A stretch of 64,000 nt of DNA from Puia dinghuensis (GTDB taxonomy: Bacteria; Bacteroidota; Bacteroidia; Chitinophagales; Chitinophagaceae), in contig JAMFSL010000209.1 in the NCBI GenBank assembly GCA_026225275.1, forward strand, positions 1 through 64,000. Direction: 5' to 3'. This document shows positions 1-64,000 of the stretch, one piece after another. The notes under the pieces were generated by a model. That model saw only the letters and a program-made list of their open reading frames with translations. It searched no databases and was not told the origin of the DNA. Each line of letters starts with the position of its first letter. Positions within the stretch are counted from its first letter, which is position 1. A program made the position numbers and the translations under genes.

Positions 1-347
1 CGGAGATCATCAAGCTGTTTCCTGCGAATATGCTGGGACCGGAATTCGTTCATTCGATCCGCGATCTTTTCCCCGGTCAGCTGTTCATCCCTACGGGTGG
101 AGTAGAGATCGATGAGGACAATATCCGCGGCTGGTTCAAGTCTGGGGTATGTGCGGTTGGGATGGGGAGCAGGCTGATCAGCAAGGAAGTGCTGGCGGGA
201 GAAAAATATGAATTATTATATGACAATACGCTGTTGGCGCTGCAAATAGCCAAGACTGTCCTGAATGAGAACAAGACTGTCCTGAATGAGAACAAGACTG
301 TCCTGAATGAGAACAAGACTGTCATGAACGAAAAAAAGTCCAAATGA
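1..347 (+). CDS. eda: KDPG/KHG aldolase, C-terminal part (5' end outside window)
   Basis: Cytoplasmic aldolase that splits 2-keto-3-deoxy-6-phosphogluconate into pyruvate and glyceraldehyde 3-phosphate, the last step of hexuronate breakdown. Reading frame opens at base 3 without a start. Visible is the family's C-terminal half: FPAN, then FIPTGGV (phosphate-binding strand/loop) and the closing GVCAVGMGSRL segment. After the normal end of the fold (about KYELLYDNTLLALQIA) the protein carries an unusual tail of three perfect KTVLNEN heptads plus one degenerate copy. Its TGA overlaps the ATG of the tagaturonate reductase gene by the ATGA arrangement, so the genes are translationally coupled. The pathway assignment is supported by the next two genes. 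The catalytic lysine is upstream of or close to the window edge and cannot be checked. Confidence 0.88.
   Translation, partial: EIIKLFPANMLGPEFVHSIRDLFPGQLFIPTGGVEIDEDNIRGWFKSGVCAVGMGSRLISKEVLAGEKYELLYDNTLLALQIAKTVLNENKTVLNENKTVLNENKTVMNEKKSK
252..335 (+). repeat. 21-bp tandem repeat, 3 perfect plus 1 degenerate copy
   Basis: Three identical 21-bp units (252-272, 273-293, 294-314) and a fourth diverged unit (315-335) lie inside the 3' end of the aldolase gene. Each unit codes one KTVLNEN heptad. Because the unit is a multiple of three, loss or gain of copies would change only tail length and leave the overlapping start of the next gene untouched. Perfect identity of three copies suggests recent expansion by slippage. 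Confidence 0.95.
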
Positions 348-1774
348 TCAACTTATCAAAAGACAACCTGGTGTCAATCCGGACGACCGGACTGATAAAA
401 CCCGCGGAAGCCATTTTTTCGCTGCCGGAGAAAGTCCTGCAATTTGGGACTGGCGTCCTGTTGAGGGGGCTACCGGATTATTTTATCGACAAGGCCAACC
501 GCCAGGGGCTTTTTAATGGCAGGGTCGTGCTTGTCAAGTCGACTGAGTCCGGTGATGCCGGCGCCTTCGACCGGCAGGATGGGCTTTATACTTTGTGCAT
601 CCGGGGGATTGAGGAAGGGAAAAAGGTGGAAGAAAATATTATCTGTTCGGCGATCAGCCGGGTCATGTCGGCGAGGGACCAGTGGGAGGAAATCCTGCAA
701 CTGGCGCACCGGCCGGAGATGCAGATCATTATCAGCAATACGACCGAAGTGGGTATCCAACTGGTGGAGGACGATATCCGCCGCCGGCCGCCGGTTTCTT
801 TTCCCGGCAAGCTACTCGGATTTTTATACGAGCGTTGGCAGGCTTTTGGCGGCAGTGCGGAGAGCGGTATGGTCATCGTTCCTACCGAATTGATAGTCGA
901 CAATGGGAAGAAGCTGGCGGGCATCGTCAAGGAGCTGGCGCAGATCAGTCAGCTGCCGGCTGACTTTATCCTATGGATGGAACAGCATTGTCGTTTTTGC
1001 AGTTCACTGGTAGATAGGATCGTGCCGGGTAAGCCTGACGCGGCTAGCCTGAAACAATTGGAACACGATCTGGGTTATACAGATGAGCTGTTGTCGATTT
1101 CGGAAGTTTACCGGTTGTGGGCAATTGAGGGGAATGAGAAGGTACGTGCGGTGTTGTCCTTTGCCGCAGCGGATCCGGGCGTGGTCATCGCGCCGGATAT
1201 AGAGATCTACCGGGAACTGAAGCTGCGGCTGCTGAATGGCACGCATACGCTGAGCTGCGGGCTGGCGGTGCTGGCCGGGTTCGGGACGGTGAAAAATGCG
1301 ATGGACGACCCTGCGTTTGCCGCTTTTGTATCGCACCTGATGTTGAAGGAGATTGCACCTTCCATTCCTTATCAACTGCCGATAGAGGAGGCGCGGGAAT
1401 TTGGTTTGCGGGTGCTGGACCGGTTCCGGAATCCGAATCTTCAGCATCAGTGGATGAGTATTACGATGCAATATTCTTTGAAGATGAAGAGCCGGGTTAT
1501 TCCGGTGCTGCTGGAACACTATAAACATCATGACGGGCCGCCGCCGCATTTAGCGCTGGGTTTTGCAGCCTATCTATTATTTATGCGGGCTGATAAGAAA
1601 GAGGGATGGGATGAAGAAGTGACGAGGGCGCTGCAAGACGAGTCCCTATGGGGTGCGGACCTGACGCGGCTGCCGGGGTTTGCGGATGGGGTACGGGAGC
1701 AGCTGGATATATTGATGAATAAAGGTGCAGCGACGGCGCTGGCCAAAGTTTCAACTCAAAAAAGTAGTTTATGA
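344..1774 (+). CDS. uxaB: Tagaturonate reductase (altronate oxidoreductase)
   Basis: NAD-dependent reduction of D-tagaturonate to D-altronate in galacturonate catabolism; cytoplasmic. The 476-residue protein belongs to the mannitol dehydrogenase/polyol long-chain dehydrogenase family. It has the N-terminal dinucleotide-binding motif QFGTG at 33-37 followed by LLRGLPDYFIDKAN, and the family's catalytic pattern K293, N298, H301 in KLRLLNGTHT. Length is normal. The ATG at 344 overlaps the stop of the aldolase gene and the gene's own TGA overlaps the ATG of uxaA, giving a coupled three-gene unit. The neighbours favour UxaB over the related fructuronate reductase UxuB, although sequence alone does not fully separate the two. 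Confidence 0.9.
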   Translation: MINLSKDNLVSIRTTGLIKPAEAIFSLPEKVLQFGTGVLLRGLPDYFIDKANRQGLFNGRVVLVKSTESGDAGAFDRQDGLYTLCIRGIEEGKKVEENIICSAISRVMSARDQWEEILQLAHRPEMQIIISNTTEVGIQLVEDDIRRRPPVSFPGKLLGFLYERWQAFGGSAESGMVIVPTELIVDNGKKLAGIVKELAQISQLPADFILWMEQHCRFCSSLVDRIVPGKPDAASLKQLEHDLGYTDELLSISEVYRLWAIEGNEKVRAVLSFAAADPGVVIAPDIEIYRELKLRLLNGTHTLSCGLAVLAGFGTVKNAMDDPAFAAFVSHLMLKEIAPSIPYQLPIEEAREFGLRVLDRFRNPNLQHQWMSITMQYSLKMKSRVIPVLLEHYKHHDGPPPHLALGFAAYLLFMRADKKEGWDEEVTRALQDESLWGADLTRLPGFADGVREQLDILMNKGAATALAKVSTQKSSL

Positions 1775-3429
1775 GCGAACAAGCAACTGTATTGAAAGTC
1801 CATCCGGCAGATAATGTGCTGGTGGCGCTGACCAATTTGGAGAAAGGTTCTGTCGTAGAATTTGAAGGGCAGAAGTATACGATCCAGGAAAACACGAAGG
1901 CCAAGCATAAATTTGCTATCGTCGACCTGGCGGCTGGTGACTCGATCACCATGTATGGGGTGTTGGTGGGTAAGGCGCAGGTAGCGATTCCGAAAGGCGG
2001 CCTGATCAGCACGAGCACTGTCAAGCATGCCGCCAATGATTTTACTGTCGGCGAACGGCATACGGATTGGGTGATGCCCGATGTCTCTGCCTTTACGGGT
2101 AGAACCTTTCAGGGGTATCACCGGGCGGATGGCAGTGTGGGAACGGCTAATTATTGGGTGGTGATCCCGATGGTCTTCTGTGAGAACAGGAATTTAGATG
2201 TGTTGCAGCAGGCGCTAGTGACCGATTTGGGCTATGGCCGTAACCGGTCGTATCAGCTGCAGTCACAGCAATTGATAGAGTTGTATAAAACGGGGAAGAG
2301 CGTGGAGGAGATACTGGGGGCCGATCTGCATGCCGATTATGGTCAGCATGCGAACAAGCGCCTGTTCCCGAATATTGACGGGATCAAATTTTTGACGCAT
2401 GATGGCGGATGCGGCGGAACGCGGCAGGATGCGCAGGCATTGTGTGGCTTACTGGCAGGTTATATCACGCATCCGAATGTGGCGGGAGCGACCGTGCTGA
2501 GTCTGGGATGCCAGAATGCGCAGGTCAGTATTCTGGAGGAGGAGATCCGGCGTCGGACGCCTGAATTTTCGAAGCCGTTGTATATTCTGGAGCAGCAGAA
2601 GGTAGGCACTGAATCCGACTTTCTGTCACTGGCGATCAAGCAGACTTTTGCCGGGCTGATAGTGGCAAACCAGCAGGAAAGGCAGGCGGCGCCGCTGAGT
2701 AAACTATGTATCGGGCTGGAATGTGGCGGCTCGGATGGTTTTTCGGGGATTTCCGCCAATCCGGCGATAGGCTATACGTCCGATCTGCTGGTTGCGTTAG
2801 GCGGGTCGGTGATCTTATCGGAATTTCCGGAGCTGTGCGGGGTGGAGCAGAACCTTAGCGACCGGTGTGTGGATGTTCCGACGGCGGAGAGATTTTCTTC
2901 TTTGATGCGGACTTATAATGAGCGGGCCAAGGCGGTAGGTTCGGGATTCGATATGAATCCTTCGCCGGGCAATATCCGTGACGGGCTGATCACGGATGCG
3001 ATCAAGTCGGCGGGGGCTGCCAAGAAGGGGGGCACGTCGCCGGTCACGGCGGTACTGGATTATCCTGAGAAGGTAAGTAAGCCGGGATTGAATTTATTGT
3101 GCACGCCGGGTAATGACGTGGAGTCGACGACGGCGGAGGTGGCTGCGGGGGCGAATATCGTTTTGTTTACGACGGGATTGGGGACGCCGACGGGGAATCC
3201 GGTGGCGCCGGTGGTGAAGATTGCGAGCAATGGCGCTTTGTTCGAGCGGATGCGAGATATAATTGATATCAATACCGGTACGATCATCGAGGGGAAAGAG
3301 ACGATCAAGCAGGCGGGTGAGCGGATACTGGACTATGTGATCGGGGTGGCCAGCGGGGAGATCGAGATCGCTTCGGTGCGGCATGTGCAGGATGATTTTA
3401 TTCCATGGAAGAGGGGAGTGTCGTTGTAG
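1771..3429 (+). CDS. uxaA: Altronate dehydratase
   Basis: Dehydrates D-altronate to 2-keto-3-deoxygluconate, which after phosphorylation feeds the aldolase encoded two genes upstream. The 552-residue protein has an N-terminal SAF-type domain (about 1-95) and the large UxaA/GarD catalytic domain. Conserved glycine/cysteine motifs are visible: DGGCGG with C214 and ECGGSDGFSG with C318, positions typical of metal-site residues in the family. The C-terminus (DDFIPWKRG) is family-like. Start overlaps the uxaB stop by 4 bp. This is the last gene of the operon; a GC-rich hairpin with a T run follows. A 2-keto-3-deoxygluconate kinase is expected upstream of the window. Confidence 0.93.
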   Translation: MSEQATVLKVHPADNVLVALTNLEKGSVVEFEGQKYTIQENTKAKHKFAIVDLAAGDSITMYGVLVGKAQVAIPKGGLISTSTVKHAANDFTVGERHTDWVMPDVSAFTGRTFQGYHRADGSVGTANYWVVIPMVFCENRNLDVLQQALVTDLGYGRNRSYQLQSQQLIELYKTGKSVEEILGADLHADYGQHANKRLFPNIDGIKFLTHDGGCGGTRQDAQALCGLLAGYITHPNVAGATVLSLGCQNAQVSILEEEIRRRTPEFSKPLYILEQQKVGTESDFLSLAIKQTFAGLIVANQQERQAAPLSKLCIGLECGGSDGFSGISANPAIGYTSDLLVALGGSVILSEFPELCGVEQNLSDRCVDVPTAERFSSLMRTYNERAKAVGSGFDMNPSPGNIRDGLITDAIKSAGAAKKGGTSPVTAVLDYPEKVSKPGLNLLCTPGNDVESTTAEVAAGANIVLFTTGLGTPTGNPVAPVVKIASNGALFERMRDIIDINTGTIIEGKETIKQAGERILDYVIGVASGEIEIASVRHVQDDFIPWKRGVSL

Positions 3430-3432
3430 TGG

Positions 3433-3600
3433 CTGGCGGCGCGCACCGTGTACCCGAGCCTCGAAGGGTACGACCGAGGAGGAGCAAGGGGCGACGCTCC
3501 GACGAAGGTCTCCGCCCCGCCGCAGAAGTATCTGGCGGCGCGCACCGCGTAGCGCCGCCCCGCCCCGCACGTAGTAGGGGCGGCCCACCATTTTTTCCAC
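3433..3600. repeat. GC-rich intergenic element with internal direct repeat
   Basis: Directly after uxaA lies about 165 bp of markedly GC-rich sequence with no convincing gene. The 16-mer CTGGCGGCGCGCACCG occurs at 3433-3448 and again at 3532-3547. The second copy forms an 8-bp GC stem (GGCGGCGC 3534-3541 with GCGCCGCC 3552-3559). Open reading frames here are low-complexity Arg/Pro/Ala-rich and look non-coding. It resembles a short dispersed intergenic repeat, but whether it recurs elsewhere in the genome cannot be seen here. Confidence 0.5.
3560..3596 (+). terminator. Probable rho-independent terminator of the hexuronate operon
   Basis: Stem CCGCCCC (3560-3566) pairs with GGGGCGG (3577-3583) around a 10-nt loop. 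A run of six T (3591-3596) follows after a short CCCACCA spacer. The spacer makes it slightly non-canonical. It sits 130 bp after the uxaA stop. Confidence 0.5.
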
Positions 3601-3627
3601 GGAACATGTGTTTTTTGATTTTTTTTT

Positions 3628-3876
3628 ATTTGAGTAGTCAAATAGGGAGTGAGTTTATCCACATTTCCCCCCGGATGGATAGGCGAAGGGTACGCTTCCC
3701 GGATGTTAGGGACACCGATGTGATTCATGAACAATAAGTTAGATAAAGAGCTTTACTGAAGAAGTTTTCTATTTGAGTAGTCAAATATGGGGTGGGTTTA
3801 TCCACGTGTTCACTGCGACATAAGTACACTGCGCTTAAAAACTTCTTTGAAGAGAATTTCATTTGAGTAGTCAAGT
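3628..3876. promoter_or_regulatory. Three copies of palindrome ATTTGAGTAGTCAAAT upstream of marR
   Basis: Perfect inverted repeats ATTTGA-GTAG-TCAAAT occur at 3628-3643 and 3771-3786, and a copy with one changed base (ending TCAAGT) at 3861-3876. The first two share a longer downstream consensus including GTTTATCCAC; in copy 1 this reads TTATCCACA (3655-3663) and in copy 2 TTATCCACG (3798-3806). The regularity and position just before a MarR-type gene suggest operators for that regulator, possibly autoregulatory. The rest of the 3601-3925 stretch is AT-rich and holds no gene that I can recognise. Confidence 0.6.
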
Positions 3877-3925
3877 CCAATTTTTTATTTTTATGCTGTC
3901 TCCAGCATTTACGCTGTCTGATTAA

Positions 3926-4399
3926 ATGGTGAATATGGAACCGGTGAAAACGAGATTAAAGGCCATCGATAGCGTATATGCGAACTCCCTTTATTTTTCG
4001 AGCGGCCTTCTTGCGCGGCAGGTGGATAAACTGGCGACGGAAGTCTGGAAGCCTTCGGGCCTGCCGCCCGCCCAGGGTTATTTGTTGTTGCATGTCCTGA
4101 ATGATCATCTTTATCCATTCCCTAACGTTATTTCGAATCGTCTTCTTTTAAGCCCGAGTGCTATCACCCATCTGGTGGAAAAATTAGAAAAAAAGGAATT
4201 GGTCTGGCGATACTACGAATCGAACTGGATGTATATCGCAGCCACCCAAAAAGCGACGGACCTGAAACCCGTGCTGATAGAATGTGAGCGCCATTTTATT
4301 GAACGGTGCGATGCGTTATTGGGAGCAGACGCCGGTGTGCTGACGTCTTTGATGAACCGGACGGCGGACCAATTATACGAATCAAGGGAAAAACGATAG
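3926..4399 (+). CDS. MarR-family transcriptional regulator
   Basis: A 157-residue winged-helix regulator. The pattern PPAQGYLLLHVLND, then LLLSPSAITHLVEKLEKKELVWR, then YIAATQKATDL matches helices 2-4 and the wing of the MarR fold, with dimerisation helices at both ends. No ligand can be named. Start ATG at 3926 is the first in frame; ATG 3935 is an equally possible start, and there is no clear Shine-Dalgarno sequence, as is common in Bacteroidota. It lies 124 bp before the tetR-efflux operon and just after three palindromes, so it may control itself and perhaps the efflux genes. That link is inference from position. Confidence 0.8.
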   Translation: MVNMEPVKTRLKAIDSVYANSLYFSSGLLARQVDKLATEVWKPSGLPPAQGYLLLHVLNDHLYPFPNVISNRLLLSPSAITHLVEKLEKKELVWRYYESNWMYIAATQKATDLKPVLIECERHFIERCDALLGADAGVLTSLMNRTADQLYESREKR

Positions 4400-4440
4400 A
4401 CTATTGCCTGGCGCCAGAGGGGCAAGGGGCCTCTATGTAT

Positions 4441-4473
4441 GATTTAATCTTTTGATTAAATCATTTGATTAAT
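4441..4473. promoter_or_regulatory. Operator-like palindromes upstream of tetR
   Basis: Two overlapping inverted repeats: GATTTAATC-TTTT-GATTAAATC (4441-4462, perfect 9-bp arms) and the core AATCA-TT-TGATT (4459-4470). The same core, in a longer perfect palindrome, precedes tolC. A site shared by the regulator gene and its efflux operon is the normal arrangement for TetR-type autorepressors. Confidence 0.7.
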
Positions 4474-4495
4474 ATGATTTTTGTTTTTACATTTG
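4464..4495 (+). promoter_or_regulatory. Bacteroidota-type promoter of tetR
   Basis: TTTG at 4464-4467 and TACATTTG at 4488-4495, 20 bp apart, match the Bacteroidota -33/-7 consensus (TTTG and TAnnTTTG). The -33 element lies inside the palindromic operator core, so bound repressor would exclude RNA polymerase. The start codon is 28 bp downstream of the -7 box. Confidence 0.7.
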
Positions 4496-4523
4496 CAGTG
4501 TCCACCACAAAACGGATACGGGA

Positions 4524-5138
4524 ATGGAAGAACAAATAAAGGGGGGGGAGGGTCTTTCCACAGAAGAAAAATTCAAGGAGGCGGCGCGTATCGTCTTTAC
4601 CAAAAAGGGCTATGCAGCTACAAAAACCCGTGATATTGCCGAGCAGGCCGGTCTTAACCTGGCGTTGTTGAATTACTATTTCCGCAGTAAAGAAAGGCTT
4701 TTCGAGATTGTCATGATCGAAAAGGTGCAGCAGCTTTTTGCGTTTATGGCACCTGTCCTAAACGATCCTGAAACTTCATTGTATGAAAAAATAGATTTGA
4801 TACCGGTCAGTTATATTGACATGCTGCTCAAAAATCCGGACCTGCCGTTGTTTGTGCTGAGCGAGATCAAAAACAACCCCGGGCGTTTCGGGAAGATGAT
4901 ACAGGCAAACGGCAATATTTTGCAGTCGAGTTTTGTGCGGCAACTTGCAGAGAAAAAGAAGGATGTTAACCCGATACAGCTGTTCCTGAATTTTATAGGG
5001 ATGATGGTTTTTCCGTTTATCGTTCAGCCGGTTTTGCAGGCTGTAGTCCCCATGAGCGAGGGCGACTATATTCAGTTGCTGGAGCAGCGGAAAATGCTGA
5101 TACCTCAGTGGATGAAAATGATGCTCGCGGGAGAATGA
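4524..5138 (+). CDS. TetR/AcrR-family repressor
   Basis: 204-residue regulator. The N-terminal HTH (residues about 13-60: FKEAARIVFTKKGYAATKTR, then DIAEQAGLNLALLNYYFRSK, then ERLF) is a clear TetR domain; the C-terminal half is the variable ligand-binding helical domain. It heads an efflux operon comparable to E. coli cecR-ybhGFSR. Matching palindromes lie before this gene and before tolC, so it probably represses both. Start ATG at 4524 is well placed behind the promoter. The inducer is unknown; in this system type it is typically a toxic small molecule. Confidence 0.88.
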   Translation: MEEQIKGGEGLSTEEKFKEAARIVFTKKGYAATKTRDIAEQAGLNLALLNYYFRSKERLFEIVMIEKVQQLFAFMAPVLNDPETSLYEKIDLIPVSYIDMLLKNPDLPLFVLSEIKNNPGRFGKMIQANGNILQSSFVRQLAEKKKDVNPIQLFLNFIGMMVFPFIVQPVLQAVVPMSEGDYIQLLEQRKMLIPQWMKMMLAGE

Positions 5139-5184
5139 TGCTTGCGTGAGCGCGATGCCCGAGGGGGGATTTTTTTTGCCTTCA

Positions 5185-5204
5185 ATTTAATCAAATGATT
5201 AAAT
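5185..5204. promoter_or_regulatory. TetR operator before the efflux operon
   Basis: ATTTAATCAAATGATTAAAT is a perfect inverted repeat (9-bp arms, AA centre) 27 bp upstream of the tolC start codon. It shares the AATCA-nn-TGATT core with the site upstream of tetR. A TTTG at 5175-5178 could be the -33 element, but no good -7 box is visible. Confidence 0.7.
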
Positions 5205-5230
5205 CAAAATATCAAACAAATTGATTAACC

Positions 5231-6502
5231 ATGAAAAAGAAATTATCATTCCTTGTATTCTTGTTAGCCGCGGCTTTTATGTGCAGGGCGCAATCTACCG
5301 ATCAATTAACGCTGAATGATTGTTACAGGCTGGCCCTACAAAATTATCCGGAGGTAAAACAGCGGGAACTGATAGCCAAGACGGCTGATTATACCATCGA
5401 AAATATACAAAAGGGTTATCTGCCGCAGCTGAACATCAATGGGCAGGCCTCCTATCAATCGGCGGTCATTGCCCTCCCCTTTAAAGTACCGGGTGTCAAC
5501 TTTCCCACTTATAGCAAGGATCAGTATAAGCTATACGGCGAAGTTGACCAGACATTGTATGACGGCGGCGAAATAAAGCAACAAAAACAACTGCAAAAGA
5601 CCACTGAAGCTATTAATCAGCAACAGTTGGAAGCAGACCTGTATCAGTTAAAGGACAGGATCAACCAGTTGTTTTTCGGGGTATTGTTAGTTGACGAGCA
5701 AATAAAACAAAATGACCTGGTCATCAAAGATGTGCAATTAGGCCATGACAAGATACGGGCCTCGATCAGGAACGGGACTGCTTTCAGAAGTAACGGTGAC
5801 GTATTAGAAGCCCAGGTGCTGCAGGATGAACAGCAGTCTGTTAATCTCCGGGCATCCCGAAAAGCATATATGGACATGCTGAGTCTTTTTATCGGTAAAA
5901 CGGTGGATGAAAACACCCTGCTGGTAAAACCACCATCGGTCAATGTGATGCATGCCATTAACCGGCCCGAATTGCTGGTTTACGATCTTCAGGGTAAAAA
6001 CCTGGATGCGCAGAATAAGCTGCTTACCGTCCAGACTCTTCCCAAACTGAGCCTGTTTTTACAGGGTGGTTTTGCCCGCCCCGGATTAGACTTGCTCAGC
6101 AATAATTTTGCCGGTTACTATATCGGGGGCATTAAACTGGCATGGTCGCCGTCCATATTTTACACGCTTAAAAATAGCAGGGCTTTGATTGACATCAGCC
6201 GCAAAAATCTCGTTGTGGAGAAGGAAACATTTCTCTTTAATACCAATTTGACGGTAAAACAACAGGATGCCGATATAGGCAAGTACGAGCAACTATTAGC
6301 ATCGGATGACAGGATCATCGAGCTACGCACCAAAGTTAAAAACACGGCTATGGCGCAACTGGAGAACGGCGTGATCACCAGCAACGACTTTTTGATCGAC
6401 GTCAATGATGAAAACCAGGCGCGTCAAAATAAAATATTGCACGAAGTACAACTCCTGATGACACAATATAATCAGCAAACTACAACCGGTAATCAACAAT
6501 AA
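5231..6502 (+). CDS. TolC-family outer-membrane efflux protein
   Basis: 423-residue outer-membrane channel for the ABC efflux pump encoded downstream. Cleavable signal peptide ending near CRAQ (residue about 21). The body has the long amphipathic helices and the two-fold OEP repeat of TolC-like proteins (start of repeat 1 LTLNDCYRLALQNYPEVKQ). Slightly shorter than typical TolC (about 450-490). Gap to the adaptor gene is 7 bp. The preceding palindrome suggests TetR control. Confidence 0.87.
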   Translation: MKKKLSFLVFLLAAAFMCRAQSTDQLTLNDCYRLALQNYPEVKQRELIAKTADYTIENIQKGYLPQLNINGQASYQSAVIALPFKVPGVNFPTYSKDQYKLYGEVDQTLYDGGEIKQQKQLQKTTEAINQQQLEADLYQLKDRINQLFFGVLLVDEQIKQNDLVIKDVQLGHDKIRASIRNGTAFRSNGDVLEAQVLQDEQQSVNLRASRKAYMDMLSLFIGKTVDENTLLVKPPSVNVMHAINRPELLVYDLQGKNLDAQNKLLTVQTLPKLSLFLQGGFARPGLDLLSNNFAGYYIGGIKLAWSPSIFYTLKNSRALIDISRKNLVVEKETFLFNTNLTVKQQDADIGKYEQLLASDDRIIELRTKVKNTAMAQLENGVITSNDFLIDVNDENQARQNKILHEVQLLMTQYNQQTTTGNQQ

Positions 6503-6509
6503 AACTAAC

Positions 6510-7403
6510 ATGAAAAAAATATCGTTACCATTGGCCATACTGTTGACAGGGCTGGTCTCCTGTAAACAAAGTGAAAATAAATACGATGCGTCCGGCACCT
6601 TTGAAGCGGTTGAAACGATTGTTTCGGCCCAGGGGGCCGGCGCTATAAAGGAGCTTAATCTTGAAGAGGGGCAAATATTAAAGGTTGGGCAAGTGGTAGG
6701 CTATATCGATAGTATCCAGCTGTATTTAAAAAAGAAACAACTGGAAGCTCAGATAAGAGCTACTTTAAGTGGAAAGCCCGACATCGCTGCCCAGACTGCC
6801 TCATTGGAAGAACAATTGCGTCAGGCCAAACGCGAACAATTGCGTAATGAAAACCTGCTAAAGGACGATGCCGCTACAAAAAAACAGCTTGATGACGCCA
6901 ATACACAGGTGGATGTCATCAACAAGCAGATCGCTGCCCTGCAGTCATCCTTAAGCATTACCACGGCCAACTTAAATGATCAGTCCAGGCCATTAAGTGT
7001 GCAAATTGAGCAGACGAACGATCTGCTCGACAAGTGCAGGATCATCAATGAAGTAAATGGTACCGTATTGACCAAATACGCCGAAGCGAGTGAAGTAACC
7101 GACGTAGGCAAACCGATCTATAAAATAGCGGAGCTGAGTACGATCATCCTGCGTGCCTATATCACGGGTGACCAGATTCCGCAGGTGAAAATAGGCCAGG
7201 AGGTGAAGGTTTTGGTGGATAGCACAAAGGATACTTATAAAAATTATACAGGTGTCGTCGAATGGGTGAGCGATAAAGCGGAGTTCACTCCCAAGACCAT
7301 TCAAACGAAGGACGAACGGGCCGACCTGGTGTATGCCGTTAAGATAAGGGTCAGGAACGACGGGTTTCTGAAAATAGGCATGTACGGAGAAATTAAATTA
7401 TAA
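6510..7403 (+). CDS. HlyD-family periplasmic adaptor, lipoprotein
   Basis: 297-residue membrane-fusion protein linking the ABC-2 inner-membrane complex to TolC. Lipobox LVSC puts the lipidated cysteine at residue 18. A biotinyl-lipoyl-like half (SAQGAGAIKELNLEEGQILKVGQ) is followed by a coiled-coil hairpin (about 70-165) and the second lipoyl half plus beta-barrel (GTVLTKYAEASEVTDVGKP). It is equivalent in place and domain order to YbhG/HlyD-like adaptors. Separated by 3 bp from the ATPase gene. Confidence 0.87.
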   Translation: MKKISLPLAILLTGLVSCKQSENKYDASGTFEAVETIVSAQGAGAIKELNLEEGQILKVGQVVGYIDSIQLYLKKKQLEAQIRATLSGKPDIAAQTASLEEQLRQAKREQLRNENLLKDDAATKKQLDDANTQVDVINKQIAALQSSLSITTANLNDQSRPLSVQIEQTNDLLDKCRIINEVNGTVLTKYAEASEVTDVGKPIYKIAELSTIILRAYITGDQIPQVKIGQEVKVLVDSTKDTYKNYTGVVEWVSDKAEFTPKTIQTKDERADLVYAVKIRVRNDGFLKIGMYGEIKL

Positions 7404-7406
7404 GCC

Positions 7407-8333
7407 ATGGAACAAAACGGGCGCGCTGAAAACGCGGTTGTCGTAAGAAATCTGGTCAAGGTTTATGGAAAGGAAAAAACCGCGGTTGATCATGTTTCTT
7501 TTTCCGTAAAGCCCGGAGAGATATTCGGATTGATCGGTCCGGACGGCGCCGGAAAGACCAGTATATTCCGAGTGCTCACCACCCTTCTGCTGCCGGATGG
7601 AGGCTCGGCTACGGTCGACGGATTGGACGTGGTAAAGGATTATAAACAGATCAGGAACAGGGTAGGGTATATGCCGGGAAAATTTTCCTTATACCAGGAC
7701 CTGAGCGTCGAAGAGAACCTGAATTTCTTTGCCACTGTATTTGATACTACAGTAGAAGCCAATTATCATTTGATCAAGGAGATTTATGACCAGCTGGAAC
7801 CTTTTAAAAAGCGAAGGGCGGGCAAGTTGTCCGGCGGGATGAAACAAAAACTGGCCTTATGTTGTGCGTTGATCCATAAACCTGTTGTCTTGTTTTTGGA
7901 TGAACCGACCACCGGCGTCGATCCTGTATCCCGAAAGGAGTTTTGGGAGATGCTTAAGCAACTGAAGACACAGAATATTACGATCGTCGTATCCACTCCT
8001 TATATGGATGAGGCCAATATGTGTGACGAGATCGCTTTGATCCAATCTGGCAGGCTTTTATCGGTGGATACGCCCGGGAATATCGTCAAATCCTATCCCG
8101 AACAGCTATATGCAGTCAAGGCGGATAATATGCATAAGCTTTTGAAGCTATTGCGCAGTTATGACAAGGTGATGAACAGCTATGCTTTTGGTGAGTTTGC
8201 GCATGTGTCTTTTAAGGACCCGCAGGTGAATATAAGCGAGGTGACTGATTATTTGAAGCAGGAGGGACTTGCAGACATCGAGTTGAGGACAACAGCAGTT
8301 ACGATTGAAGACAGTTTTATTAAATTATTATAA
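7407..8333 (+). CDS. ABC transporter ATP-binding protein (first, YbhF N-half-like)
   Basis: 308-residue ATPase. Walker A GPDGAGKT (44-51), complete signature LSGGMKQ (141-147), Walker B VVLFLDEP with catalytic E166, and the D-loop region GVDP. About 70 residues extend past the nucleotide-binding domain. The GPDGAGKT form of Walker A is typical of the drug-efflux subfamily that includes the N-terminal half of E. coli YbhF. Here the two halves of that protein are separate genes, 2 bp apart. Confidence 0.9.
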   Translation: MEQNGRAENAVVVRNLVKVYGKEKTAVDHVSFSVKPGEIFGLIGPDGAGKTSIFRVLTTLLLPDGGSATVDGLDVVKDYKQIRNRVGYMPGKFSLYQDLSVEENLNFFATVFDTTVEANYHLIKEIYDQLEPFKKRRAGKLSGGMKQKLALCCALIHKPVVLFLDEPTTGVDPVSRKEFWEMLKQLKTQNITIVVSTPYMDEANMCDEIALIQSGRLLSVDTPGNIVKSYPEQLYAVKADNMHKLLKLLRSYDKVMNSYAFGEFAHVSFKDPQVNISEVTDYLKQEGLADIELRTTAVTIEDSFIKLL

Positions 8334-8335
8334 CC

Positions 8336-9076
8336 ATGAGCGAAGCCGTCATAACAACTGATAAACTAACCAAACGATTTGGGGATTTTGTTGCCGTGAG
8401 TGAGATCTCTTTCGAGGTGGATAAAGGCGAAATATTTGGTTTCCTGGGGGCTAATGGCGCGGGGAAAACCACTGCTATGCGTATGTTATGCGGGCTTTCT
8501 ATTCCATCATCCGGAAAAGCTACGATCGCGGGTTTCGATGTATATAAGCAAACCGAGCAGATCAAAAAGAATATTGGCTATATGAGCCAGAAATTTTCAC
8601 TATACGAAGACCTTACCGTGTTGGAGAATATTAGATTTTTCGGGGGCATCTATGGGTTGACGGATAAGCAGATCAAAACAAAAAGCGACCAACTGATCAA
8701 CCAGCTGGGCTTGCAGCAGGAGGTGAAAAAGCTGGTGGTATCGCTGCCTCTGGGATGGAAACAAAAGCTGTCTTTTTCCGTCGCGGTGCTGCACGAACCA
8801 AAAATAGTTTTTTTAGATGAACCAACCGGCGGGGTGGATCCGGTAACCCGCAGACAGTTCTGGGATCTGATCTATGACGCAGCCGACAGGGGGGTAACCA
8901 TTTTTGTCACTACCCATTACATGGATGAGGCGGAATACTGCAATCGGATATCCATTATGGTCGACGGCGTTATAAAAGCGCTCGATACACCCCGAAAGCT
9001 AAAGGACAATTTTCACGCGGCAAATATGGACGAAGTATTTTATGAACTGGCCCGCGGCGCCAAACGCAGTGAATAA
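8336..9076 (+). CDS. ABC transporter ATP-binding protein (second, degenerate signature)
   Basis: 246-residue ATPase. Walker A GANGAGKT (38-45) and Walker B IVFLDEPTGGVDP with E162 are intact, but the LSGGQ signature is replaced by SLPLGWKQ (136-143). This is a known feature of the C-terminal nucleotide-binding domain in YbhF-like pumps. It probably forms an asymmetric heterodimer with the preceding ATPase. The operon order supports this; the asymmetry in hydrolysis is inferred. Confidence 0.9.
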   Translation: MSEAVITTDKLTKRFGDFVAVSEISFEVDKGEIFGFLGANGAGKTTAMRMLCGLSIPSSGKATIAGFDVYKQTEQIKKNIGYMSQKFSLYEDLTVLENIRFFGGIYGLTDKQIKTKSDQLINQLGLQQEVKKLVVSLPLGWKQKLSFSVAVLHEPKIVFLDEPTGGVDPVTRRQFWDLIYDAADRGVTIFVTTHYMDEAEYCNRISIMVDGVIKALDTPRKLKDNFHAANMDEVFYELARGAKRSE

Positions 9077-9086
9077 ACTAACAAGT

Positions 9087-10193
9087 ATGAAACAGTTTGT
9101 CATATTTATCCGAAAAGAATTTGCGCATGTGCTGCGCGATCGTAAAACGCTGCTGATCCTATTCGGGATGCCGGTAGTGCAGATCCTGATATTTGGTTTT
9201 GCGCTGACCAGTGAGGTGAAGGATGCCAGGATAGTCATCATGGACCAGGCCCGGGACGCTGCTTCCCGACAGATCATTTCCAAAATAGAAGCCAGCAGGT
9301 ATTTCGAGGTGGATAAAACCGTAAGGAGCAATCAGGAGATGAAAGAAGCGTTGAAGCAGGGCGATATCAGGCTGGCCGTTATCTTTCCGGCTAATTTCAA
9401 TTATGACCTGGTGCATCAGAATGATGCCCGGATACAGGTCATTGCGGACGCCACGGATCCGAATAACGCGACTACCTTAATCAGCTATATTAACGCCATT
9501 ATCCAGGATTACGAGGCAGACTTCAATAAAACCAATAATGTACCCTACCGGATATTGCCCGAGATCAGGTTTTTATATAACCCGGAACTAAAGGGGGCGC
9601 CCAATTACGTACCGGGGGTAATGGCATTGGTGTTAATGCTGGTTTGCGTAATGATGACTGCCGTTTCCATCGTAAAAGAAAAAGAAACCGGTACCATGGA
9701 GATCCTGTTGGTTTCTCCGTTTAGCCCGCTGAAGATCATTGTAGCGAAAGCGGTGCCGTATTTGATATTGTCCCTGGTTAATGTAGTCACCATTTTACTG
9801 TTAAGTGTTTTTGTGCTTGACCTGCCTGTCAATGGCAATATTTTCCTGCTCTTTGCGGAAAGCACCTTGTTTATCATCACCTGTCTTGTCATTGGGATCT
9901 TTATTTCGGTCAAAACGAATACCATGCAGGTAGCCATGCTGATCTCTTTAATGGGCATGATGTTGCCGACTATCCTGTTCAGCGGTTTTATGTTCCCGAT
10001 CGAAAATATGCCCTTGCCGCTGCAGCTGATTTCTAACGTTATCCCCGCCAAATGGTATTATATAATAGTAAAGGACATCATGATCAAGGGTCTCGGTCTA
10101 GGTGCGATTTGGAAGGAGACGCTTATTTTGGCGGGGATTACTATATTCATGCTTGTCATCAGTCTAAAAAGTTTCAAAATCCGCTTATCATGA
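9087..10193 (+). CDS. ABC-2 type permease (YbhS-like)
   Basis: 368-residue inner-membrane subunit. One N-terminal membrane helix (about residues 20-40), a large periplasmic domain, and five helices in the C-terminal half after the VPGVMALVLMLVCVMMTA segment; KEKETGTMEILLVSP is the typical ABC-2 coupling motif. The ATG at 9087 is preferred over an upstream in-frame start at 9042, which would overlap the ATPase gene. Its TGA overlaps the ATG of the second permease by 4 bp, indicating obligate pairing. Confidence 0.88.
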   Translation: MKQFVIFIRKEFAHVLRDRKTLLILFGMPVVQILIFGFALTSEVKDARIVIMDQARDAASRQIISKIEASRYFEVDKTVRSNQEMKEALKQGDIRLAVIFPANFNYDLVHQNDARIQVIADATDPNNATTLISYINAIIQDYEADFNKTNNVPYRILPEIRFLYNPELKGAPNYVPGVMALVLMLVCVMMTAVSIVKEKETGTMEILLVSPFSPLKIIVAKAVPYLILSLVNVVTILLLSVFVLDLPVNGNIFLLFAESTLFIITCLVIGIFISVKTNTMQVAMLISLMGMMLPTILFSGFMFPIENMPLPLQLISNVIPAKWYYIIVKDIMIKGLGLGAIWKETLILAGITIFMLVISLKSFKIRLS

Positions 10194-11308
10194 GGACCAT
10201 CAAATTTTTACTGCAAAAAGAGTTCAGGCAGATCTTTCGCAACCGGGCCATTGTGGCAATGGTCATTGCTATGCCGGTCATCCAGCTGATTATTTTGCCG
10301 CTGGCCGCGAATTATGAGGTAAAAAATGTCAACGTTGCCGTTATCGATAAGGATCATTCCTCTTATTCACAAAAATTGATCAATAAAATAATAGCATCGG
10401 GCTACTTCAAATTAACCGGCTATGATTTTTCATTTAAGCAGGCCTATCGGCTGATCGAGTCCGATGCAGCGGATCTTATACTGGAGATTCCCCAGGGTTT
10501 TGAGCGAAATTTGATACGCGAAAATGAGCAGAAACTGTTTGTGGCGGTAAATGCTATAAATGGTACAAAAGCAAATCTTGGGAGTGCCTATCTCCTGACA
10601 GTGATTCAGGATTTCAATAGGGATGTCAGGTTGCAATTCATTCAGCCTGGCAATTTTAACCAGCAGCCGACTATTGATGTCGCTTCGTCCAACTGGTATA
10701 ACCCTTTGCTAGATTATCATATGTACATGGTACCGGGTATACTGGCTATACTGGTCACGATGATAGGTGGCTTCTTAACTGCGCTGAATATCGTTAAAGA
10801 AAAGGAGGTGGGTACTATCGAGCAGATCAATGTAACCCCGATTAAAAAATACCACTTTATTTTAGGCAAGCTTATCCCCTTCTGGATATTGGGAAATGTG
10901 GTATTTACGCTTGGCCTCCTTGTCGCCCGGCTCGTCTATGGCATCATACCAGTGGGCAGTCTTTTCCTTATGTATGGATTTATAGCTGTCTACCTGCTCG
11001 CCGTTTTGGGGCTTGGTTTGCTGATTTCCACCTTTTGCGAAACGCAGCAGCAGGCTATGTTCGTCATGTTCTTTTTTGTGATGATCTTCGTGCTGATGGG
11101 CGGCCTGTTTACTTCGATTGACAGCATGCCCGACTGGGCGAAAACCGTTACTAAGTTTAACCCTGTCAGTTACCTGATCGAGGTGATGCGGATGATCATG
11201 CTGAAAGGAAGCAGCCTTAAAAACATATTACCACAGTTGGGCATTATAGCCGTATTTGCGCTGGTACTTAACAGTTTAGCTATTTTTAATTATAAGAAGA
11301 CCAGTTAA
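10190..11308 (+). CDS. ABC-2 type permease (YbhR-like)
   Basis: 372-residue partner permease with the same topology as the preceding gene: N-terminal helix, periplasmic domain, then five helices; coupling motif KEKEVGTIEQINVTP. Start ATG at 10190 lies in the ATGA overlap with the upstream stop; a longer in-frame reading from 10052 would overlap the preceding gene by 140 bp and lacks family similarity, so it was not chosen. It is the last gene of the efflux operon. Confidence 0.88.
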   Translation: MRTIKFLLQKEFRQIFRNRAIVAMVIAMPVIQLIILPLAANYEVKNVNVAVIDKDHSSYSQKLINKIIASGYFKLTGYDFSFKQAYRLIESDAADLILEIPQGFERNLIRENEQKLFVAVNAINGTKANLGSAYLLTVIQDFNRDVRLQFIQPGNFNQQPTIDVASSNWYNPLLDYHMYMVPGILAILVTMIGGFLTALNIVKEKEVGTIEQINVTPIKKYHFILGKLIPFWILGNVVFTLGLLVARLVYGIIPVGSLFLMYGFIAVYLLAVLGLGLLISTFCETQQQAMFVMFFFVMIFVLMGGLFTSIDSMPDWAKTVTKFNPVSYLIEVMRMIMLKGSSLKNILPQLGIIAVFALVLNSLAIFNYKKTS

Positions 11309-11318
11309 TAAGCATCTA

Positions 11319-11340
11319 TTGCATATTCGGGAATGTGCAA
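11319..11340. promoter_or_regulatory. Inverted repeat after the efflux operon
   Basis: Arms TTGCATATTC and GAATGTGCAA (one mismatch) flank a GG centre, starting 11 bp after the last permease and 36 bp before the cytochrome start. No T run follows, so it may be either a weak termination hairpin or an operator for the cytochrome gene. Confidence 0.35.
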
Positions 11341-11375
11341 TGTGTTGTATCTTCAACGGAGGGAGTATTTTTGCT

Positions 11376-12689
11376 ATGAGCAGCTATCGGCGATTGTCCT
11401 TTTTTGTTGGAGCCATTGTTTGTTTTATTGTTCTTTTTTCCCGATGTATGCAGCCGGCGCCGGCAAAGAATGTGGATCCGCGAGGCGCAGGTTATGCGGG
11501 GATGGCTGCGTGTATGGATTGTCATAAGGGCATTGGCGGGACGTATGTGCATGCGGCGCATGCGATGACTTCACGGATAGCGAATATACATACGGTGGAT
11601 GGGCCGTTTGGGCGGGGAACGGGGAGCGGGGCTTCCGCGGCTGGGGCGACCCGGGATAACGAATTTATTTATGATGCGGGTCACAAAGTGATCATGGAGC
11701 AGCGGGACAGTGGGCTTTACCAGGTGGCTGTCACGGAACGGGTGCGGGAAGCGCATCGATTCGATATTGCGGTTGGATCTGGGCGTAAGGCGCAGACCTA
11801 TTTGTATTGGAAGGGGGATGGCGTTTTTCAATTACCTGTCTCCTATTTTGTTACCGAACACAGCTGGGCTAACAGTCCCTATTACCCGCCGGACAGCATT
11901 TGGTTTGACCGGGCGGTCAATGTAGGATGTTTTGAGTGTCACAGTTCCTATATCGGGACGAAGGCGATGCTGCATACCAATTTTTTCGAGGGTACGCCGC
12001 AGTATGACCGGGCGACGGTCGTCTATGGGATCGATTGTGAGCGGTGTCATGGTCCCGGCGCTTTGCATGCCGCATGGCAGCGGGAGCATCCGGAAGATAC
12101 GGTGGGAAGGTATATGGCTAAATTTGCCAGGCTGACGCGGCAACAGCGGCTGGATGTATGTGCTGTGTGTCATTCGGGGGCTCATACCGGTCAACTGCGT
12201 TCTGTCTTTCTTTTCAAGCCGGGGGATACGTTGTCGAATTATTATTTCGCAGATCCGCGGCTGAGTAAGGCGCCGGAGAATACGGATGTGCATGGGAATC
12301 AATATGAGTTGCTGATAGCGAGTCAATGTTACCTGCAATCGAAAACGCTGGAGTGCGGGAGTTGTCATGATGTGCATGTGCGGGAGAGGGAGAACCTGGC
12401 GGTGTTTGCGGCGCGGTGTATGAATTGTCATGTGCCGGCTGGAGGACACGCGGGAGTGGAGGTTGCGAGGGGCGGGCATTTGGATGGTAGGGTTGGGGGG
12501 GTGAAGGTCGATCGGGCTTTTCTCATCAATAACTGCATCGATTGTCATATGCCGGCGCGTGCCTCTGCGAGGATCACACTACTTACGCAGCAGCAAAAGG
12601 ATCCTGTTGCCGACCTGGTGAGGAGTCATTACATCACTGTTTACCCGGAGGAGTCGAAAAAGAGGCTGGCGGCTCTGGCGCCCCATTGA
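11376..12689 (+). CDS. Heptahaem c-type cytochrome, exported
   Basis: 437-residue multihaem cytochrome. Seven CxxCH haem-binding motifs start at residues 46, 185, 221, 262, 327, 348 and 387 (CMDCH, CFECH, CERCH, CAVCH, CGSCH, CMNCH, CIDCH). An N-terminal hydrophobic segment (8-22) exports it; C24 could be lipidated but the preceding FSR is a poor lipobox. The first haem is separated from the others by about 130 residues of beta-like sequence. It resembles cytochrome c554/c3-type multihaem families; no CxxCK is seen, so it is not NrfA. A short Gly/Ser insertion lies near 79-92. Start ATG at 11376 is chosen because the upstream in-frame extension lacks signal-peptide character. The 3' end overlaps the convergent HTH gene by 56 bp. 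Confidence 0.85.
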   Translation: MSSYRRLSFFVGAIVCFIVLFSRCMQPAPAKNVDPRGAGYAGMAACMDCHKGIGGTYVHAAHAMTSRIANIHTVDGPFGRGTGSGASAAGATRDNEFIYDAGHKVIMEQRDSGLYQVAVTERVREAHRFDIAVGSGRKAQTYLYWKGDGVFQLPVSYFVTEHSWANSPYYPPDSIWFDRAVNVGCFECHSSYIGTKAMLHTNFFEGTPQYDRATVVYGIDCERCHGPGALHAAWQREHPEDTVGRYMAKFARLTRQQRLDVCAVCHSGAHTGQLRSVFLFKPGDTLSNYYFADPRLSKAPENTDVHGNQYELLIASQCYLQSKTLECGSCHDVHVRERENLAVFAARCMNCHVPAGGHAGVEVARGGHLDGRVGGVKVDRAFLINNCIDCHMPARASARITLLTQQQKDPVADLVRSHYITVYPEESKKRLAALAPH

Positions 12690-14208
12690 AATCGTCGCGG
12701 TAGGAGGTCTTGCCATTGGAGAGATAGACATAATCGACAGATCCTGTACCCTGGAAGCTGAAATCGATACCGACGATTTTGGACCGGATGATATGACGGG
12801 GAACGGTATAAGCCAACCGGTTGTCGATCAGGATCTTTGCCTGGCCGCTGTCCGACTCTATGCGGAGTTTTACGTCGTTCGTGAAATCGACGCCGAAGGC
12901 GGAGAGGTCTTCATTCTTCCCTGACGTATAGAAATAAGTGAAATAGAGATCGATGTTGGAGATACAGCCTTTTGCGCAGAGCGGGACCCAAATGGCGCCG
13001 CTTTCACAGAGCAGATAGACGCGCGTGAGCTGGCAGGCCGCCGACCCTTCGGCATAGTCATTCCTAAGGGAAGTCTCAAAGACGAAATGATCGGTATAGA
13101 TCTCACCGAAATCCCCCACATTGGCGAAAAGGACATTGGGCGGCGAGGGCTGCAGGGGAATATTTTTTTCACGGATCTGCTGGAGGGACAGGCTCAGCCG
13201 GCCGTCATGAATGGCTTCTTCCTTTTTAAAATAGACGGGTACGGGGCTTTGATCGACCATCGGCAGCCAGCCATCGGTTTTGATCAGCAGGCTGTGCGTT
13301 TTGACGATCTTACCGTGTACCTGGAGGGAAGCATGGTAATATTCGGGATAGTAGTAAACAGAAGTGTACTGGTGTTCGTGTTTGGAGACTTTTACCCGGC
13401 GGGTGGTATCCCAGGATTGCTGGATGATGACTGAGTCGTCCGGCGAGCGGGAGGCGTCGAAGTCGAAGACGACTGAGTTAGGTAAGCCGGATGAAACGAC
13501 CTTTTTGCTGCTGAATTTGTAGTCGCCGGGTTGCGGGGCGGGTTGCTGGCCGTGGAGGAAGAGGAGGACGAGTAATATGCCGATAAGGGGGATGGCGAAG
13601 AGCCAGGTTTTTCTGGGAGTGGGGTTCGCGGGGGCAGGCGAGGTGGCGGCGGGGGCGGGCGGTTCAGTGGTGGCGGAGGGTTCAGTGGTGGCGGAGGGTT
13701 CAGCGGCGGGCGAGTCGGTAGTGGGCGAGTCGGTGGGGGGGGCCTGGTGGGGGTTTTCGGGGATGTGGGCCCGGGTGCGGGATTCGGTGGCGGAGATGGG
13801 GGTTTCGATTGGTGGAGGAGGTACGGGGGTGATCGCGGAGGGGGAGATGGGGGGTACGGCGGCTACGGCGGGGGATTCATTTCCGGCCTCGGGAGAATCG
13901 GTGGCTGAAGAGTGAGTGGCTGAAGAGTTGGTGACGGGGTGATTTTTTGCGGCGAGATCCCGCCAGTTATCGTAGCCCAGGAATTGGGCAAGGGTATTGA
14001 GGGTATGGGTGTTGGGGAGGCTGTCGTACTTAACCTTGCCCCAAATACGCTTGAGGGTTACATGGCTGATCGTGATCCCAGTCTCTTCCCTAATGAGCTC
14101 GCTGAGCTGTAAAAAGTCCTGGTTGGTCCAGGCTTCGCAGTCACCCCACCCGGTTTTTTCTTCGAACAATTTTTTTACCTGCCGGATCAGGTTGTCATCG
14201 GTGTGCAT
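12634..14208 (-). CDS. Membrane-anchored HTH protein with PKD-like and lectin-like extracytoplasmic domains
   Basis: 524 residues with an unusual layout: an N-terminal DNA-binding-like domain (about 30-88; SHVTLKRIWGKV and LNTLAQFLGYDNWRDL), a Pro/Ser/Thr/Ala-rich linker (90-198), one membrane helix (201-219), a PKD-like beta domain (about 235-305) and a C-terminal region resembling a concanavalin-type jelly roll (about 350-510). This layout fits a one-component transmembrane regulator of the ToxR/CadC type, sensing outside and binding DNA inside. The N-terminal domain type is recurrent in Bacteroidota; the sensory role is inferred. Convergent 56-bp overlap with the heptahaem cytochrome gene. 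Confidence 0.7.
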   Translation of the reverse strand: MHTDDNLIRQVKKLFEEKTGWGDCEAWTNQDFLQLSELIREETGITISHVTLKRIWGKVKYDSLPNTHTLNTLAQFLGYDNWRDLAAKNHPVTNSSATHSSATDSPEAGNESPAVAAVPPISPSAITPVPPPPIETPISATESRTRAHIPENPHQAPPTDSPTTDSPAAEPSATTEPSATTEPPAPAATSPAPANPTPRKTWLFAIPLIGILLVLLFLHGQQPAPQPGDYKFSSKKVVSSGLPNSVVFDFDASRSPDDSVIIQQSWDTTRRVKVSKHEHQYTSVYYYPEYYHASLQVHGKIVKTHSLLIKTDGWLPMVDQSPVPVYFKKEEAIHDGRLSLSLQQIREKNIPLQPSPPNVLFANVGDFGEIYTDHFVFETSLRNDYAEGSAACQLTRVYLLCESGAIWVPLCAKGCISNIDLYFTYFYTSGKNEDLSAFGVDFTNDVKLRIESDSGQAKILIDNRLAYTVPRHIIRSKIVGIDFSFQGTGSVDYVYLSNGKTSYRDDFNGAPEPPASFSTPPGKQ

Positions 14209-14275
14209 AATAGCTAAAGCATTATAGTCCTGTAAATTTAGCCTTCTTCGTCTGGCTACCCCGGTTTTGTACCAA

Positions 14276-14295
14276 CTTGTACGAACGTGTACAAG
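14276..14295. promoter_or_regulatory. Inverted repeat CTTGTAC-n6-GTACAAG
   Basis: Perfect 7-bp arms (14276-14282 and 14289-14295) in the divergent space between the HTH membrane protein and the aspartyl-protease gene. An extra TTGTAC half site is at 14267-14272. The placement suits an operator controlling one or both genes, perhaps bound by the HTH protein itself. Confidence 0.5.
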
Positions 14296-14364
14296 GATTG
14301 AATCGCTTTTTCCCTGCTTATCGCTGAATTTTATGACAATTTAATATAATCTGATCACCTGACG

Positions 14365-15561
14365 ATGCGCCATTTCTTCACCATCCTGCTCTTTCTTCTT
14401 TTCTGGCAGGCCCGGTCGGCCGCCCAGGATGGGGAGGATATACCTGCGGACCGTTACCTGACGACCATCCGGTTCAGGGTATTGATCGGGGGCATCATTC
14501 TTGGCAAAGTACAGATCGGTAATTTTCCGGATTCCCTGAATTTTATTTTCGATACCGGCTGTGGAAGCATGTCCCTGGATTCGACTACGGCCGAGCGCTT
14601 TAAGCTGGCCCCGGAATCGAGCACGAATATCATCCGAGGCATCGGGGGCGTTCGTCAACAGCGCCTGCTGAGCAATATGCGGTTGCGGGTAGGGCAGCTC
14701 AGTATAGACAGCCTGACGATACAGGTGAGTAACTATGAGCTGTTGAGCAGCATCTATGGGGAGAACATCGACGGCATTGTCGGGTACACTTTTTTCTCCC
14801 GTTACGTGGTGAAGATCGACTATGACAGCCTGAAGATGGATGTTTATTCGGCGGGGCCCGTGCATTATCCGGGGGGGGGATTTCTGCTGAAGCCGCGGGT
14901 ATTCGGTCTGCCTATGATGGACGGTCAGCTGAACGATGCGCGGGATATTAATTCCCGGTTCTTTTTCGATACGGGCGCCGGCCTGTGCCTCCTTTTTTCT
15001 TCTCATTTTACGACGGACAGCGCCATCTTCGCTCCCAAGAAGAAAAAGCCTGTACTGGCGGAGGGCGCCGGTCTGGGCGGGAAGACGGAATTGAAGCTGA
15101 CTACGTTGAAGAACTTTTCCATCGGACCATTCAGGTTCAGGCAGATACCGTGTTACATTTTTGACGACGAGTGCGATGTCACTGCCTATCCGCAGCTGGG
15201 CGGCTTGATCGGGAACGATCTTCTGCGGCGATTCAATCTCATTGTGAATTATGCGCGGTCGGAGATCTATATCCTCCCGAATGCTACCTTTAAGCAACCC
15301 TTCGACTACAGTTATAGCGGCGTTTCGATCGGCCTGCTGAGTGGCAAGATCGTGGTCACGGATGTGATGAGAGATTCGCCTGCCGAGAAGGCGGGATTCC
15401 GGGAAGGGGATGTTATCCTGGAGATCAACGGGAATTCCCGGCAGGATGTTCAGGTCTACCAGGGGTTATTGCGTACTCTAGGGCCCAGGGTCAGGGTGTT
15501 GGTGCGCCGGAATGAGGGGGAGGTAGCGCAGTTGTCATTGAAGGTGAAGAGTATTTTATGA
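14365..15561 (+). CDS. Secreted retropepsin-like aspartyl protease with PDZ domain
   Basis: 398 residues: signal peptide (cleavage near SAAQ, 20), two aspartyl-protease half domains each with a DTG active-site triad (D63-T64-G65 in FIFDTGCGS and D202-T203-G204 in FFDTGAGL), and a C-terminal PDZ domain (about 305-398, with VMRDSPAEKAGFREGDVILEI). Two intact DTG motifs suggest a single-chain active enzyme in the periplasm or at the surface. A diverged paralogue lies at 50.8-51.9 kb. The substrate is unknown. Confidence 0.82.
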   Translation: MRHFFTILLFLLFWQARSAAQDGEDIPADRYLTTIRFRVLIGGIILGKVQIGNFPDSLNFIFDTGCGSMSLDSTTAERFKLAPESSTNIIRGIGGVRQQRLLSNMRLRVGQLSIDSLTIQVSNYELLSSIYGENIDGIVGYTFFSRYVVKIDYDSLKMDVYSAGPVHYPGGGFLLKPRVFGLPMMDGQLNDARDINSRFFFDTGAGLCLLFSSHFTTDSAIFAPKKKKPVLAEGAGLGGKTELKLTTLKNFSIGPFRFRQIPCYIFDDECDVTAYPQLGGLIGNDLLRRFNLIVNYARSEIYILPNATFKQPFDYSYSGVSIGLLSGKIVVTDVMRDSPAEKAGFREGDVILEINGNSRQDVQVYQGLLRTLGPRVRVLVRRNEGEVAQLSLKVKSIL

Positions 15562-15589
15562 GGAGGCTCACATTCTCTATCTTTAGGGC

Positions 15590-16213
15590 ATGAAATATCG
15601 CTTGATACTTTTCTTTGCGGGGTTGTTTTGCGCTGCCGCGACGGATGCCCAGGTTACCAGGGATACCATCCCAAGGACCTTTACCAAAATTGATTCCACG
15701 CTGAAGATCGGGAAAGTGGGTTATAGGGTAACGTGCAGGAATAAAAACGCGCAATTCAACGATTTGACAGTCAGGCCGGTCGGATTCGATGGGAGTGCCA
15801 GAGAGATCGCTTTCCCCCTCAGAGGCAGGGTGTTGAAGGCGCAGATCGACGATCTTAACAGTGATGGAAATCCCGATCTGGTGCTGTTTATCATGAGTGA
15901 TACGGGAGGGGTATTTGGGACGGTATACGCTTTTTTATCTGTGGACAACAAGTCTATTACCGGCTGCGTCTTGCCGGATGCCATGATGGATGGAAAGATC
16001 AATACGGGTTACAAGGGGCATGACCAGTTTATTCTGATGGAAGGCAATCTGCTGCAAAAATTTCCCATCTATAAACCCGGAGATGATAAGGACAATCCCA
16101 CAGGCGGAACGAGGGTGGTGTTGTATCAACTGACCAGGGGCGGCGACAATAGCGGGCCTGATAATGGGCCTACTTATAAGTTCAATCTGATTAGGACATA
16201 TGATACGCACTAG
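15590..16213 (+). CDS. Secreted protein of unknown function
   Basis: 207 residues with a signal peptide (LILFFAGLFCAAATDAQ). I do not recognise a family with certainty. One segment, DDLNSDGNPDLVLF (about 85-98), looks like the calcium-binding DxNxDGxxD turn of FG-GAP/VCBS-type repeats, so a beta-rich exported protein is likely. A TATCTTTA box ends 5 bp before the ATG at 15590 and might be a -7 element for a nearly leaderless message, but no -33 match was seen. It starts 29 bp after the protease gene and could also be read through from it. Confidence 0.65.
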   Translation: MKYRLILFFAGLFCAAATDAQVTRDTIPRTFTKIDSTLKIGKVGYRVTCRNKNAQFNDLTVRPVGFDGSAREIAFPLRGRVLKAQIDDLNSDGNPDLVLFIMSDTGGVFGTVYAFLSVDNKSITGCVLPDAMMDGKINTGYKGHDQFILMEGNLLQKFPIYKPGDDKDNPTGGTRVVLYQLTRGGDNSGPDNGPTYKFNLIRTYDTH

Positions 16214-16254
16214 AGGGGCCGGCTATCGGGAGCAGATGGGCTTCTGGGGCCGGG

Positions 16255-17445
16255 CTATCGGGCGACCTTTTGGCGACGTTCCAATAAGGTGGTTTCAGCC
16301 ATGATCTCCTGTAGGGCGGCATAGAGTTTATCCAAATCTTCCTGGCTATTGAAGGCGTTGATAGAATAGCGAATAAAGTTCCGGTTATCCTGCGTACTGA
16401 CGGGTATTTCGATAGAGTAGCGATCGAACAAATGCTGGTGAAGTTTTTCGGGTTGCGGGGTGCGGATGGGGATGCTGAACATCTGCCCGAGGAATTCGTC
16501 GTTTATAGGTGATATCGGCTCGGCCTCCATCAGATCGCAAAACCGCAAAGCGTTTTCCTGAACCAGTCTCCGACAGGCTGCTGCAACTTTTTCCCACTGA
16601 TTTTCTTTCAGAAAGGCAATGGCCGCCGGTACCGTCAGGAAGGCGGAGAAGTCGCGGGTGCCTTGTCCCTGGTGATAATCGAGGAACCGGGATGGAGAAG
16701 GGGCGGCGCTTTCGTAGCCCCAACTGATGAGTAAAGGGTCGAATAGCGGCTGGAATTCCTTACTGACATACAGAAAAGAGCAGCCTTTGGGGGTCATCAT
16801 CCATTTATGCGGAGCCCCCGCGTATATATCTGCCTGAAGATCGGAGAGGTCTACCGGGACATGGCCGGGGGCATGGGCGCCGTCGACGATAGTGATGAGT
16901 CCTTTTTGCTTAGCGATAGCACAGATCTCTTTGACGGGTAATACGAGGGCGGTGGCGCTGGTGATATGACTGATAAAAATAGCCTTTGTACGTGGGCTGA
17001 GGCCTTTAAAAAAGTCTTCGATGAAGGATTCCCGGCTGACGATGGGGAGGGTGACCGGCTGGCGGACATATTTTGCGCCGGCTTTTTTACAGTAGTAATT
17101 CCAGGTGCGATCGCAGGCGCCATATTCCAGGGCAGTGGACAGGATCTCATCACCCGGTGCCAGGGGAAAGCTTTTGGCAATGATGTTGACGCCGTAAGAC
17201 GGGTTGGTCGTATAGACGATATCATCTGCGTCACAGTGAATATAGGCGGATAGTGCCGCCCTTGATTGTTGCAGGTATTTCAATCCATTGACGGTAATAA
17301 ACTGAACGGGTTCGGACTCGAGTTCGCGCTGCCATCGCTGATAATCTTCGAATATGGGTTTGGGGCAGGCGCCGAAGGATCCGAAATTCAAATAGGTAAT
17401 AGCAGGGTTCAGCAAGAACTGCGATTGTAAGACGGGTAATTGCAT
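16255..17445 (-). CDS. Class V PLP-dependent aminotransferase (isopenicillin N epimerase-like)
   Basis: 396-residue fold-type I PLP enzyme. Visible are the PLP-contact segment IVDGAHAPG (D188) and the Schiff-base lysine K214 in GAPHKWMMTPKG, a motif typical of the isopenicillin N epimerase/cysteine desulfurase-like branch of class V. The N-terminal ITYLNFGSFGACP resembles the same branch. Reaction cannot be fixed from sequence; epimerase, lyase and aminotransferase activities all occur in this group. No biosynthetic cluster surrounds it. A DUF1579-like secreted protein gene lies 12 bp upstream on the same strand. Confidence 0.8.
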   Translation of the reverse strand: MQLPVLQSQFLLNPAITYLNFGSFGACPKPIFEDYQRWQRELESEPVQFITVNGLKYLQQSRAALSAYIHCDADDIVYTTNPSYGVNIIAKSFPLAPGDEILSTALEYGACDRTWNYYCKKAGAKYVRQPVTLPIVSRESFIEDFFKGLSPRTKAIFISHITSATALVLPVKEICAIAKQKGLITIVDGAHAPGHVPVDLSDLQADIYAGAPHKWMMTPKGCSFLYVSKEFQPLFDPLLISWGYESAAPSPSRFLDYHQGQGTRDFSAFLTVPAAIAFLKENQWEKVAAACRRLVQENALRFCDLMEAEPISPINDEFLGQMFSIPIRTPQPEKLHQHLFDRYSIEIPVSTQDNRNFIRYSINAFNSQEDLDKLYAALQEIMAETTLLERRQKVAR

Positions 17446-17457
17446 GGATTAAAGATA

Positions 17458-18009
17458 CTACTTATCGCGCGTTAATTTTGCGACAAACACCGGTTGCCAG
17501 TTTTTGCCGCCGTCGGCCGAAACAAACTCTTCATAGCTATGGGAATCCGTTAAGATGTCCGACCAGACACCCCGGACCAGGACGGCTTTGCCATTGAATG
17601 TTTCCTGGCAGAACAACTCACCACGACCGTTTTTAAACTCACCGATTGTGGGCGTGGAGATCTGGCCGTCGGAGCTGCTGGCAAAATTCTGGCTCCACTG
17701 ATGCGATTGCGGATTATACAGGAAAAGGGTCGCGCCCTCGAAATGACCCGTGGGACCATCGGCCTCGATCTCTTCCAGTTGGGCGCGGCCGTTCCAGACT
17801 TTGCGAACGGTGACCGTGCCATTCAACTCGATCCATTTGGGGGTGGCTGCAAACGGATCCTGGCAGCGGAGGATATGTGTTTTCCAATTTCCGAAATTGA
17901 AGTCGAAGTCGTGCTGACCGTCCCGGAGGGAGTCGGCGGGCGAAGCTATGCCGGTATTATATGTGAAGGCGAACAGGAGTGAAAGGACTGCGCTGAAAAT
18001 CTTTTTCAT
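17458..18009 (-). CDS. Secreted DUF1579-like protein
   Basis: 183 residues with signal peptide (about 1-22). The mature part (DGQHDFDFNFGNWKTHI, the repeated WNGRAQLEEIEADGP-like strands, FVSADGGKNWQPVFVAKL) matches the beta-barrel-like DUF1579 pattern. Function unknown. It sits 12 bp upstream of the class V aminotransferase on the same strand, so the two may be cotranscribed. Confidence 0.68.
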   Translation of the reverse strand: MKKIFSAVLSLLFAFTYNTGIASPADSLRDGQHDFDFNFGNWKTHILRCQDPFAATPKWIELNGTVTVRKVWNGRAQLEEIEADGPTGHFEGATLFLYNPQSHQWSQNFASSSDGQISTPTIGEFKNGRGELFCQETFNGKAVLVRGVWSDILTDSHSYEEFVSADGGKNWQPVFVAKLTRDK

Positions 18010-18130
18010 TGTCTTTTAATTTGAAGAATGATTTCTCAAAATTAGAAAAGACTTGGACTATTTGATGGGCCGGTTTTGAAATTTCGGGTAGTCCGGTGAT
18101 GGAAGCCAGCATCCTGGGCCAGCAATATGG

Positions 18131-19606
18131 TCATCTCATTGAGCGGATGGTGGTGCTGAGGATAGCGATTGCCTTTTCTGATTCTTTTTCCGTCATCCAG
18201 CCGAAACCCAGGCGGGTTGAGTTGAGCGTCACAGCAGAGGTATTATGGATCAAGCCATTGGAAAGAATGATGCCTTTTTCTTTCAGTTTCGGTGCAAGGT
18301 CCGGTAAAGGAACAGAGGGGTGAAATTTTGCCCAGATGGAAAGGCCTCCTTCGGGGATCTTGAATTCGATCTTATCTGCGAGCTGGCCGGAAAGTGCGGA
18401 GCATACGAAGTCTCTGCGCCGATGGTATTCCCCGAGTGCCTTTTTCAAAGTCCTTTTGATGGTCCCGTCCAGGAACATGTCGGTAAGGGCGAGCTCCATC
18501 AAAGGATCTCCCTGGGTATCTATCAGTTGTCTTAGCCTGGCCAGTTCTGCTATCAGGTTGGCGGGTGCGACGACATAGCCTGTACGGATAGCCGGCGAAA
18601 TGGTTTTGCTCAGTGTGCCTATATAAATCACCATGCCTTTGTTATCGGCGCTTACCAGGGGAAGTATGGGTGCGCTCTGGTAGTGGAAATCGTAATCGTA
18701 GTCGTCCTCTATGATAACGAATCCGGCTGATTCGGCCAGGGAAAGCAGGCTCATCCTGCGGGAAGCGGAGAGGGTGACGGTGGTCGGGAAATGATGGTGG
18801 GGAGTGATGAATATGGCCCTGATCTTTTTTCGCCTGCTGATCTTTTCAATGGCCTCGACGTCGATGCCATGTTCATCGACTTTGACGCGGACCAATTGCA
18901 TGCCGGCGTGCATGAATGTCCGGTCGGCATAGTAGTAATTGGTATCTCCGACGATGATAATGTCCCCTTTTTCGAACAGGGCGGTTACTATCAGGTAAAG
19001 GCCCATGGTGCTGCCGCGGGTGATCATTATATTTTCGAAGGTGGTCCTGAGGCCCCGGCTGCTGTTGAGGTAATCTGACAGGGTCTTCCTGAATTTTTCC
19101 ACGCCGGGTGTTTCTACATAGGAGGTGTAGCGCAGATTGACCTTCTTCGACAGTACCCTGCGATAGGCTTTGATCAGTTCGTAAGCCGGCATCAGGCGTG
19201 TATCCGGGCCTTCATGGAATCCGGTCATGTGACGCATCGGGTGTGCGGGTGTTTTGATAAGGGTATTCACAGGGACAGGATAACCGGTTGAGGCGGGATA
19301 GGCAGCGGGGGTGGAGTTTTCATCGGAGAGCTTACGTGGTTTGGCTTCCGGGAGTTCCCTGCTGGTAAATGTTCCCTTCGAAGGCAGCATTTCGATCCAG
19401 CCCTGTGCCTCCAGTTCTTCGTAAGCACGTACGACCGTCTTACGATGGATAGTAAGGGTGGTGGCCAACTGGCGGGAGCCGGGCAGTTTTATCCCCGGTC
19501 CGATACGTCCCTTTTTTATTTCCGTGGCCATGGAATTGGCAATCTGTAAATAGACAGGGGTAGCGCTATTTTTTTGTATTTGTATGATAGATTTCCAGGG
19601 GAGCAT
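18131..19606 (-). CDS. MocR/PdxR-family regulator (GntR HTH fused to aminotransferase domain)
   Basis: 491 residues. An N-terminal GntR winged helix (about 15-80: PVYLQIANSMATEIKKGRIG, then LPGSRQLATTLTIHRKTVVRAYEEL) is fused to a fold-type I aminotransferase domain with the PLP lysine in GTLSKTISPAIRTGY. These regulators use PLP or a PLP adduct as effector and often control B6 or amino-acid metabolism. Start ATG at 19606 is preferred; a longer reading from 19687 would overlap the divergent MbnP gene. The target is unknown; the divergent neighbour is a candidate. Confidence 0.85.
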   Translation of the reverse strand: MLPWKSIIQIQKNSATPVYLQIANSMATEIKKGRIGPGIKLPGSRQLATTLTIHRKTVVRAYEELEAQGWIEMLPSKGTFTSRELPEAKPRKLSDENSTPAAYPASTGYPVPVNTLIKTPAHPMRHMTGFHEGPDTRLMPAYELIKAYRRVLSKKVNLRYTSYVETPGVEKFRKTLSDYLNSSRGLRTTFENIMITRGSTMGLYLIVTALFEKGDIIIVGDTNYYYADRTFMHAGMQLVRVKVDEHGIDVEAIEKISRRKKIRAIFITPHHHFPTTVTLSASRRMSLLSLAESAGFVIIEDDYDYDFHYQSAPILPLVSADNKGMVIYIGTLSKTISPAIRTGYVVAPANLIAELARLRQLIDTQGDPLMELALTDMFLDGTIKRTLKKALGEYHRRRDFVCSALSGQLADKIEFKIPEGGLSIWAKFHPSVPLPDLAPKLKEKGIILSNGLIHNTSAVTLNSTRLGFGWMTEKESEKAIAILSTTIRSMR

Positions 19607-19672
19607 GCTATCTAAGATACCTATTTTTAGTAATTTAGTCGCATCATCTACAACGAAGGTTTTTTCAAAAAA

Positions 19673-20479
19673 ATGAGGCGATTCCAATCAATGGTATGTG
19701 TTTCGGGACTTGTGCTGGTGCTTGGATTGAAGCCGTCCGTCCGTCATCCCCTGATGATCCGGTTTCGGAATTGTGTGGGTAACCGACCCCTGGCGTTAAC
19801 GGGGGAACTCTATTCCAATTCTTTCGGCGAGTCTTTTTCGGTGCAGCAATTTAAATATTATGTTTCGGCGGTTCGCGTCGGCGACGGGGGCGATCGCGGA
19901 TGGGCTGGCGAGGAAGGGAGTGAAGGCGTGGATCGCGGGCATACCGACGAGGGAGAGGGAAGTGAAGTGATTTTGAAAGAAGCACATCTGGTGGATGAAG
20001 GTGATTCGTCCAGCCTGGTGCTGCATCTGTCGACTGACCTTGCCGATGTCCGCACGATCAGCTTTGTCGTGGGGGTGGATAGCCTGGCGAATACGGGCGG
20101 GGTGCAAGGAGGAGATCTGGACCCGATGCTGGGAATGTTCTGGACCTGGAATACGGGTTACATCTATGCGAGGCTGGAAGGTGAGAGCGACTCGGCTCAT
20201 TCGCCGGCGCATAGGTTCACCTGGGATATCGGCGGTTATAAGGATCCTTCGAATGCGTTGAGGACGGTGACGCTTGCACTTGGCGGGGCAAGAGGGGATG
20301 GAGCGAGAGATGATGGGGCGATGGGCGGAGAGGTGATTTGGATTACTGCGGATGTACTGAAATGGTTTGACGGGAAGTCGCCGGTGCATCTGGCGGGGTC
20401 GCCGATATGTCATCAGCCGGGAGCGCTGGCGATGCGGATAGCGGATAATTATTCCACCATGTTTTCGGTCACGCCATGA
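19673..20479 (+). CDS. mbnP: MbnP-like copper-binding protein
   Basis: 268-residue exported protein of the MbnP family, known from methanobactin loci as a copper-binding partner of the di-haem enzyme MbnH. Family landmarks: N-terminal FRNCVGNRPLAL, QFKYYVSAVRV, and GMFWTWNTGYIYARLEG with W157 and W159; in characterised MbnP one tryptophan is oxidised to kynurenine by MbnH. A Gly/Asp/Glu-rich insertion (about 70-98) interrupts an otherwise conserved region. Its stop overlaps the start of the di-haem peroxidase gene (ATGA), matching the MbnP-MbnH pairing. No methanobactin precursor is visible nearby. Confidence 0.78.
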   Translation: MRRFQSMVCVSGLVLVLGLKPSVRHPLMIRFRNCVGNRPLALTGELYSNSFGESFSVQQFKYYVSAVRVGDGGDRGWAGEEGSEGVDRGHTDEGEGSEVILKEAHLVDEGDSSSLVLHLSTDLADVRTISFVVGVDSLANTGGVQGGDLDPMLGMFWTWNTGYIYARLEGESDSAHSPAHRFTWDIGGYKDPSNALRTVTLALGGARGDGARDDGAMGGEVIWITADVLKWFDGKSPVHLAGSPICHQPGALAMRIADNYSTMFSVTP

Positions 20480-21567
20480 AGTCTTTTCTGACGATAGGTT
20501 GTCTTTTAATGGTGGTCGCCTGGATGGGGGCGGAAGGGGGGACTGTGCCGGGGCTGTCCGTGGCGGGGATGTCTGTGGCGGGAAAGCCCGTCCCGATGAA
20601 ACTGCCTGTCCCGGCGGGATGGCCGGCACCGCAATACGATTTTAAAAAGAACCCTTTGACGAAGGAGGGATTTTTACTGGGCAGAAAACTTTTCTACGAA
20701 ACGGCGCTGAGCAGGGACTCGACTATTTCGTGCGCCAGCTGTCATCAGCAATTCGGCGCTTTCGCCACCTATGAACATCCGCTGAGCCATGGGATCGACA
20801 ACACCCTAACGACCAGGAATGCGCCGGCGCTGGAGAACCTGGCCTGGCAAAAGGAATTTATGTGGGATGGCGGCATCAATCACCTGGATCTTCAGCCGCT
20901 GGCGCCGCTGACGGCAGTGAACGAGATGGGGGAGACCGTTGCGGGGGTCCTGCACCGACTGCAGCGGGATACGGCATATGTGCGGATGTTCAGGGAGGTC
21001 TTTGGCGATACTGCGATCAATACCCAACGGATGGATAGGGCGTTGAGCCAGTATCTGGTGATGCTGGTGAGCGCGGATAGTAAATATGACCGGGTGATGC
21101 AGGGGAAGGATTCCTTCCTGTTGCCTGAACGGCTGGGTTATGCGATTTTTCAACAGAAATGTAACAGCTGCCATCGGGAGCCTTTTTTCACCGATTTTTC
21201 CTATCGCAATACCGGCATGCCGCTGGACAATACGTTGAATGATTTTGGGCGGATGAGGATCACCGGGGACCGTCGGGATTCGTTGAAGTTCAAGGTGCCG
21301 TCTTTACGAAATGTGGCCATCACCCACCCCTATGGTCATGATGGCCGGTTTTTCAGTCTGTTGAATGTTTTCGAGCATTACCGGAAGAACATGGTCGTCA
21401 CACCGTTGACAGATTCTATCCTGCAGCACCGTCTTCCTTTATCTAATTTCGAGATCGGGCAGTTGACCGCGTTTTTGAATACGCTGACTGATACGGCCTT
21501 TTTAAAAAACCCGTTGTTTGCGCCGGAGGGGTACGTCATTACGCCGGTGTTTGTGCATCGGCATTAG
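20476..21567 (+). CDS. Di-haem cytochrome c peroxidase family protein (MbnH/MauG-like)
   Basis: 363 residues, exported (hydrophobic N-terminus 1-20). Two haem motifs CASCH (86-90) and CNSCH (229-233) and the CCP landmarks TTRNAPALENLAW and FMWDGG define the CCP_MauG family. Overlap with the MbnP-like gene suggests the MbnH role, modifying or loading the partner protein, rather than plain hydrogen peroxide removal. No Tyr/His axial-ligand assignment was attempted. The 3' end overlaps the convergent PKD protein gene by 4 bp. Confidence 0.83.
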   Translation: MKSFLTIGCLLMVVAWMGAEGGTVPGLSVAGMSVAGKPVPMKLPVPAGWPAPQYDFKKNPLTKEGFLLGRKLFYETALSRDSTISCASCHQQFGAFATYEHPLSHGIDNTLTTRNAPALENLAWQKEFMWDGGINHLDLQPLAPLTAVNEMGETVAGVLHRLQRDTAYVRMFREVFGDTAINTQRMDRALSQYLVMLVSADSKYDRVMQGKDSFLLPERLGYAIFQQKCNSCHREPFFTDFSYRNTGMPLDNTLNDFGRMRITGDRRDSLKFKVPSLRNVAITHPYGHDGRFFSLLNVFEHYRKNMVVTPLTDSILQHRLPLSNFEIGQLTAFLNTLTDTAFLKNPLFAPEGYVITPVFVHRH

Positions 21568-24224
21568 CGGATGAGGATGAATGTTCCTTTCTTAAAGTGA
21601 ATCTTACCTGTATAGTCTTTTCCTTGTACCATATACACGAATGTTCCTGTTTCCTGGGGCCTGCCACCGAGGGTTCCGTCCCATCCCTGACCATTTTCCG
21701 TAGTGGCATAGACCAGTTGTCCCCAACGATTGAAGATCCTGAAGAAGTCCAGGCCGGACATGCCCACGAGAATAGGCCGAAAGATATCGTTCCTGCCGTC
21801 TCCGTTGGGTGTAAAGGCATTCGGCATGAAGATGTCCGGAAGGGTCGAATAGACGGTGACCTTCAACTTGCCGGTACCATAGCAACCCTGGGGTGTGGCG
21901 GCGGTGGCGGTATAGGTGATCGAGTCAATCGCGGATGTGATGGTGGCAATGGGGTCATCAATGAGTGCGTTGTTCAGCCAGGTGTCGGGTGCCCATGACC
22001 AGGTGACCAGGGCGCTGTCTGTGCTGACGGCATCCAATTGGAGTGGCTCGCCGACAACGACAGAAGTGTCATTGCCGGCAAATACCACTACCTGAGGGAT
22101 GACTGCTACCAATGCCGAATCGGATACCTTTTTGGGGCATCCGAGCGTATCGCTCACTGTCAGTACAAACCAGGTTGATTGCAGAGGATCAGCGACAGGC
22201 TGCAGGGTGCCGGCATTCGTTAGACTACTGTCCGGCGTCCATGTATAGTAAGCCGCAACGATCGTTGCTTGCAAGGTTGCGGAACTGCCATAACAGATGG
22301 TAGTATCTCCTGTTACGGTCACTTGTGGATAAGCCACTACTTTTACATATTCGGAGGCTTTGGCCTGGCATTTTCCAAGGTTAGCCGTTAAATAATAAGT
22401 CGTATTCGTGTCCGGAGCTGCTGAAGGGTATTTTGCCGTCGAGTCGCTGAGCGAGGAGCCCGGGGTCCAGGCATAGCGCAGGGCATAGCTGACCGGGTCC
22501 AGTGTTATACTATCCGTTTTACAGATCGTCGTATCGGCCGTTAACGTCACTGTGATATAATTCAGGACGTTCACGGTTTCGGAGGCAGTGGCAGAACAGC
22601 CGTTTTGCGTAACGGTCACGGTATATACAGTCGTGTCTTTGGGCCATACGATGGCCGAATCGGTATTGGCATTGAGAATATTGTAGTCGGGTGACCAGCT
22701 ATACGTCAATCCCGTTCCGGCTCCATTGACGAGCAGGGGAAGACTGTCGATGCTGCATATCAGCGTATCCGTCGTGGGCAGCGTAAACTGCGGTGTTCCG
22801 TATGCTGTAAGGGACTTGCTGACCGTGTCGAGGCACCCCTTACTACTGCCTACGATCAACTGGACTGTTTCCGTGCCCGCAGAGGAATATGTATGACTGG
22901 GGTCCCGGGCAGTGGAGGTGGAGGCATCACCGAAAGACCAGGTCCAGCTGTTCACGGAGCCATATTTGGCAACGGTGGCATCGGTAAACTGGAAGGGGGA
23001 CAAATAGCAATTACCTGTGTAGGTGAAATCCGGGGTGAATCCCGGGTATACCTTCACGAGAGACGAAGTGGTATCCGTACAGCCGGTGGAGTTAGCGACC
23101 TCCAGTGTCAGCGTATAGGTGCCGGTGTCAGGATAGGTATAGGTCGGATTGGCCGAGGTGGAGCTGGCACCATTCCCGAAGGTCCAGTAATAAGAAGTGA
23201 TATTGGAGGCGGTCGCCTCATTTTCGAAAGTGAATGTGTAGTTATTGCAATTGACGTAGGAGGTATTGAGGGTTGCGGCGGAGAGACTACAGCTGTAGAC
23301 ATAGACCTGCAGCTCTTTCTTGGTTGTATTGATCTTGACTCCTTTCCGCCATTCACTGACATACACGGCCACCACATATTCGCCGGTGGTAGCGGGGGCG
23401 GTGCCGGAGATCAGGCCGGTAACTGCATTGATCGTGACCCCGCTGCCAAGGGGCGCCGTACCGCTGTATCCCGTAAGATAGGTCAGCGAGGCATATGGGG
23501 GGCTTGCGGGGGCTGTAGAAGAAGTGTTGGCGCTGGCGCTGGACACATTGAGGCCGTCGCCGAAGGCATAGGAGAGAGAATCCCCGTCAGGGTCGGTGGC
23601 ACTGAAAGGGTAGGTGAAAGAACCGTTGTAGCAGATAATTGCGGTGTCTTTGAAAATGAAACTGGGGCTACTGTTCTCGTGATAGTCTGTTGCGTTGATC
23701 GTGCCGGGAATGGTGGCGTTGATGGTGATGCCGTCGCTGCCGGAATTGCCGATATTGATGATGCCGTCTGTTCGGTATGCGTCCTGCACGGCGAGAACAT
23801 ATCCTGCGCTGATGTTGGCCAGGTCGACAGTATAGACGTAGGTGTAGATCTCGTAGCAAATGGAGGGTGGATCACTCATGCACGGGCTGTAGGTCGTTTT
23901 GGTAACGGTTGCGGATGTCGTGGTGGAGATATCCTGGCTGGCGACCAGGGCGTCGGTCGAGGCGTTGAAGATGCCCAGGTAGACGCTGGCCCGCGGCCCC
24001 TGTGTGACACAGCTGAAAAATACTGTGACGGTGATGGTGTAGCTGGAGGTGCCGCTGGTGGACCCGGTGCCATTGTATATATACTGGATATAACCACCTT
24101 TGACGTGCATGGCAAAGGTCTTGTTGGATAAAGTGAGGGCCAATATCAGCATCAGCAGGCCGGGGATTTTTTTACCGGCTGGCAGGAAGCGACACAGCTG
24201 AGAAGGGCGAAAAACGACCGCCAT
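21564..24224 (-). CDS. Large PKD-repeat surface protein with gliding-type C-terminal sorting domain
   Basis: 886 residues: signal peptide (about 1-38, then MHVKGGYIQY), an N-terminal beta domain with lone cysteines, two clear PKD domains (YYWTFGNGASS...YPDTGTYTLTLEV and WTWSFGDAS...YSSAGTETVQLIV), several SprB-like beta repeats with NGC/TVTV patterns, and a C-terminal CHU_C/type B sorting domain (FMPNAFTPNGDGRND, FRIFNRWGQLVY, GWDGTLGG). It should leave the cell through the type IX secretion system and stay on or be released from the surface. Adhesion or gliding function is inferred from family. A long plus-strand open frame across it is an antisense shadow. Confidence 0.85.
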   Translation of the reverse strand: MAVVFRPSQLCRFLPAGKKIPGLLMLILALTLSNKTFAMHVKGGYIQYIYNGTGSTSGTSSYTITVTVFFSCVTQGPRASVYLGIFNASTDALVASQDISTTTSATVTKTTYSPCMSDPPSICYEIYTYVYTVDLANISAGYVLAVQDAYRTDGIINIGNSGSDGITINATIPGTINATDYHENSSPSFIFKDTAIICYNGSFTYPFSATDPDGDSLSYAFGDGLNVSSASANTSSTAPASPPYASLTYLTGYSGTAPLGSGVTINAVTGLISGTAPATTGEYVVAVYVSEWRKGVKINTTKKELQVYVYSCSLSAATLNTSYVNCNNYTFTFENEATASNITSYYWTFGNGASSTSANPTYTYPDTGTYTLTLEVANSTGCTDTTSSLVKVYPGFTPDFTYTGNCYLSPFQFTDATVAKYGSVNSWTWSFGDASTSTARDPSHTYSSAGTETVQLIVGSSKGCLDTVSKSLTAYGTPQFTLPTTDTLICSIDSLPLLVNGAGTGLTYSWSPDYNILNANTDSAIVWPKDTTVYTVTVTQNGCSATASETVNVLNYITVTLTADTTICKTDSITLDPVSYALRYAWTPGSSLSDSTAKYPSAAPDTNTTYYLTANLGKCQAKASEYVKVVAYPQVTVTGDTTICYGSSATLQATIVAAYYTWTPDSSLTNAGTLQPVADPLQSTWFVLTVSDTLGCPKKVSDSALVAVIPQVVVFAGNDTSVVVGEPLQLDAVSTDSALVTWSWAPDTWLNNALIDDPIATITSAIDSITYTATAATPQGCYGTGKLKVTVYSTLPDIFMPNAFTPNGDGRNDIFRPILVGMSGLDFFRIFNRWGQLVYATTENGQGWDGTLGGRPQETGTFVYMVQGKDYTGKIHFKKGTFILIR

Positions 24225-24329
24225 TGAAAGGTTTTAGGTTTTGATACTATACTGCGATCTTATCCCGCCGGGTTGCTTTTACCATCGACGGTTCACCCCA
24301 GGAAAAGAAGATTTCGCCACATTAAGCGA

Positions 24330-24359
24330 TTTGTGGTTTAAACGATAGTGGTACCTTCA
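24330..24359 (+). promoter_or_regulatory. Possible promoter of the LytS-type kinase gene
   Basis: TTTG (24330-24333) and TACCTTCA (24352-24359), 18 bp apart, give a partial match to the Bacteroidota -33/-7 consensus; the start codon is 33 bp downstream. Confidence 0.4.
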
Positions 24360-24391
24360 GGCTCGAATCATGCATAGCATGGATCCATCTG

Positions 24392-25585
24392 ATGAATAAA
24401 GGGCGAAAAAATATATTCTATACGGTCATTGGCTGCTTGTTGTTCCTGGCGTTGCCGCTGATCGTGTCTACCCGGCCACCGGGTGACCCCGACTTTCTTT
24501 TTACCATGCCGGTGATCCGGGATGTGATGACCAATGGGGTTATCCTGTTGTTCTTCTTTATCAATTACGACTATTTTATCCCTCATCTGTATTTTACCAG
24601 GAAGTATATGGCCTATGGGGCCTGTATTCTCTTTTGTCTGCTGTGTATATGCGTGATCCCGGTCTTGCTGACCGGAGATATCCGTCCTCCCCGGAGGGGA
24701 CCGGCCGATCGGGGCTGGGACCGGGGGTATATGGAACTGAGGCCGATGGATAGGCCAATGGATCGGCCGGGAGAAGATGGGGCGAGGGATTCAGGATTGG
24801 TGGGACAGGGGGGGGTGATGCGCGGACCGGGTGGACCCGGCTGGCTTGGTGGACCCGGCGGCCCTGGTGGACCGGGCAGGCGTGATCCAGTATCGTGGGG
24901 GTCTGCCTTTTTGCAGCAAATCAGTCATTCCATTTATTTGTATATCGCTGTCATCCTGTTTTCCATCCTGCTGAAGGTGAGGGACAGGTTGTTCCAATTA
25001 CAGAAAGAAAAAATAGATGCTGAGCTCAGTTCTTTGAAGAGCCAGATCAACCCGCATTTCCTATTCAATACTTTAAACAGCATCTATGCGCTGGCGGTAA
25101 AAGGCGATGAAAAAACTCCCGATGCGGTCATCAACCTGGCCGGATTGATGCGGTACATGATCAAAGAAGCGCATGGCGACAGGATCTCCCTGCAGAAAGA
25201 GCTGGATTACCTGACCAATTATGTGGAATTGCAGAAGGCCAGACTGCGCGAGACGGCAGCCGTCAGTCTGAGCATTAAAGGCGAGGCGGGGTCGCTGGAA
25301 ATCGCTCCGCTGATCCTGATCACGTTTGTAGAAAATGCCTTCAAATATGGCATCAATCCGGATATGGAGTCCAGGATATCCATTGGCATCGACATCCATG
25401 ACGATACACTGGATTTGTCGGTCTTTAATACGAAGGTGGTGATCTCCAGCCTGGACCTTTCTACCGGGATCGGGTTGGACAATACCAGGAGCCGGCTTGA
25501 AAAGCTGTACTATAAGGAACATCGGTTGGTGATAACCGATGAGAAGGATCATTATTCGATTTTTTTATCCATACATCTGATATGA
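24392..25585 (+). CDS. LytS/YehU-family sensor histidine kinase
   Basis: 397 residues. Three N-terminal membrane helices (about 10-26, 46-66, 71-93), then an unusual Arg/Pro/Gly-rich hydrophilic loop (98-168) containing collagen-like GPGGPG runs, and a fourth helix (about 176-196). The His_kinase domain follows with SQINPHFLFNTLNS (H222 phosphorylated) and a compact HATPase. It forms a two-component pair with the LytTR regulator, whose ATG overlaps its stop. Signal unknown. The Gly/Pro loop is not part of the usual family. Confidence 0.87.
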   Translation: MNKGRKNIFYTVIGCLLFLALPLIVSTRPPGDPDFLFTMPVIRDVMTNGVILLFFFINYDYFIPHLYFTRKYMAYGACILFCLLCICVIPVLLTGDIRPPRRGPADRGWDRGYMELRPMDRPMDRPGEDGARDSGLVGQGGVMRGPGGPGWLGGPGGPGGPGRRDPVSWGSAFLQQISHSIYLYIAVILFSILLKVRDRLFQLQKEKIDAELSSLKSQINPHFLFNTLNSIYALAVKGDEKTPDAVINLAGLMRYMIKEAHGDRISLQKELDYLTNYVELQKARLRETAAVSLSIKGEAGSLEIAPLILITFVENAFKYGINPDMESRISIGIDIHDDTLDLSVFNTKVVISSLDLSTGIGLDNTRSRLEKLYYKEHRLVITDEKDHYSIFLSIHLI

Positions 25586-26277
25586 TCAAAGCAATAGCAG
25601 TCGATGATGAGCCGCCGGCGTTGGAGATACTGGAGAACTATTGCCGGCGGACGGAAAAGGTCGAGCTGATGAAGGTATTCACCGGTACTTCCAGGGCGTT
25701 GGAGTACCTGGAGCAATTTCCGGCGGACCTGATCTTCCTGGACATCAATATGCCTTCTATCAGCGGGCTGGAATTCGCGAAAAGGATCCCTCCGCAGTCC
25801 ATGGTGATCTTTACGACGTCTTATACGGAATATGCGGTTGAGAGCTATAGCCTGAATGCGGTGGATTACCTGTTGAAGCCTTATACATTTATCCGGTTTC
25901 AGCAGGCTATTGAAAAGGCAGAGGCTGTGCTGCGGTTCCAGCAGCAGAATGAGCGGCAGCAATACCTGATCCTGAGAGTGGATTACAGTCTGATCAGGAT
26001 TGCGCTGCCCGATATCCTTTTCATCGAAGGGCTTGATAATTATTTGAAGGTGCATGTTCGGAATCAAGGTCCCATCGTTGTCCGGATGACGATGAAGGCA
26101 TTGCAGGAAAAGTTGCCGGAGAATGAATTTGTCCGTGTTCACCGGTCTTATATCGTGGCCATCAGCAAAGTCAGCTCGATCCGCAATAAGATGATATTTA
26201 TCGGCGAAGAAGAGATCCCATTGGGGACTAGCCATGAGAAGGCTTTTTATGCCTTATTCAATTCTCAGAACAGCTGA
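25582..26277 (+). CDS. LytTR-family response regulator
   Basis: 231 residues: receiver domain with D8/D9 acidic pocket and phosphoacceptor D54 in IFLDINMP, then a LytTR DNA-binding domain (about 130-231; IALPDILFIEGLDNYLKVHV, FVRVHRSYIVAISKV). Partner of the upstream LytS-type kinase (4-bp overlap). Targets unknown; the divergent PKD protein and downstream ferritin are the nearest candidates. Confidence 0.9.
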   Translation: MIKAIAVDDEPPALEILENYCRRTEKVELMKVFTGTSRALEYLEQFPADLIFLDINMPSISGLEFAKRIPPQSMVIFTTSYTEYAVESYSLNAVDYLLKPYTFIRFQQAIEKAEAVLRFQQQNERQQYLILRVDYSLIRIALPDILFIEGLDNYLKVHVRNQGPIVVRMTMKALQEKLPENEFVRVHRSYIVAISKVSSIRNKMIFIGEEEIPLGTSHEKAFYALFNSQNS

Positions 26278-26430
26278 TTGAGTTGGTAATACCCGAGTGT
26301 GATAAAAAGCTGGTCCGGCGTTTGCGGCGTGAGGGGAGGGTATGCGAAACGGGGAAATGTGGGGTGAAGCGGGAACGAAGGGAGGAGGAATGAAGAAGGC
26401 TGGAACAAAGATTAAAAAATCGAATCAAAT

Positions 26431-26982
26431 ATGAACTCGAACCGATTATCGGCGCCCATGCAGGCTGCCCTGAATGCCCAGATGAACAAAGAATGTCATC
26501 AGGCGCAGATCTATTTGTCATATGGATGTTGGGCGGACAGTGAGGGGTATGAGGGGATTTCGAATTTTCTTTTCAGGCATTCCAAGGAAGAGCGGGATCA
26601 TATGATGAAGTTCCTGGAGTACATTCTGAAACGGGGTGGTAAGGTGACGGTTTCGGCCATTCCGGAGCCTTCGCCCGATCCGACGAGTGTTAACGATTGT
26701 TTTGAGAAGGTATTTAAGCAGGAGGTGGCTAATACGGAATTGATCTATAAACTGGTCAAAATGAGCTTTGACGAAGGTGACTGGGCGACCTGGAATTTTA
26801 TGCAATGGTTTGTCAGGGAACAGACCGAGGAGGAAACGCTGGCGATCGAACTGCTGGATATGATCAAGGTGGCCGGGGGGAAAGACGCTTCCCACAGTGC
26901 GCTGTTCTCGCTGGATAACAAGCTGGGGCAGATGCCTGACGATGCACAGCTGGCGCAGGATGTGACGACGGATAACCCTTAG
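26431..26982 (+). CDS. ftnA: Ferritin (bacterial non-haem type)
   Basis: 183-residue iron-storage protein forming a 24-mer shell in the cytoplasm. Ferroxidase residues corresponding to E. coli FtnA E17, E50 and H53 are seen as E21, E54 and H57 (KECHQAQIYLS; KEERDH), and the EQTEEE segment supplies the further carboxylates. No haem-ligand methionine of bacterioferritin is evident, so the non-haem type is preferred. A purine-rich stretch with GGAGGAGG precedes the start, too far (about 45 bp) to be its ribosome site. Monocistronic by spacing. Confidence 0.9.
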   Translation: MNSNRLSAPMQAALNAQMNKECHQAQIYLSYGCWADSEGYEGISNFLFRHSKEERDHMMKFLEYILKRGGKVTVSAIPEPSPDPTSVNDCFEKVFKQEVANTELIYKLVKMSFDEGDWATWNFMQWFVREQTEEETLAIELLDMIKVAGGKDASHSALFSLDNKLGQMPDDAQLAQDVTTDNP

Positions 26983-27109
26983 GGCGGGGGCAGATAGTGG
27001 GGCGCCGTGTGGGATGAGGCAGATAGAGGGCTCTGAAAGAGGGAAGATTATTGGCAGCTGGGATCGATTTTGGGACAGAAAAGTTACCTTTAGGGGACAA
27101 CTGAAAATT

Positions 27110-28138
27110 ATGGGAACGCAGTCATTGATTGATACGGCCAAGGCCATGATGGCCGAAGGCAAAGGACTTTTAGCAATGGATGAGAGCATGGGGACGATCA
27201 GCGGCCGCTTTGAAAAAGAGGGCATCTCCAATACGGTGGAAAACCGAAGGGCCTACCGGGAACTGATCGTGACGACGCCGGGTATCGGCGAGTGTCTGAA
27301 CGGGGCCATTTTATTCGATGAAACTGTCCACCAATCTACGAAGGACGGTGTTCCCTTTATAGAAGTGCTGGAACGCGCCGGTGTCATTCCGGGGATCAAG
27401 GTTGACGAAGGGGCCGTCGATATGGCTGGTTTTCCCGGCGAGAAGATCACCCAGGGACTGGACAAGTTGAGGGAGCGGCTGGCGGATTACCGTGGAATGA
27501 GATTACGCTTCGCCAAGTGGCGGGCAGTCATTACCATTGGCAAGGGTATTCCTACTCAGGGGTGTATTCATGCCAATACGCATGCGCTGGCCCGTTATGC
27601 GGCTCTTTGCCAGGAGGCGGGCATCGTGCCCATTGTTGAACCGGAAGTTATCATGGAAGGGGATCATGACCTGGAGACCTGCTTTGCTGTTTCGCAGGAT
27701 GTACAACGGCAATTGTTTGTGCAGTTGGAAGACCAGCGGGTGGACCTCCGGGGGCTTATTCTGAAACCCAATATGGTCTTACCGGGGCTGGAATCGGCCA
27801 CGCAGGCCAGTACTGATGAAGTGGCGCGGGCGACGGTACTCTGTCTTTTGGGGTCGGTGCCTACGACTGTGGGCGGAGTGGCCTTTCTCTCGGGTGGGCA
27901 GTCGCCTCAAGTGGCAACGGAACATCTGAATGCGATGCATGTGCAATATGGTAAAATATTACCCTGGCCGCTGACTTTCTCGTTCTCGAGGGCTATACAG
28001 GATCCGGAGCTTCACTACTGGAAGGGGAAAGCGGAGAATGTACAGGGCGCCCAGCAAATCATGTATAACCGGATGCGGTTGAATGATCTTGCCCGGAAGG
28101 GGGAGTATGCGGCGGAGATGGAGAAGGAATATGCCTGA
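27110..28138 (+). CDS. Class I fructose-bisphosphate aldolase
   Basis: 342-residue Schiff-base aldolase of glycolysis/gluconeogenesis. Typical motifs: KGLLAMDES, GKGIPTQGCIHAN-like segment, EPEVIMEGDHD, and DLRGLILKPNM with the Schiff-base lysine K219; the C-terminal half has GTTVGGVAFLSGGQS-type sequence. The start at ATG 27110 removes a 32-residue unconserved extension. TACCTTTA at 27085-27092 could be a -7 box, without a matching -33. It shares the carbon route with GAPDH located 7 kb downstream. Confidence 0.92.
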   Translation: MGTQSLIDTAKAMMAEGKGLLAMDESMGTISGRFEKEGISNTVENRRAYRELIVTTPGIGECLNGAILFDETVHQSTKDGVPFIEVLERAGVIPGIKVDEGAVDMAGFPGEKITQGLDKLRERLADYRGMRLRFAKWRAVITIGKGIPTQGCIHANTHALARYAALCQEAGIVPIVEPEVIMEGDHDLETCFAVSQDVQRQLFVQLEDQRVDLRGLILKPNMVLPGLESATQASTDEVARATVLCLLGSVPTTVGGVAFLSGGQSPQVATEHLNAMHVQYGKILPWPLTFSFSRAIQDPELHYWKGKAENVQGAQQIMYNRMRLNDLARKGEYAAEMEKEYA

Positions 28139-28194
28139 GAGGCGGGCGGGGTGATATGCGGATAGGGATCATTAAACTTTAAAAAGGATATATT

Positions 28195-29010
28195 ATGGCG
28201 AACGGAAAAGTTTGGTTCATCACAGGAACATCGAGAGGTTTTGGGCGTCTTTGGGCAGAGGCGGCATTAGAGCGTGGAGATAGTGTAGCTGCGACGGCGC
28301 GGGATAAGGCTAGTATTGCCCCCCTTACGGAAAAGTATGGGGACAGGGTTTTGGCGATAGCATTGGATGTCACTGACCGGAGCGCTTGTTTCAATGCGGT
28401 TGCGGCCGCGGCGGCGCGTTTTGGCCGATTGGATGTTGTCGTCAATAATGCGGGGTATGGTCAGTTCGGAGCAATAGAGGAGATTTCTGAAAAAGAGGCA
28501 CGTGATCAGATAGAGACGAATGTTTTTGGTGCGTTGTGGGTTACACAAGCTGCTATCCCCATTATGCGGGCGCAGCATTCCGGTCATATTTTGCAGGTAT
28601 CGAGCATAGGTGGGGTCACTACCTTCCCCAATGTTGGCATGTACCATGCATCCAAGTGGGCGCTGGAGGGTTTCTCGGAATCTCTCGCTCAGGAGGTAAA
28701 GCCGTTTGGCATTTACGTCACGCTGATCGAACCGGCAGGGTATGAAACCGACTGGGCCGGGAGTTCTGCCAAGCGTGCGACGACCAATCCCGTCTATGAC
28801 GAGATGAGGAAGCTACCCCGGCCTACTGCCAATCGCGGCAATCCCGCGGCGACTGCAGAAGCGATCCTGAAGGTCGTGGATGCTGCGGAGCCACCGTTGC
28901 GGCTTTTCCTGGGGACGATGCCGCTGCCGCTGATTAAGCAACGATATGAGCAGCGGTTGGCGACGTGGGAGCAATGGAAGGATGTTGCGGATAAGGCGCA
29001 GGGGAATTAA
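28195..29010 (+). CDS. Short-chain dehydrogenase/reductase
   Basis: 271 residues, classical SDR: cofactor motif TGTSRGFG (10-17), NNAG, and catalytic Y150-xxx-K154 in YHASKW. R14 after the glycine motif suggests NADP(H). Substrate unknown. A good Shine-Dalgarno-like AAGGA stands 8 bp upstream of the ATG. The sensor kinase gene starts at the base following the stop codon. A paralogue with the same C-terminal layout is at 52.1-52.9 kb. Confidence 0.87.
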   Translation: MANGKVWFITGTSRGFGRLWAEAALERGDSVAATARDKASIAPLTEKYGDRVLAIALDVTDRSACFNAVAAAAARFGRLDVVVNNAGYGQFGAIEEISEKEARDQIETNVFGALWVTQAAIPIMRAQHSGHILQVSSIGGVTTFPNVGMYHASKWALEGFSESLAQEVKPFGIYVTLIEPAGYETDWAGSSAKRATTNPVYDEMRKLPRPTANRGNPAATAEAILKVVDAAEPPLRLFLGTMPLPLIKQRYEQRLATWEQWKDVADKAQGN

Positions 29011-32000
29011 ATGCGAAAAAAATACCGGTATAGCTTTTCGATATCCTTGCTTTTACTGCTGGGATATACCGGTATATCCGGGCAACAGACCCATCCGGTC
29101 CCGCTTAAAAGGTGCCCGGTAAAGACCATCAATTTCGAGCAGGGGTTGATGAATATTGCGATCACCGGCGCTATCACCGACGCCATCGGGTTCACCTGGT
29201 TTTCTACCAAGACAGGTCTTCAGCGCTATAACGGGTCTCTCCTGGAAACCATTACTCCTGTGGCGGATGGAGATACGATTGCTATCCATTATCCCGTGTT
29301 CTTCCTGGGCGGAGGGGACAAGGATGGCAAAGGGGAGCCGTCTTTCCTGATTGGGTATAAAGGGGGGATCTTAGCGTTTAATGCGGGAAGCAACAGCTTC
29401 AAAAAGATCATCACGCTGCCTTCCGGCGAAAACCTCCATTATTCGCTGGTCCCTTTCAAAACGAGCCGGGAGGGCACATGGTGCCTGGAGGAGGGAAAGG
29501 GGATCACCTTTTATGATAGGAAAGGCCATGTCAGTACACCCTTCCCCGCCTTTCAGCCGGAAACCGGCGACAGCATTCTGCAATCCGAGGATCTCTTTCA
29601 AAACACTAAGATCATTACCGCTAATGATGACTTTGTCTTCATGCGATTGTCGCCCCACACGGTCATCCGGATCAATATACAAACTCACCAGTTAAAAACC
29701 CTGGACTACGCCGATGAAACGATATGCGGTCTGCACTGCACGGAGGATAAGCTATTTATTGCTTCGAAAGAGGATCTTTCCTGCATACGGATCAGTGATG
29801 GTCTTCTGCTGCACAGGTTCGGCTATAAGCAACTCATCAATGATCCGATCAATGTCAGCACGATCGACGTGATACCTAACCATCATTTGCTGGTAGTCAT
29901 CGAAAAGCATATGTACGAATTTGACAGTTCCTGCACCAGCATCAAAGAGATCACGGACCTGAACAGTGAGCTGTTCATCAAAACCGGGACTTCTCCCTTT
30001 GTTTACCAGGATCCGTTCAGACGCATCTGGCTGCCCACGCTGAATGCGATCAAAAGAATCCAACATGTAGAAATTCCATTCGAGCATCTGTTATACCCGA
30101 AGGAGAAGAATAATTTCGTCAGGAGCCTGTATGCAGATGAGGATAAGCGGAGGTTGGTTGCGGGCTGTTATAACGGAGGTATTCAACTGTACGATTCGTC
30201 GGGAAAGCCTTTGTGGGAAAAGTCGCTGATCACCAATGAGATCAAAGATGTGATTGGCATTGAAAAGCTGACTCCGGAGAACTACCTGATCGTGACCTGG
30301 CATAAAGGGATGTTCGTGTTGAATGCCGGGACAAAGCAATTGCGGGAAATGGCTCTTGACAAACCCTCCTGCGAGGCCCTTCATATCCATGACAACACCT
30401 ATTGCAGCAGCCTACAGCGGATCAATGCCAGTACGATCCTTATCAGTACGAGGGCAAATGTATACCGGTGTATTTTTCGCCAAAACCAAATAAAGTCTGC
30501 GTCGGCGATATTGAATGACCGGCAAATATACGGTTACGCGGTCACCACTTTTCTCCATACAGCCGACCAAACAACCTGGGTTGGCACTGAATCGGGAGTC
30601 ATTCTCCGGCTTGGTGCGAACGGGGCTTTGGAAACGATCAATATTCCCGACAACTATTTTGTACGTTGCATGGCTGAAGACGCACAGCACCAGGTTTGGG
30701 TAGGGACTGATAAGGGATTATTCGTTTATTCGGAGGAGGGGAAACTGCTGAAGAAGTTTACGCGTGAAACGGGATTGCTAAATGATTTTATATACGCTTT
30801 GTTGCCTGATGACAGCCGGACCCGCTTTTTTGCCAGCACTAATTTGGGGTTGTCCTCTATTTCCATGGATGGTAGCGTGAAGAACTATACCAAGGAACTG
30901 GGGTTGCAGGAAAATGAATTCAATACGCAATCCAGCGTGAGGGGGGCCACGGGGAAATTGTTCTTTGGCGGCGTTAACGGGATCACGGCTTTTTACCCGG
31001 CGGCCCTGATCGGTAGTAAGGACAGTCCTTTCATCCATATTACGAGACTGGTGGTGAACGATTCGTTGTGGAATACGTTTGGGGGTGCGTGGTCAGGAGA
31101 TACCCTTCAGCTTGCTTATCATCAAAATCATCTGCAGTTCGATATTGCGGCTATCGGGCTATTGAATCCGAACGAATATCTGTACAGGTACCGGCTGCAT
31201 GGGGTTGAAAAAACATGGCAGGTTACTCACCAGCCGTCCGGAATCCGATATACCTTAGAGCCTGGTCATTATTTGCTGGAGATCGAGTGCAGCCCGATCT
31301 TATCTTCCAGCAGCGTCTTTCGCCGGGAATTCGAGGTGATTATCGAACCGCCCTGGTGGCAAACCTGGTGGTTTATCAGTCTTTCACTGGTACTGCTGGT
31401 TTCTCTCGTCAGTTATGTTGTGTGGGCATACAACAAAAGGAAATACCAGGAGCAGATCATGGCTTTAACACTGCACAGCGAGATACAAAATGAACGGGAA
31501 CGTATTTCCAAGGAGCTGCATGATAATATCGGTACTCAACTAAGTTATATCAGCAGCAATATGGATTGGATCATCGACGCTCCCGTGACTTTTACGCGGG
31601 AAGAGGAGAAGAACAGGCTATCGGCGGTCAACAGAACGGCCAAGGACATGATATCTGACTTACGCGAAACGATCTGGGCCATGAAAAAGGAGTCTGTGCT
31701 GCTGGATGATCTGGCGGATAAGTTAAAATCCTTTATTCAGTCACAATTGCTGTTGACGCCTGCCATGGAGATACGGATTGTGGAAGACATCAGGAATAAT
31801 ATCCGATTTTCGCCGACGGAGGCATTGAATATCTACCGGATATGCCAGGAGGCGATTTTCAATTGTGTGAAACACTCGGGCGCTACAGTGCTGTCCTTTG
31901 CCGTGCGATCGGGTGGGGGCGGATTGCTTCCGGTGGGATCGGGCGGCAACGTTCAACCGGGCACGGGCGGAATGGGGACGGGAACCTTTTCGATTGTGAT

Positions 32001-32151
32001 AGCGGACAATGGAAAGGGCTTTGAGACTGATAAAGAGTATAAGGGGCATTATGGACTGGAGAATATGAGGCACAGGGCGATCGATCTGGGCGTACGTTGG
32101 TCGGTTGTATCGGGCAAGGGGAAAGGGACCACTATCACCATTGAAAAATAA
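29011..32151 (+). CDS. Propeller sensor histidine kinase (Reg_prop/Y_Y_Y, HisKA_3, HATPase)
   Basis: 1046 residues: signal peptide, a periplasmic double beta-propeller of two-component-regulator repeats (about 45-660), a Y_Y_Y domain (about 670-785), one membrane helix (about 788-808), and a HisKA_3 dimerisation domain with H837 in ERISKELHDNIGTQ and a HATPase domain (EALNIYRICQEAIFN; IADNGKGF). The ATPase contains an odd Gly-rich insertion (GGGG...GTGGMGTG) between the N and G1 boxes. It lacks the receiver and AraC output of hybrid systems; the LuxR-type regulator 66 bp downstream is the partner. ATG follows the SDR stop directly. Confidence 0.88.
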   Translation: MRKKYRYSFSISLLLLLGYTGISGQQTHPVPLKRCPVKTINFEQGLMNIAITGAITDAIGFTWFSTKTGLQRYNGSLLETITPVADGDTIAIHYPVFFLGGGDKDGKGEPSFLIGYKGGILAFNAGSNSFKKIITLPSGENLHYSLVPFKTSREGTWCLEEGKGITFYDRKGHVSTPFPAFQPETGDSILQSEDLFQNTKIITANDDFVFMRLSPHTVIRINIQTHQLKTLDYADETICGLHCTEDKLFIASKEDLSCIRISDGLLLHRFGYKQLINDPINVSTIDVIPNHHLLVVIEKHMYEFDSSCTSIKEITDLNSELFIKTGTSPFVYQDPFRRIWLPTLNAIKRIQHVEIPFEHLLYPKEKNNFVRSLYADEDKRRLVAGCYNGGIQLYDSSGKPLWEKSLITNEIKDVIGIEKLTPENYLIVTWHKGMFVLNAGTKQLREMALDKPSCEALHIHDNTYCSSLQRINASTILISTRANVYRCIFRQNQIKSASAILNDRQIYGYAVTTFLHTADQTTWVGTESGVILRLGANGALETINIPDNYFVRCMAEDAQHQVWVGTDKGLFVYSEEGKLLKKFTRETGLLNDFIYALLPDDSRTRFFASTNLGLSSISMDGSVKNYTKELGLQENEFNTQSSVRGATGKLFFGGVNGITAFYPAALIGSKDSPFIHITRLVVNDSLWNTFGGAWSGDTLQLAYHQNHLQFDIAAIGLLNPNEYLYRYRLHGVEKTWQVTHQPSGIRYTLEPGHYLLEIECSPILSSSSVFRREFEVIIEPPWWQTWWFISLSLVLLVSLVSYVVWAYNKRKYQEQIMALTLHSEIQNERERISKELHDNIGTQLSYISSNMDWIIDAPVTFTREEEKNRLSAVNRTAKDMISDLRETIWAMKKESVLLDDLADKLKSFIQSQLLLTPAMEIRIVEDIRNNIRFSPTEALNIYRICQEAIFNCVKHSGATVLSFAVRSGGGGLLPVGSGGNVQPGTGGMGTGTFSIVIADNGKGFETDKEYKGHYGLENMRHRAIDLGVRWSVVSGKGKGTTITIEK

Positions 32152-32217
32152 TGAGGCTATCGAAATGACACAAATGAGGTATTGCTGTTTCGGGACTAAA
32201 CTTACAACTTGCCGGAC

Positions 32218-32889
32218 ATGAAGATCCCTATAGCCATAGTAGATGACAATTCGCGGAACCGGCTATCGCTGCAGGAAAAAATCAATTACTCTTCCCACCT
32301 GGAGGTGGTATTGATGGCTAATGACGGCCATGATTTCCTGGAGCAAATGAAGCAGCTGGCGGCGTCTGCCTATCCGGCGGTGGTGCTCATGGATATCGAG
32401 ATGCCGGAAAAGAATGGGATCGAGGCGGTCAGGGCGGGAAAACAGCTGTATCCGGACCTGAATTTTTTAATGCTGACGGTATTCGATGATGACGACAAAA
32501 TATTCGAGGCCATCAAAGCGGGGGCGACGGGTTATCTGCTCAAGGATGAAAAGGTTCAGGTCATCATTGAATGCATTCTGCAATTGGTGGAGATTGGTGG
32601 GGCGCCTATGAGTCCGCGTATTGCGAGAAAGGCGCTGGACTTATTGGGGAAGGCCTCTCTCCCGGAGAAGGAGGACCAGGCGGCAGGGACCAATGACTGT
32701 GATCTGTCGCCCCGGGAGTTGGAAGTGCTGAAACTGACTGTCGACGGATATGAATACAAGGCTATCGCTGAAAAGTTATTTTTAAGCGGCCATACAGTGC
32801 GAAAGCATATCGCCAATATCTATCATAAGCTGCACGTGACTTCAAAAGCGCAGGCGATCAAAATTGCGACGAAAAATAAGTGGATTTGA
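32218..32889 (+). CDS. NarL/LuxR-family response regulator
   Basis: 223 residues: receiver domain with phosphoacceptor D59 (VVLMDIEMPEKNG) and a LuxR-type HTH at the C-terminus (LSPRELEVLKLTVDGYEYKA, then FLSGHTVRKHIANIYHKL). ATG 32218 is preferred over an in-frame TTG 9 bp upstream. Partner of the propeller kinase, with HisKA_3-type kinases regularly paired with NarL-type regulators. Confidence 0.9.
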   Translation: MKIPIAIVDDNSRNRLSLQEKINYSSHLEVVLMANDGHDFLEQMKQLAASAYPAVVLMDIEMPEKNGIEAVRAGKQLYPDLNFLMLTVFDDDDKIFEAIKAGATGYLLKDEKVQVIIECILQLVEIGGAPMSPRIARKALDLLGKASLPEKEDQAAGTNDCDLSPRELEVLKLTVDGYEYKAIAEKLFLSGHTVRKHIANIYHKLHVTSKAQAIKIATKNKWI

Positions 32890-32903
32890 GGGATGAGCGG
32901 ATT

Positions 32904-32919
32904 TAACGCATTTGCGTTA
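32904..32919. promoter_or_regulatory. Perfect palindrome TAACGCATTTGCGTTA
   Basis: 7-bp arms around TT, 15 bp after the response-regulator stop and 60 bp before the Kelch lipoprotein start. A weak promoter may follow (ATTG 32919-32922, 20 bp, TATATTCG 32943-32950), in which case the palindrome would be an operator. Confidence 0.35.
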
Positions 32920-32978
32920 TTGCCGGCGGCACTGATGCGGTATATATTCGGGTATTAATCAAACTAATTCCCTGATAT

Positions 32979-34145
32979 ATGAGACATTCATTGGCGATTT
33001 TTGCTTTGGTCACCTCTCTGCTGCTTAGCGCCTGTTCCAAGAGCAGTTCATCCAGTGGAAGTACCGGTGGGAATTCCGGCGGGTCGTCGGGTTATACGAG
33101 TGCAACCAGCGCCGGGGCCGGAACGCTGATGGCTGCCAATAAAACTGATTTTAACAGTCCCTATATGGGATCGGGTGTGGCCGGCGGCAAAATGTATATC
33201 GGAGGTGGGGACATAGTGGGGGGAGTGACGGGTAGCCTGGAAGTGTACAATGTGAGCGGGAACAGCTGGACGTCTATGCAGATGGATACGGCGAGGGATG
33301 GGATGGCGGTCGATACTTTAGGGTCTAAAATATTCTTTGCGGGGGGATATAAAGGGGCCGGGAGTTATTCGGGTGAGGTGGACATTTACGATGCCGGTGC
33401 GGGGACCTGGACGACGGCTAAGTTATCCGTTCCGAGGTTTGCCTTCGCGGTGGCAGCGGCCGGGTCGAAAATTGTGTTTGCGGGTGGATCTACCTATTAT
33501 ACGGGGGTCGGGAATTATACGGAACAGCCTTCTGCGGCCGTGGATATTTACGACAACAGCACCGATACCTGGAGCACGGCCACCCTCAGCGTGGCGAGGA
33601 ATTTTCTTACGGCGACGGCGAGCAGCACTAAGTTGTTCTTTGCGGGCGGCTATAATGGAACGACGTATTCCAATGTAGTCGATATTTATGATGTCAGTGC
33701 GGGTACGTGGACGACGGCGACCCTGAGTGCGGCTCGCGGTTTCCTGGCTGCGGCTGCTGCCGGAAATGATGTTCTGTTTGCGGGTGGTGTTACGGGCGGG
33801 ACTGGGGGAGGCAGTTATGTTCCGTCCAGTGTAGTGGACATCTACAATACCAGTACGGGGGCGTGGACGACGGCAGCGTTGAGTCAGGCGCGGGGTTCTC
33901 TTGCCGCTACGGCGGCGGGCAACCTGCTCTTCTTTGGTGGCGGAAATCTTCAGAATAGCAATGGCGCGTCTTCGACGGTGGATATCTATAACACTACAAC
34001 CGGTCAGTGGCTAACACCGCTGCAGTTGAGCGTCGCGCGGCAGGACCTGGCGGCTGCGTCTTCCGGTACTACGGTGATCTTTGCGGGTGGGGACGATGGG
34101 ACGAGTACGATCTACGGGACGGTGGATTTATTTACGGTGAAATAG
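32979..34145 (+). CDS. Kelch-repeat lipoprotein
   Basis: 388 residues. Lipobox LLSAC fixes the lipidated cysteine at residue 19; a Ser/Gly-rich linker (20-45) follows, then about six Kelch repeats recognisable by VDIYDxxTxTWTTAxLSxAR and FAGG elements, predicting a six-bladed beta-propeller on the outer membrane or periplasm. No catalytic residues can be assigned. The gene lies downstream of a two-component pair with its own possible promoter. Confidence 0.82.
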   Translation: MRHSLAIFALVTSLLLSACSKSSSSSGSTGGNSGGSSGYTSATSAGAGTLMAANKTDFNSPYMGSGVAGGKMYIGGGDIVGGVTGSLEVYNVSGNSWTSMQMDTARDGMAVDTLGSKIFFAGGYKGAGSYSGEVDIYDAGAGTWTTAKLSVPRFAFAVAAAGSKIVFAGGSTYYTGVGNYTEQPSAAVDIYDNSTDTWSTATLSVARNFLTATASSTKLFFAGGYNGTTYSNVVDIYDVSAGTWTTATLSAARGFLAAAAAGNDVLFAGGVTGGTGGGSYVPSSVVDIYNTSTGAWTTAALSQARGSLAATAAGNLLFFGGGNLQNSNGASSTVDIYNTTTGQWLTPLQLSVARQDLAAASSGTTVIFAGGDDGTSTIYGTVDLFTVK

Positions 34146-34191
34146 GGGGGACGAATGATTGCTTTTGGCCGGAATTGTATAAATTATGTCA

Positions 34192-34222
34192 TTTGCGCCA
34201 TCGCCTGAAGGTCTTACATTTG
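34192..34222 (+). promoter_or_regulatory. Consensus Bacteroidota promoter of the GlxA-type regulator
   Basis: TTTG (34192-34195) and TACATTTG (34215-34222), spaced 19 bp, match the TTTG/TAnnTTTG consensus perfectly. The ATG is 20 bp downstream of the -7 box. Confidence 0.75.
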
Positions 34223-34241
34223 TTGGGAGAAGCAACTTTGT

Positions 34242-35261
34242 ATGGCGAAGGAGAAAAAGAAGCTGGTCGTCATCATCCCTATGCCGGGCATTTTCCTGCT
34301 GGACATTGCCGGGCCCTGTGACGTATTTATGATGGCGGACAGTGTATTGGGCGAAAATCCGGGTGCCGGTTCCGGGAAAACGGGCTATGAATTGTTACTG
34401 GCATCGCCGGTCGACACTAAAAAAATCAAGACTAAAAGTGGTATTGCCATAGACTGCGCGGTTAGAGCAGCGGAGATCAGGAGGTCCATCGACACGCTGA
34501 TCATTGCCGGATTTTCCAGGATGCAACTGAAGAGCGGACATCCCTTCTTTCAATGGCTGAAGCAGATCTATCCGAAAGTACGCCGCATCGGTTCCATTTG
34601 TATAGGGACATATGCATTGGCCGAAGCAGGCATTCTGGATGATAAGCAAGCCACGACTCACTGGGAATTCAGCCAGGAGTTTCAACTTAGGTATCCGAAA
34701 GTGAAAGTTGATACAAATCCGTTGTATACTAAGGATTGCAATGTATACACCTCGGGGGGAGTGGCGTCGGGTATCGATCTGTCGCTGGCCCTGGTGGAAG
34801 AAGATTATGGACGGGATATTGCTCTAAAAACGGCACGCAAACTAGTATTACCATTGCGGCGGCCAGGTTATCAGTCTCAGTTCAGCACCTTATTGCAGGT
34901 TCACAGGCTCGAAAACTCGATCGCCGGCAAGCTGCATCCCTGGCTGATCCGGCATCTGGCGGAGGAGCTAAGCATTGGACACCTGGCGGAGTACAGCAAC
35001 ATGAGCGTACGGAATTTTGCCCGGGTATTTCAGAAAGAAACCGGGCTCACGCCAGCCAAATTCGTGGAAAAGCTTCGGGTAGAAATTGCCCGCAAATATT
35101 TGGAGGATAGCGATCTGGCGATGGATCAGATTGCGGTGAAGTGTGGTCTCGGCAGTTTTGTATCCATGCGGCGCACTTTTTTGCGGCACATGATGGTGTC
35201 TCCCAGCGATTACCGGCGTTCTTTCCGGACGTCGCTTCATTCTGTGGCGGCGACGTGCTGA
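34242..35261 (+). CDS. GlxA-family transcriptional regulator (DJ-1/PfpI + AraC HTH)
   Basis: 339 residues. N-terminal DJ-1/PfpI domain (VVIIPMPGIFLLDIAGPCDV; the nucleophile-elbow-like IGSICIGTYALAEAG carries a cysteine) and C-terminal AraC-type double HTH (about 235-330: LAEYSNMSVRNFARVFQKET; AVKCGLGSFVSMRRTFLRHM). Such proteins regulate amine or amino-acid catabolic genes in other bacteria; nothing nearby identifies a target. A strong consensus promoter precedes it. Confidence 0.86.
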   Translation: MAKEKKKLVVIIPMPGIFLLDIAGPCDVFMMADSVLGENPGAGSGKTGYELLLASPVDTKKIKTKSGIAIDCAVRAAEIRRSIDTLIIAGFSRMQLKSGHPFFQWLKQIYPKVRRIGSICIGTYALAEAGILDDKQATTHWEFSQEFQLRYPKVKVDTNPLYTKDCNVYTSGGVASGIDLSLALVEEDYGRDIALKTARKLVLPLRRPGYQSQFSTLLQVHRLENSIAGKLHPWLIRHLAEELSIGHLAEYSNMSVRNFARVFQKETGLTPAKFVEKLRVEIARKYLEDSDLAMDQIAVKCGLGSFVSMRRTFLRHMMVSPSDYRRSFRTSLHSVAATC

Positions 35262-35306
35262 GCCTGAAGCGGGGGTAGAGCATAAATTTTTTTAAAACAT
35301 ATCGTT

Positions 35307-36308
35307 ATGAAAGTAGCTATCAATGGATTTGGTCGCATAGGAAGAATGACGCTAAGAGCGCTGCAGGCACACCCGACGGTGGAAGTAGTCGCTATCAATG
35401 ACCTGACGGATATAGGGCTGCTGACCCATCTCTTTAAATTTGACACTTCTCATGGAAAGTTTCCCGGCACTGTTATTCAAAAAGATAACACAATTGTCGT
35501 CAACGGGAAGCCGATTGTACTGCTGAGTGAAAAGGACCCTTCAACATTACCCTGGGAAGAACTGGAGATAGATGTGGTGATAGAATCCACCGGTCGCTTC
35601 ACTGACCGAAGCAAAGCGGAGCTGCATCTTCATGCCGGCGCCAAAAAAGTGCTGATCACTGCCCCTGCCACGGGTCAGGTCAAGACCATCGTTGCGGGCG
35701 TAAACAATGACTGGATAAAAGAAGAGGATGAGATCCTTTCCACGGCTTCCTGTACGACGAATTGTATCGCACCATTGTTATATCTGCTGGAGAAAGAATA
35801 TGGCATTGCCTCGGGCTTTATGAGCACCATTCATGCCTTTACCATGGACCAGATGCTGCAGGATGGTCCGCACAAGGACTATAGAAGGGCCCGCGCGGCT
35901 ACGCAATCGATCATACCTACTACGACGGGCGCTGCAAAGGCTATCGGGGACGTGCTGCCTGCACTGAAAGGTAAGATGGATGGTTTTTCCTATCGCGTGC
36001 CGGTCATTGACGGCTCGCTGGCGGATATGTCTGTCAACCTGGTGAAACAGGTTTCTGCTGCGGAAATAAATGAGTTGTTCCGGTATCATGCCGGCTCTTC
36101 GTTGAAAGGTATTTTGGAATACACCGAGGAGCAGTTTGTTTCCGCAGATATATTGGGCAATACGCATTCTTCGATTATTGACGGCACTTTAACCCGTAAT
36201 ATCGGGAACCTTGTCAAAGTGGTTGCGTGGTATGACAATGAAGTAGGGATTTCCAACAGGCTGGCCGAACTGACAGTTGAGCTGGCGAGCTTAGCAACGG
36301 TGGAGTAA
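35307..36308 (+). CDS. gapA: Glyceraldehyde-3-phosphate dehydrogenase
   Basis: 333-residue type I GAPDH. Catalytic C149 in STASCTTNC and H176 in STIHAFTMDQ have the classical numbering; D32 after the adenine-binding strand (AINDLTD) favours NAD over NADP. Glycolytic/gluconeogenic role. The ATG at 35307 has an AT-rich leader. The last codons and stop are part of a 27-bp tandem duplication continuing past the stop, and a strong bidirectional terminator separates the gene from convergent katG. Confidence 0.95.
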   Translation: MKVAINGFGRIGRMTLRALQAHPTVEVVAINDLTDIGLLTHLFKFDTSHGKFPGTVIQKDNTIVVNGKPIVLLSEKDPSTLPWEELEIDVVIESTGRFTDRSKAELHLHAGAKKVLITAPATGQVKTIVAGVNNDWIKEEDEILSTASCTTNCIAPLLYLLEKEYGIASGFMSTIHAFTMDQMLQDGPHKDYRRARAATQSIIPTTTGAAKAIGDVLPALKGKMDGFSYRVPVIDGSLADMSVNLVKQVSAAEINELFRYHAGSSLKGILEYTEEQFVSADILGNTHSSIIDGTLTRNIGNLVKVVAWYDNEVGISNRLAELTVELASLATVE

Positions 36309-36337
36309 CAGGCAAGCTTTGCAACGGTGGAGTAACT
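36284..36337 (+). repeat. 27-bp tandem duplication across the gapA stop
   Basis: 36284-36310 and 36311-36337 are near-identical 27-bp units (three visible differences); each ends with the TGGAGTAA stop context. The first copy codes the GAPDH C-terminus; the second is untranslated. Confidence 0.9.
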
Positions 36338-36352
36338 GAGGAGTGATCAGAT

Positions 36353-36397
36353 AAAAAAAGGTGGGCCGCAGTGAACTGAACTGACCCACCTTTTTTT
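36353..36397. terminator. Bidirectional terminator between gapA and katG
   Basis: A 13-bp perfect stem, A7-GGTGGG (36353-36365) with CCCACC-T7 (36385-36397), and 19-nt loop. T runs on both strands let it serve both convergent genes. Confidence 0.9.
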
Positions 36398-36406
36398 AAT
36401 TTAAAC

Positions 36407-38719
<2,313 letters not shown>

Positions 38720-38733
38720 TTATTTGTGTGATC

Positions 38734-38741
38734 AAATGTAT
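38734..38741 (-). promoter_or_regulatory. Possible -7 element of katG
   Basis: TACATTTG on the minus strand, a full match to TAnnTTTG; no TTTG at the expected -33 distance. Confidence 0.4.
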
Positions 38742-38839
38742 CGAAGTTTTGGATTGGGGGATATAGAAAGAATTGATAGGGGGTATAGACAATATCGATG
38801 AAGATTTGGCTTAAATTTAATCATCCTAAATGATCAATT

Positions 38840-39553
38840 ATGGAAGTGGAAGTACATAAAGTGCCTTTGGGTGAGGTTCAGGGTTTACGGGAGCTGTTTC
38901 TCCGGGAAAATTCTTTTCAATTCGTGCATGACAAATGCCATGGCGCCGGCTGGGCGGATACCTACCTTTTTTCGATAGAAAACGAGACCGTAGGCTATGG
39001 ATCGGTGTGGGGAAAGGATGACCGGAAGGATAGAGATACCATCTTCGAGTTTTATCTTCAGGAGCCATTCCGGAAATATGCAGCTCTTGTATTTCCCGAG
39101 TTTCGAATCGTTTCGGGCACCCCTTTCATCGAATGTCAGACCAATGACAGGGGGCTGGCGGATATGGTGTTTGCCTATGCCCGAAATATTTATGCGGAAG
39201 CAATCCTGTTTGAAGATGCTTTCCAAACGGATTTTACCATACCCGATACTTCGTTCAGAAAGAATGTGGACGGGGAGTATGTTTTGGAGCATGCTGGACA
39301 GATTGTCGCCAGCGGCGGGTATGTGAAGAACTATAATTTCCCCTACATCGATATGTATTATGAAGTAAAGGAAGATCATCGAAGGAAGGGGTATGGGAGT
39401 TTGTTTACGCAGGAATTGAAAAGGGAGGCATATCGGTTAAAAAGGGTTCCGGCGGCGAGATGTAATGTGAGAAATAACGCTTCTAAGGGGACTTTGCAGA
39501 AAGCGGGGATGAGAGTTTGTGGTCATTTGCTGTATGGCGAGTTGGGGGGATGA
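38840..39553 (+). CDS. GNAT-family N-acetyltransferase
   Basis: 237 residues. The C-terminal half has the GNAT acetyl-CoA loop in YYEVKEDHRRKGYGSLFTQEL (R/Q-x-x-G-x-G/A type, about residues 173-193) and the NVRNNASKGTLQKAGM strand-helix segment. The N-terminal half is a less conserved second lobe. Substrate unknown. The stop codon lies within a purine-rich repeat. Divergent from katG with 129 bp between them. Confidence 0.78.
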   Translation: MEVEVHKVPLGEVQGLRELFLRENSFQFVHDKCHGAGWADTYLFSIENETVGYGSVWGKDDRKDRDTIFEFYLQEPFRKYAALVFPEFRIVSGTPFIECQTNDRGLADMVFAYARNIYAEAILFEDAFQTDFTIPDTSFRKNVDGEYVLEHAGQIVASGGYVKNYNFPYIDMYYEVKEDHRRKGYGSLFTQELKREAYRLKRVPAARCNVRNNASKGTLQKAGMRVCGHLLYGELGG

Positions 39554-39601
39554 GTTGAGATGGGGGGATAAGATGAGGTGGGAGGATGAGTTGAGCTGGG
39601 G
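39548..39601 (+). repeat. Purine-rich minisatellite at the acetyltransferase stop
   Basis: GGATGAGTTGAG(A/C)TGGGG occurs at 39548-39565 and 39584-39601 with a degenerate copy between them (18-bp period). It includes the acetyltransferase stop codon and fills the gap to the convergent operon. Confidence 0.8.
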
Positions 39602-39614
39602 TGCGAGGGCGGGC

Positions 39615-41753
39615 CTAATTGACGAGAATCTCGTCTGCAAAGACAAATCCCCGCGTTCCTTTGGCGGGATGCCAGTCCGGTAATTTTGGAACCGGGGTCA
39701 TGACCAGTTTAATGCACTTTAGCCGGGTGGGCTTAAAATTCAAATCATAACCGGTGAGGTAGGATGGTGCTTTTGCGGAGGGCTGTTCCGGCGTCATACG
39801 GGTCAGCAGGGTCAGGGCTTGCGGATTGTTTCCGCCCCATACTTCGATTGACAGCGGCGGCATTATCGTACTACCGATATCGACCAGCGAGGAGATCGTA
39901 AGGCTTTGGGCCATGACCGGCGAATGAAATAGCAGCAGGCATTCCAACGGCTGTCTGCTGGACCCCAGCCATTTTCCGCTACGAAAACCAAGGTCGCCCT
40001 TTACGTGATCAATGAGGATTTTTGGATCATACTTCCGGTAGTCTGAATCGACGGGTTGAAGGAGCATGATCGAATCGGGCCGGAACCGGCCGCTGAAAAA
40101 CCGGGCGCTGACCTCATCACTGCTCAACCATCCTTTCTTAAATGCTTTTGCTTTCAGGGTGACGCCGGATCTCAATACGAGATCATGGTGATAGATCGCG
40201 GATCGAAGACTGTCGGGGTCCGTCCCATCCGTCGTATAGCGGATAACAGCACCTGGTACATAATGTTTGAGGTTTACTGCGAGGGTATCTTCCAATATCC
40301 GCTCTTCATTTTCCAGTATGGGCGCGTTCAACTTCACCGTCATTGTATCCGTGCGGGAGCCGGCATAGACCAGCGTTCCGGTATGCAGCTTTTGCAGGCC
40401 TGCTGCCTCGTCGGGAGTGATAGGGGTGTTCCAGATGATGAGTTGTTTCAGGTCTTTGAGGCCGGTGAGCTTTTCGATATCGGCGGCCTGGATACCGGTT
40501 CCGGACAGTGCGAGTATTTTCAGTTTCGACAGCCTGGCCAATTCAGCTACCCCATGGCCAGTGATCCTGGTAAAGGAAAGATTGAGTTTGCGCAGATTGG
40601 TGAACTGACTGATCGTTTTACAATCTTCATCGGTGACGGGCATCTTGTCCAGATCAATATTCACCACCTGTGTTTTAAGCGGCAACAGTTCTTTCAACTG
40701 GTCCGACCGGAAAGCGGCGACGCCGAAAAAATCGACTTCGAGGGCCGGGGAGCCTGTTGCCAAAGGATAGATGGCGCAGTAATTGGTATTGAGTTTATGG
40801 ATCTCTTTTTCGTCTGCCTGGGTAAAATCATATGCTTCTTCCAGGGCTGGCTGCAAAAATCCTGTGGCCAGCAGGCGTAGCGAGTCTTGTGGCGGGAGGT
40901 CAATGACCTTTTGGTTAAAATCCGAACCATGTTTTATCCAGGCAGCCATAACGGCTGCTTCTGATTCGGTTAGCTGTGGTTTACCGGATGGCGGCATGTG
41001 TTTTTTTTCTTCGGGTGAAAGATGGATACGTTCCATCATCAGTCCCAGGTCCTGTGCCGTGCTGTCCCACAATTTGCCGTCCTTTCCTCCCTTCAGCAGA
41101 GCATCTCTGGTCTCCATGACCAATCCTCCCTTGGCTTTATTGCTGTTGTGACAGGACATGCATTTGCTGTCGAGGATCGGCTGGATGATGTCTGTATATA
41201 CCACGGCGGTTTCCAGTGGCGCCCGCTGATGATTATGGGTCACCGGCGCGAGCACGAAATTTTCTCCATGGGTGATATCGCCGCCTAAATGGCCGGTCAG
41301 TGTGATACCAACGGTCAGGATAATAGCGGCGGCTCCGGACCATAGCCGATGTTGCTGTACCTGACGGCGAAAAGTATAGAGCGCGCAAAGGCCAACAGAT
41401 ATTCCTATTCCCATCCATTGATGCCAGCCGATGACGCCCGTATCGTAGCCGGGTTCTCTGGACAGCAGCAGGCCCATGATAGCGGTGAGGACTGCGGTGA
41501 ATGCCGCGGATAATAATAAGACTTCTGCTATGGGGTCGGGCTGGTCGGCGCGGGTGTAGCCGGTCATGAACAAAAGCCAGGCTGCATATAGAATGCACAA
41601 TACGATCGGAAAATGCAGGATGAGGGGATGCATCCTGCCAAAAACGTCCAGCCACGGGGGGACTATTAACCTGCCGGAAAGGAGACCCAGAAAGAGTAGA
41701 ACACTGTTTAGGGGGATGAGCAATAATACAATACTGTTCTTTAGTTTCCTCAT
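39615..41753 (-). CDS. Membrane c-type cytochrome with leucine-rich, chitobiase-C-like and discoidin-like regions
   Basis: 712 residues. Five N-terminal membrane helices in a DUF2231-like arrangement (about 5-27, 43-63, 77-97, 111-127, 138-155), then a PSCyt1-type haem domain (CMSCH, 198-202, with KCMSCHNSNKAKGGL), a short leucine-rich-like region (about 340-450; LTGLKDLKQLIIWNTPIT), a chitobiase/CHB_HEX_C-type domain (about 500-565; IRYTTDGTDPDS) and a C-terminal beta region resembling a galactose-binding fold. An inner-membrane anchored redox protein that might bind carbohydrate, as an inference. Last gene of the five-gene operon, 23 bp after the propeller gene. Confidence 0.75.
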   Translation of the reverse strand: MRKLKNSIVLLLIPLNSVLLFLGLLSGRLIVPPWLDVFGRMHPLILHFPIVLCILYAAWLLFMTGYTRADQPDPIAEVLLLSAAFTAVLTAIMGLLLSREPGYDTGVIGWHQWMGIGISVGLCALYTFRRQVQQHRLWSGAAAIILTVGITLTGHLGGDITHGENFVLAPVTHNHQRAPLETAVVYTDIIQPILDSKCMSCHNSNKAKGGLVMETRDALLKGGKDGKLWDSTAQDLGLMMERIHLSPEEKKHMPPSGKPQLTESEAAVMAAWIKHGSDFNQKVIDLPPQDSLRLLATGFLQPALEEAYDFTQADEKEIHKLNTNYCAIYPLATGSPALEVDFFGVAAFRSDQLKELLPLKTQVVNIDLDKMPVTDEDCKTISQFTNLRKLNLSFTRITGHGVAELARLSKLKILALSGTGIQAADIEKLTGLKDLKQLIIWNTPITPDEAAGLQKLHTGTLVYAGSRTDTMTVKLNAPILENEERILEDTLAVNLKHYVPGAVIRYTTDGTDPDSLRSAIYHHDLVLRSGVTLKAKAFKKGWLSSDEVSARFFSGRFRPDSIMLLQPVDSDYRKYDPKILIDHVKGDLGFRSGKWLGSSRQPLECLLLFHSPVMAQSLTISSLVDIGSTIMPPLSIEVWGGNNPQALTLLTRMTPEQPSAKAPSYLTGYDLNFKPTRLKCIKLVMTPVPKLPDWHPAKGTRGFVFADEILVN

Positions 41754-41776
41754 AGTTCAGCCGCTGTTGCCCGTCG

Positions 41777-42802
41777 TTATACTCGCTTTAATTTATACGG
41801 ATATACCTTACCCGATGCCCACTGGGCAACGTAGAGATTTTCATCGCGGTCCACGCAAACATCGTGTGGATGAACGAAAATTTTATCTGTTTGGGTCATT
41901 GGTTGCAAAGTACCATTTGTGTAGACGGGCTCGCCGCCGCCGATATTGCTGACGACGCGGTTGTCCTTGTCCAGGATGGTGACAAATCCGGTGCCTACTG
42001 CATTGAGGTCAGGAGACCGGAGTACGGCGGCATATAAATAATCGCCGTGGATGACGGGTCGGCATACGCAGGCTCCCGGCAGTTTGATCTGGGATTTCAA
42101 TGTTCCCTCCCGGGTGAATACTTTGAAACAATGGCGGGTTCTGTCGGTGATGAGCAGGTCATTGCCGCCATTGCGCCGGTCGAACCAGATGCCGTGGGCA
42201 TTATCGAAATGTTCGTCGCCGTCGCCACGGCCGCCGAAATAATTTTTTAGGTTGCCTTTGCTATCATAGTGCATGATGAATTGCTTGCCATAACCATCGG
42301 CGACGAAGATGTCTCCATTCTCATCGATGACGGTTTCGGTAGGGACGAATTCTTCGGCTTTGTCATATTTGCCTGTTGCGAGTGGGGCGTCGATCGTGAG
42401 TAAGAGTTGTCCGTCCATCGTGGTCTTATAGACCTGGTGTTTAACCGTATCGGTGATGTAGAGGAAATCCGTTCCATTTTCATTGTGCAGGGTCAGGCCG
42501 TGGCCGCCGGGGAAGTCGTGGCCCCAGGTTGTGAGCAGCTTACCGCTCGTACTGTAGATGAGGATATTATTTTTTGTTTCATTCGTCAGCAGGATAATCC
42601 GGCCTTTTTTGTCCTGCACCATTTCATGGCAGTCATTGACGGGATATTTGTCTTTGTCGCATCGGCTCCAACGGGTGTCGAGGGTATACTGCATATTATT
42701 GTAGCCGTATATTTTTCCTTTTGCGCTGGCCATGAGATCGTGCATGATAAGCAGGCTTCCTGTCGTCAGGGATACGCCGCGGATGAATTGTTTGCGTTTC
42801 AT
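41777..42802 (-). CDS. Exported NHL/6-bladed beta-propeller protein
   Basis: 341 residues. N-terminal KRKQFIRGVSLTTGSLL is a Tat-like or Sec signal with a lysine/arginine pair; the rest consists of NHL-like propeller repeats (DIFVADGYGKQFIMHYDSKGNL; HPHDVCVDRDENLYVAQWASGKVY). ATG 42802 is preferred to a TTG six codons upstream that touches the DUF1501 stop. Function unknown, but peptidylglycine- or sugar-metabolism-associated NHL propellers with this signal recur beside DUF1501 genes. Confidence 0.75.
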   Translation of the reverse strand: MKRKQFIRGVSLTTGSLLIMHDLMASAKGKIYGYNNMQYTLDTRWSRCDKDKYPVNDCHEMVQDKKGRIILLTNETKNNILIYSTSGKLLTTWGHDFPGGHGLTLHNENGTDFLYITDTVKHQVYKTTMDGQLLLTIDAPLATGKYDKAEEFVPTETVIDENGDIFVADGYGKQFIMHYDSKGNLKNYFGGRGDGDEHFDNAHGIWFDRRNGGNDLLITDRTRHCFKVFTREGTLKSQIKLPGACVCRPVIHGDYLYAAVLRSPDLNAVGTGFVTILDKDNRVVSNIGGGEPVYTNGTLQPMTQTDKIFVHPHDVCVDRDENLYVAQWASGKVYPYKLKRV

Positions 42803-42816
42803 ATTATTTTCGGTTT

Positions 42817-44262
42817 TCAAGCGATCAGTCCGTCGACGACCTTTCCTGCTACGTCGGTCAGGCGGTAGCGCCGGCCCTGGCTTTTGAACGTCAGCTTTTC
42901 ATGATTAAGGCCCATGAGGTGGAGGACGGTTGCATGGAAGTCGTGTACGTGTACCGGGTCTTTCGTGATGTTATAGCCAAAGTCATCCGTCTCGCCATAC
43001 ACGCCGGGTTTGACGCCGCCGCCTGCCATCCATATGGTAAAACATCTTGGGTGGTGGTCCCGGCCATAGTTGTCTGTGGTGAGGGTACCCTGGCAGTAGT
43101 TCGTTCGCCCAAATTCGCCGCCCCAGATCACGAGTGTTTCATCCAACAATCCTCTTTGCTTCAGGTCCAGCACCAGTGCGGCGGATGCCTGGTCGGCGTC
43201 TTTGCATTGACCTTTTATTTCATAGGGCAGGTTGTTATGTCCATCCCATCCCTGGTGATATAGTTGTACGAACCGCACTCCGGACTCCGATAATTTTCTC
43301 GCCAGCAGGCAATTGGCGGCAAAGGTGCCGGGGATCAGACAATCGGGTCCATAAAGTTTAAGTGTGTCTTCGGGTTCCTTAGACAGATCCGTGATTTCGG
43401 GTACGGCCGTCTGCATGCGGTAGGCCATTTCATATTGCTGGATCTTCGTGCTGATCTCGGGATCGCCGAATTCTTTGTATGAATTTTCGTTGAGCATGGC
43501 TAATTTATCCAGCATCTTTCGCCGGTCCTGTCTATCCATTCCATCGGGGTCATTCAGATAGAGCACCGGATTTTCGCCGCTGCTGAATTGGACACCCTGG
43601 TGGATCGAATCCAGAAATCCGTTCGTCCATAATTTTGAATAGACGCCCTGGCCGTTGCCTTTTCCTTTCGATAGCAGGACACAGAAGGCAGGGAGGTTTT
43701 TGTTTTCGCTTCCCAGCCCATAGCTTAGCCAGGCGCCCATGCTTGGACGATTGCCTACTTGTGCGCCTGTTTGGAAGAAGGTGAGTGCGGGATCGTGGTT
43801 GATGGCTTCTGTATACATGCTTTTTACAAAACAGAGATCGTCGACTACTTTCGATGTGTAGGGTAGTAGTTCGCTGATCTGGGCGCGTGCCTGACCATAT
43901 TCGCCGAAGCGGAAGAAAGTCCCGGCCAGCGGGAATTTCGCCTGGGTAGCGGTCATTCCCGTCAGTCGTTGTCCCTGGCGTACCGACTCCGGCAGATCCT
44001 GGCCGTGCATTTTCTGTAGCAGGGGTTTATAGTCAAAGAGGTCCAGTTGTGAGGGAGCGCCATTCTGGAAGAGGTAGATGATCCTTTTCGCACGGGGGGC
44101 AAAATGTGGCAAGCCGATGGCGGTGGTTTCTTCTTCTGTTCCTGAGAAGAGATCGGGGATGAGGAGGGAGCCGAGGGCGATGCCGCCGATGCCGATGCCC
44201 AAGCCGGCGAGGAACCGGCGACGGTTCATGTTCAGGTGGCGTTCGATTATTTCTCTTTCCAT
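42817..44262 (-). CDS. DUF1501 protein, Tat-exported
   Basis: 481 residues. A twin-arginine signal (NRRRFLAG, R14-R16, then a Gly-rich hydrophobic stretch) precedes the DUF1501 domain, a sulfatase/alkaline-phosphatase-superfamily-like fold (GAPSQLDLFDYKP; SEGVRFVQLYHQGWDGH-like; VIWGGEFGRT; HHPRCFTIWMAGGGVKPG). DUF1501 proteins are almost always coded beside DUF1549/DUF1553 cytochromes, as here (9-bp gap). Substrate and reaction are not known; metal-dependent hydrolysis is a guess from fold. Confidence 0.88.
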   Translation of the reverse strand: MEREIIERHLNMNRRRFLAGLGIGIGGIALGSLLIPDLFSGTEEETTAIGLPHFAPRAKRIIYLFQNGAPSQLDLFDYKPLLQKMHGQDLPESVRQGQRLTGMTATQAKFPLAGTFFRFGEYGQARAQISELLPYTSKVVDDLCFVKSMYTEAINHDPALTFFQTGAQVGNRPSMGAWLSYGLGSENKNLPAFCVLLSKGKGNGQGVYSKLWTNGFLDSIHQGVQFSSGENPVLYLNDPDGMDRQDRRKMLDKLAMLNENSYKEFGDPEISTKIQQYEMAYRMQTAVPEITDLSKEPEDTLKLYGPDCLIPGTFAANCLLARKLSESGVRFVQLYHQGWDGHNNLPYEIKGQCKDADQASAALVLDLKQRGLLDETLVIWGGEFGRTNYCQGTLTTDNYGRDHHPRCFTIWMAGGGVKPGVYGETDDFGYNITKDPVHVHDFHATVLHLMGLNHEKLTFKSQGRRYRLTDVAGKVVDGLIA

Positions 44263-44271
44263 ATGTTTTTC

Positions 44272-46614
44272 CTATGTCTTTGTAATCGCTTCCTCCATAT
44301 TATAGATCAGGCCGATGGTTTTCATCAGTGCTGCGACGTTATCGTTCTTTTGTTTAGAAGGATATTCGCCTACGTTGAGGGTTTTTTCCGGATCGAGTTT
44401 CTTTTCTTTATAGGACTTTAATTGATCCTCATAATAATCTTTTAGAATGGCCAGTTCGTTTGGCGCAGGCTTGCGGCAGATGATCAGGCGGAAGGCCTTG
44501 CCAATGGCTGTTTCGGGATTTGAGTTGTTGGCGCCGGAGGAGCCGTTGGCGCCCGAGGAGAGATCCTGGGCCAGTACCCGGGATGCTTCGAGGACCGTAG
44601 GGTCGTTCATCATCACCAATGCCTGCAGGGGGGTGTTCGTTTTGCTGCGCCGGACTTCGCATTGATCACGGTTGCTGGCGTCGAAGATTCCCATTCCGGG
44701 TGGGGGCACCGTCAGCTTGATAAAATTGTATAGCCCCCGTCTGTACAGCGAATCATGGTGATCCTGTTTGTAGGTCGCGAGGACGCCTCTTCCGGAGGAG
44801 GCAGATTCCCACAGTCCTGCGGGCTGATAAGGTTTTATGCTTGGGCCGCCGATCGTTTTCACGAGCAGGCCGCTGCTGGCCAGGACCATGTCCCTGATAA
44901 ATTCCGCCTGCAGGCGCATCCTTGGGCCGCGGGATAAATAAGCGTTGTCGGGATCTTTTTGCCGTTTTTCTTGCGTGGATTTTGCAGATTGGCGGTAGGT
45001 AGCTGACATCAAAATCTGTTTGACCAGGCGTTTGACATTCCAGCCGTTGTCCATAAAGTCAACTGCCAACCAGTCCAGTAATGCGGGATGCGTAGGCAGG
45101 TCACCCTGCATGCCGAAATCCGCCGAACTTTTGACCATTCCCCGGCCGAAGATCTCTTGCCACAGCTGATTGACGAAGACTCTTGCCGTCAGTGGGTTTT
45201 GTCTGCTGATCGTCCATTGGGCGAGTCCGAGGCGGTTACGGGGCAGCTTTGTTGTATCGAAGGCCATGATAGCGGGCATCGGCGAAGGCCTTACTTCGAC
45301 CGTAGGGGCGTCATATCTTCCCCGGCTGAGGACATAGGTGCTGCGGGCTGTGTCGCGTTCACCCATGACCGATACCATCAGCGTCGCCGTATCCTGGTCA
45401 TTGAGGAAAGAGAGTTCCTTTTTGCGGTCTTCCTGATCGATATACAGGATGGGCATTTTAGCTGGTTTTGACACTGAGACGTCGCCCTCATACCCCACTT
45501 CCTTCGTATTATTGAAAAACGCCAGCAGCGAATAATAGTCCTTCTGGGTGAAAGGATCGTACTTGTGATCATGACATTGTGCGCATTCGATCGTTACGCC
45601 GATGATGGCTCTGCCGTAGGTCTTCGTCTTGTCGAGCAGGTATTCTATCCGATATTCTTCGGGGATGACGCCACCTTCCTCCGTGTACTTGTGATTTCTA
45701 AAGAAAGCGGTGGCCAGAATTTGTTGCTTCGTGGCGGCGGGCAGCATATCGCCTGCTATCTGCCATTCAACAAACGTATTGTAGGGCATATTTTCATTAA
45801 AGGCATGGATGACCCAATCCCGCCAGGGCCACTGGGTGCGGATGTTGTCGTCCTGGTAGCCATAGCTGTCGGCATAGCGGGCTACGTCCATCCAATGCAC
45901 GGCCATCTTCTCGCCGTAATGCGGGCTTTGCAACAGCTGGTCGATTACTTTTTCATAGGCGATGTCCGAGGTATCGGCCAGGAAGGCGTCCATCATTTCC
46001 AGTGAAGGTGGTAGTCCGGTGATATCGAAGCTGGCTCTTTTTAGCAATCGTTCTTTGTCCGCGTCTTCATTGGGTGTCAGTCCCAGGGTGGTGAGTTTAT
46101 CGAGGATAAAATAATCGATCTCGTTTTTCGGCCATTTTGAGTCGCCTGCTTTGGGTAAGGGAGCTTTTACAGGTGAGGTGAAAGCCCAGTGTCTTTCATA
46201 TTTCGCACCTTGTGCGATCCACTTTTCGAATAATTGGGTTTCATGATCTGTCAGGGCGCCCAGGTGGGCATCGGGAGGCGGCATGAGATAGCCGGGGTCG
46301 ACCGACCGAACTCTTTTGATCAGTTCGGATTTATCGGGATGTCCCGGTACGATGGCAAAAGCTCCTTTGTTGTCGCTGAGTTCGGCATAGGCGCTTTCTG
46401 CCATATCGAGGCGTAGATGGGCTTCGCGGTGATTGGGATCGGGTCCATGACATTTAAAGCATTTGTCCGAGAGAACGGGGCGGATGTCGAAATTATAGCT
46501 GACCTGATCGGGGAGGTCCGGGGATTTGTCTTTTGACGAGTGAAGGCATGCGGAGAAGCAAAGGATGGCCGCTCCTATAGAGGCAGATACAAAATAAATG
46601 GCTCCGGCACGCAT
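44272..46614 (-). CDS. PSCyt1-DUF1549-DUF1553 c-type cytochrome lipoprotein
   Basis: 780 residues. Lipobox FSAC gives lipidated C23; PSCyt1 haem motif CFKCH at 52-56 with HREAHLRLD downstream; then DUF1549 (about 150-360; ERLLKRASFDITGLPPS, YGEKMAVHWMDVARYADSYG) and DUF1553 (about 490-750; NPLTARVFVNQLWQEIFGRG, YRQSAKST). A Gly/Ser/Asn-rich insertion (about 697-708) is not typical. Start ATG 46614 gives a clean signal; a TTG 31 codons upstream would overlap the preceding gene. Probably works with the DUF1501 protein in an envelope redox complex. Confidence 0.88.
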   Translation of the reverse strand: MRAGAIYFVSASIGAAILCFSACLHSSKDKSPDLPDQVSYNFDIRPVLSDKCFKCHGPDPNHREAHLRLDMAESAYAELSDNKGAFAIVPGHPDKSELIKRVRSVDPGYLMPPPDAHLGALTDHETQLFEKWIAQGAKYERHWAFTSPVKAPLPKAGDSKWPKNEIDYFILDKLTTLGLTPNEDADKERLLKRASFDITGLPPSLEMMDAFLADTSDIAYEKVIDQLLQSPHYGEKMAVHWMDVARYADSYGYQDDNIRTQWPWRDWVIHAFNENMPYNTFVEWQIAGDMLPAATKQQILATAFFRNHKYTEEGGVIPEEYRIEYLLDKTKTYGRAIIGVTIECAQCHDHKYDPFTQKDYYSLLAFFNNTKEVGYEGDVSVSKPAKMPILYIDQEDRKKELSFLNDQDTATLMVSVMGERDTARSTYVLSRGRYDAPTVEVRPSPMPAIMAFDTTKLPRNRLGLAQWTISRQNPLTARVFVNQLWQEIFGRGMVKSSADFGMQGDLPTHPALLDWLAVDFMDNGWNVKRLVKQILMSATYRQSAKSTQEKRQKDPDNAYLSRGPRMRLQAEFIRDMVLASSGLLVKTIGGPSIKPYQPAGLWESASSGRGVLATYKQDHHDSLYRRGLYNFIKLTVPPPGMGIFDASNRDQCEVRRSKTNTPLQALVMMNDPTVLEASRVLAQDLSSGANGSSGANNSNPETAIGKAFRLIICRKPAPNELAILKDYYEDQLKSYKEKKLDPEKTLNVGEYPSKQKNDNVAALMKTIGLIYNMEEAITKT

Positions 46615-46651
46615 CGTCAGATTGTTTGATACAAAAGTTACGATTTTATGA

Positions 46652-48490
46652 TCATTCTTTGATGAACGACCGGGTATATTTTGATTCGGCGGAGGAGATT
46701 TGGACAAAATACGCTCCGGGCCGGTAGTTGCTTACCGGAACGTCTACGATACTGCCTGCGACTCCGCTGATCCGGCTGATCATTCTGCCTTGTGCATCAA
46801 AGATGGCAATCGTCAACTGACCTGTGCCGGTGGTGAGAATGTGTAGCATGTCCGTTGTGGGAATCGGGTACATGCTGATAGAGACAGCTAGGTTGGCGGC
46901 GGCGTCAAAGGTCCGGATGCCGCTATAGGTCAGGCTGCCGTCCGTATTGACGATTTCAAGGCGATAGTAATTGAGGCCTGCTGCGGGCTTGCTGTCTATA
47001 TAAGTATAATCTTGTGTGGTCGGGGCATCCGTCTGTGCTTGTACGGCGCCGATGAGAGAAAAATTGTTGCCATCCGTACTGTGCTCGACATTAAAATGAT
47101 CGATGCCGGTTCCGTCCTGGATAGTCCAATCGAGCACTGCGGAGCCTTGCTGGCCGCCCGATACCGTGAAGTCCGATATGACCACCGGAAGGGTGACGGG
47201 TGTCGTGCTGTAGACGATCGAATAATAACCGTTCGGCAGATTACTTGCGGTGACCGCAAAGGAGACCGTCCCGCCGGATACCGTAGTGGATAGCGTCGAT
47301 ACGGTGGAGTTCGTACCGGTGGCGAAGGAGCCATCGGTAGCATTATAGAGCATGGAGTACGTTGTAGCGGGATTGGGTGAGCTGCCATTATAATCCGCGA
47401 AATTGAAATTGACCGTCACCTGTCCCGACGTATTGCCGCCCGATTCCTGCATATACCAGGATCTGTTCCAACGGCTGAGGCTGGTGGCGCTGGTGACACC
47501 GGGAATCGTAGCGGGGCTGATGACCGCATTGCTTTGGCCGTTGTGGGCAGCCATCAGGAAACCTGCGGTGTTGAGAAAGCCAGACGTTCCGCTGCTGCTG
47601 GAGAAGCCGAGACCATCCGTGGCGCCTGAAGCATTACTGAGTACGTTATCTGTCGAGCTGGTATACCCGATGCCGACGAGGTTCTTATTGAACGATGCGG
47701 CTGAGGGCGGGTTAAAGATCGTGTAGCCTGACGTCGGTAACTGGGATTCGAGGTTCCAGGCGGCGGCTTCATAGTTTTCGAGCAGCCTCCGTTGGGTATT
47801 ATTGAGTAAGCTGCTATAAGCTATCAGTTCGTATACAGGGTCATTATTATACATACCCCTGCTCATAAACGTATTGCTGATGGAATAAGTATTGTTCGTC
47901 GCTGATGCTGCTTCGTCCACCAGGATATGTGTCGCCGTGGTGCCTGTGAGGCTTTGCACGCCATTGATCCACATCGTCGAGGGACTGCCGGTGGCATCGC
48001 ACCAGTCATTGCCATTAGGGCCGTCGGTATAGCTGACGTTACCGGTGCTGCTGGAGCCCGCATACCGGATGCTGAAATCCGTCAGGGCCGGCGATGAAAA
48101 TAAGTACTGATAGCTGGAGCCCAGATTCGTGCGGGCGCTGACGATCGTTTGGTAAGCGCCGGTAGGGCCTGTCATGTATTCACTAGTATTCTGGAAGATG
48201 ACGGCGGAGTTGCCATTGAGGGCATTCGTCTTCAGGACGGGTTGGGTTCCGCTGGTGGCCTGGACGGCGTGGTGGTTATTACCGCTCTTATCTATCCATT
48301 TGGCGATAAAGTCACCATTGGCGGCTTGCGAACCACTGGGATTTTGAAGGGTCGTCGGGTCTGCGGCGGTCAACCATAGTGCGAGGTTGGAATTACCGAG
48401 CCCGGCGGGGTAATATTGAGCGCTGGCGGACATGCAGGTGATCGCCAGGGTAAGGGTAATAAAGAATAGGTGGTGTATAAGTGGTTTCAT
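46652..48490 (-). CDS. T9SS-secreted protein with type A (Por) sorting domain
   Basis: 612 residues: signal peptide (to about residue 25, SASAQ), a concanavalin/LamG-like N-terminal domain (LALWLTAADPTTLQNP; AKWIDKSGNNHHAVQA) of the kind found in many Bacteroidota exoproteins, a beta-rich middle, and a C-terminal Por-type sorting domain (MYPIPTTDMLHI; VPVSNYRPGAYFVQI). Exported by type IX secretion. First gene of the operon leading to the DUF1553/DUF1501 genes, 37 bp before the next start; perhaps the surface recognition component of that system. Confidence 0.82.
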   Translation of the reverse strand: MKPLIHHLFFITLTLAITCMSASAQYYPAGLGNSNLALWLTAADPTTLQNPSGSQAANGDFIAKWIDKSGNNHHAVQATSGTQPVLKTNALNGNSAVIFQNTSEYMTGPTGAYQTIVSARTNLGSSYQYLFSSPALTDFSIRYAGSSSTGNVSYTDGPNGNDWCDATGSPSTMWINGVQSLTGTTATHILVDEAASATNNTYSISNTFMSRGMYNNDPVYELIAYSSLLNNTQRRLLENYEAAAWNLESQLPTSGYTIFNPPSAASFNKNLVGIGYTSSTDNVLSNASGATDGLGFSSSSGTSGFLNTAGFLMAAHNGQSNAVISPATIPGVTSATSLSRWNRSWYMQESGGNTSGQVTVNFNFADYNGSSPNPATTYSMLYNATDGSFATGTNSTVSTLSTTVSGGTVSFAVTASNLPNGYYSIVYSTTPVTLPVVISDFTVSGGQQGSAVLDWTIQDGTGIDHFNVEHSTDGNNFSLIGAVQAQTDAPTTQDYTYIDSKPAAGLNYYRLEIVNTDGSLTYSGIRTFDAAANLAVSISMYPIPTTDMLHILTTGTGQLTIAIFDAQGRMISRISGVAGSIVDVPVSNYRPGAYFVQISSAESKYTRSFIKE

Positions 48491-48708
48491 AGAATCAAAT
48501 TATCGGGGGTAGAGTGTCAAAAAGGATGCAACTTTATAATTAGTTGAATTTTAGTCGTTTGGGGAATTGATTATTTCCCATATTGGGAGTGGGTTCCGAA
48601 AAATAGGGTTGGGGAGTAGGGAAAGGGGAAATAATTTTTATTTCCAGGCAACATTTCTTCCTTTGCGTCCATCTCACTACTACAAAAGCTAGTTTTAATA
48701 GGAAAAAA
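48491..48708. other. Divergent intergenic region, T9SS protein / sigma factor
   Basis: 218 bp with no gene. Divergent promoters are expected, but I see only partial matches: TTTG 48662-48665 and TAGTTTTA 48690-48697, spaced 24 bp, which is too wide. No operator-like palindrome was recognised. Confidence 0.4.
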
Positions 48709-49257
48709 TTGACGGACAAGCAATTGATTGAAGGCTGTTTGAAGGGAAATATCAAAAGCCAGCGTAACCTTTATGACCATTTTAAAGGCAAGATGATGGC
48801 TATATGCCGGAGGTATGCCGCTGATTTAACGGAAGCAGAAGATATGCTGCAAGAGGCCTTTATAAAGATCTTTACCAATATAGGTCAATACCGGTTTGAC
48901 GGGGCGCTCGAAGGCTGGGTCAGACGGATTGTTGTCAATACCGCTCTCGAAGTTTTGCGAAAGAGGCTTATTCGGTTTACCGATATCGATAGGGAGACGG
49001 AGGAGCTTGCGTCGCCGGATACTGATGTCATCGCTGCATTGAGTGTCGGGGATCTCCTGAAGCTTATATGCGAGCTGCCCGATGGTTATCGGGTGGTCTT
49101 CAATCTCTACGTGATTGAAGGCTATGACCACAATGAGATAGCTGACTTACTGGGCATCAATCCCGCCACCAGCCGCAGTCAACTGCTGAAGGCTAAGCGG
49201 GTTCTTCGGGAGCAGATTGAATATATTAATAGAGTACCCAACACATATGCACCGTAA
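48709..49257 (+). CDS. ECF RNA polymerase sigma factor
   Basis: 182 residues. Region 2 (DHFKGKMMAICRRYAADLTEAED, MLQEAFIKIF) and region 4 (LPDGYRVVFNLYVIEGYDHN, EIADLLGINPATSRSQLLKAK) are clear. The start is TTG at 48709, preceded by AGGAAAAAA, since no ATG or GTG in frame restores the family N-terminus (xTDKQLIEGCLKGN). It overlaps by 11 bp the gene for a putative membrane-spanning partner, likely its regulator. Target promoters are unknown; the divergent operon is the obvious candidate. Confidence 0.9.
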   Translation: MTDKQLIEGCLKGNIKSQRNLYDHFKGKMMAICRRYAADLTEAEDMLQEAFIKIFTNIGQYRFDGALEGWVRRIVVNTALEVLRKRLIRFTDIDRETEELASPDTDVIAALSVGDLLKLICELPDGYRVVFNLYVIEGYDHNEIADLLGINPATSRSQLLKAKRVLREQIEYINRVPNTYAP

Positions 49258-50725
49258 CGACACTAAATACAATCAACTATTCCGCGACCGGTTCCGGGAT
49301 CACTCCCTCCCGGTCCGTGAAGGCCTGTGGTCGCGCATCCATAGCGGTATCAAGGGCATCCGTCCTGTTTCACAGGTTTCACGTCCAAGTTTTCTCAGGA
49401 TGGCTGTTCAATATGCGCGGGTGCATGCCATGGTGGTTGGAGCGGTTGGTGCGGCAACGGTGGGGGTGATCGTTGGGGTCATTTATTTTTCTCATCCGGC
49501 GAAGCCTTTACGTCCGGGTGTTGCGATAGCGCCGGGCAAGGTGAGTGAAGGGGCGGGGGCGTCACGGGGGGTGGCTGGTCAAGGGGTGGATGATCAAGGG
49601 GATGCTGTTCGAGGGGTGGCTGCCCGGGATAGTGCTGCTCGAGGGGATGCTGCTCGTCAACATGCGGTGACTGATGAAGGGGATGCTGCGGCGAGTACGA
49701 CATCGACTACGACATCGAATGCGGCTACTGGGAACGGGGCTGTCGCTTCTGGAATTGGGGCTACCGGGAACGGGGCTGCCGCTTCTGGGAGTGGGGTTAC
49801 CGGGACTGGGGCTACCGCTTCTGGGACTGGGGCTGCCGCTTCTGGGAATGGACGTTTGAGCGGGCGGGGGCCTGGCCATCAAAAGCATTTTGTTTCCGGG
49901 CATTCCAGGAGTTCTTCCCATCTTGCGGTTCGCGATGCGGCTGCCGGGAGGGTAGCCGATCGGGCTGGCGAAGGGGTAGTCGATGGGGCTGGTGAAGGGG
50001 TAGTCGAAGGGGCTGGTGTTTCCGGGACGGTACCTGGAAGCTTACGGGCGGGGGGGGCTGCTGCTGTCAGACTACCGGCTCTTGCGAATACCAGTAGCCG
50101 CGCTATGATCACGGCACGTCCTATTTTTCCACGGTCTCAGAAATCCAGGCTTAACGATTACGCGAACGGGTCCAAGAGTCGTGCAGGGGTTGTACCTTTT
50201 CGAAAAAAGGCTTTTCGAAGAACGGGATATGTATCGATATACAGCTCCGTAGACTTTCCGACCAGTCGTTATTATACATGGTCCAATACCACGGGTTTCC
50301 GTCTAACCTTCGAGTTTAGTCTGCGCTGGTCGTTCACCGCCGGATTGGAATATGGCAGGGTCAATGTACCGAGAGAGCTGAACCTTCCCGGAGACCCACC
50401 CATGAACGCTTTTCACTTTTCAAATTATGAAGTCCCCCTCCTCCTCGGCTACAGGAAAACATTCCGCCGGTCTGAGCTGACCATCAACGCGGGCGCGATC
50501 CTTAATCTTTATGCCCACACATCCACCAGCAGCTTTACCGACAACTGGCCCAACCGCGACTCCTATGGAGCTGTCCTGGGCGCAGATTATTCCTACTCGC
50601 TGGGTCGCCATCTGGCCGTTTTTGGTCAGCCATACGTCCGCTACAGCATCAGCGATTACCGAATGTTCATTCAGTCCCAGCGGTATACGTTGGGTACGCT
50701 GCTGGGGGTGAGATATCAGTTATAG
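49247..50725 (+). CDS. Putative bi-membrane-spanning protein (inner-membrane helix, repeat linker, outer-membrane beta-barrel)
   Basis: 492 residues. A short cytoplasmic N-terminus (1-59) is followed by one membrane helix (60-81, AMVVGAVGAATVGVIVGVIYF), a 220-residue Gly/Ala/Ser/Thr-rich linker with tandem repeats (82-300), and a C-terminal region with alternating aromatic beta-strands typical of an outer-membrane barrel (about 330-492; FRLTFEFSLRWSFTAGLEYGR, YSISDYRMF). No signal peptide for T9SS or Sec other than the helix. Position after the sigma factor suggests an anti-sigma or sensor role: the N-terminus could bind the sigma factor. ATG 49247 preferred; a TTG at 49217 is possible. Confidence 0.65.
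   Translation: MHRNDTKYNQLFRDRFRDHSLPVREGLWSRIHSGIKGIRPVSQVSRPSFLRMAVQYARVHAMVVGAVGAATVGVIVGVIYFSHPAKPLRPGVAIAPGKVSEGAGASRGVAGQGVDDQGDAVRGVAARDSAARGDAARQHAVTDEGDAAASTTSTTTSNAATGNGAVASGIGATGNGAAASGSGVTGTGATASGTGAAASGNGRLSGRGPGHQKHFVSGHSRSSSHLAVRDAAAGRVADRAGEGVVDGAGEGVVEGAGVSGTVPGSLRAGGAAAVRLPALANTSSRAMITARPIFPRSQKSRLNDYANGSKSRAGVVPFRKKAFRRTGYVSIYSSVDFPTSRYYTWSNTTGFRLTFEFSLRWSFTAGLEYGRVNVPRELNLPGDPPMNAFHFSNYEVPLLLGYRKTFRRSELTINAGAILNLYAHTSTSSFTDNWPNRDSYGAVLGADYSYSLGRHLAVFGQPYVRYSISDYRMFIQSQRYTLGTLLGVRYQL
49725..49857 (+). repeat. Imperfect tandem repeats in the linker coding sequence
   Basis: Units of about 36 bp (half-unit about 18 bp) of the form GGGAACGGGGCTGCCGCTTC code Gly-Ala-Ser-Thr repeats such as ATGNGAAASGSG. 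Repeats differ by single bases, so copy number could vary in frame. Confidence 0.8.
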
Positions 50726-50763
50726 GGTGAAAGAGGTGAGGTCTACGGGTAATGACTTAGGGA

Positions 50764-51948
50764 TTATATTAATCGTTTGAGTTTGATTTTTGTTTGCATT
50801 TTGACGCCAGCTTTTGTCAGGTACCGGATGTCAATCATTGTCCCTTCGCTACTATTTAAGAGCTGTCTATATTTTTCCAGGCTGCCGTTTTCAATGTTAT
50901 TAATAGCGAGTATCCTTTGCCCTATTCGTAATCCTTTCTGATATGCGCTGCTGGTTGAAACTACACCTGAAATTAAAATTCCTCCATTCTTTGATTCCAG
51001 GGCTAACCCACTTACCGGAAAGTCGGTTTTTCTGTGGTATGAATTGTTTGGTTTTAAAAAAAGTTTGTTGGTGGAATAGTCCAGGATGAAATTAAAACGG
51101 CTGATTATTTCGTTACCCACCAAGCCTAGATAATTGTCAAATGCATTGACTCCTTCTTTTGCTGAAGAAAGCAGAATGGGCATCTCGCCGAATTCATAGC
51201 CTCCCAATCTTATAGATTTGATAACAGCTATTTCTGCATTGGACTTACCTGTCATACCTTCCATTTCCTGCGAAATGGTTTTACCGATCCGGGTCTTCAG
51301 GCGGGTTTTAATTTTGTAAGGGGTATTGACCATTACTGAGCCGCTAAACCCGCAGTCAAACAAAACTTTCCCGGTTAATCTTTGCCCGTTTTCCAATTCC
51401 ATTGTCACCGTGAATTCCGGAACTCCAATTTTGTCATCAAAATCAATTTGAGTGTATCCTTGTGTGTCAAGAGGCGTATTGAAATTGAAAAGACTCATTT
51501 TATTGCTGTCGTAATCAATCTTCGTTATATATTTTGATAAAATGGAATAGCCGATTAAGCCATAAAAATTGATGCCTAATTTATTTCTCAACGTTGTCAG
51601 ATCGAGTATTACACATGGTGTACTATCAAGAATCGTGTTATTGTTCAGATGAATGAATTGGTTTGATGCTATACGATACTTTTTTGAACCGCCTGCACCT
51701 ACTTTTTCATCTTCGGAATCGGGGTTGACCCCTAATTTCACTGCCATTGCGGAATCCAATAAAGTTGCTGTCGCTCCCGAATCAAAATAAAATAAGACAC
51801 TATCGGCTTTATTGTTGATGGTCAGTTGTAGAATAATATTTGTGTTGGCATATTTTACAAATGGGATTTGTGCAACTTGGCCGAAGGCAAAACAAAATTG
51901 ACCCAGGAGAAGGGTTGTGAAGAAGAGGTGTTTAAGGTTCATTTTCAT
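50764..51948 (-). CDS. Secreted retropepsin-like/PDZ protein, paralogue of the 14.4-kb gene
   Basis: 394 residues with signal peptide (to about residue 23). Two half domains of the aspartyl-protease fold and a C-terminal PDZ domain (about 300-394) align in order with the earlier paralogue, but the catalytic triads are altered: DSG at 56-58 and DCG at 198-200 instead of DTG. DSG occurs in some active family members; DCG is rarer, so activity is uncertain. Base composition is clearly AT-richer than that of the paralogue. Confidence 0.78.
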   Translation of the reverse strand: MKMNLKHLFFTTLLLGQFCFAFGQVAQIPFVKYANTNIILQLTINNKADSVLFYFDSGATATLLDSAMAVKLGVNPDSEDEKVGAGGSKKYRIASNQFIHLNNNTILDSTPCVILDLTTLRNKLGINFYGLIGYSILSKYITKIDYDSNKMSLFNFNTPLDTQGYTQIDFDDKIGVPEFTVTMELENGQRLTGKVLFDCGFSGSVMVNTPYKIKTRLKTRIGKTISQEMEGMTGKSNAEIAVIKSIRLGGYEFGEMPILLSSAKEGVNAFDNYLGLVGNEIISRFNFILDYSTNKLFLKPNNSYHRKTDFPVSGLALESKNGGILISGVVSTSSAYQKGLRIGQRILAINNIENGSLEKYRQLLNSSEGTMIDIRYLTKAGVKMQTKIKLKRLI

Positions 51949-51983
51949 AAAGGATCAGGTTGAGGGCGTGAAATGAAAAAGTG

Positions 51984-52001
51984 TGTAATTAATTGATTAA
52001 C
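51984..52001. repeat. Left copy of an 18-bp repeat flanking the AT-richer segment
   Basis: TGTAATTAATTGATTAAC here and TGTAATCAATTGATTAAC at 62346-62363 differ at one base. The left copy also sits inside a weak inverted repeat (GTGTGTAA and TTATACAC arms). Confidence 0.5.
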
Positions 52002-52095
52002 TTATACACAAGATACGTGACGCGCACGAAAGGCTTCATTTTATTAGGGTTGTATTTTTCCATAACCGTTTGTATTTATGTGATTCAATGAAATT

Positions 52096-52932
52096 CTAAG
52101 ATGTAAAGTCGGTTGAAAAAGAAATCTCTCTCCAGTCGTTCATTTGACTTTCCAACTGATCTATCTTTTTTTCGGCCCGGTTGAATGCATCGCTGCCAAG
52201 GAACAAATCAACAGGAGGATCTTGGGTATTAACAAGTTTCAAAAAGGCATCAGCGACTTTATCCGGATCACCCAGCTGATTGCCGTCACTTCTCTGCATG
52301 TTTTGATGCGACTGCCTTAGGTAGTCGTAATCCCTGAGTTGATTTTCACTGAAAACTATCGAGTCAGCCTTGGCGAAATTTGTTCTAAACCCGCCTGGCA
52401 TTACGTTTGTGACATGGATGCCCAGCGGTTTGAGATCATTTGCAAGTGCTTCCGACAAGCCGCCTACGGCAAATTTAGCGGCGCAATAAATTGCCCACCC
52501 TGAACCCGGAGCAAAACCCGCAATCGAAGCAATATTGATAATGTGCCCCGAGCGTTGTTTTCTAAAATAAGGAAGAGTTTGTTGAATCACCCGGACCACC
52601 GCGAAAAAATTTACCTCAAAGTTCTCGTCGATCTCCTCTGTGGTTAATTCTTCGAGGGCGCCCCCGAGACCGTAACCCGCGTTGTTTACAACGACATCAA
52701 TAACGCCGAATTTTTCGACTGTTTTCTTTGCAGACTCTGCAATTGATGTTTTACTTTTAAGATCTACTTCTAAGGGCAGAAACCGGTCCCCAAATTCGGC
52801 AAATTGTGCAAATGCGGAAATTGACCTTGAAGTAGCCGCGACGCTGTGTCCTTTTGACAGGAGTTGTTTTGCCAGGGCGAATCCAATTCCCTTGGATGCC
52901 CCTGTAATGTACCATACTTTTTTACCGCTCAT
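52096..52932 (-). CDS. Short-chain dehydrogenase/reductase
   Basis: 278 residues. Cofactor motif TGASKGIG (10-17), NNAG (83-86), catalytic S136, Y149 and K153 (YCAAK). Substrate unknown. It lies 82 bp downstream of an AraC-type gene on the same strand, with a palindrome and a TAATTTTG box (minus strand, 52950-52957) just before its ATG, so it is probably controlled by that regulator. Shares the C-terminal VDLFLGSDA-type layout with the SDR at 28.2 kb. Confidence 0.86.
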   Translation of the reverse strand: MSGKKVWYITGASKGIGFALAKQLLSKGHSVAATSRSISAFAQFAEFGDRFLPLEVDLKSKTSIAESAKKTVEKFGVIDVVVNNAGYGLGGALEELTTEEIDENFEVNFFAVVRVIQQTLPYFRKQRSGHIINIASIAGFAPGSGWAIYCAAKFAVGGLSEALANDLKPLGIHVTNVMPGGFRTNFAKADSIVFSENQLRDYDYLRQSHQNMQRSDGNQLGDPDKVADAFLKLVNTQDPPVDLFLGSDAFNRAEKKIDQLESQMNDWREISFSTDFTS

Positions 52933-52934
52933 TG

Positions 52935-52954
52935 TTTTGTATTTTAATACAAAA
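52935..52954. promoter_or_regulatory. Perfect palindrome at the SDR start
   Basis: TTTTGTATT-TT-AATACAAAA, 9-bp perfect arms, 2 bp upstream of the SDR ATG (minus strand). It overlaps a TAATTTTG -7-like box at 52950-52957. An operator for repression of the SDR gene is likely; AraC proteins usually bind direct repeats, so another regulator could be involved. Confidence 0.5.
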
Positions 52955-53014
52955 TTAAGCCGGTTAAAAATCTGCGTTTTGTTGTATCGAAACCATTATT
53001 TGCGAAATTCAAAC

Positions 53015-53959
53015 CTAGCGGTAGGAGGATGGATTAAACTTCGCATGTTTTTTAAAGAAATTGTTAAAATGGGCTTGATCCTCAAATCCCAAAGCGTAGC
53101 TGATTTCACCAATATTCCAATTGGTATGCTTGAGCAGGGCCTTGGCTTCCGCAACAAGCCGTTCAGAAATGAGATCGGTGGTTGTGCGGCCAGTCGCCTG
53201 TTTGATCGCCCTGTTAAGATAGTTAACATGCACTGCAAGCCTGTCTGCAAATACTTTAGGAGTGCGAAATTCAAAGCGCTGCGACATCGATACTATCGGA
53301 AACTGCCGCTCTAATAATTCGGTAAAGACGTTCGTAATTCTTGCGCTCGCGTTAGTGTGATTACTGATGTTTTCCGGGGGTTGGAGCTTTATGGCAAGAA
53401 ATATCAATTCGCTTACATAGTTTCTGATCAATTCGTATTTATAAATATAATGTGAATTGAGTTCTTTAATTATTTTTTCAAATATCTCCCTAATCTCTTC
53501 GCATTCATGGTCTTCGAGATTAAATACAGGTTTTGCGCCAGAGGAGTACAACGGCAAATTGTTGAGATTAAGGCGCAGATTCTCTTTGAAGAATTCATCC
53601 CTGAAAACGCAAAAATAGCCGCTAGTGTCCGGTGTCATGGGGTCATAAGTGTAAGGCACCTGAGGATTGAAAAAGAGCAGGGTATTGCCCTTTATCTCTA
53701 TACTTCCATCACCGTAGTGGAAAACATTGTTTCCCCGATATAACATGATTTTATAGAAATCTCTACGGATATACGTTGGAGATGTAGTTTGTGACTGAAT
53801 CCGATCTTCAATGCGGAATACATTGAATTGGCCTATGTCTTTTTTTTGATCAATAGACAGTTCTGGAAATTTATGCTTATAGAAGGCTTCTAGTGATTCT
53901 GCCGATTTTGTCATATAAAAGAATTGTTTCGATGTTGAACCTTTATATTGGATTGCCAT
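53015..53959 (-). CDS. AraC-family transcriptional regulator
   Basis: 314 residues. N-terminal cupin-like sensing domain (about 60-160; MLYRGNNVFHYGDGSIEIKGNTLLFFNP) and C-terminal AraC HTH pair (about 210-314; VFADRLAVHVNYLNRAIKQATG; YALGFEDQAHFNNFFKKH). Followed by the SDR gene; oxidoreductase-AraC pairs are common. Divergent from the ECF sigma gene with 78 bp between. ATG at 53959; Met16 is an alternative start. Confidence 0.87.
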   Translation of the reverse strand: MAIQYKGSTSKQFFYMTKSAESLEAFYKHKFPELSIDQKKDIGQFNVFRIEDRIQSQTTSPTYIRRDFYKIMLYRGNNVFHYGDGSIEIKGNTLLFFNPQVPYTYDPMTPDTSGYFCVFRDEFFKENLRLNLNNLPLYSSGAKPVFNLEDHECEEIREIFEKIIKELNSHYIYKYELIRNYVSELIFLAIKLQPPENISNHTNASARITNVFTELLERQFPIVSMSQRFEFRTPKVFADRLAVHVNYLNRAIKQATGRTTTDLISERLVAEAKALLKHTNWNIGEISYALGFEDQAHFNNFFKKHAKFNPSSYR

Positions 53960-54037
53960 GGGATGGGCAAACTACCACTGTAAAAGTCGGGAGAATCTCA
54001 GAGTTTTTGTTATTTTTACGTTATATAATCATAACTG

Positions 54038-54628
54038 GTGGAGATCCTACATACATTCGATGAAGCCGCGTTGTTTAAGCGCATCGCTCAAGGCGATGAA
54101 GCGGCTTTCCGCCAGGTTTTTCACTACTACAATAAAAAACTTTTTCCGGTCGTGGTCAGTCTGGTTCGATCAGAATCCGATGGCCGGGAAATTATCCAGG
54201 AAGTTTTTATTAAATGCTGGCTTAACCGTGAGAATCTGCCAGAAATGGCCAATCCTGGCGGCTGGCTCTACACTGTCGCATGTAACTCTGCTTATGATTT
54301 TATCCGCAGCATGGCCACCTATCAGGTAAAACTGAGCCAATTGCCGGTGATGGACGTTGATCAAGACCTGGAACAACAGCTCGATGCCAAATATACCAAG
54401 ACTTTGATCGACGAGGCGGTTGCTCATTTGCCCCAGCGCCGTCGCCAGGTGTTTCAAATGGCTCGTCTGGAAGGTTATAGCCGAAAGGAAATTGCCGAAA
54501 AGTTGGACATTTCTGAGCATACCGTTCGCAATCAACTCGTTGAAGCCGTGACATTTGTACAAGAGTACCTCGAAAAACACGCCTGTGTTTATCTTCCGGC
54601 ATTGATCATTTGTTTGAACCAATGGTAA
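54038..54628 (+). CDS. ECF sigma factor of the SusC/D-associated type
   Basis: 196 residues with region 2 (GDEAAFRQVFHYYNKKLFPVV; EIIQEVFIKCW) and region 4 (LPQRRRQVFQMARLEGYSRK; EIAEKLDISEHTVRNQLVEA). Start is GTG at 54038, the only suitable start. It is followed by FecR and a SusC protein carrying an STN signalling domain, i.e. the FecI-FecR-FecA-like trans-envelope circuit in which uptake of the ligand releases the sigma factor. Confidence 0.92.
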   Translation: MEILHTFDEAALFKRIAQGDEAAFRQVFHYYNKKLFPVVVSLVRSESDGREIIQEVFIKCWLNRENLPEMANPGGWLYTVACNSAYDFIRSMATYQVKLSQLPVMDVDQDLEQQLDAKYTKTLIDEAVAHLPQRRRQVFQMARLEGYSRKEIAEKLDISEHTVRNQLVEAVTFVQEYLEKHACVYLPALIICLNQW

Positions 54629-54698
54629 TTTATTTTCTCGGCCGATAGTACAAAGCGAAGTGCACAGCCGTTTCTTCTCCATTAAGCAGGCATACACC

Positions 54699-55976
54699 AT
54701 GAATCAATCCTATTGGAAAGAACAATTGAATAAATATCGGGCGCGCTCTTTATCTAGTGCGGAAGAAGAGTTGCTGTGGGACGCATTGGCCGATGCGACG
54801 AATGCCGAGGGGTGGAAGCAGATCATGGAGGAGATATTCATGGAGCAGACTCCGGAAGAAAAATATCAAATCAGTGATTGGGAACCTGTGCTTGAGGCGG
54901 TGTTTCAATCGGACAGAACGTTACCATCCACGGTAAAGCATCAAATACCGTCACTTTTGCGTTACGCTGTGGCTGCTGTCTTTTTTGCCTTGTTGGGAAC
55001 GGGAACCTGGTGGATGATAAACCGGCGAACAGCCAAAGCGCCTGAGATGGCGCAGCGCTCGAAATCTATTGATGTTTCTGCTCCTGCCACGAACCGGGCG
55101 ATGATTACGCTCGGCAATGGGCAGCAGGTTTATCTGGACAGTGCAATTAATGGCGCCCTGGCACAGCAAGGCAATGCTCAACTTGTGAAAGAGGCTAATG
55201 GTCGAGTGGCCTATAAAGTGGACAATGTAACTAGCCGGGAGTTGCTCTATAACACATTGACCAATCCACGCGGTAGCCGCGTGGTGACTCTCACGCTCAG
55301 CGATGGCACGAGAGTATGGCTTAATGCGGAGAGCTCCCTTCGCTATCCTGTAATATTCAGTGGGCAAGATCGGATAGTTGAAATAAGGGGAGAAGGGTAT
55401 TTCGAAGTAAAGAAAAAAGAGGATCAGCCTTTTATAGTCCATGTAGAGAATGGACCGAAAATTGAGGTTTTGGGCACGACCTTCAATGTAAATGCTTATC
55501 CCGACGAAATTAAAATTAAAACAACATTGCTGCAGGGGTCCGTCCGCGTAGCCTTAGCCACATCACCCAGTGTTGGTGTTAACCTCAATACTGATGATCT
55601 AAGTGTTGTTCTCAAACCCGGGCAGCAGGCCTGGCTTGCAAGCCAAAAGATCAGCGACGGCGCGGGAAGTACTAAGGGTGTCGGAAATAACGCTCACCAA
55701 TTGATTGTGCTGAACAAAGCTGACACTTCCGAGGTCCTGGCTTGGAAGAACGGGCTCTTTGCCTTCCACGATGCCGATTTGCCTTCCGTGATGCGTCAGT
55801 TAGCTCGCTGGTATAACATTGATGTGACTTATGAAGGCCTTATTCCGAAGGAGAAGTTTCAGTTCAACGGAAAAATGGGCAAAGACCTTTCGCTGGACAA
55901 TGTGCTCGATCTCTTGACCAATGCACAAGTGCATTTCCGGATCGAGGCGGGTAATAAATTAGTGATCAGGCCATGA
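54699..55976 (+). CDS. FecR-family anti-sigma factor
   Basis: 425 residues. Cytoplasmic N-terminus (1-85) to hold the sigma factor, membrane helix (about 87-107), FecR domain (about 190-290; NPRGSRVVTLTLSDGTRVWLN, RIVEIRGEGYFEV) and C-terminal DUF4974 (about 350-425; LPSVMRQLARWYNIDVTYEG), which contacts the STN domain of the receptor. ATG 54699 preferred over a GTG 13 codons upstream. Confidence 0.93.
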   Translation: MNQSYWKEQLNKYRARSLSSAEEELLWDALADATNAEGWKQIMEEIFMEQTPEEKYQISDWEPVLEAVFQSDRTLPSTVKHQIPSLLRYAVAAVFFALLGTGTWWMINRRTAKAPEMAQRSKSIDVSAPATNRAMITLGNGQQVYLDSAINGALAQQGNAQLVKEANGRVAYKVDNVTSRELLYNTLTNPRGSRVVTLTLSDGTRVWLNAESSLRYPVIFSGQDRIVEIRGEGYFEVKKKEDQPFIVHVENGPKIEVLGTTFNVNAYPDEIKIKTTLLQGSVRVALATSPSVGVNLNTDDLSVVLKPGQQAWLASQKISDGAGSTKGVGNNAHQLIVLNKADTSEVLAWKNGLFAFHDADLPSVMRQLARWYNIDVTYEGLIPKEKFQFNGKMGKDLSLDNVLDLLTNAQVHFRIEAGNKLVIRP

Positions 55977-56024
55977 TTCAATAGAAAAGAACCTTCCTAT
56001 CTAATTCCTATCTGATTTAACGAT

Positions 56025-56041
56025 TGTACATTTCATGTACA
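56025..56041. promoter_or_regulatory. Inverted repeat TGTACAT-TTC-ATGTACA
   Basis: Perfect 7-bp arms 48 bp after the fecR stop, in the 259-bp fecR-susC gap. Role unknown; possible operator or hairpin. Confidence 0.35.
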
Positions 56042-56127
56042 GCTCGGCCTCCGGCCGGCTTGGACTGCATGATATTGAGCCCATCTGCAATGATTAACAG
56101 AACGGGTAAAGGGTGAGCTTATAACAA

Positions 56128-56163
56128 AAAACCGGGTTCAGATTGGACACCTTTCCCGGTTTT
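56128..56163 (+). terminator. Terminator-like hairpin between fecR and susC
   Basis: AAAACCGGG (56128-56136) pairs with CCCGGTTTT (56155-56163), 18-nt loop. The T run is inside the stem, so termination may be partial. It separates the regulatory genes from the transport genes, which likely have their own sigma-dependent promoter. Confidence 0.5.
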
Positions 56164-56235
56164 AGTTCAGGTTAACCCTAACGAACAAGGTTTGCGCCAC
56201 TGCTTATTATTTTAACCCAAACACAATGCAAAAGT

Positions 56236-59200
56236 ATGCAAATTGACGCTCTTTGCAAACCCTCCTTCCATGCCCGGAAGCAAAGGTGGGAATGCGTAAC
56301 CAAAACGTTGTTAGTTATGAGGCTAACAGGCATCATTTTAATGGCTGGATTTTTACAGGTCAGCGCCCATGGCTCGGCACAAACCGTCACCTACCAGGGA
56401 GAGGCTGTGCCATTAACGCAAGTATTATCCGTTCTGGAGAAACAGACCGGCTACGTCTTCTTTTATAATAGCCGAGACCTGGAAGGGACTGTTCCGGTAA
56501 CAGTCAATCTGAAGAATGCGTCTTTAGAAGAAGCGTTAAAGGCTATACTTTCCGGACAGTCTCTAAAATTTGTCATTAAAGGCAATACTATTCTAATCAC
56601 CAGGCCTCAAACTACGGCACTTCAGTCCGTGGACTCTCTCCCACGTAAGTCCGCGGTTGATCTTCACGGGCGAGTCACAGATTCAGCGGGAGCGCCATTG
56701 TCCGGGGCATCAGTAAGCTTAAAAGGAATCAGGTACAACACCTCCACTGATAATAAAGGGAATTTTAGTTTTCCATCTGTACCACAAGGCCAGTATACCT
56801 TGATAGTGAGCTATATTGGCTATGCAAAAACGGAAAGTAAAATAGTTATAGATGGTAAAACATTGAATGTAACAATTGTTTTGCATACAGCATCATCTGC
56901 CCTTGACCAAATCCAGGTAATTGCCTATGGTACAGAATCCAAGCGCTTTAGTATTGGGTCTGTCACTACGGTTAACGCCGATATTATAGAAGAGCAGCCT
57001 GTAACCAATCCGATATTGGCATTGCAAGGGCAGGTCCCCGGGCTGGCTATTAATTCAACCAGTGGGGTGCCGGGGTCACAGGTATTAGCGCAAGTAAGAG
57101 GACAGAACACGCTGCTTCCAAACACAAGTCTTCCCAAAGGTTATGATCAACCTTTATTTATCATTGACGGCGTGCCTTTTGCTCCTCAGAATAATGTTGT
57201 CAGTCAGCTGTACAGTCTTGCCAATGCACTACCTTCCAGCGGCGGTATTAGCCAGGGTGGCGGCATAAGCCCTTTTAATAACATAGATCCCAATGATATA
57301 GAAAGTATCAGTGTCCTCAGGGATGCGGATGCTACTTCTATTTATGGCACGCAAGGCTCCAATGGCGTTATCATTATCACCACAAAAAAAGGGAAACCCG
57401 GTAAAACGACCTTTGACCTTAACCTTAATTCCGGTTTCAATTCGGATGCGCGGCCGGTACAGCTGTTGAATACGCAGCAATATCTAAAGTTAAGAGAAGA
57501 CTCATATGCTTCCGATGGGCTCACACCTACCAGCAATCCTAATGACGTTTTAGGTTATGCGCCTGATTTAACTATTTTTGATCAGGATAAGTATACAAAC
57601 TGGCAAAAAGTCATTTATGGAAAAACGTCTAATAATACGGATATTCACGCCAGCCTATCTGGAGGCAATGCTAATACGACGTTCATTGTTTCTCCCGGCT
57701 ATACCCGGTCAGATTATAGTTTCCCCGGTAGCTTTGCCGACCAAAGAATGACTTTGCATAGTGCTTTGCACAGTAACTCGGTCGATAAACGGTTTACAAT
57801 TGACCTGGTTAGCGACTATGGTTACGATCAGAATAATTCTCTGGGTTTTGGAGCTGGACTGGATATTTTATTACCCCCAAATTTACCTAATTTGTTAGAT
57901 CCGGCCGGTAACCTGGTCTGGACTTATCAAGGGGTTGACCTAAGTGGGTACCAATTCTATAGCTATTTAAAAGAGCCCACCGATCTGCAAAATTATAATT
58001 TAAATCTGTCGTTAAATCTTTCCTATAAAATTCTGGAAGGTTTAACGATTGGTGCTAATCTGGGTTATAGCCGTAACACCTCATCAGAACGCTCCGAAGA
58101 CCCCGCCTCCGCGCAAAGTCCATTGTATGCTGCCAATGCTAATGCGAGCTTTGCCGCTAACGTCTATCAGACTATCAATATTGAACCGCAGCTGAATTAT
58201 ACAAAATCAATTGGGAAAGGATCGCTGACCGCTTTATTGGGCTCTACTTATAAAAAGAACAGCAATAATTCAACTATTAATTACGGATATGGTTATACTA
58301 ATGACAATTTACTTGGATCAATTCTTGGCGCTGCCACGGTATATGATGCGGATAATTCAACCATTTATAGATATAGCGGTGCATTTGCGCGTCTTAAATA
58401 TATTTATGATCAAAAATATATCATTGAAGCAACTGGTAACAGGGATGGTTCCAGTAATTTTGGCCCCGGGCGTCAATTCGGTAATTTCGGTTCTGTAGGA
58501 GCGGGTTGGATATTTTCTGAAGAAAAGGCATTCAAAGATGCCATTCCTTTCTTAAGTTATGGTAAACTGTCCGGCAGCTATGGCACAACAGGGTCCGATG
58601 GTATTCAGGGTTATCAATATCAGGCATTGTATCAGCCTTTCTCCTCTTTTCCTGCATTCCAGGGCATAAAACAAAGCTACCCTTACAATCTTTACAATCC
58701 TGATTATAGCTGGGCAACAAAAAAATCATTGAACGTTGCATTGGATTTTGGTTTTTTCAATAATCGCATCTTGTTAAATGCAACCTATTACAGAGACCGC
58801 GAAGGCAACCAGTTAGTAGGCTATGAATTGCCAGTACAAACAGGTTTTTCATCCGTATTGGGAAACCTAAATGCAGATATCCAAAACAAGGGATATGAAT
58901 TTTCGGCAACTTCAACCAACATAAAAACCAAGAATTTCACCTGGACAACTAATTTTAATTTAACATTTAACCGGAATAAGCTGCTGGCATTCCCTAACCT
59001 GGCAACGTCTTCCTATGCCCAACAGTACGTAATAGGCCAACCTACTTCTATTATATTCGGTTATCGGTATAAAGATGTAAACCCTACCACCGGGTTGTTT
59101 GAGTTTTACGATAGAAATGGCGATGTTACTTCTAATCCCATTTCCGAAACCGCCGCACAAGGTGGCGATGAAGTGCCGATTGCCAACAGGGAAGTTAACT

Positions 59201-59688
59201 TTATGGGAGGATTTGGCAATAACCTCAGCTATAAACATTTCAGCCTTTATATTTTCTGCCAGTTTTCCAGTCAAAATGCCCCAAATTACCTCTCCGAAGT
59301 GTATACCATTAGTTCTTTAGGGTTCGTGAAAAATTATCCTACAGCAGTTCTGAATAATTACTGGAAAAACCCTGGCGATGACGCCCGGCTTCAGCGATTG
59401 CCTAGCAGTTTTTTCTCGGCGGCACTCACACCCGGATTGGATTTCGATCAATCCACCGGAGCTTATGGCAATGATACTTATCTGCGGGTGAAAACAGTAG
59501 CGTTATCTTATACTTTGCCAGATGCCTTTTTGAAAAAAGTTCATATTCGAGGCGGCAGCATTTATTTAAATGCACAGAACTTGCTGACGATCACTAATTA
59601 TAAGGTAGGTGACCCGGAATTACCCGGTAATTTTACCGTCTTCCCTGTGCAGCGCATTATCGCCTTTGGTTTACATCTCCATTTTTAA
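56236..59688 (+). CDS. SusC/RagA-family TonB-dependent outer-membrane transporter with STN domain
   Basis: 1150 residues: signal peptide (about 27-50), STN secretin/TonB signalling domain (about 55-120; LTQVLSVLEKQTGYVFFYN), carboxypeptidase-like regulatory domain (about 140-215; GRVTDSAGAPLSGASVSLKG), plug (about 225-395; QVIAYGTESKRFSIGSV; ISVLRDADATSIYGTQGSNG) and a 22-stranded barrel to the C-terminus ending in aromatic residue F. It imports an oligomer with the SusD partner; STN presence fits the upstream sigma/FecR pair. Confidence 0.95.
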   Translation: MQIDALCKPSFHARKQRWECVTKTLLVMRLTGIILMAGFLQVSAHGSAQTVTYQGEAVPLTQVLSVLEKQTGYVFFYNSRDLEGTVPVTVNLKNASLEEALKAILSGQSLKFVIKGNTILITRPQTTALQSVDSLPRKSAVDLHGRVTDSAGAPLSGASVSLKGIRYNTSTDNKGNFSFPSVPQGQYTLIVSYIGYAKTESKIVIDGKTLNVTIVLHTASSALDQIQVIAYGTESKRFSIGSVTTVNADIIEEQPVTNPILALQGQVPGLAINSTSGVPGSQVLAQVRGQNTLLPNTSLPKGYDQPLFIIDGVPFAPQNNVVSQLYSLANALPSSGGISQGGGISPFNNIDPNDIESISVLRDADATSIYGTQGSNGVIIITTKKGKPGKTTFDLNLNSGFNSDARPVQLLNTQQYLKLREDSYASDGLTPTSNPNDVLGYAPDLTIFDQDKYTNWQKVIYGKTSNNTDIHASLSGGNANTTFIVSPGYTRSDYSFPGSFADQRMTLHSALHSNSVDKRFTIDLVSDYGYDQNNSLGFGAGLDILLPPNLPNLLDPAGNLVWTYQGVDLSGYQFYSYLKEPTDLQNYNLNLSLNLSYKILEGLTIGANLGYSRNTSSERSEDPASAQSPLYAANANASFAANVYQTINIEPQLNYTKSIGKGSLTALLGSTYKKNSNNSTINYGYGYTNDNLLGSILGAATVYDADNSTIYRYSGAFARLKYIYDQKYIIEATGNRDGSSNFGPGRQFGNFGSVGAGWIFSEEKAFKDAIPFLSYGKLSGSYGTTGSDGIQGYQYQALYQPFSSFPAFQGIKQSYPYNLYNPDYSWATKKSLNVALDFGFFNNRILLNATYYRDREGNQLVGYELPVQTGFSSVLGNLNADIQNKGYEFSATSTNIKTKNFTWTTNFNLTFNRNKLLAFPNLATSSYAQQYVIGQPTSIIFGYRYKDVNPTTGLFEFYDRNGDVTSNPISETAAQGGDEVPIANREVNFMGGFGNNLSYKHFSLYIFCQFSSQNAPNYLSEVYTISSLGFVKNYPTAVLNNYWKNPGDDARLQRLPSSFFSAALTPGLDFDQSTGAYGNDTYLRVKTVALSYTLPDAFLKKVHIRGGSIYLNAQNLLTITNYKVGDPELPGNFTVFPVQRIIAFGLHLHF

Positions 59689-59700
59689 GCAATCATTATC

Positions 59701-61104
59701 ATGAAAATACTATCTTTTAATAAAAATAAAATACTGGCAAGTAGTTTGTTAATTGCCATCCTCACATTTTTTTCCTGCAAAAAGTTAATTCAAATACCCG
59801 CCAATCCGCCAGCTGCAATTACGCAGGCCGAGCAGTTCGCAGATAGTGCCACTACAATGTCTGCCGTAGCGGGTGTTTATACTTATGACAATCAGGGAGT
59901 AGCTTTTGCTTATAGTGATGCAAACCTTACGATAGCTACAGGATTATCCTCCGACGAGATATCTTACACGGGTAGTTCGGATCAGCAGCAATTCTACAGT
60001 TATACCTTAACCCCATTAAACGGCGAGGTCGCCTTGTTATGGGCATCACCTTATCAAGGATTATATGCGGTAAATGATATATTGAATGGCATAACCGGCA
60101 ATAATAATTTATCAGCTTCATTCATTAAACAAATTTCCGCGGAAATGAAGGTTGTTCGGGCACTTTATTATTTTAACATGGTCAATTTATTTGGTGGCGT
60201 GCCTTTGATTACCTCAACAGATTATAATACAACCGCTCATTTACCAAGGGCTTCCGATTCCGCAATCTATAGTCAGGTATACGCAGACCTAAACGATGCC
60301 ACCGGAAATTTACCGGCAAGTTACCCTTCGGCAGGCAGGGCGCGGCCGAATTTATACACTGCTCAAACACTATTGGCAAAAGTTAATCTATACCAGGGTA
60401 ACTGGCAGGCTGCCTATAACGAAGCTGATTCTGTTATTAACTCCGGTGCATACGTTTTAACGGATAGTTTGAATAATGTATTTTTAGACGGTAGTACCGA
60501 AGCAATTTGGCAAATACCGGCTGTACAATCATTCTTCGCTACAACGGAAGCCTACTCTTTTGTGCCGGATATCGGAGCTACGCCGGGTTATTTAGTAACT
60601 CCCTTTTTGTTAAATACTTTCGAGCCGGGAGATCGGCGGCTTCAGGACTGGGTGGGTACAACAGTGATCAACAACCAGAATTTTTATTATCCTTTCAAAT
60701 ATAAAAATGTGCTGGCAAGTAGCACTCCTGTGGAGGACTACATGATATTCAGGTTAGCCGAAGTATACCTGATCCGTGCCGAAGCTGCTGTAAAAATGCC
60801 CAATCCAAATTTAAGTAGCGCTTTAGCGGATGTTAATATTATTCGAAACAGGGCCGGATTACCGAACAGCACAGCTGATGGAACATCGCAAACTGCTGTA
60901 CTAGCCGCCGTACTTCATGAAAGGCAAACCGAAATGTGTTTTGAATGGGGAAGTCGTTGGTTTGATTTAAAAAGGACCGGAAACGCGGGGACGGTACTTA
61001 CTGCTGAAAAAGGCGGCTGGCAGCCCGATGCGGCACTGTATCCAATACCTCAAGCACAGCGGCAATTAAATAGCCTGCTTACACAAAACCCGGGATACAA
61101 TTAA
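59701..61104 (+). CDS. SusD/RagB-family surface lipoprotein
   Basis: 467 residues. Lipobox FFSC gives lipidated C26; the TPR-like helical fold of SusD is indicated by EMKVVRALYYFNMVNLFGGVPLI-type sequence, PRASDSAIYSQVYADLNDA, and the C-terminal AVLHERQTEMCFEWGSRWFDLKRTG. It caps the SusC channel and binds the substrate. 12 bp after susC. Confidence 0.95.
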   Translation: MKILSFNKNKILASSLLIAILTFFSCKKLIQIPANPPAAITQAEQFADSATTMSAVAGVYTYDNQGVAFAYSDANLTIATGLSSDEISYTGSSDQQQFYSYTLTPLNGEVALLWASPYQGLYAVNDILNGITGNNNLSASFIKQISAEMKVVRALYYFNMVNLFGGVPLITSTDYNTTAHLPRASDSAIYSQVYADLNDATGNLPASYPSAGRARPNLYTAQTLLAKVNLYQGNWQAAYNEADSVINSGAYVLTDSLNNVFLDGSTEAIWQIPAVQSFFATTEAYSFVPDIGATPGYLVTPFLLNTFEPGDRRLQDWVGTTVINNQNFYYPFKYKNVLASSTPVEDYMIFRLAEVYLIRAEAAVKMPNPNLSSALADVNIIRNRAGLPNSTADGTSQTAVLAAVLHERQTEMCFEWGSRWFDLKRTGNAGTVLTAEKGGWQPDAALYPIPQAQRQLNSLLTQNPGYN

Positions 61105-61152
61105 TAACCATAATCAGGATCAAGGAAGAATATTTAATAAAACAACCTACAA

Positions 61153-62295
61153 ATGAAAAGAATAATCTTGTGGACTTTAGCCTTTGTGCCAGTAACAGTA
61201 TTGGCGCAAAACAACGGTTTTACCTTAAAAATAAATATGATTAAATACAATGTGCCTGCCAAGGCGTATTTCTTTTATGCATTGGATGGTAAAACCATAA
61301 CCGATTCGGCATTAATTAATAATGGGATAGTACAATTCCAGGGGACAGTTCACGAGCCTACCATGGCATCATTGATTATTGATCCTCATGGAGTCGGTCG
61401 TAATAATTTACGGCCGACCAATATAGATGCTTTTAACTTTTTTATTGAAAATGGAAACATCGGTATTGTCGCAAAGGATTCTGTTAAATATGCAACTGTT
61501 ATCGGATCAAAAGTTAGTGATGACTATTTGGATTATAAAAAGCTTGTAGCAAGCGAATTCAAAATACAAAACGATGTGGTGGTAACCATGTGCAATGCAT
61601 CACCTGAAAAAAGAAAGGACACTGTATTCACGAATTATTTACAGGCTGAATATGGAAAAGCTGCCAACGACATAAAGGCCGCCGATGAAACATATATCAA
61701 AGCTAACCCTAACTCCTATGTAAGTGTATACTTAATGAACGCCGTCATTGGCAGTATAATGGATTTGAATAAGATAGAGCCGTTATTTAAGGGTTTATCA
61801 CCTGCTATGCAAAATACATTGGCAGGCAAGAAAATTGCTGAAATGATTGAATCCTCGCGCATGACCGCCATAGGCGCTATGGCACCAGTGTTTACTCAAA
61901 ATGACACTGCCGGCAAGCCTGTCAGGTTAACCGATTTCAGGGGAAAGTATGTATTGGTTGACTTTTGGGCCAGCTGGTGTGGCCCATGCCGTGCGGAAAA
62001 TCCTAATTATGTAAAAGCATATCAGCATTACAAAGATAGAGGGTTCACGATGTTGGGTATTTCATTAGATCGCGCGGGTGCAAAGGATGCCTGGCTGGCA
62101 GCCATAAAAAAGGATGGATTAGAGTGGACACAGCTATCGGACCTGCAATTTTGGGATAATGATGTAGCTAAATTATATGGTGTAAAAGCTATCCCACAAA
62201 ATTTCCTGATTGACCCAAATGGTAAAATAGTAGCCACAGATTTAAGGGGAATTGATCTGGAGAAAAGGTTAGAAGAGATATTTTCAAATAACTGA
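61153..62295 (+). CDS. TlpA-type thiol-disulfide oxidoreductase with DUF4369
   Basis: 380 residues: signal peptide (to LAQN, about 20), DUF4369 N-terminal beta domain (about 22-120), helical linker, and a thioredoxin-like/AhpC-TSA domain (about 235-380) with C276-G-P-C279 (WASWCGPC) and cis-proline region KAIPQNFLID. Periplasmic, reducing or isomerising disulfides. Such proteins frequently close SusCD loci; whether it acts on the ligand or on the transporter is unknown. Confidence 0.9.
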   Translation: MKRIILWTLAFVPVTVLAQNNGFTLKINMIKYNVPAKAYFFYALDGKTITDSALINNGIVQFQGTVHEPTMASLIIDPHGVGRNNLRPTNIDAFNFFIENGNIGIVAKDSVKYATVIGSKVSDDYLDYKKLVASEFKIQNDVVVTMCNASPEKRKDTVFTNYLQAEYGKAANDIKAADETYIKANPNSYVSVYLMNAVIGSIMDLNKIEPLFKGLSPAMQNTLAGKKIAEMIESSRMTAIGAMAPVFTQNDTAGKPVRLTDFRGKYVLVDFWASWCGPCRAENPNYVKAYQHYKDRGFTMLGISLDRAGAKDAWLAAIKKDGLEWTQLSDLQFWDNDVAKLYGVKAIPQNFLIDPNGKIVATDLRGIDLEKRLEEIFSNN

Positions 62296-62345
62296 TAGTC
62301 GGGGGATGGTTTGGTGGTAACAGTAACGGGCAATAAAAAAAGTCT

Positions 62346-62363
62346 TGTAATCAATTGATTAAC
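62346..62363. repeat. Right copy of the 18-bp repeat
   Basis: TGTAATCAATTGATTAAC, one base different from 51984-52001. It contains the palindrome AATCAATTGATT and lies 24 bp before a tRNA-like segment. Confidence 0.5.
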
Positions 62364-62386
62364 AAATATCTAGCTAACTGATCTTC

Positions 62387-62411
62387 TGCGCGGGCTGAGA
62401 TTCGAACTCAT
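62387..62411 (-). other. tRNA 3'-end-like segment (T arm and acceptor strand)
   Basis: Minus strand reads ATGAG-TTCGAAT-CTCAG, i.e. a 5-bp T stem (four pairs) with a standard 7-nt T loop, followed by the 7-nt CCCGCGC and an A at the discriminator position. No matching 5' acceptor (GCGCGGG) or anticodon arm is found; the sequence upstream is the 3' end of the araC gene. It is therefore at best a fragment, such as is left by integration into a tRNA gene, or a coincidence. Confidence 0.3.
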
Positions 62412-62436
62412 CTTGTATCGATGATTTGCCTCTCTA

Positions 62437-63246
62437 CTATAACCATTCGGTGGGTGCCTTGCCGAACTTCTTCTTAAAAGAATGCGAGAAATGAGAGAGA
62501 CTTTCAAACCCTAAATCAAGGTAGATGGCTGAGGCTTTCTTGTTCTTTTTTTCTATGAGACGCCGGGCCTCCGTCAGCCGTTTTTCCTGCAGCCATTGCC
62601 GGGGTGGCATGCTGAATTGTTTTTGGAAGTCACGCTTGAACCCCGCGAGACTTCTTCCTGTCAGCTGAGCAAACTTCTCAACAGGGACGTTAAAATAAAA
62701 ATTATTCAGCATGAACTTTTCCAGATCGATCTTATGAGGTTCGGAAAAGTCGAATAGAAATTCCCTCAGCCCGGGCATGCTATGCAGCAGTAACTGTACA
62801 GCCTCTTTTACTTTTATCATACCCATGGCCGTCGTTATCTTCTCTTCCGGATTTCGGACATAAGGGATTATGGATTGAAAAAAACCATGCAGAAAATCGT
62901 TTCCGGGAATAAGAACATTGAGAGGACCGGTGTATTTTTCCTTTATCTCTATTTGTTCCTCCAGGGCAATCTTCCTGAGCAGATCCTCTTGCAGGCAAAT
63001 AATAATAGTTTGATAATCTCCACCGTCCAAAGGAGTCTTCGTAATGTCCCCCAATTGATTTTTCCGTATCAGCAGCATCTCTCCCTGCTCCATCGAGACC
63101 CTCTGGCTGGGAGTTTCAAACAAAAAATTCCCTGACACCTGTAATATCAGGGTATTGTGTTCAAACAGGCATGATTTCTCCTTTCTTATAGCCGAGTAAT
63201 AAGAGAAAAAGATGACCCCCGGAATTATTTCAGTTGGATTCGTCAC
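62437..63246 (-). CDS. AraC-family transcriptional regulator
   Basis: 269 residues. N-terminal sensory domain (about 10-130; LILQVSGNFLFETPSQRVSMEQGEMLLI in part) and C-terminal AraC HTH (about 165-269; EKFAQLTGRSLAGFKRDFQKQF; YLDLGFESLSHFSHSFKKKFGKAP). Start is GTG at 63246; no ATG gives a better N-terminus. TACCTTTA on the minus strand (63251-63258) may be the -7 box. It lies 158 bp downstream of an aldo/keto reductase gene on the same strand and may regulate it. Confidence 0.85.
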   Translation of the reverse strand: MTNPTEIIPGVIFFSYYSAIRKEKSCLFEHNTLILQVSGNFLFETPSQRVSMEQGEMLLIRKNQLGDITKTPLDGGDYQTIIICLQEDLLRKIALEEQIEIKEKYTGPLNVLIPGNDFLHGFFQSIIPYVRNPEEKITTAMGMIKVKEAVQLLLHSMPGLREFLFDFSEPHKIDLEKFMLNNFYFNVPVEKFAQLTGRSLAGFKRDFQKQFSMPPRQWLQEKRLTEARRLIEKKNKKASAIYLDLGFESLSHFSHSFKKKFGKAPTEWL

Positions 63247-63265
63247 AACGTAAAGGTATTAAATA

Positions 63266-63305
63266 TGCGGAAATCGGGCCACTTTGCTCAAGCCCGATTT
63301 CCGCA
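63266..63305 (-). terminator. Strong 14-bp hairpin between aldo/keto reductase and araC
   Basis: TGCGGAAATCGGGC (63266-63279) pairs perfectly with GCCCGATTTCCGCA (63292-63305), 12-nt loop. On the minus strand it is followed by TATTTAAT, a weak U tract, so it can terminate the reductase message; it also lies directly upstream of the araC -7 box and could be an operator. Confidence 0.5.
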
Positions 63306-63404
63306 AACAAGGTTTCGCATGAACTTCGCCCTTGCCACTGGCAAGAACTCGTTCGCTCCTTTGCAGGAGCCTTCGGCCGAGCTTCACTCGTCTCTCGGTT
63401 GTGT

Positions 63405-64000
63405 CTATCGATGCAGGTACGTGCCACCAACTATAGCACCCGGTGCAAAATGCGTGTTCAACGTATTCATCTCTTCCGGCGTGAAGGCGATCTCCATGGC
63501 CTGCGTATTTTCCGGTAGTCTTGATCTCCGGCTCATGCTTACCAATGGCATAATATGATCGCCCTGCGCATTTACCCAGGCGATTGCCAGCTGCGTCGGG
63601 GAATATCCCTTTACCTTTGCCATTGTCTTCAATGCTTCGACCTTCTCCAGATTTTTTATCAGATTATCGCCCTGGAAGCGGGAGAAGTGATTATGGTAAT
63701 CACCCGCCGCAAGCGGCGCCTTCATCTCACCGGTCAGCAAGCCCTCAGCCGTATTGGCGAATGCTACCACCCCTATACCCAGCTCTTTTGCCGCAGGCAG
63801 TAGCTCACTCTCTATCTGCCGGTCGGCTAACGAATAGCCTATTTCCAATGCGGTTACCGGATATACGCTATGCGCTTTGCGTAGCTGCTCCGTGGTGATC
63901 TCAGATACGCCGAGGTGACGGACTTTTCCTTCCTTGATCAGGTCGGCGACCGTTCCAATCACATCTTCCACCGGAACACTATTATCCAACCTGCACGGCT
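63405..64000 (-). CDS. Aldo/keto reductase, C-terminal part (5' end outside window)
   Basis: 198 residues are visible; the frame runs off the right edge. The end of the beta-barrel is clear: P-CRLDNSVPVEDVIGT, EGKVRHLGVSEI, ALEIGYSLADRQIE, GIGVVAFANTAEGLLTG, and the NADP-binding VSMSRRSRLPENTQAM segment. The RLDNSVP start segment suggests the family's PxRLDP strand. Missing here are the catalytic tyrosine and lysine, which lie upstream. Cytoplasmic NADPH-dependent reductase; substrate unknown. Confidence 0.88.
   Translation of the reverse strand, partial: PCRLDNSVPVEDVIGTVADLIKEGKVRHLGVSEITTEQLRKAHSVYPVTALEIGYSLADRQIESELLPAAKELGIGVVAFANTAEGLLTGEMKAPLAAGDYHNHFSRFQGDNLIKNLEKVEALKTMAKVKGYSPTQLAIAWVNAQGDHIMPLVSMSRRSRLPENTQAMEIAFTPEEMNTLNTHFAPGAIVGGTYLHR

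Follow-up and report, generated by a model that had tools for sequence, protein, structure and literature searches.

A predicted barrel-ended, Dma-type anti-sigma factor paired with an ECF sigma factor in Puia dinghuensis

The 64,000-nucleotide stretch of Puia dinghuensis DNA analyzed here (hereafter the window) carries an ECF sigma factor gene followed immediately by a gene for a 492-residue protein that looks like a distant member of the Dma/Das family of dual membrane-spanning anti-sigma factors and their cognate sigma factors. The reading that best accounts for the data as a whole, to which we assign a probability of roughly 85%, is that the two proteins form a Das/Dma pair, in which a barrel-ended anti-sigma factor would release its sigma factor upon an event at the outer membrane and the freed sigma factor would transcribe its own operon. 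Computation yields directly the gene pair, its architecture and fold, the promoter motif in front of it, and its family kinship. The concept of a dual-membrane anti-sigma factor is already published for Bacteroides thetaiotaomicron and the window adds a distant member, whose tether is unusual, whose barrel has short outer loops, and which lacks a partner gene.

Gene pair and architecture of the 492-residue protein

A preliminary description of this DNA had called an ECF sigma factor gene at 48709-49257 and a partner gene ending at 50725, and both calls hold (Table 1). The sigma open reading frame (ORF) scores above the Pfam cut-offs for both Sigma70_r2 and r4_2, and a TTG is also read as the start codon of a 60% identical sigma paralogue in the same genome. 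The frame of the partner gene is open from a TTG at 49217, which is its listed start; we prefer the ATG at 49247, which overlaps the sigma stop codon by 11 nt and gives a product of 492 residues, because of the position of the N-terminal motif and the starts of the relatives. Neither Pfam nor NCBIfam assigns this product to a family, with no Pfam match up to E 0.1 and no PDB sequence match at E ≤ 1, and Pfam detects no FecR domain in it, whereas the FecR protein encoded at 54660 of the same window scores 4e-14. The pairing is not a matter of chance: in many genomes the sigma factors of this clade are followed by a protein of the same architecture, and the promoter motif described below is nearly absent from shuffled sequences. 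The next gene, at 50764-51948 on the opposite strand to the Dma gene, codes for a PDZ-domain aspartyl protease.

Table 1. Features of the window locus, with examples from related loci
Feature	Coordinates or loci	Strand	Details
Predicted autoregulatory ECF promoter	48646..48674	+	AGGCAAC, 17 nt, CATCT; starts 63 nt 5' of sigma start
ECF sigma factor (Das-type), 182 aa	48709..49257	+	TTG start (inferred)
Dma-type anti-sigma factor, predicted dual-membrane span, 492 aa	49247..50725	+	ATG start
Presumed cytoplasmic anti-sigma motif, residues 5-36	49259..49354	+	two helices; W28 near-invariant
TM helix, residues 49-82	49391..49492	+	hydropathy and AlphaFold2
Gly/Ala-rich repeat tether, mostly disordered, residues 83-325	49493..50221	+	pLDDT, tandem DNA repeats
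Eight-stranded outer-membrane-type barrel, residues 327-491	50225..50719	+	AlphaFold2, fold matches
Putative lipoprotein genes of relatives (examples)	L141:8069-9049; L134:7985-8956		
Loci with tandem anti-sigma motifs	L069, L070, L072, L077, L082, L097, L112, L136, L141, L145, L148		

All four parts attributed to the partner at the outset, namely an N-terminal motif, one transmembrane (TM) helix, a repeat linker, and a C-terminal barrel, are recovered by AlphaFold2 and hydropathy. In a model calculated from an alignment of 28 sequences (the window protein and 27 relatives), helices span residues 5-18, 27-36, and 49-82, the last of which coincides with the single TM helix found by hydropathy, and residues 1-60 contain 12 Lys/Arg versus 4 Asp/Glu. 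The pLDDT falls below 50 over nearly all of residues 87-301, and eight strands, mostly with pLDDT above 90, follow between residues 327 and 491. The linker is present and of periplasm-crossing length as first described, with its extent corrected from 220 to about 243 residues (83-325 by the model); tandem DNA repeats occupy positions 49568-50018 within its coding region. Such a stretch of disordered chain has a contour length of about 87 nm, more than the width of the periplasm, so that the tether would be slack and would not transmit a shape change by itself. Among 70 related proteins measured (barrel match above 60 bits, helix score above 1.4, and linker over 50 residues, thus leaving out L151, whose start is misplaced), linkers run from 135 to 279 residues with a median of 186, so that each is long enough to cross the periplasm, and the linker of the window protein has the highest glycine fraction of all.

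Structure prediction of the C-terminal region bears out the proposed barrel, as the eight-stranded model resembles outer-membrane-type folds at Z-scores of 16.5-17.9. Its matches among solved structures include NspA (Z 17.9, rmsd 2.6 over 153 residues), OmpA (1bxw, Z 16.9), and OmpW (2f1v, Z 16.5), which share its fold and size at only about 11-13% sequence identity; unlike these proteins, the window barrel is fused to a predicted inner-membrane anti-sigma factor, and no Pfam domain was found in the 492-residue protein. Across 95 aligned barrels the even strand connections are short (median lengths of 4, 2, and 4 residues) and the odd ones long (medians of 25, 47, 27, and 10), the latter measuring 7, 14, 13, and 7 residues in the window protein. 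Short even turns combined with long odd loops are seen in outer membrane proteins with a periplasmic N-terminus, and in these barrels the pattern fits a chain that enters the outer membrane from the periplasmic side, where the tether arrives. In addition, the in/out alternation of hydropathy along the barrel strands exceeds that of shuffled controls (p = 0.0004).

Relatives in the Chitinophagaceae and kinship with Dma/Das

In the window's family, the Chitinophagaceae, a close relative of the sigma factor (E ≤ 1e-40) is present in 194 of the 294 genomes sampled. For comparative analysis we collected 203 loci, which are best hits rather than a random sample, and reduced them by sigma identity to 154. 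Within the window's own genome the sigma search returns ten hits at E ≤ 1e-26, followed by a gap to 5e-11, and seven of these ten have a partner with barrel evidence, which comes from the structural model for the window, from the barrel profile for C348, and from Pfam for five others (E 2.1e-5 or better, two of them passing the curated cut-off). C312 gives only a weak profile match; the partners of C365 and C240 are short and show no sign of a barrel. Altogether, the Pfam OMP_b-brl_2 cut-off is passed by one relative and two own-genome partners, with three more own-genome partners close to it. The C348 locus (L096:871-3147, minus strand) is a paralogous operon of a sigma factor gene, a Dma gene and, 15 nt behind the latter, a gene whose 759-residue product combines NHL repeats with a CHU_C type IX secretion domain. 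As a separate observation, the sigma relatives L119, L123, L124, L126, L127, L202, and the genome's own C365 (L091) are accompanied by partners of 260-345 residues in which a TM helix is predicted but no barrel was measured, possibly a shorter type of anti-sigma factor.

The Dma1/Das1 and Dma2/Das2 pairs of Bacteroides thetaiotaomicron were reportedly described by Pardue et al. in PNAS in 2024. According to PMC13088901, Dma proteins form a family of dual membrane-spanning anti-sigma factors described in that organism, consist of the same four parts, and are located beside ECF21 sigma factors; deletion of dma1 relieves the repression of das1, and dma2 shares its operon with das2 and a DUF4943 gene. 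Its authors suggest Dma2 as a glycan sensor and call what Dma proteins sense unknown. The window pair shares with these systems the adjacent ECF sigma factor, the N-terminal motif, the TM helix, the disordered tether, and the C-terminal barrel. It differs from them in coming from another bacterial family, in the 243-residue Gly/Ala repeat that makes up its tether, and in the lack of an operon partner gene. The initial view of a dual-membrane protein paired with the sigma factor thus stands as an architecture derived by computation and matched by Dma as PMC13088901 presents it, but the "direct signal line" that was to run through the protein calls for caution with so slack a tether.

Kinship was further examined through DUF4943, which occurs in 3 of 247 genomes searched. 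Two of the three DUF4943 loci have a sigma gene and a Dma-like gene directly upstream in the published order, on which gene order the "Dma2" identity of the two proteins rests, and the third (L295) is adjoined by neither. Profiles of the N-terminal motif and of the barrel, built from the window protein and its relatives, single out both Dma2-locus proteins in a set of 28 neighboring proteins (motif E 4e-6 and 1.9e-5; barrel E 3e-12 and 5e-8), and the window sigma factor is 38% identical to the sigma factor beside the Dma2-type gene in two genomes. Among named loci, those nearest to the window pair come from a Puia MAG and a Chitinophagaceae MAG. A search of the window genome for NigD (PF12667) gave no match.

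Some members of the wider group depart from the single N-terminal motif of the window protein. Two to five copies, each scoring above 14 bits, precede the TM helix in 11 of the 154 partner proteins (Table 1), and parsimony on a poorly resolved tree that holds ten of the 11 requires at least five changes of this trait. If each copy binds sigma factor, one barrel would hold several sigma molecules. The literature searched, the scope of which did not extend to the 2024 PNAS paper, holds no report of such tandem motifs.

Signaling through FecR and a TonB-dependent receptor controls an ECF sigma factor from the outer membrane via an inner-membrane anti-sigma factor. The predicted window system would resemble it in this respect, with one protein in place of two (FecR and a receptor with an STN domain). 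Replacement of the FecR and TonB receptor system, as originally envisaged, is nevertheless not what the DNA presents, as the pair stands beside a cluster of ECF sigma, FecR, TonB-dependent receptor, and SusD genes at 54038-61104 of the same window. This belongs to a plus-strand group at 54038-62295, about 3.3 kb downstream of the Dma gene, which comprises the ECF sigma factor, FecR, the TonB-dependent receptor with its STN domain, SusD, and a thioredoxin-like gene.

Promoter motif and downstream lipoprotein gene

A motif of the form AGGCARC-N17-YATC, counted here in the looser form GGCARC-N16-18-BATC, lies upstream of the das genes. Among loci with a strong barrel (barrel match above 100 bits) it precedes the sigma gene in 46 of 66, window included, with a spacer of exactly 17 nt in 45 of the 46, as compared to a mean of 0.06 and a maximum of 1 locus in dinucleotide shuffles of the same 66 upstream regions; the other 20 strong-barrel loci have no motif at the stringency used. 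It is seen in 3 of 43 loci with weaker barrels (L096, L130, and L131, all closely related to the window), in 3 of 29 loci without a measured barrel, all three on cut-off contigs, and in none of the 15 more distant sigma loci of the window's own genome (hits below 31% identity), one of the 154 loci having been left out for its short upstream sequence. The 15 distant loci look mostly FecR-type, the Pfam check covering the pair at 54038-55976. At the two das2-type loci AGGCARC-N17-YATC was not found, and only a looser TGCAGC followed by GTCTAA is discernible by eye.

The window site matches the motif with zero mismatches and scores 24.0 bits by a matrix derived from 49 other loci, with the next best site in the 64 kb at 12.2. 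On a genomic scale, the strict pattern occurs 22 times in the window's own genome versus 26 times for a reversed-pattern control, such that only placement is telling: 20 of the 22 matches fall inside ORFs (at least 90 codons, culled by the analyst), and the two outside begin 62-63 nt before the window sigma gene and its paralogue. Two of the in-ORF matches (L241 and L258) sit at the end of the ORF, with the next gene 103 and 89 nt away, and are thus candidates for additional promoters. A looser pattern gives 122 matches versus 51 for its reversed control and was not used for naming targets. In seven other genomes 43 sites compare to 14 for the reversed control; among 30 sites inspected, 3 precede das genes, 5 precede the lipoprotein gene discussed below, 19 fall within ORFs or at their edges, and the remaining 3 are non-coding and precede other genes, one of which encodes a different ECF sigma factor. 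A regulon beyond the operon was considered and, apart from the two candidate sites L241 and L258, rejected. Since the only two motif copies outside ORFs precede this sigma gene and its paralogue, the das-dma system looks self-regulating, which agrees with the increase of das2 by 4.54 log2 units upon dma2 deletion given in PMC13088901, a strong self-induction that the predicted autoregulation in the window would match. Scans with Rfam and PADLOC and for sigma-70 promoters and terminators yielded nothing useful.

Downstream of the Dma gene we examined 71 loci, 60 of which extend for at least 600 nt, and in 45 of the 60 the gene directly behind encodes a member of one putative lipoprotein family of 232-352 residues (examples in Table 1). 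The label is based on an N-terminal signal and an invariant cysteine; four of these proteins tested against Pfam match no family over the cut-off, and LPAM_1 appears, below its cut-off, in one of six downstream lipoprotein-like proteins tested. The end of the Dma gene carries a copy of the promoter motif in 19 of the 45 lipoprotein loci, whereas 30 shuffles of each gave none. The best lipoprotein match (E ≤ 7e-51) adjoins das-dma in all 20 genomes that the analyst chose for their strong das hits, and six of the 20 hold weaker matches elsewhere, one of which is nearly full-length (G215, E 4.6e-20). The window genome has no lipoprotein match at E ≤ 1e-5, and matches across the window's genus, found in 8 of 33 genomes, are all weak (best E 2e-13) and partial. 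The model of the lipoprotein is confident (pLDDT 85.6). Its first domain bears a weak resemblance to GAIN/ZU5 folds (Z 9.1, rmsd 3.5 over 145 residues) that tells nothing about function; the best Foldseek match of the model has an E-value of 0.009, with none under 0.001.

The presence of the lipoprotein gene goes together with a long second outer loop of the barrel. When the 95 barrels were tabulated against a profile search of their downstream DNA, 44 had both a loop of at least 40 residues and the lipoprotein, 35 had neither, 5 had the loop only, and 1 had the lipoprotein only (n = 85), the ten barrels left out for having less than 600 nt downstream including seven with a hairpin of 40 residues or more. 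In the sigma tree, 30 of whose 82 forks are open, the window belongs to a supported nine-member clade in which hairpin and lipoprotein are both missing, beside rows that have both. Well-supported branches of this tree offer one independent pair, with which a sign test cannot reach significance, and the co-occurrence, essentially a single event, is a lead rather than proof of a link. Some members of the window clade carry other secreted genes behind the Dma gene, which encode the NHL-repeat T9SS protein in L096, YCF48-like proteins in L133 (by Pfam) and L146 (by BLAST), and small proteins of lipoprotein look in L130 and L131.

Proposed mechanism and alternatives

From these features we infer how the sigma factor would be bound, how the barrel would be inserted, and how a signal would lead to release. 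The sigma factor would be held by the N-terminal two-helix motif of the 492-residue protein, which would be anchored once in the inner membrane, cross the periplasm by its disordered tether, and place its eight-stranded barrel in the outer membrane. The trigger would arise at the outer membrane, where an outer partner might be bound or lost or insertion of the barrel might fail, upon which the slack tether or the helix would probably be cut and the sigma factor freed. A tether that reaches without being able to pull by itself favors cutting or loss of the barrel end, and we consider cutting, tension, or failed barrel insertion likelier than a shape change transmitted along the tether. Once free, the sigma factor would use AGGCAAC-N17-CATCT at 48646 to transcribe its own operon, and would probably also act on the paralogous C348 operon, the promoter of which is nearly identical; in most strong-barrel relatives it would probably drive the adjacent lipoprotein gene as well.

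Within this scheme the nature of the trigger divides the possible readings. The barrel could serve as a monitor of outer-membrane assembly that has no outside ligand and reports its own insertion, with periplasmic proteases cutting the tether and freeing the sigma factor when insertion fails. This proposal, which we rate as tenable at somewhat below even odds, is suggested by the window clade, which keeps motif, helix, tether, and barrel but has neither the lipoprotein partner nor a long second loop on the outer side, leaving the window protein with its four short outer loops; a slack tether would likewise suit cutting over pulling. The long outer loops and lipoprotein of most strong-barrel relatives speak instead for an interaction with the outside in the wider group. 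In a second reading, a glycan, a lipoprotein, or a surface protein at the outer face of the barrel might keep or break the hold on the sigma factor, a proposal we regard as just as tentative a contender. The joint occurrence of hairpin and lipoprotein, the adjacency of the best lipoprotein match to das-dma in each of the 20 chosen genomes, and the glycan sensing suggested for Dma2 in PMC13088901 all point this way, but for the window itself its short outer loops and the lack of a lipoprotein match in its genome point the other way, and the tree contributes a single independent pair.

Other readings would change the place of the barrel or the reach of the sigma factor. Were the barrel to lie outside the outer membrane, the protein would be an ordinary anti-sigma factor that crosses the membrane once and, much as FecR does, exposes a soluble beta domain in the periplasm. 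No Pfam or NCBIfam match names it an outer membrane protein and its model is a prediction, but we deem this highly improbable, given that its nearest folds are integral outer membrane barrels, that the lengths of turns and loops and the alternation along the strands are in line with insertion, that one relative and several own-genome partners reach or approach the OMP_b-brl_2 cut-off, and that the FecR domain so evident at 54660 is missing from it. Just as improbable is control by the sigma factor of the neighboring cluster at 39.6-48.5 kb, the activation of which the preliminary description had anticipated. The divergent upstream gene at 46652-48490 does encode a predicted T9SS cargo protein, and the operon of the paralogue also includes a T9SS-type protein; against this, the best promoter score between 39.0 and 48.64 kb is 3.6 by the same matrix that gives the window site 24.0, and no motif match with up to two mismatches lies between 36.96 and 48.64 kb. 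As an observation in its own right, this minus-strand cluster (39615-48490) encodes an NHL-repeat protein, proteins with DUF1549/DUF1553 and DUF1501, and a PSCyt1 cytochrome protein that also contains leucine-rich repeats, in addition to the T9SS cargo protein; several of the domain names refer to Planctomycetes.

Returning to the Das/Dma pair as the preferred reading, a more speculative and rather doubtful extension would make the Chitinophagaceae systems a closed loop, in which the sigma factor drives sigma factor, barrel, and lipoprotein, and the lipoprotein resets or gates the barrel via the hairpin; the window clade would then be a bare barrel sensor left by joint loss of both, and relatives with two to five motifs would store several sigma factors. 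The pair extends to the Chitinophagaceae a family studied in gut Bacteroides, and the promoter motif, the lipoprotein neighbor with its own motif copy, and the co-varying barrel loop are concrete candidates for testing the signal.
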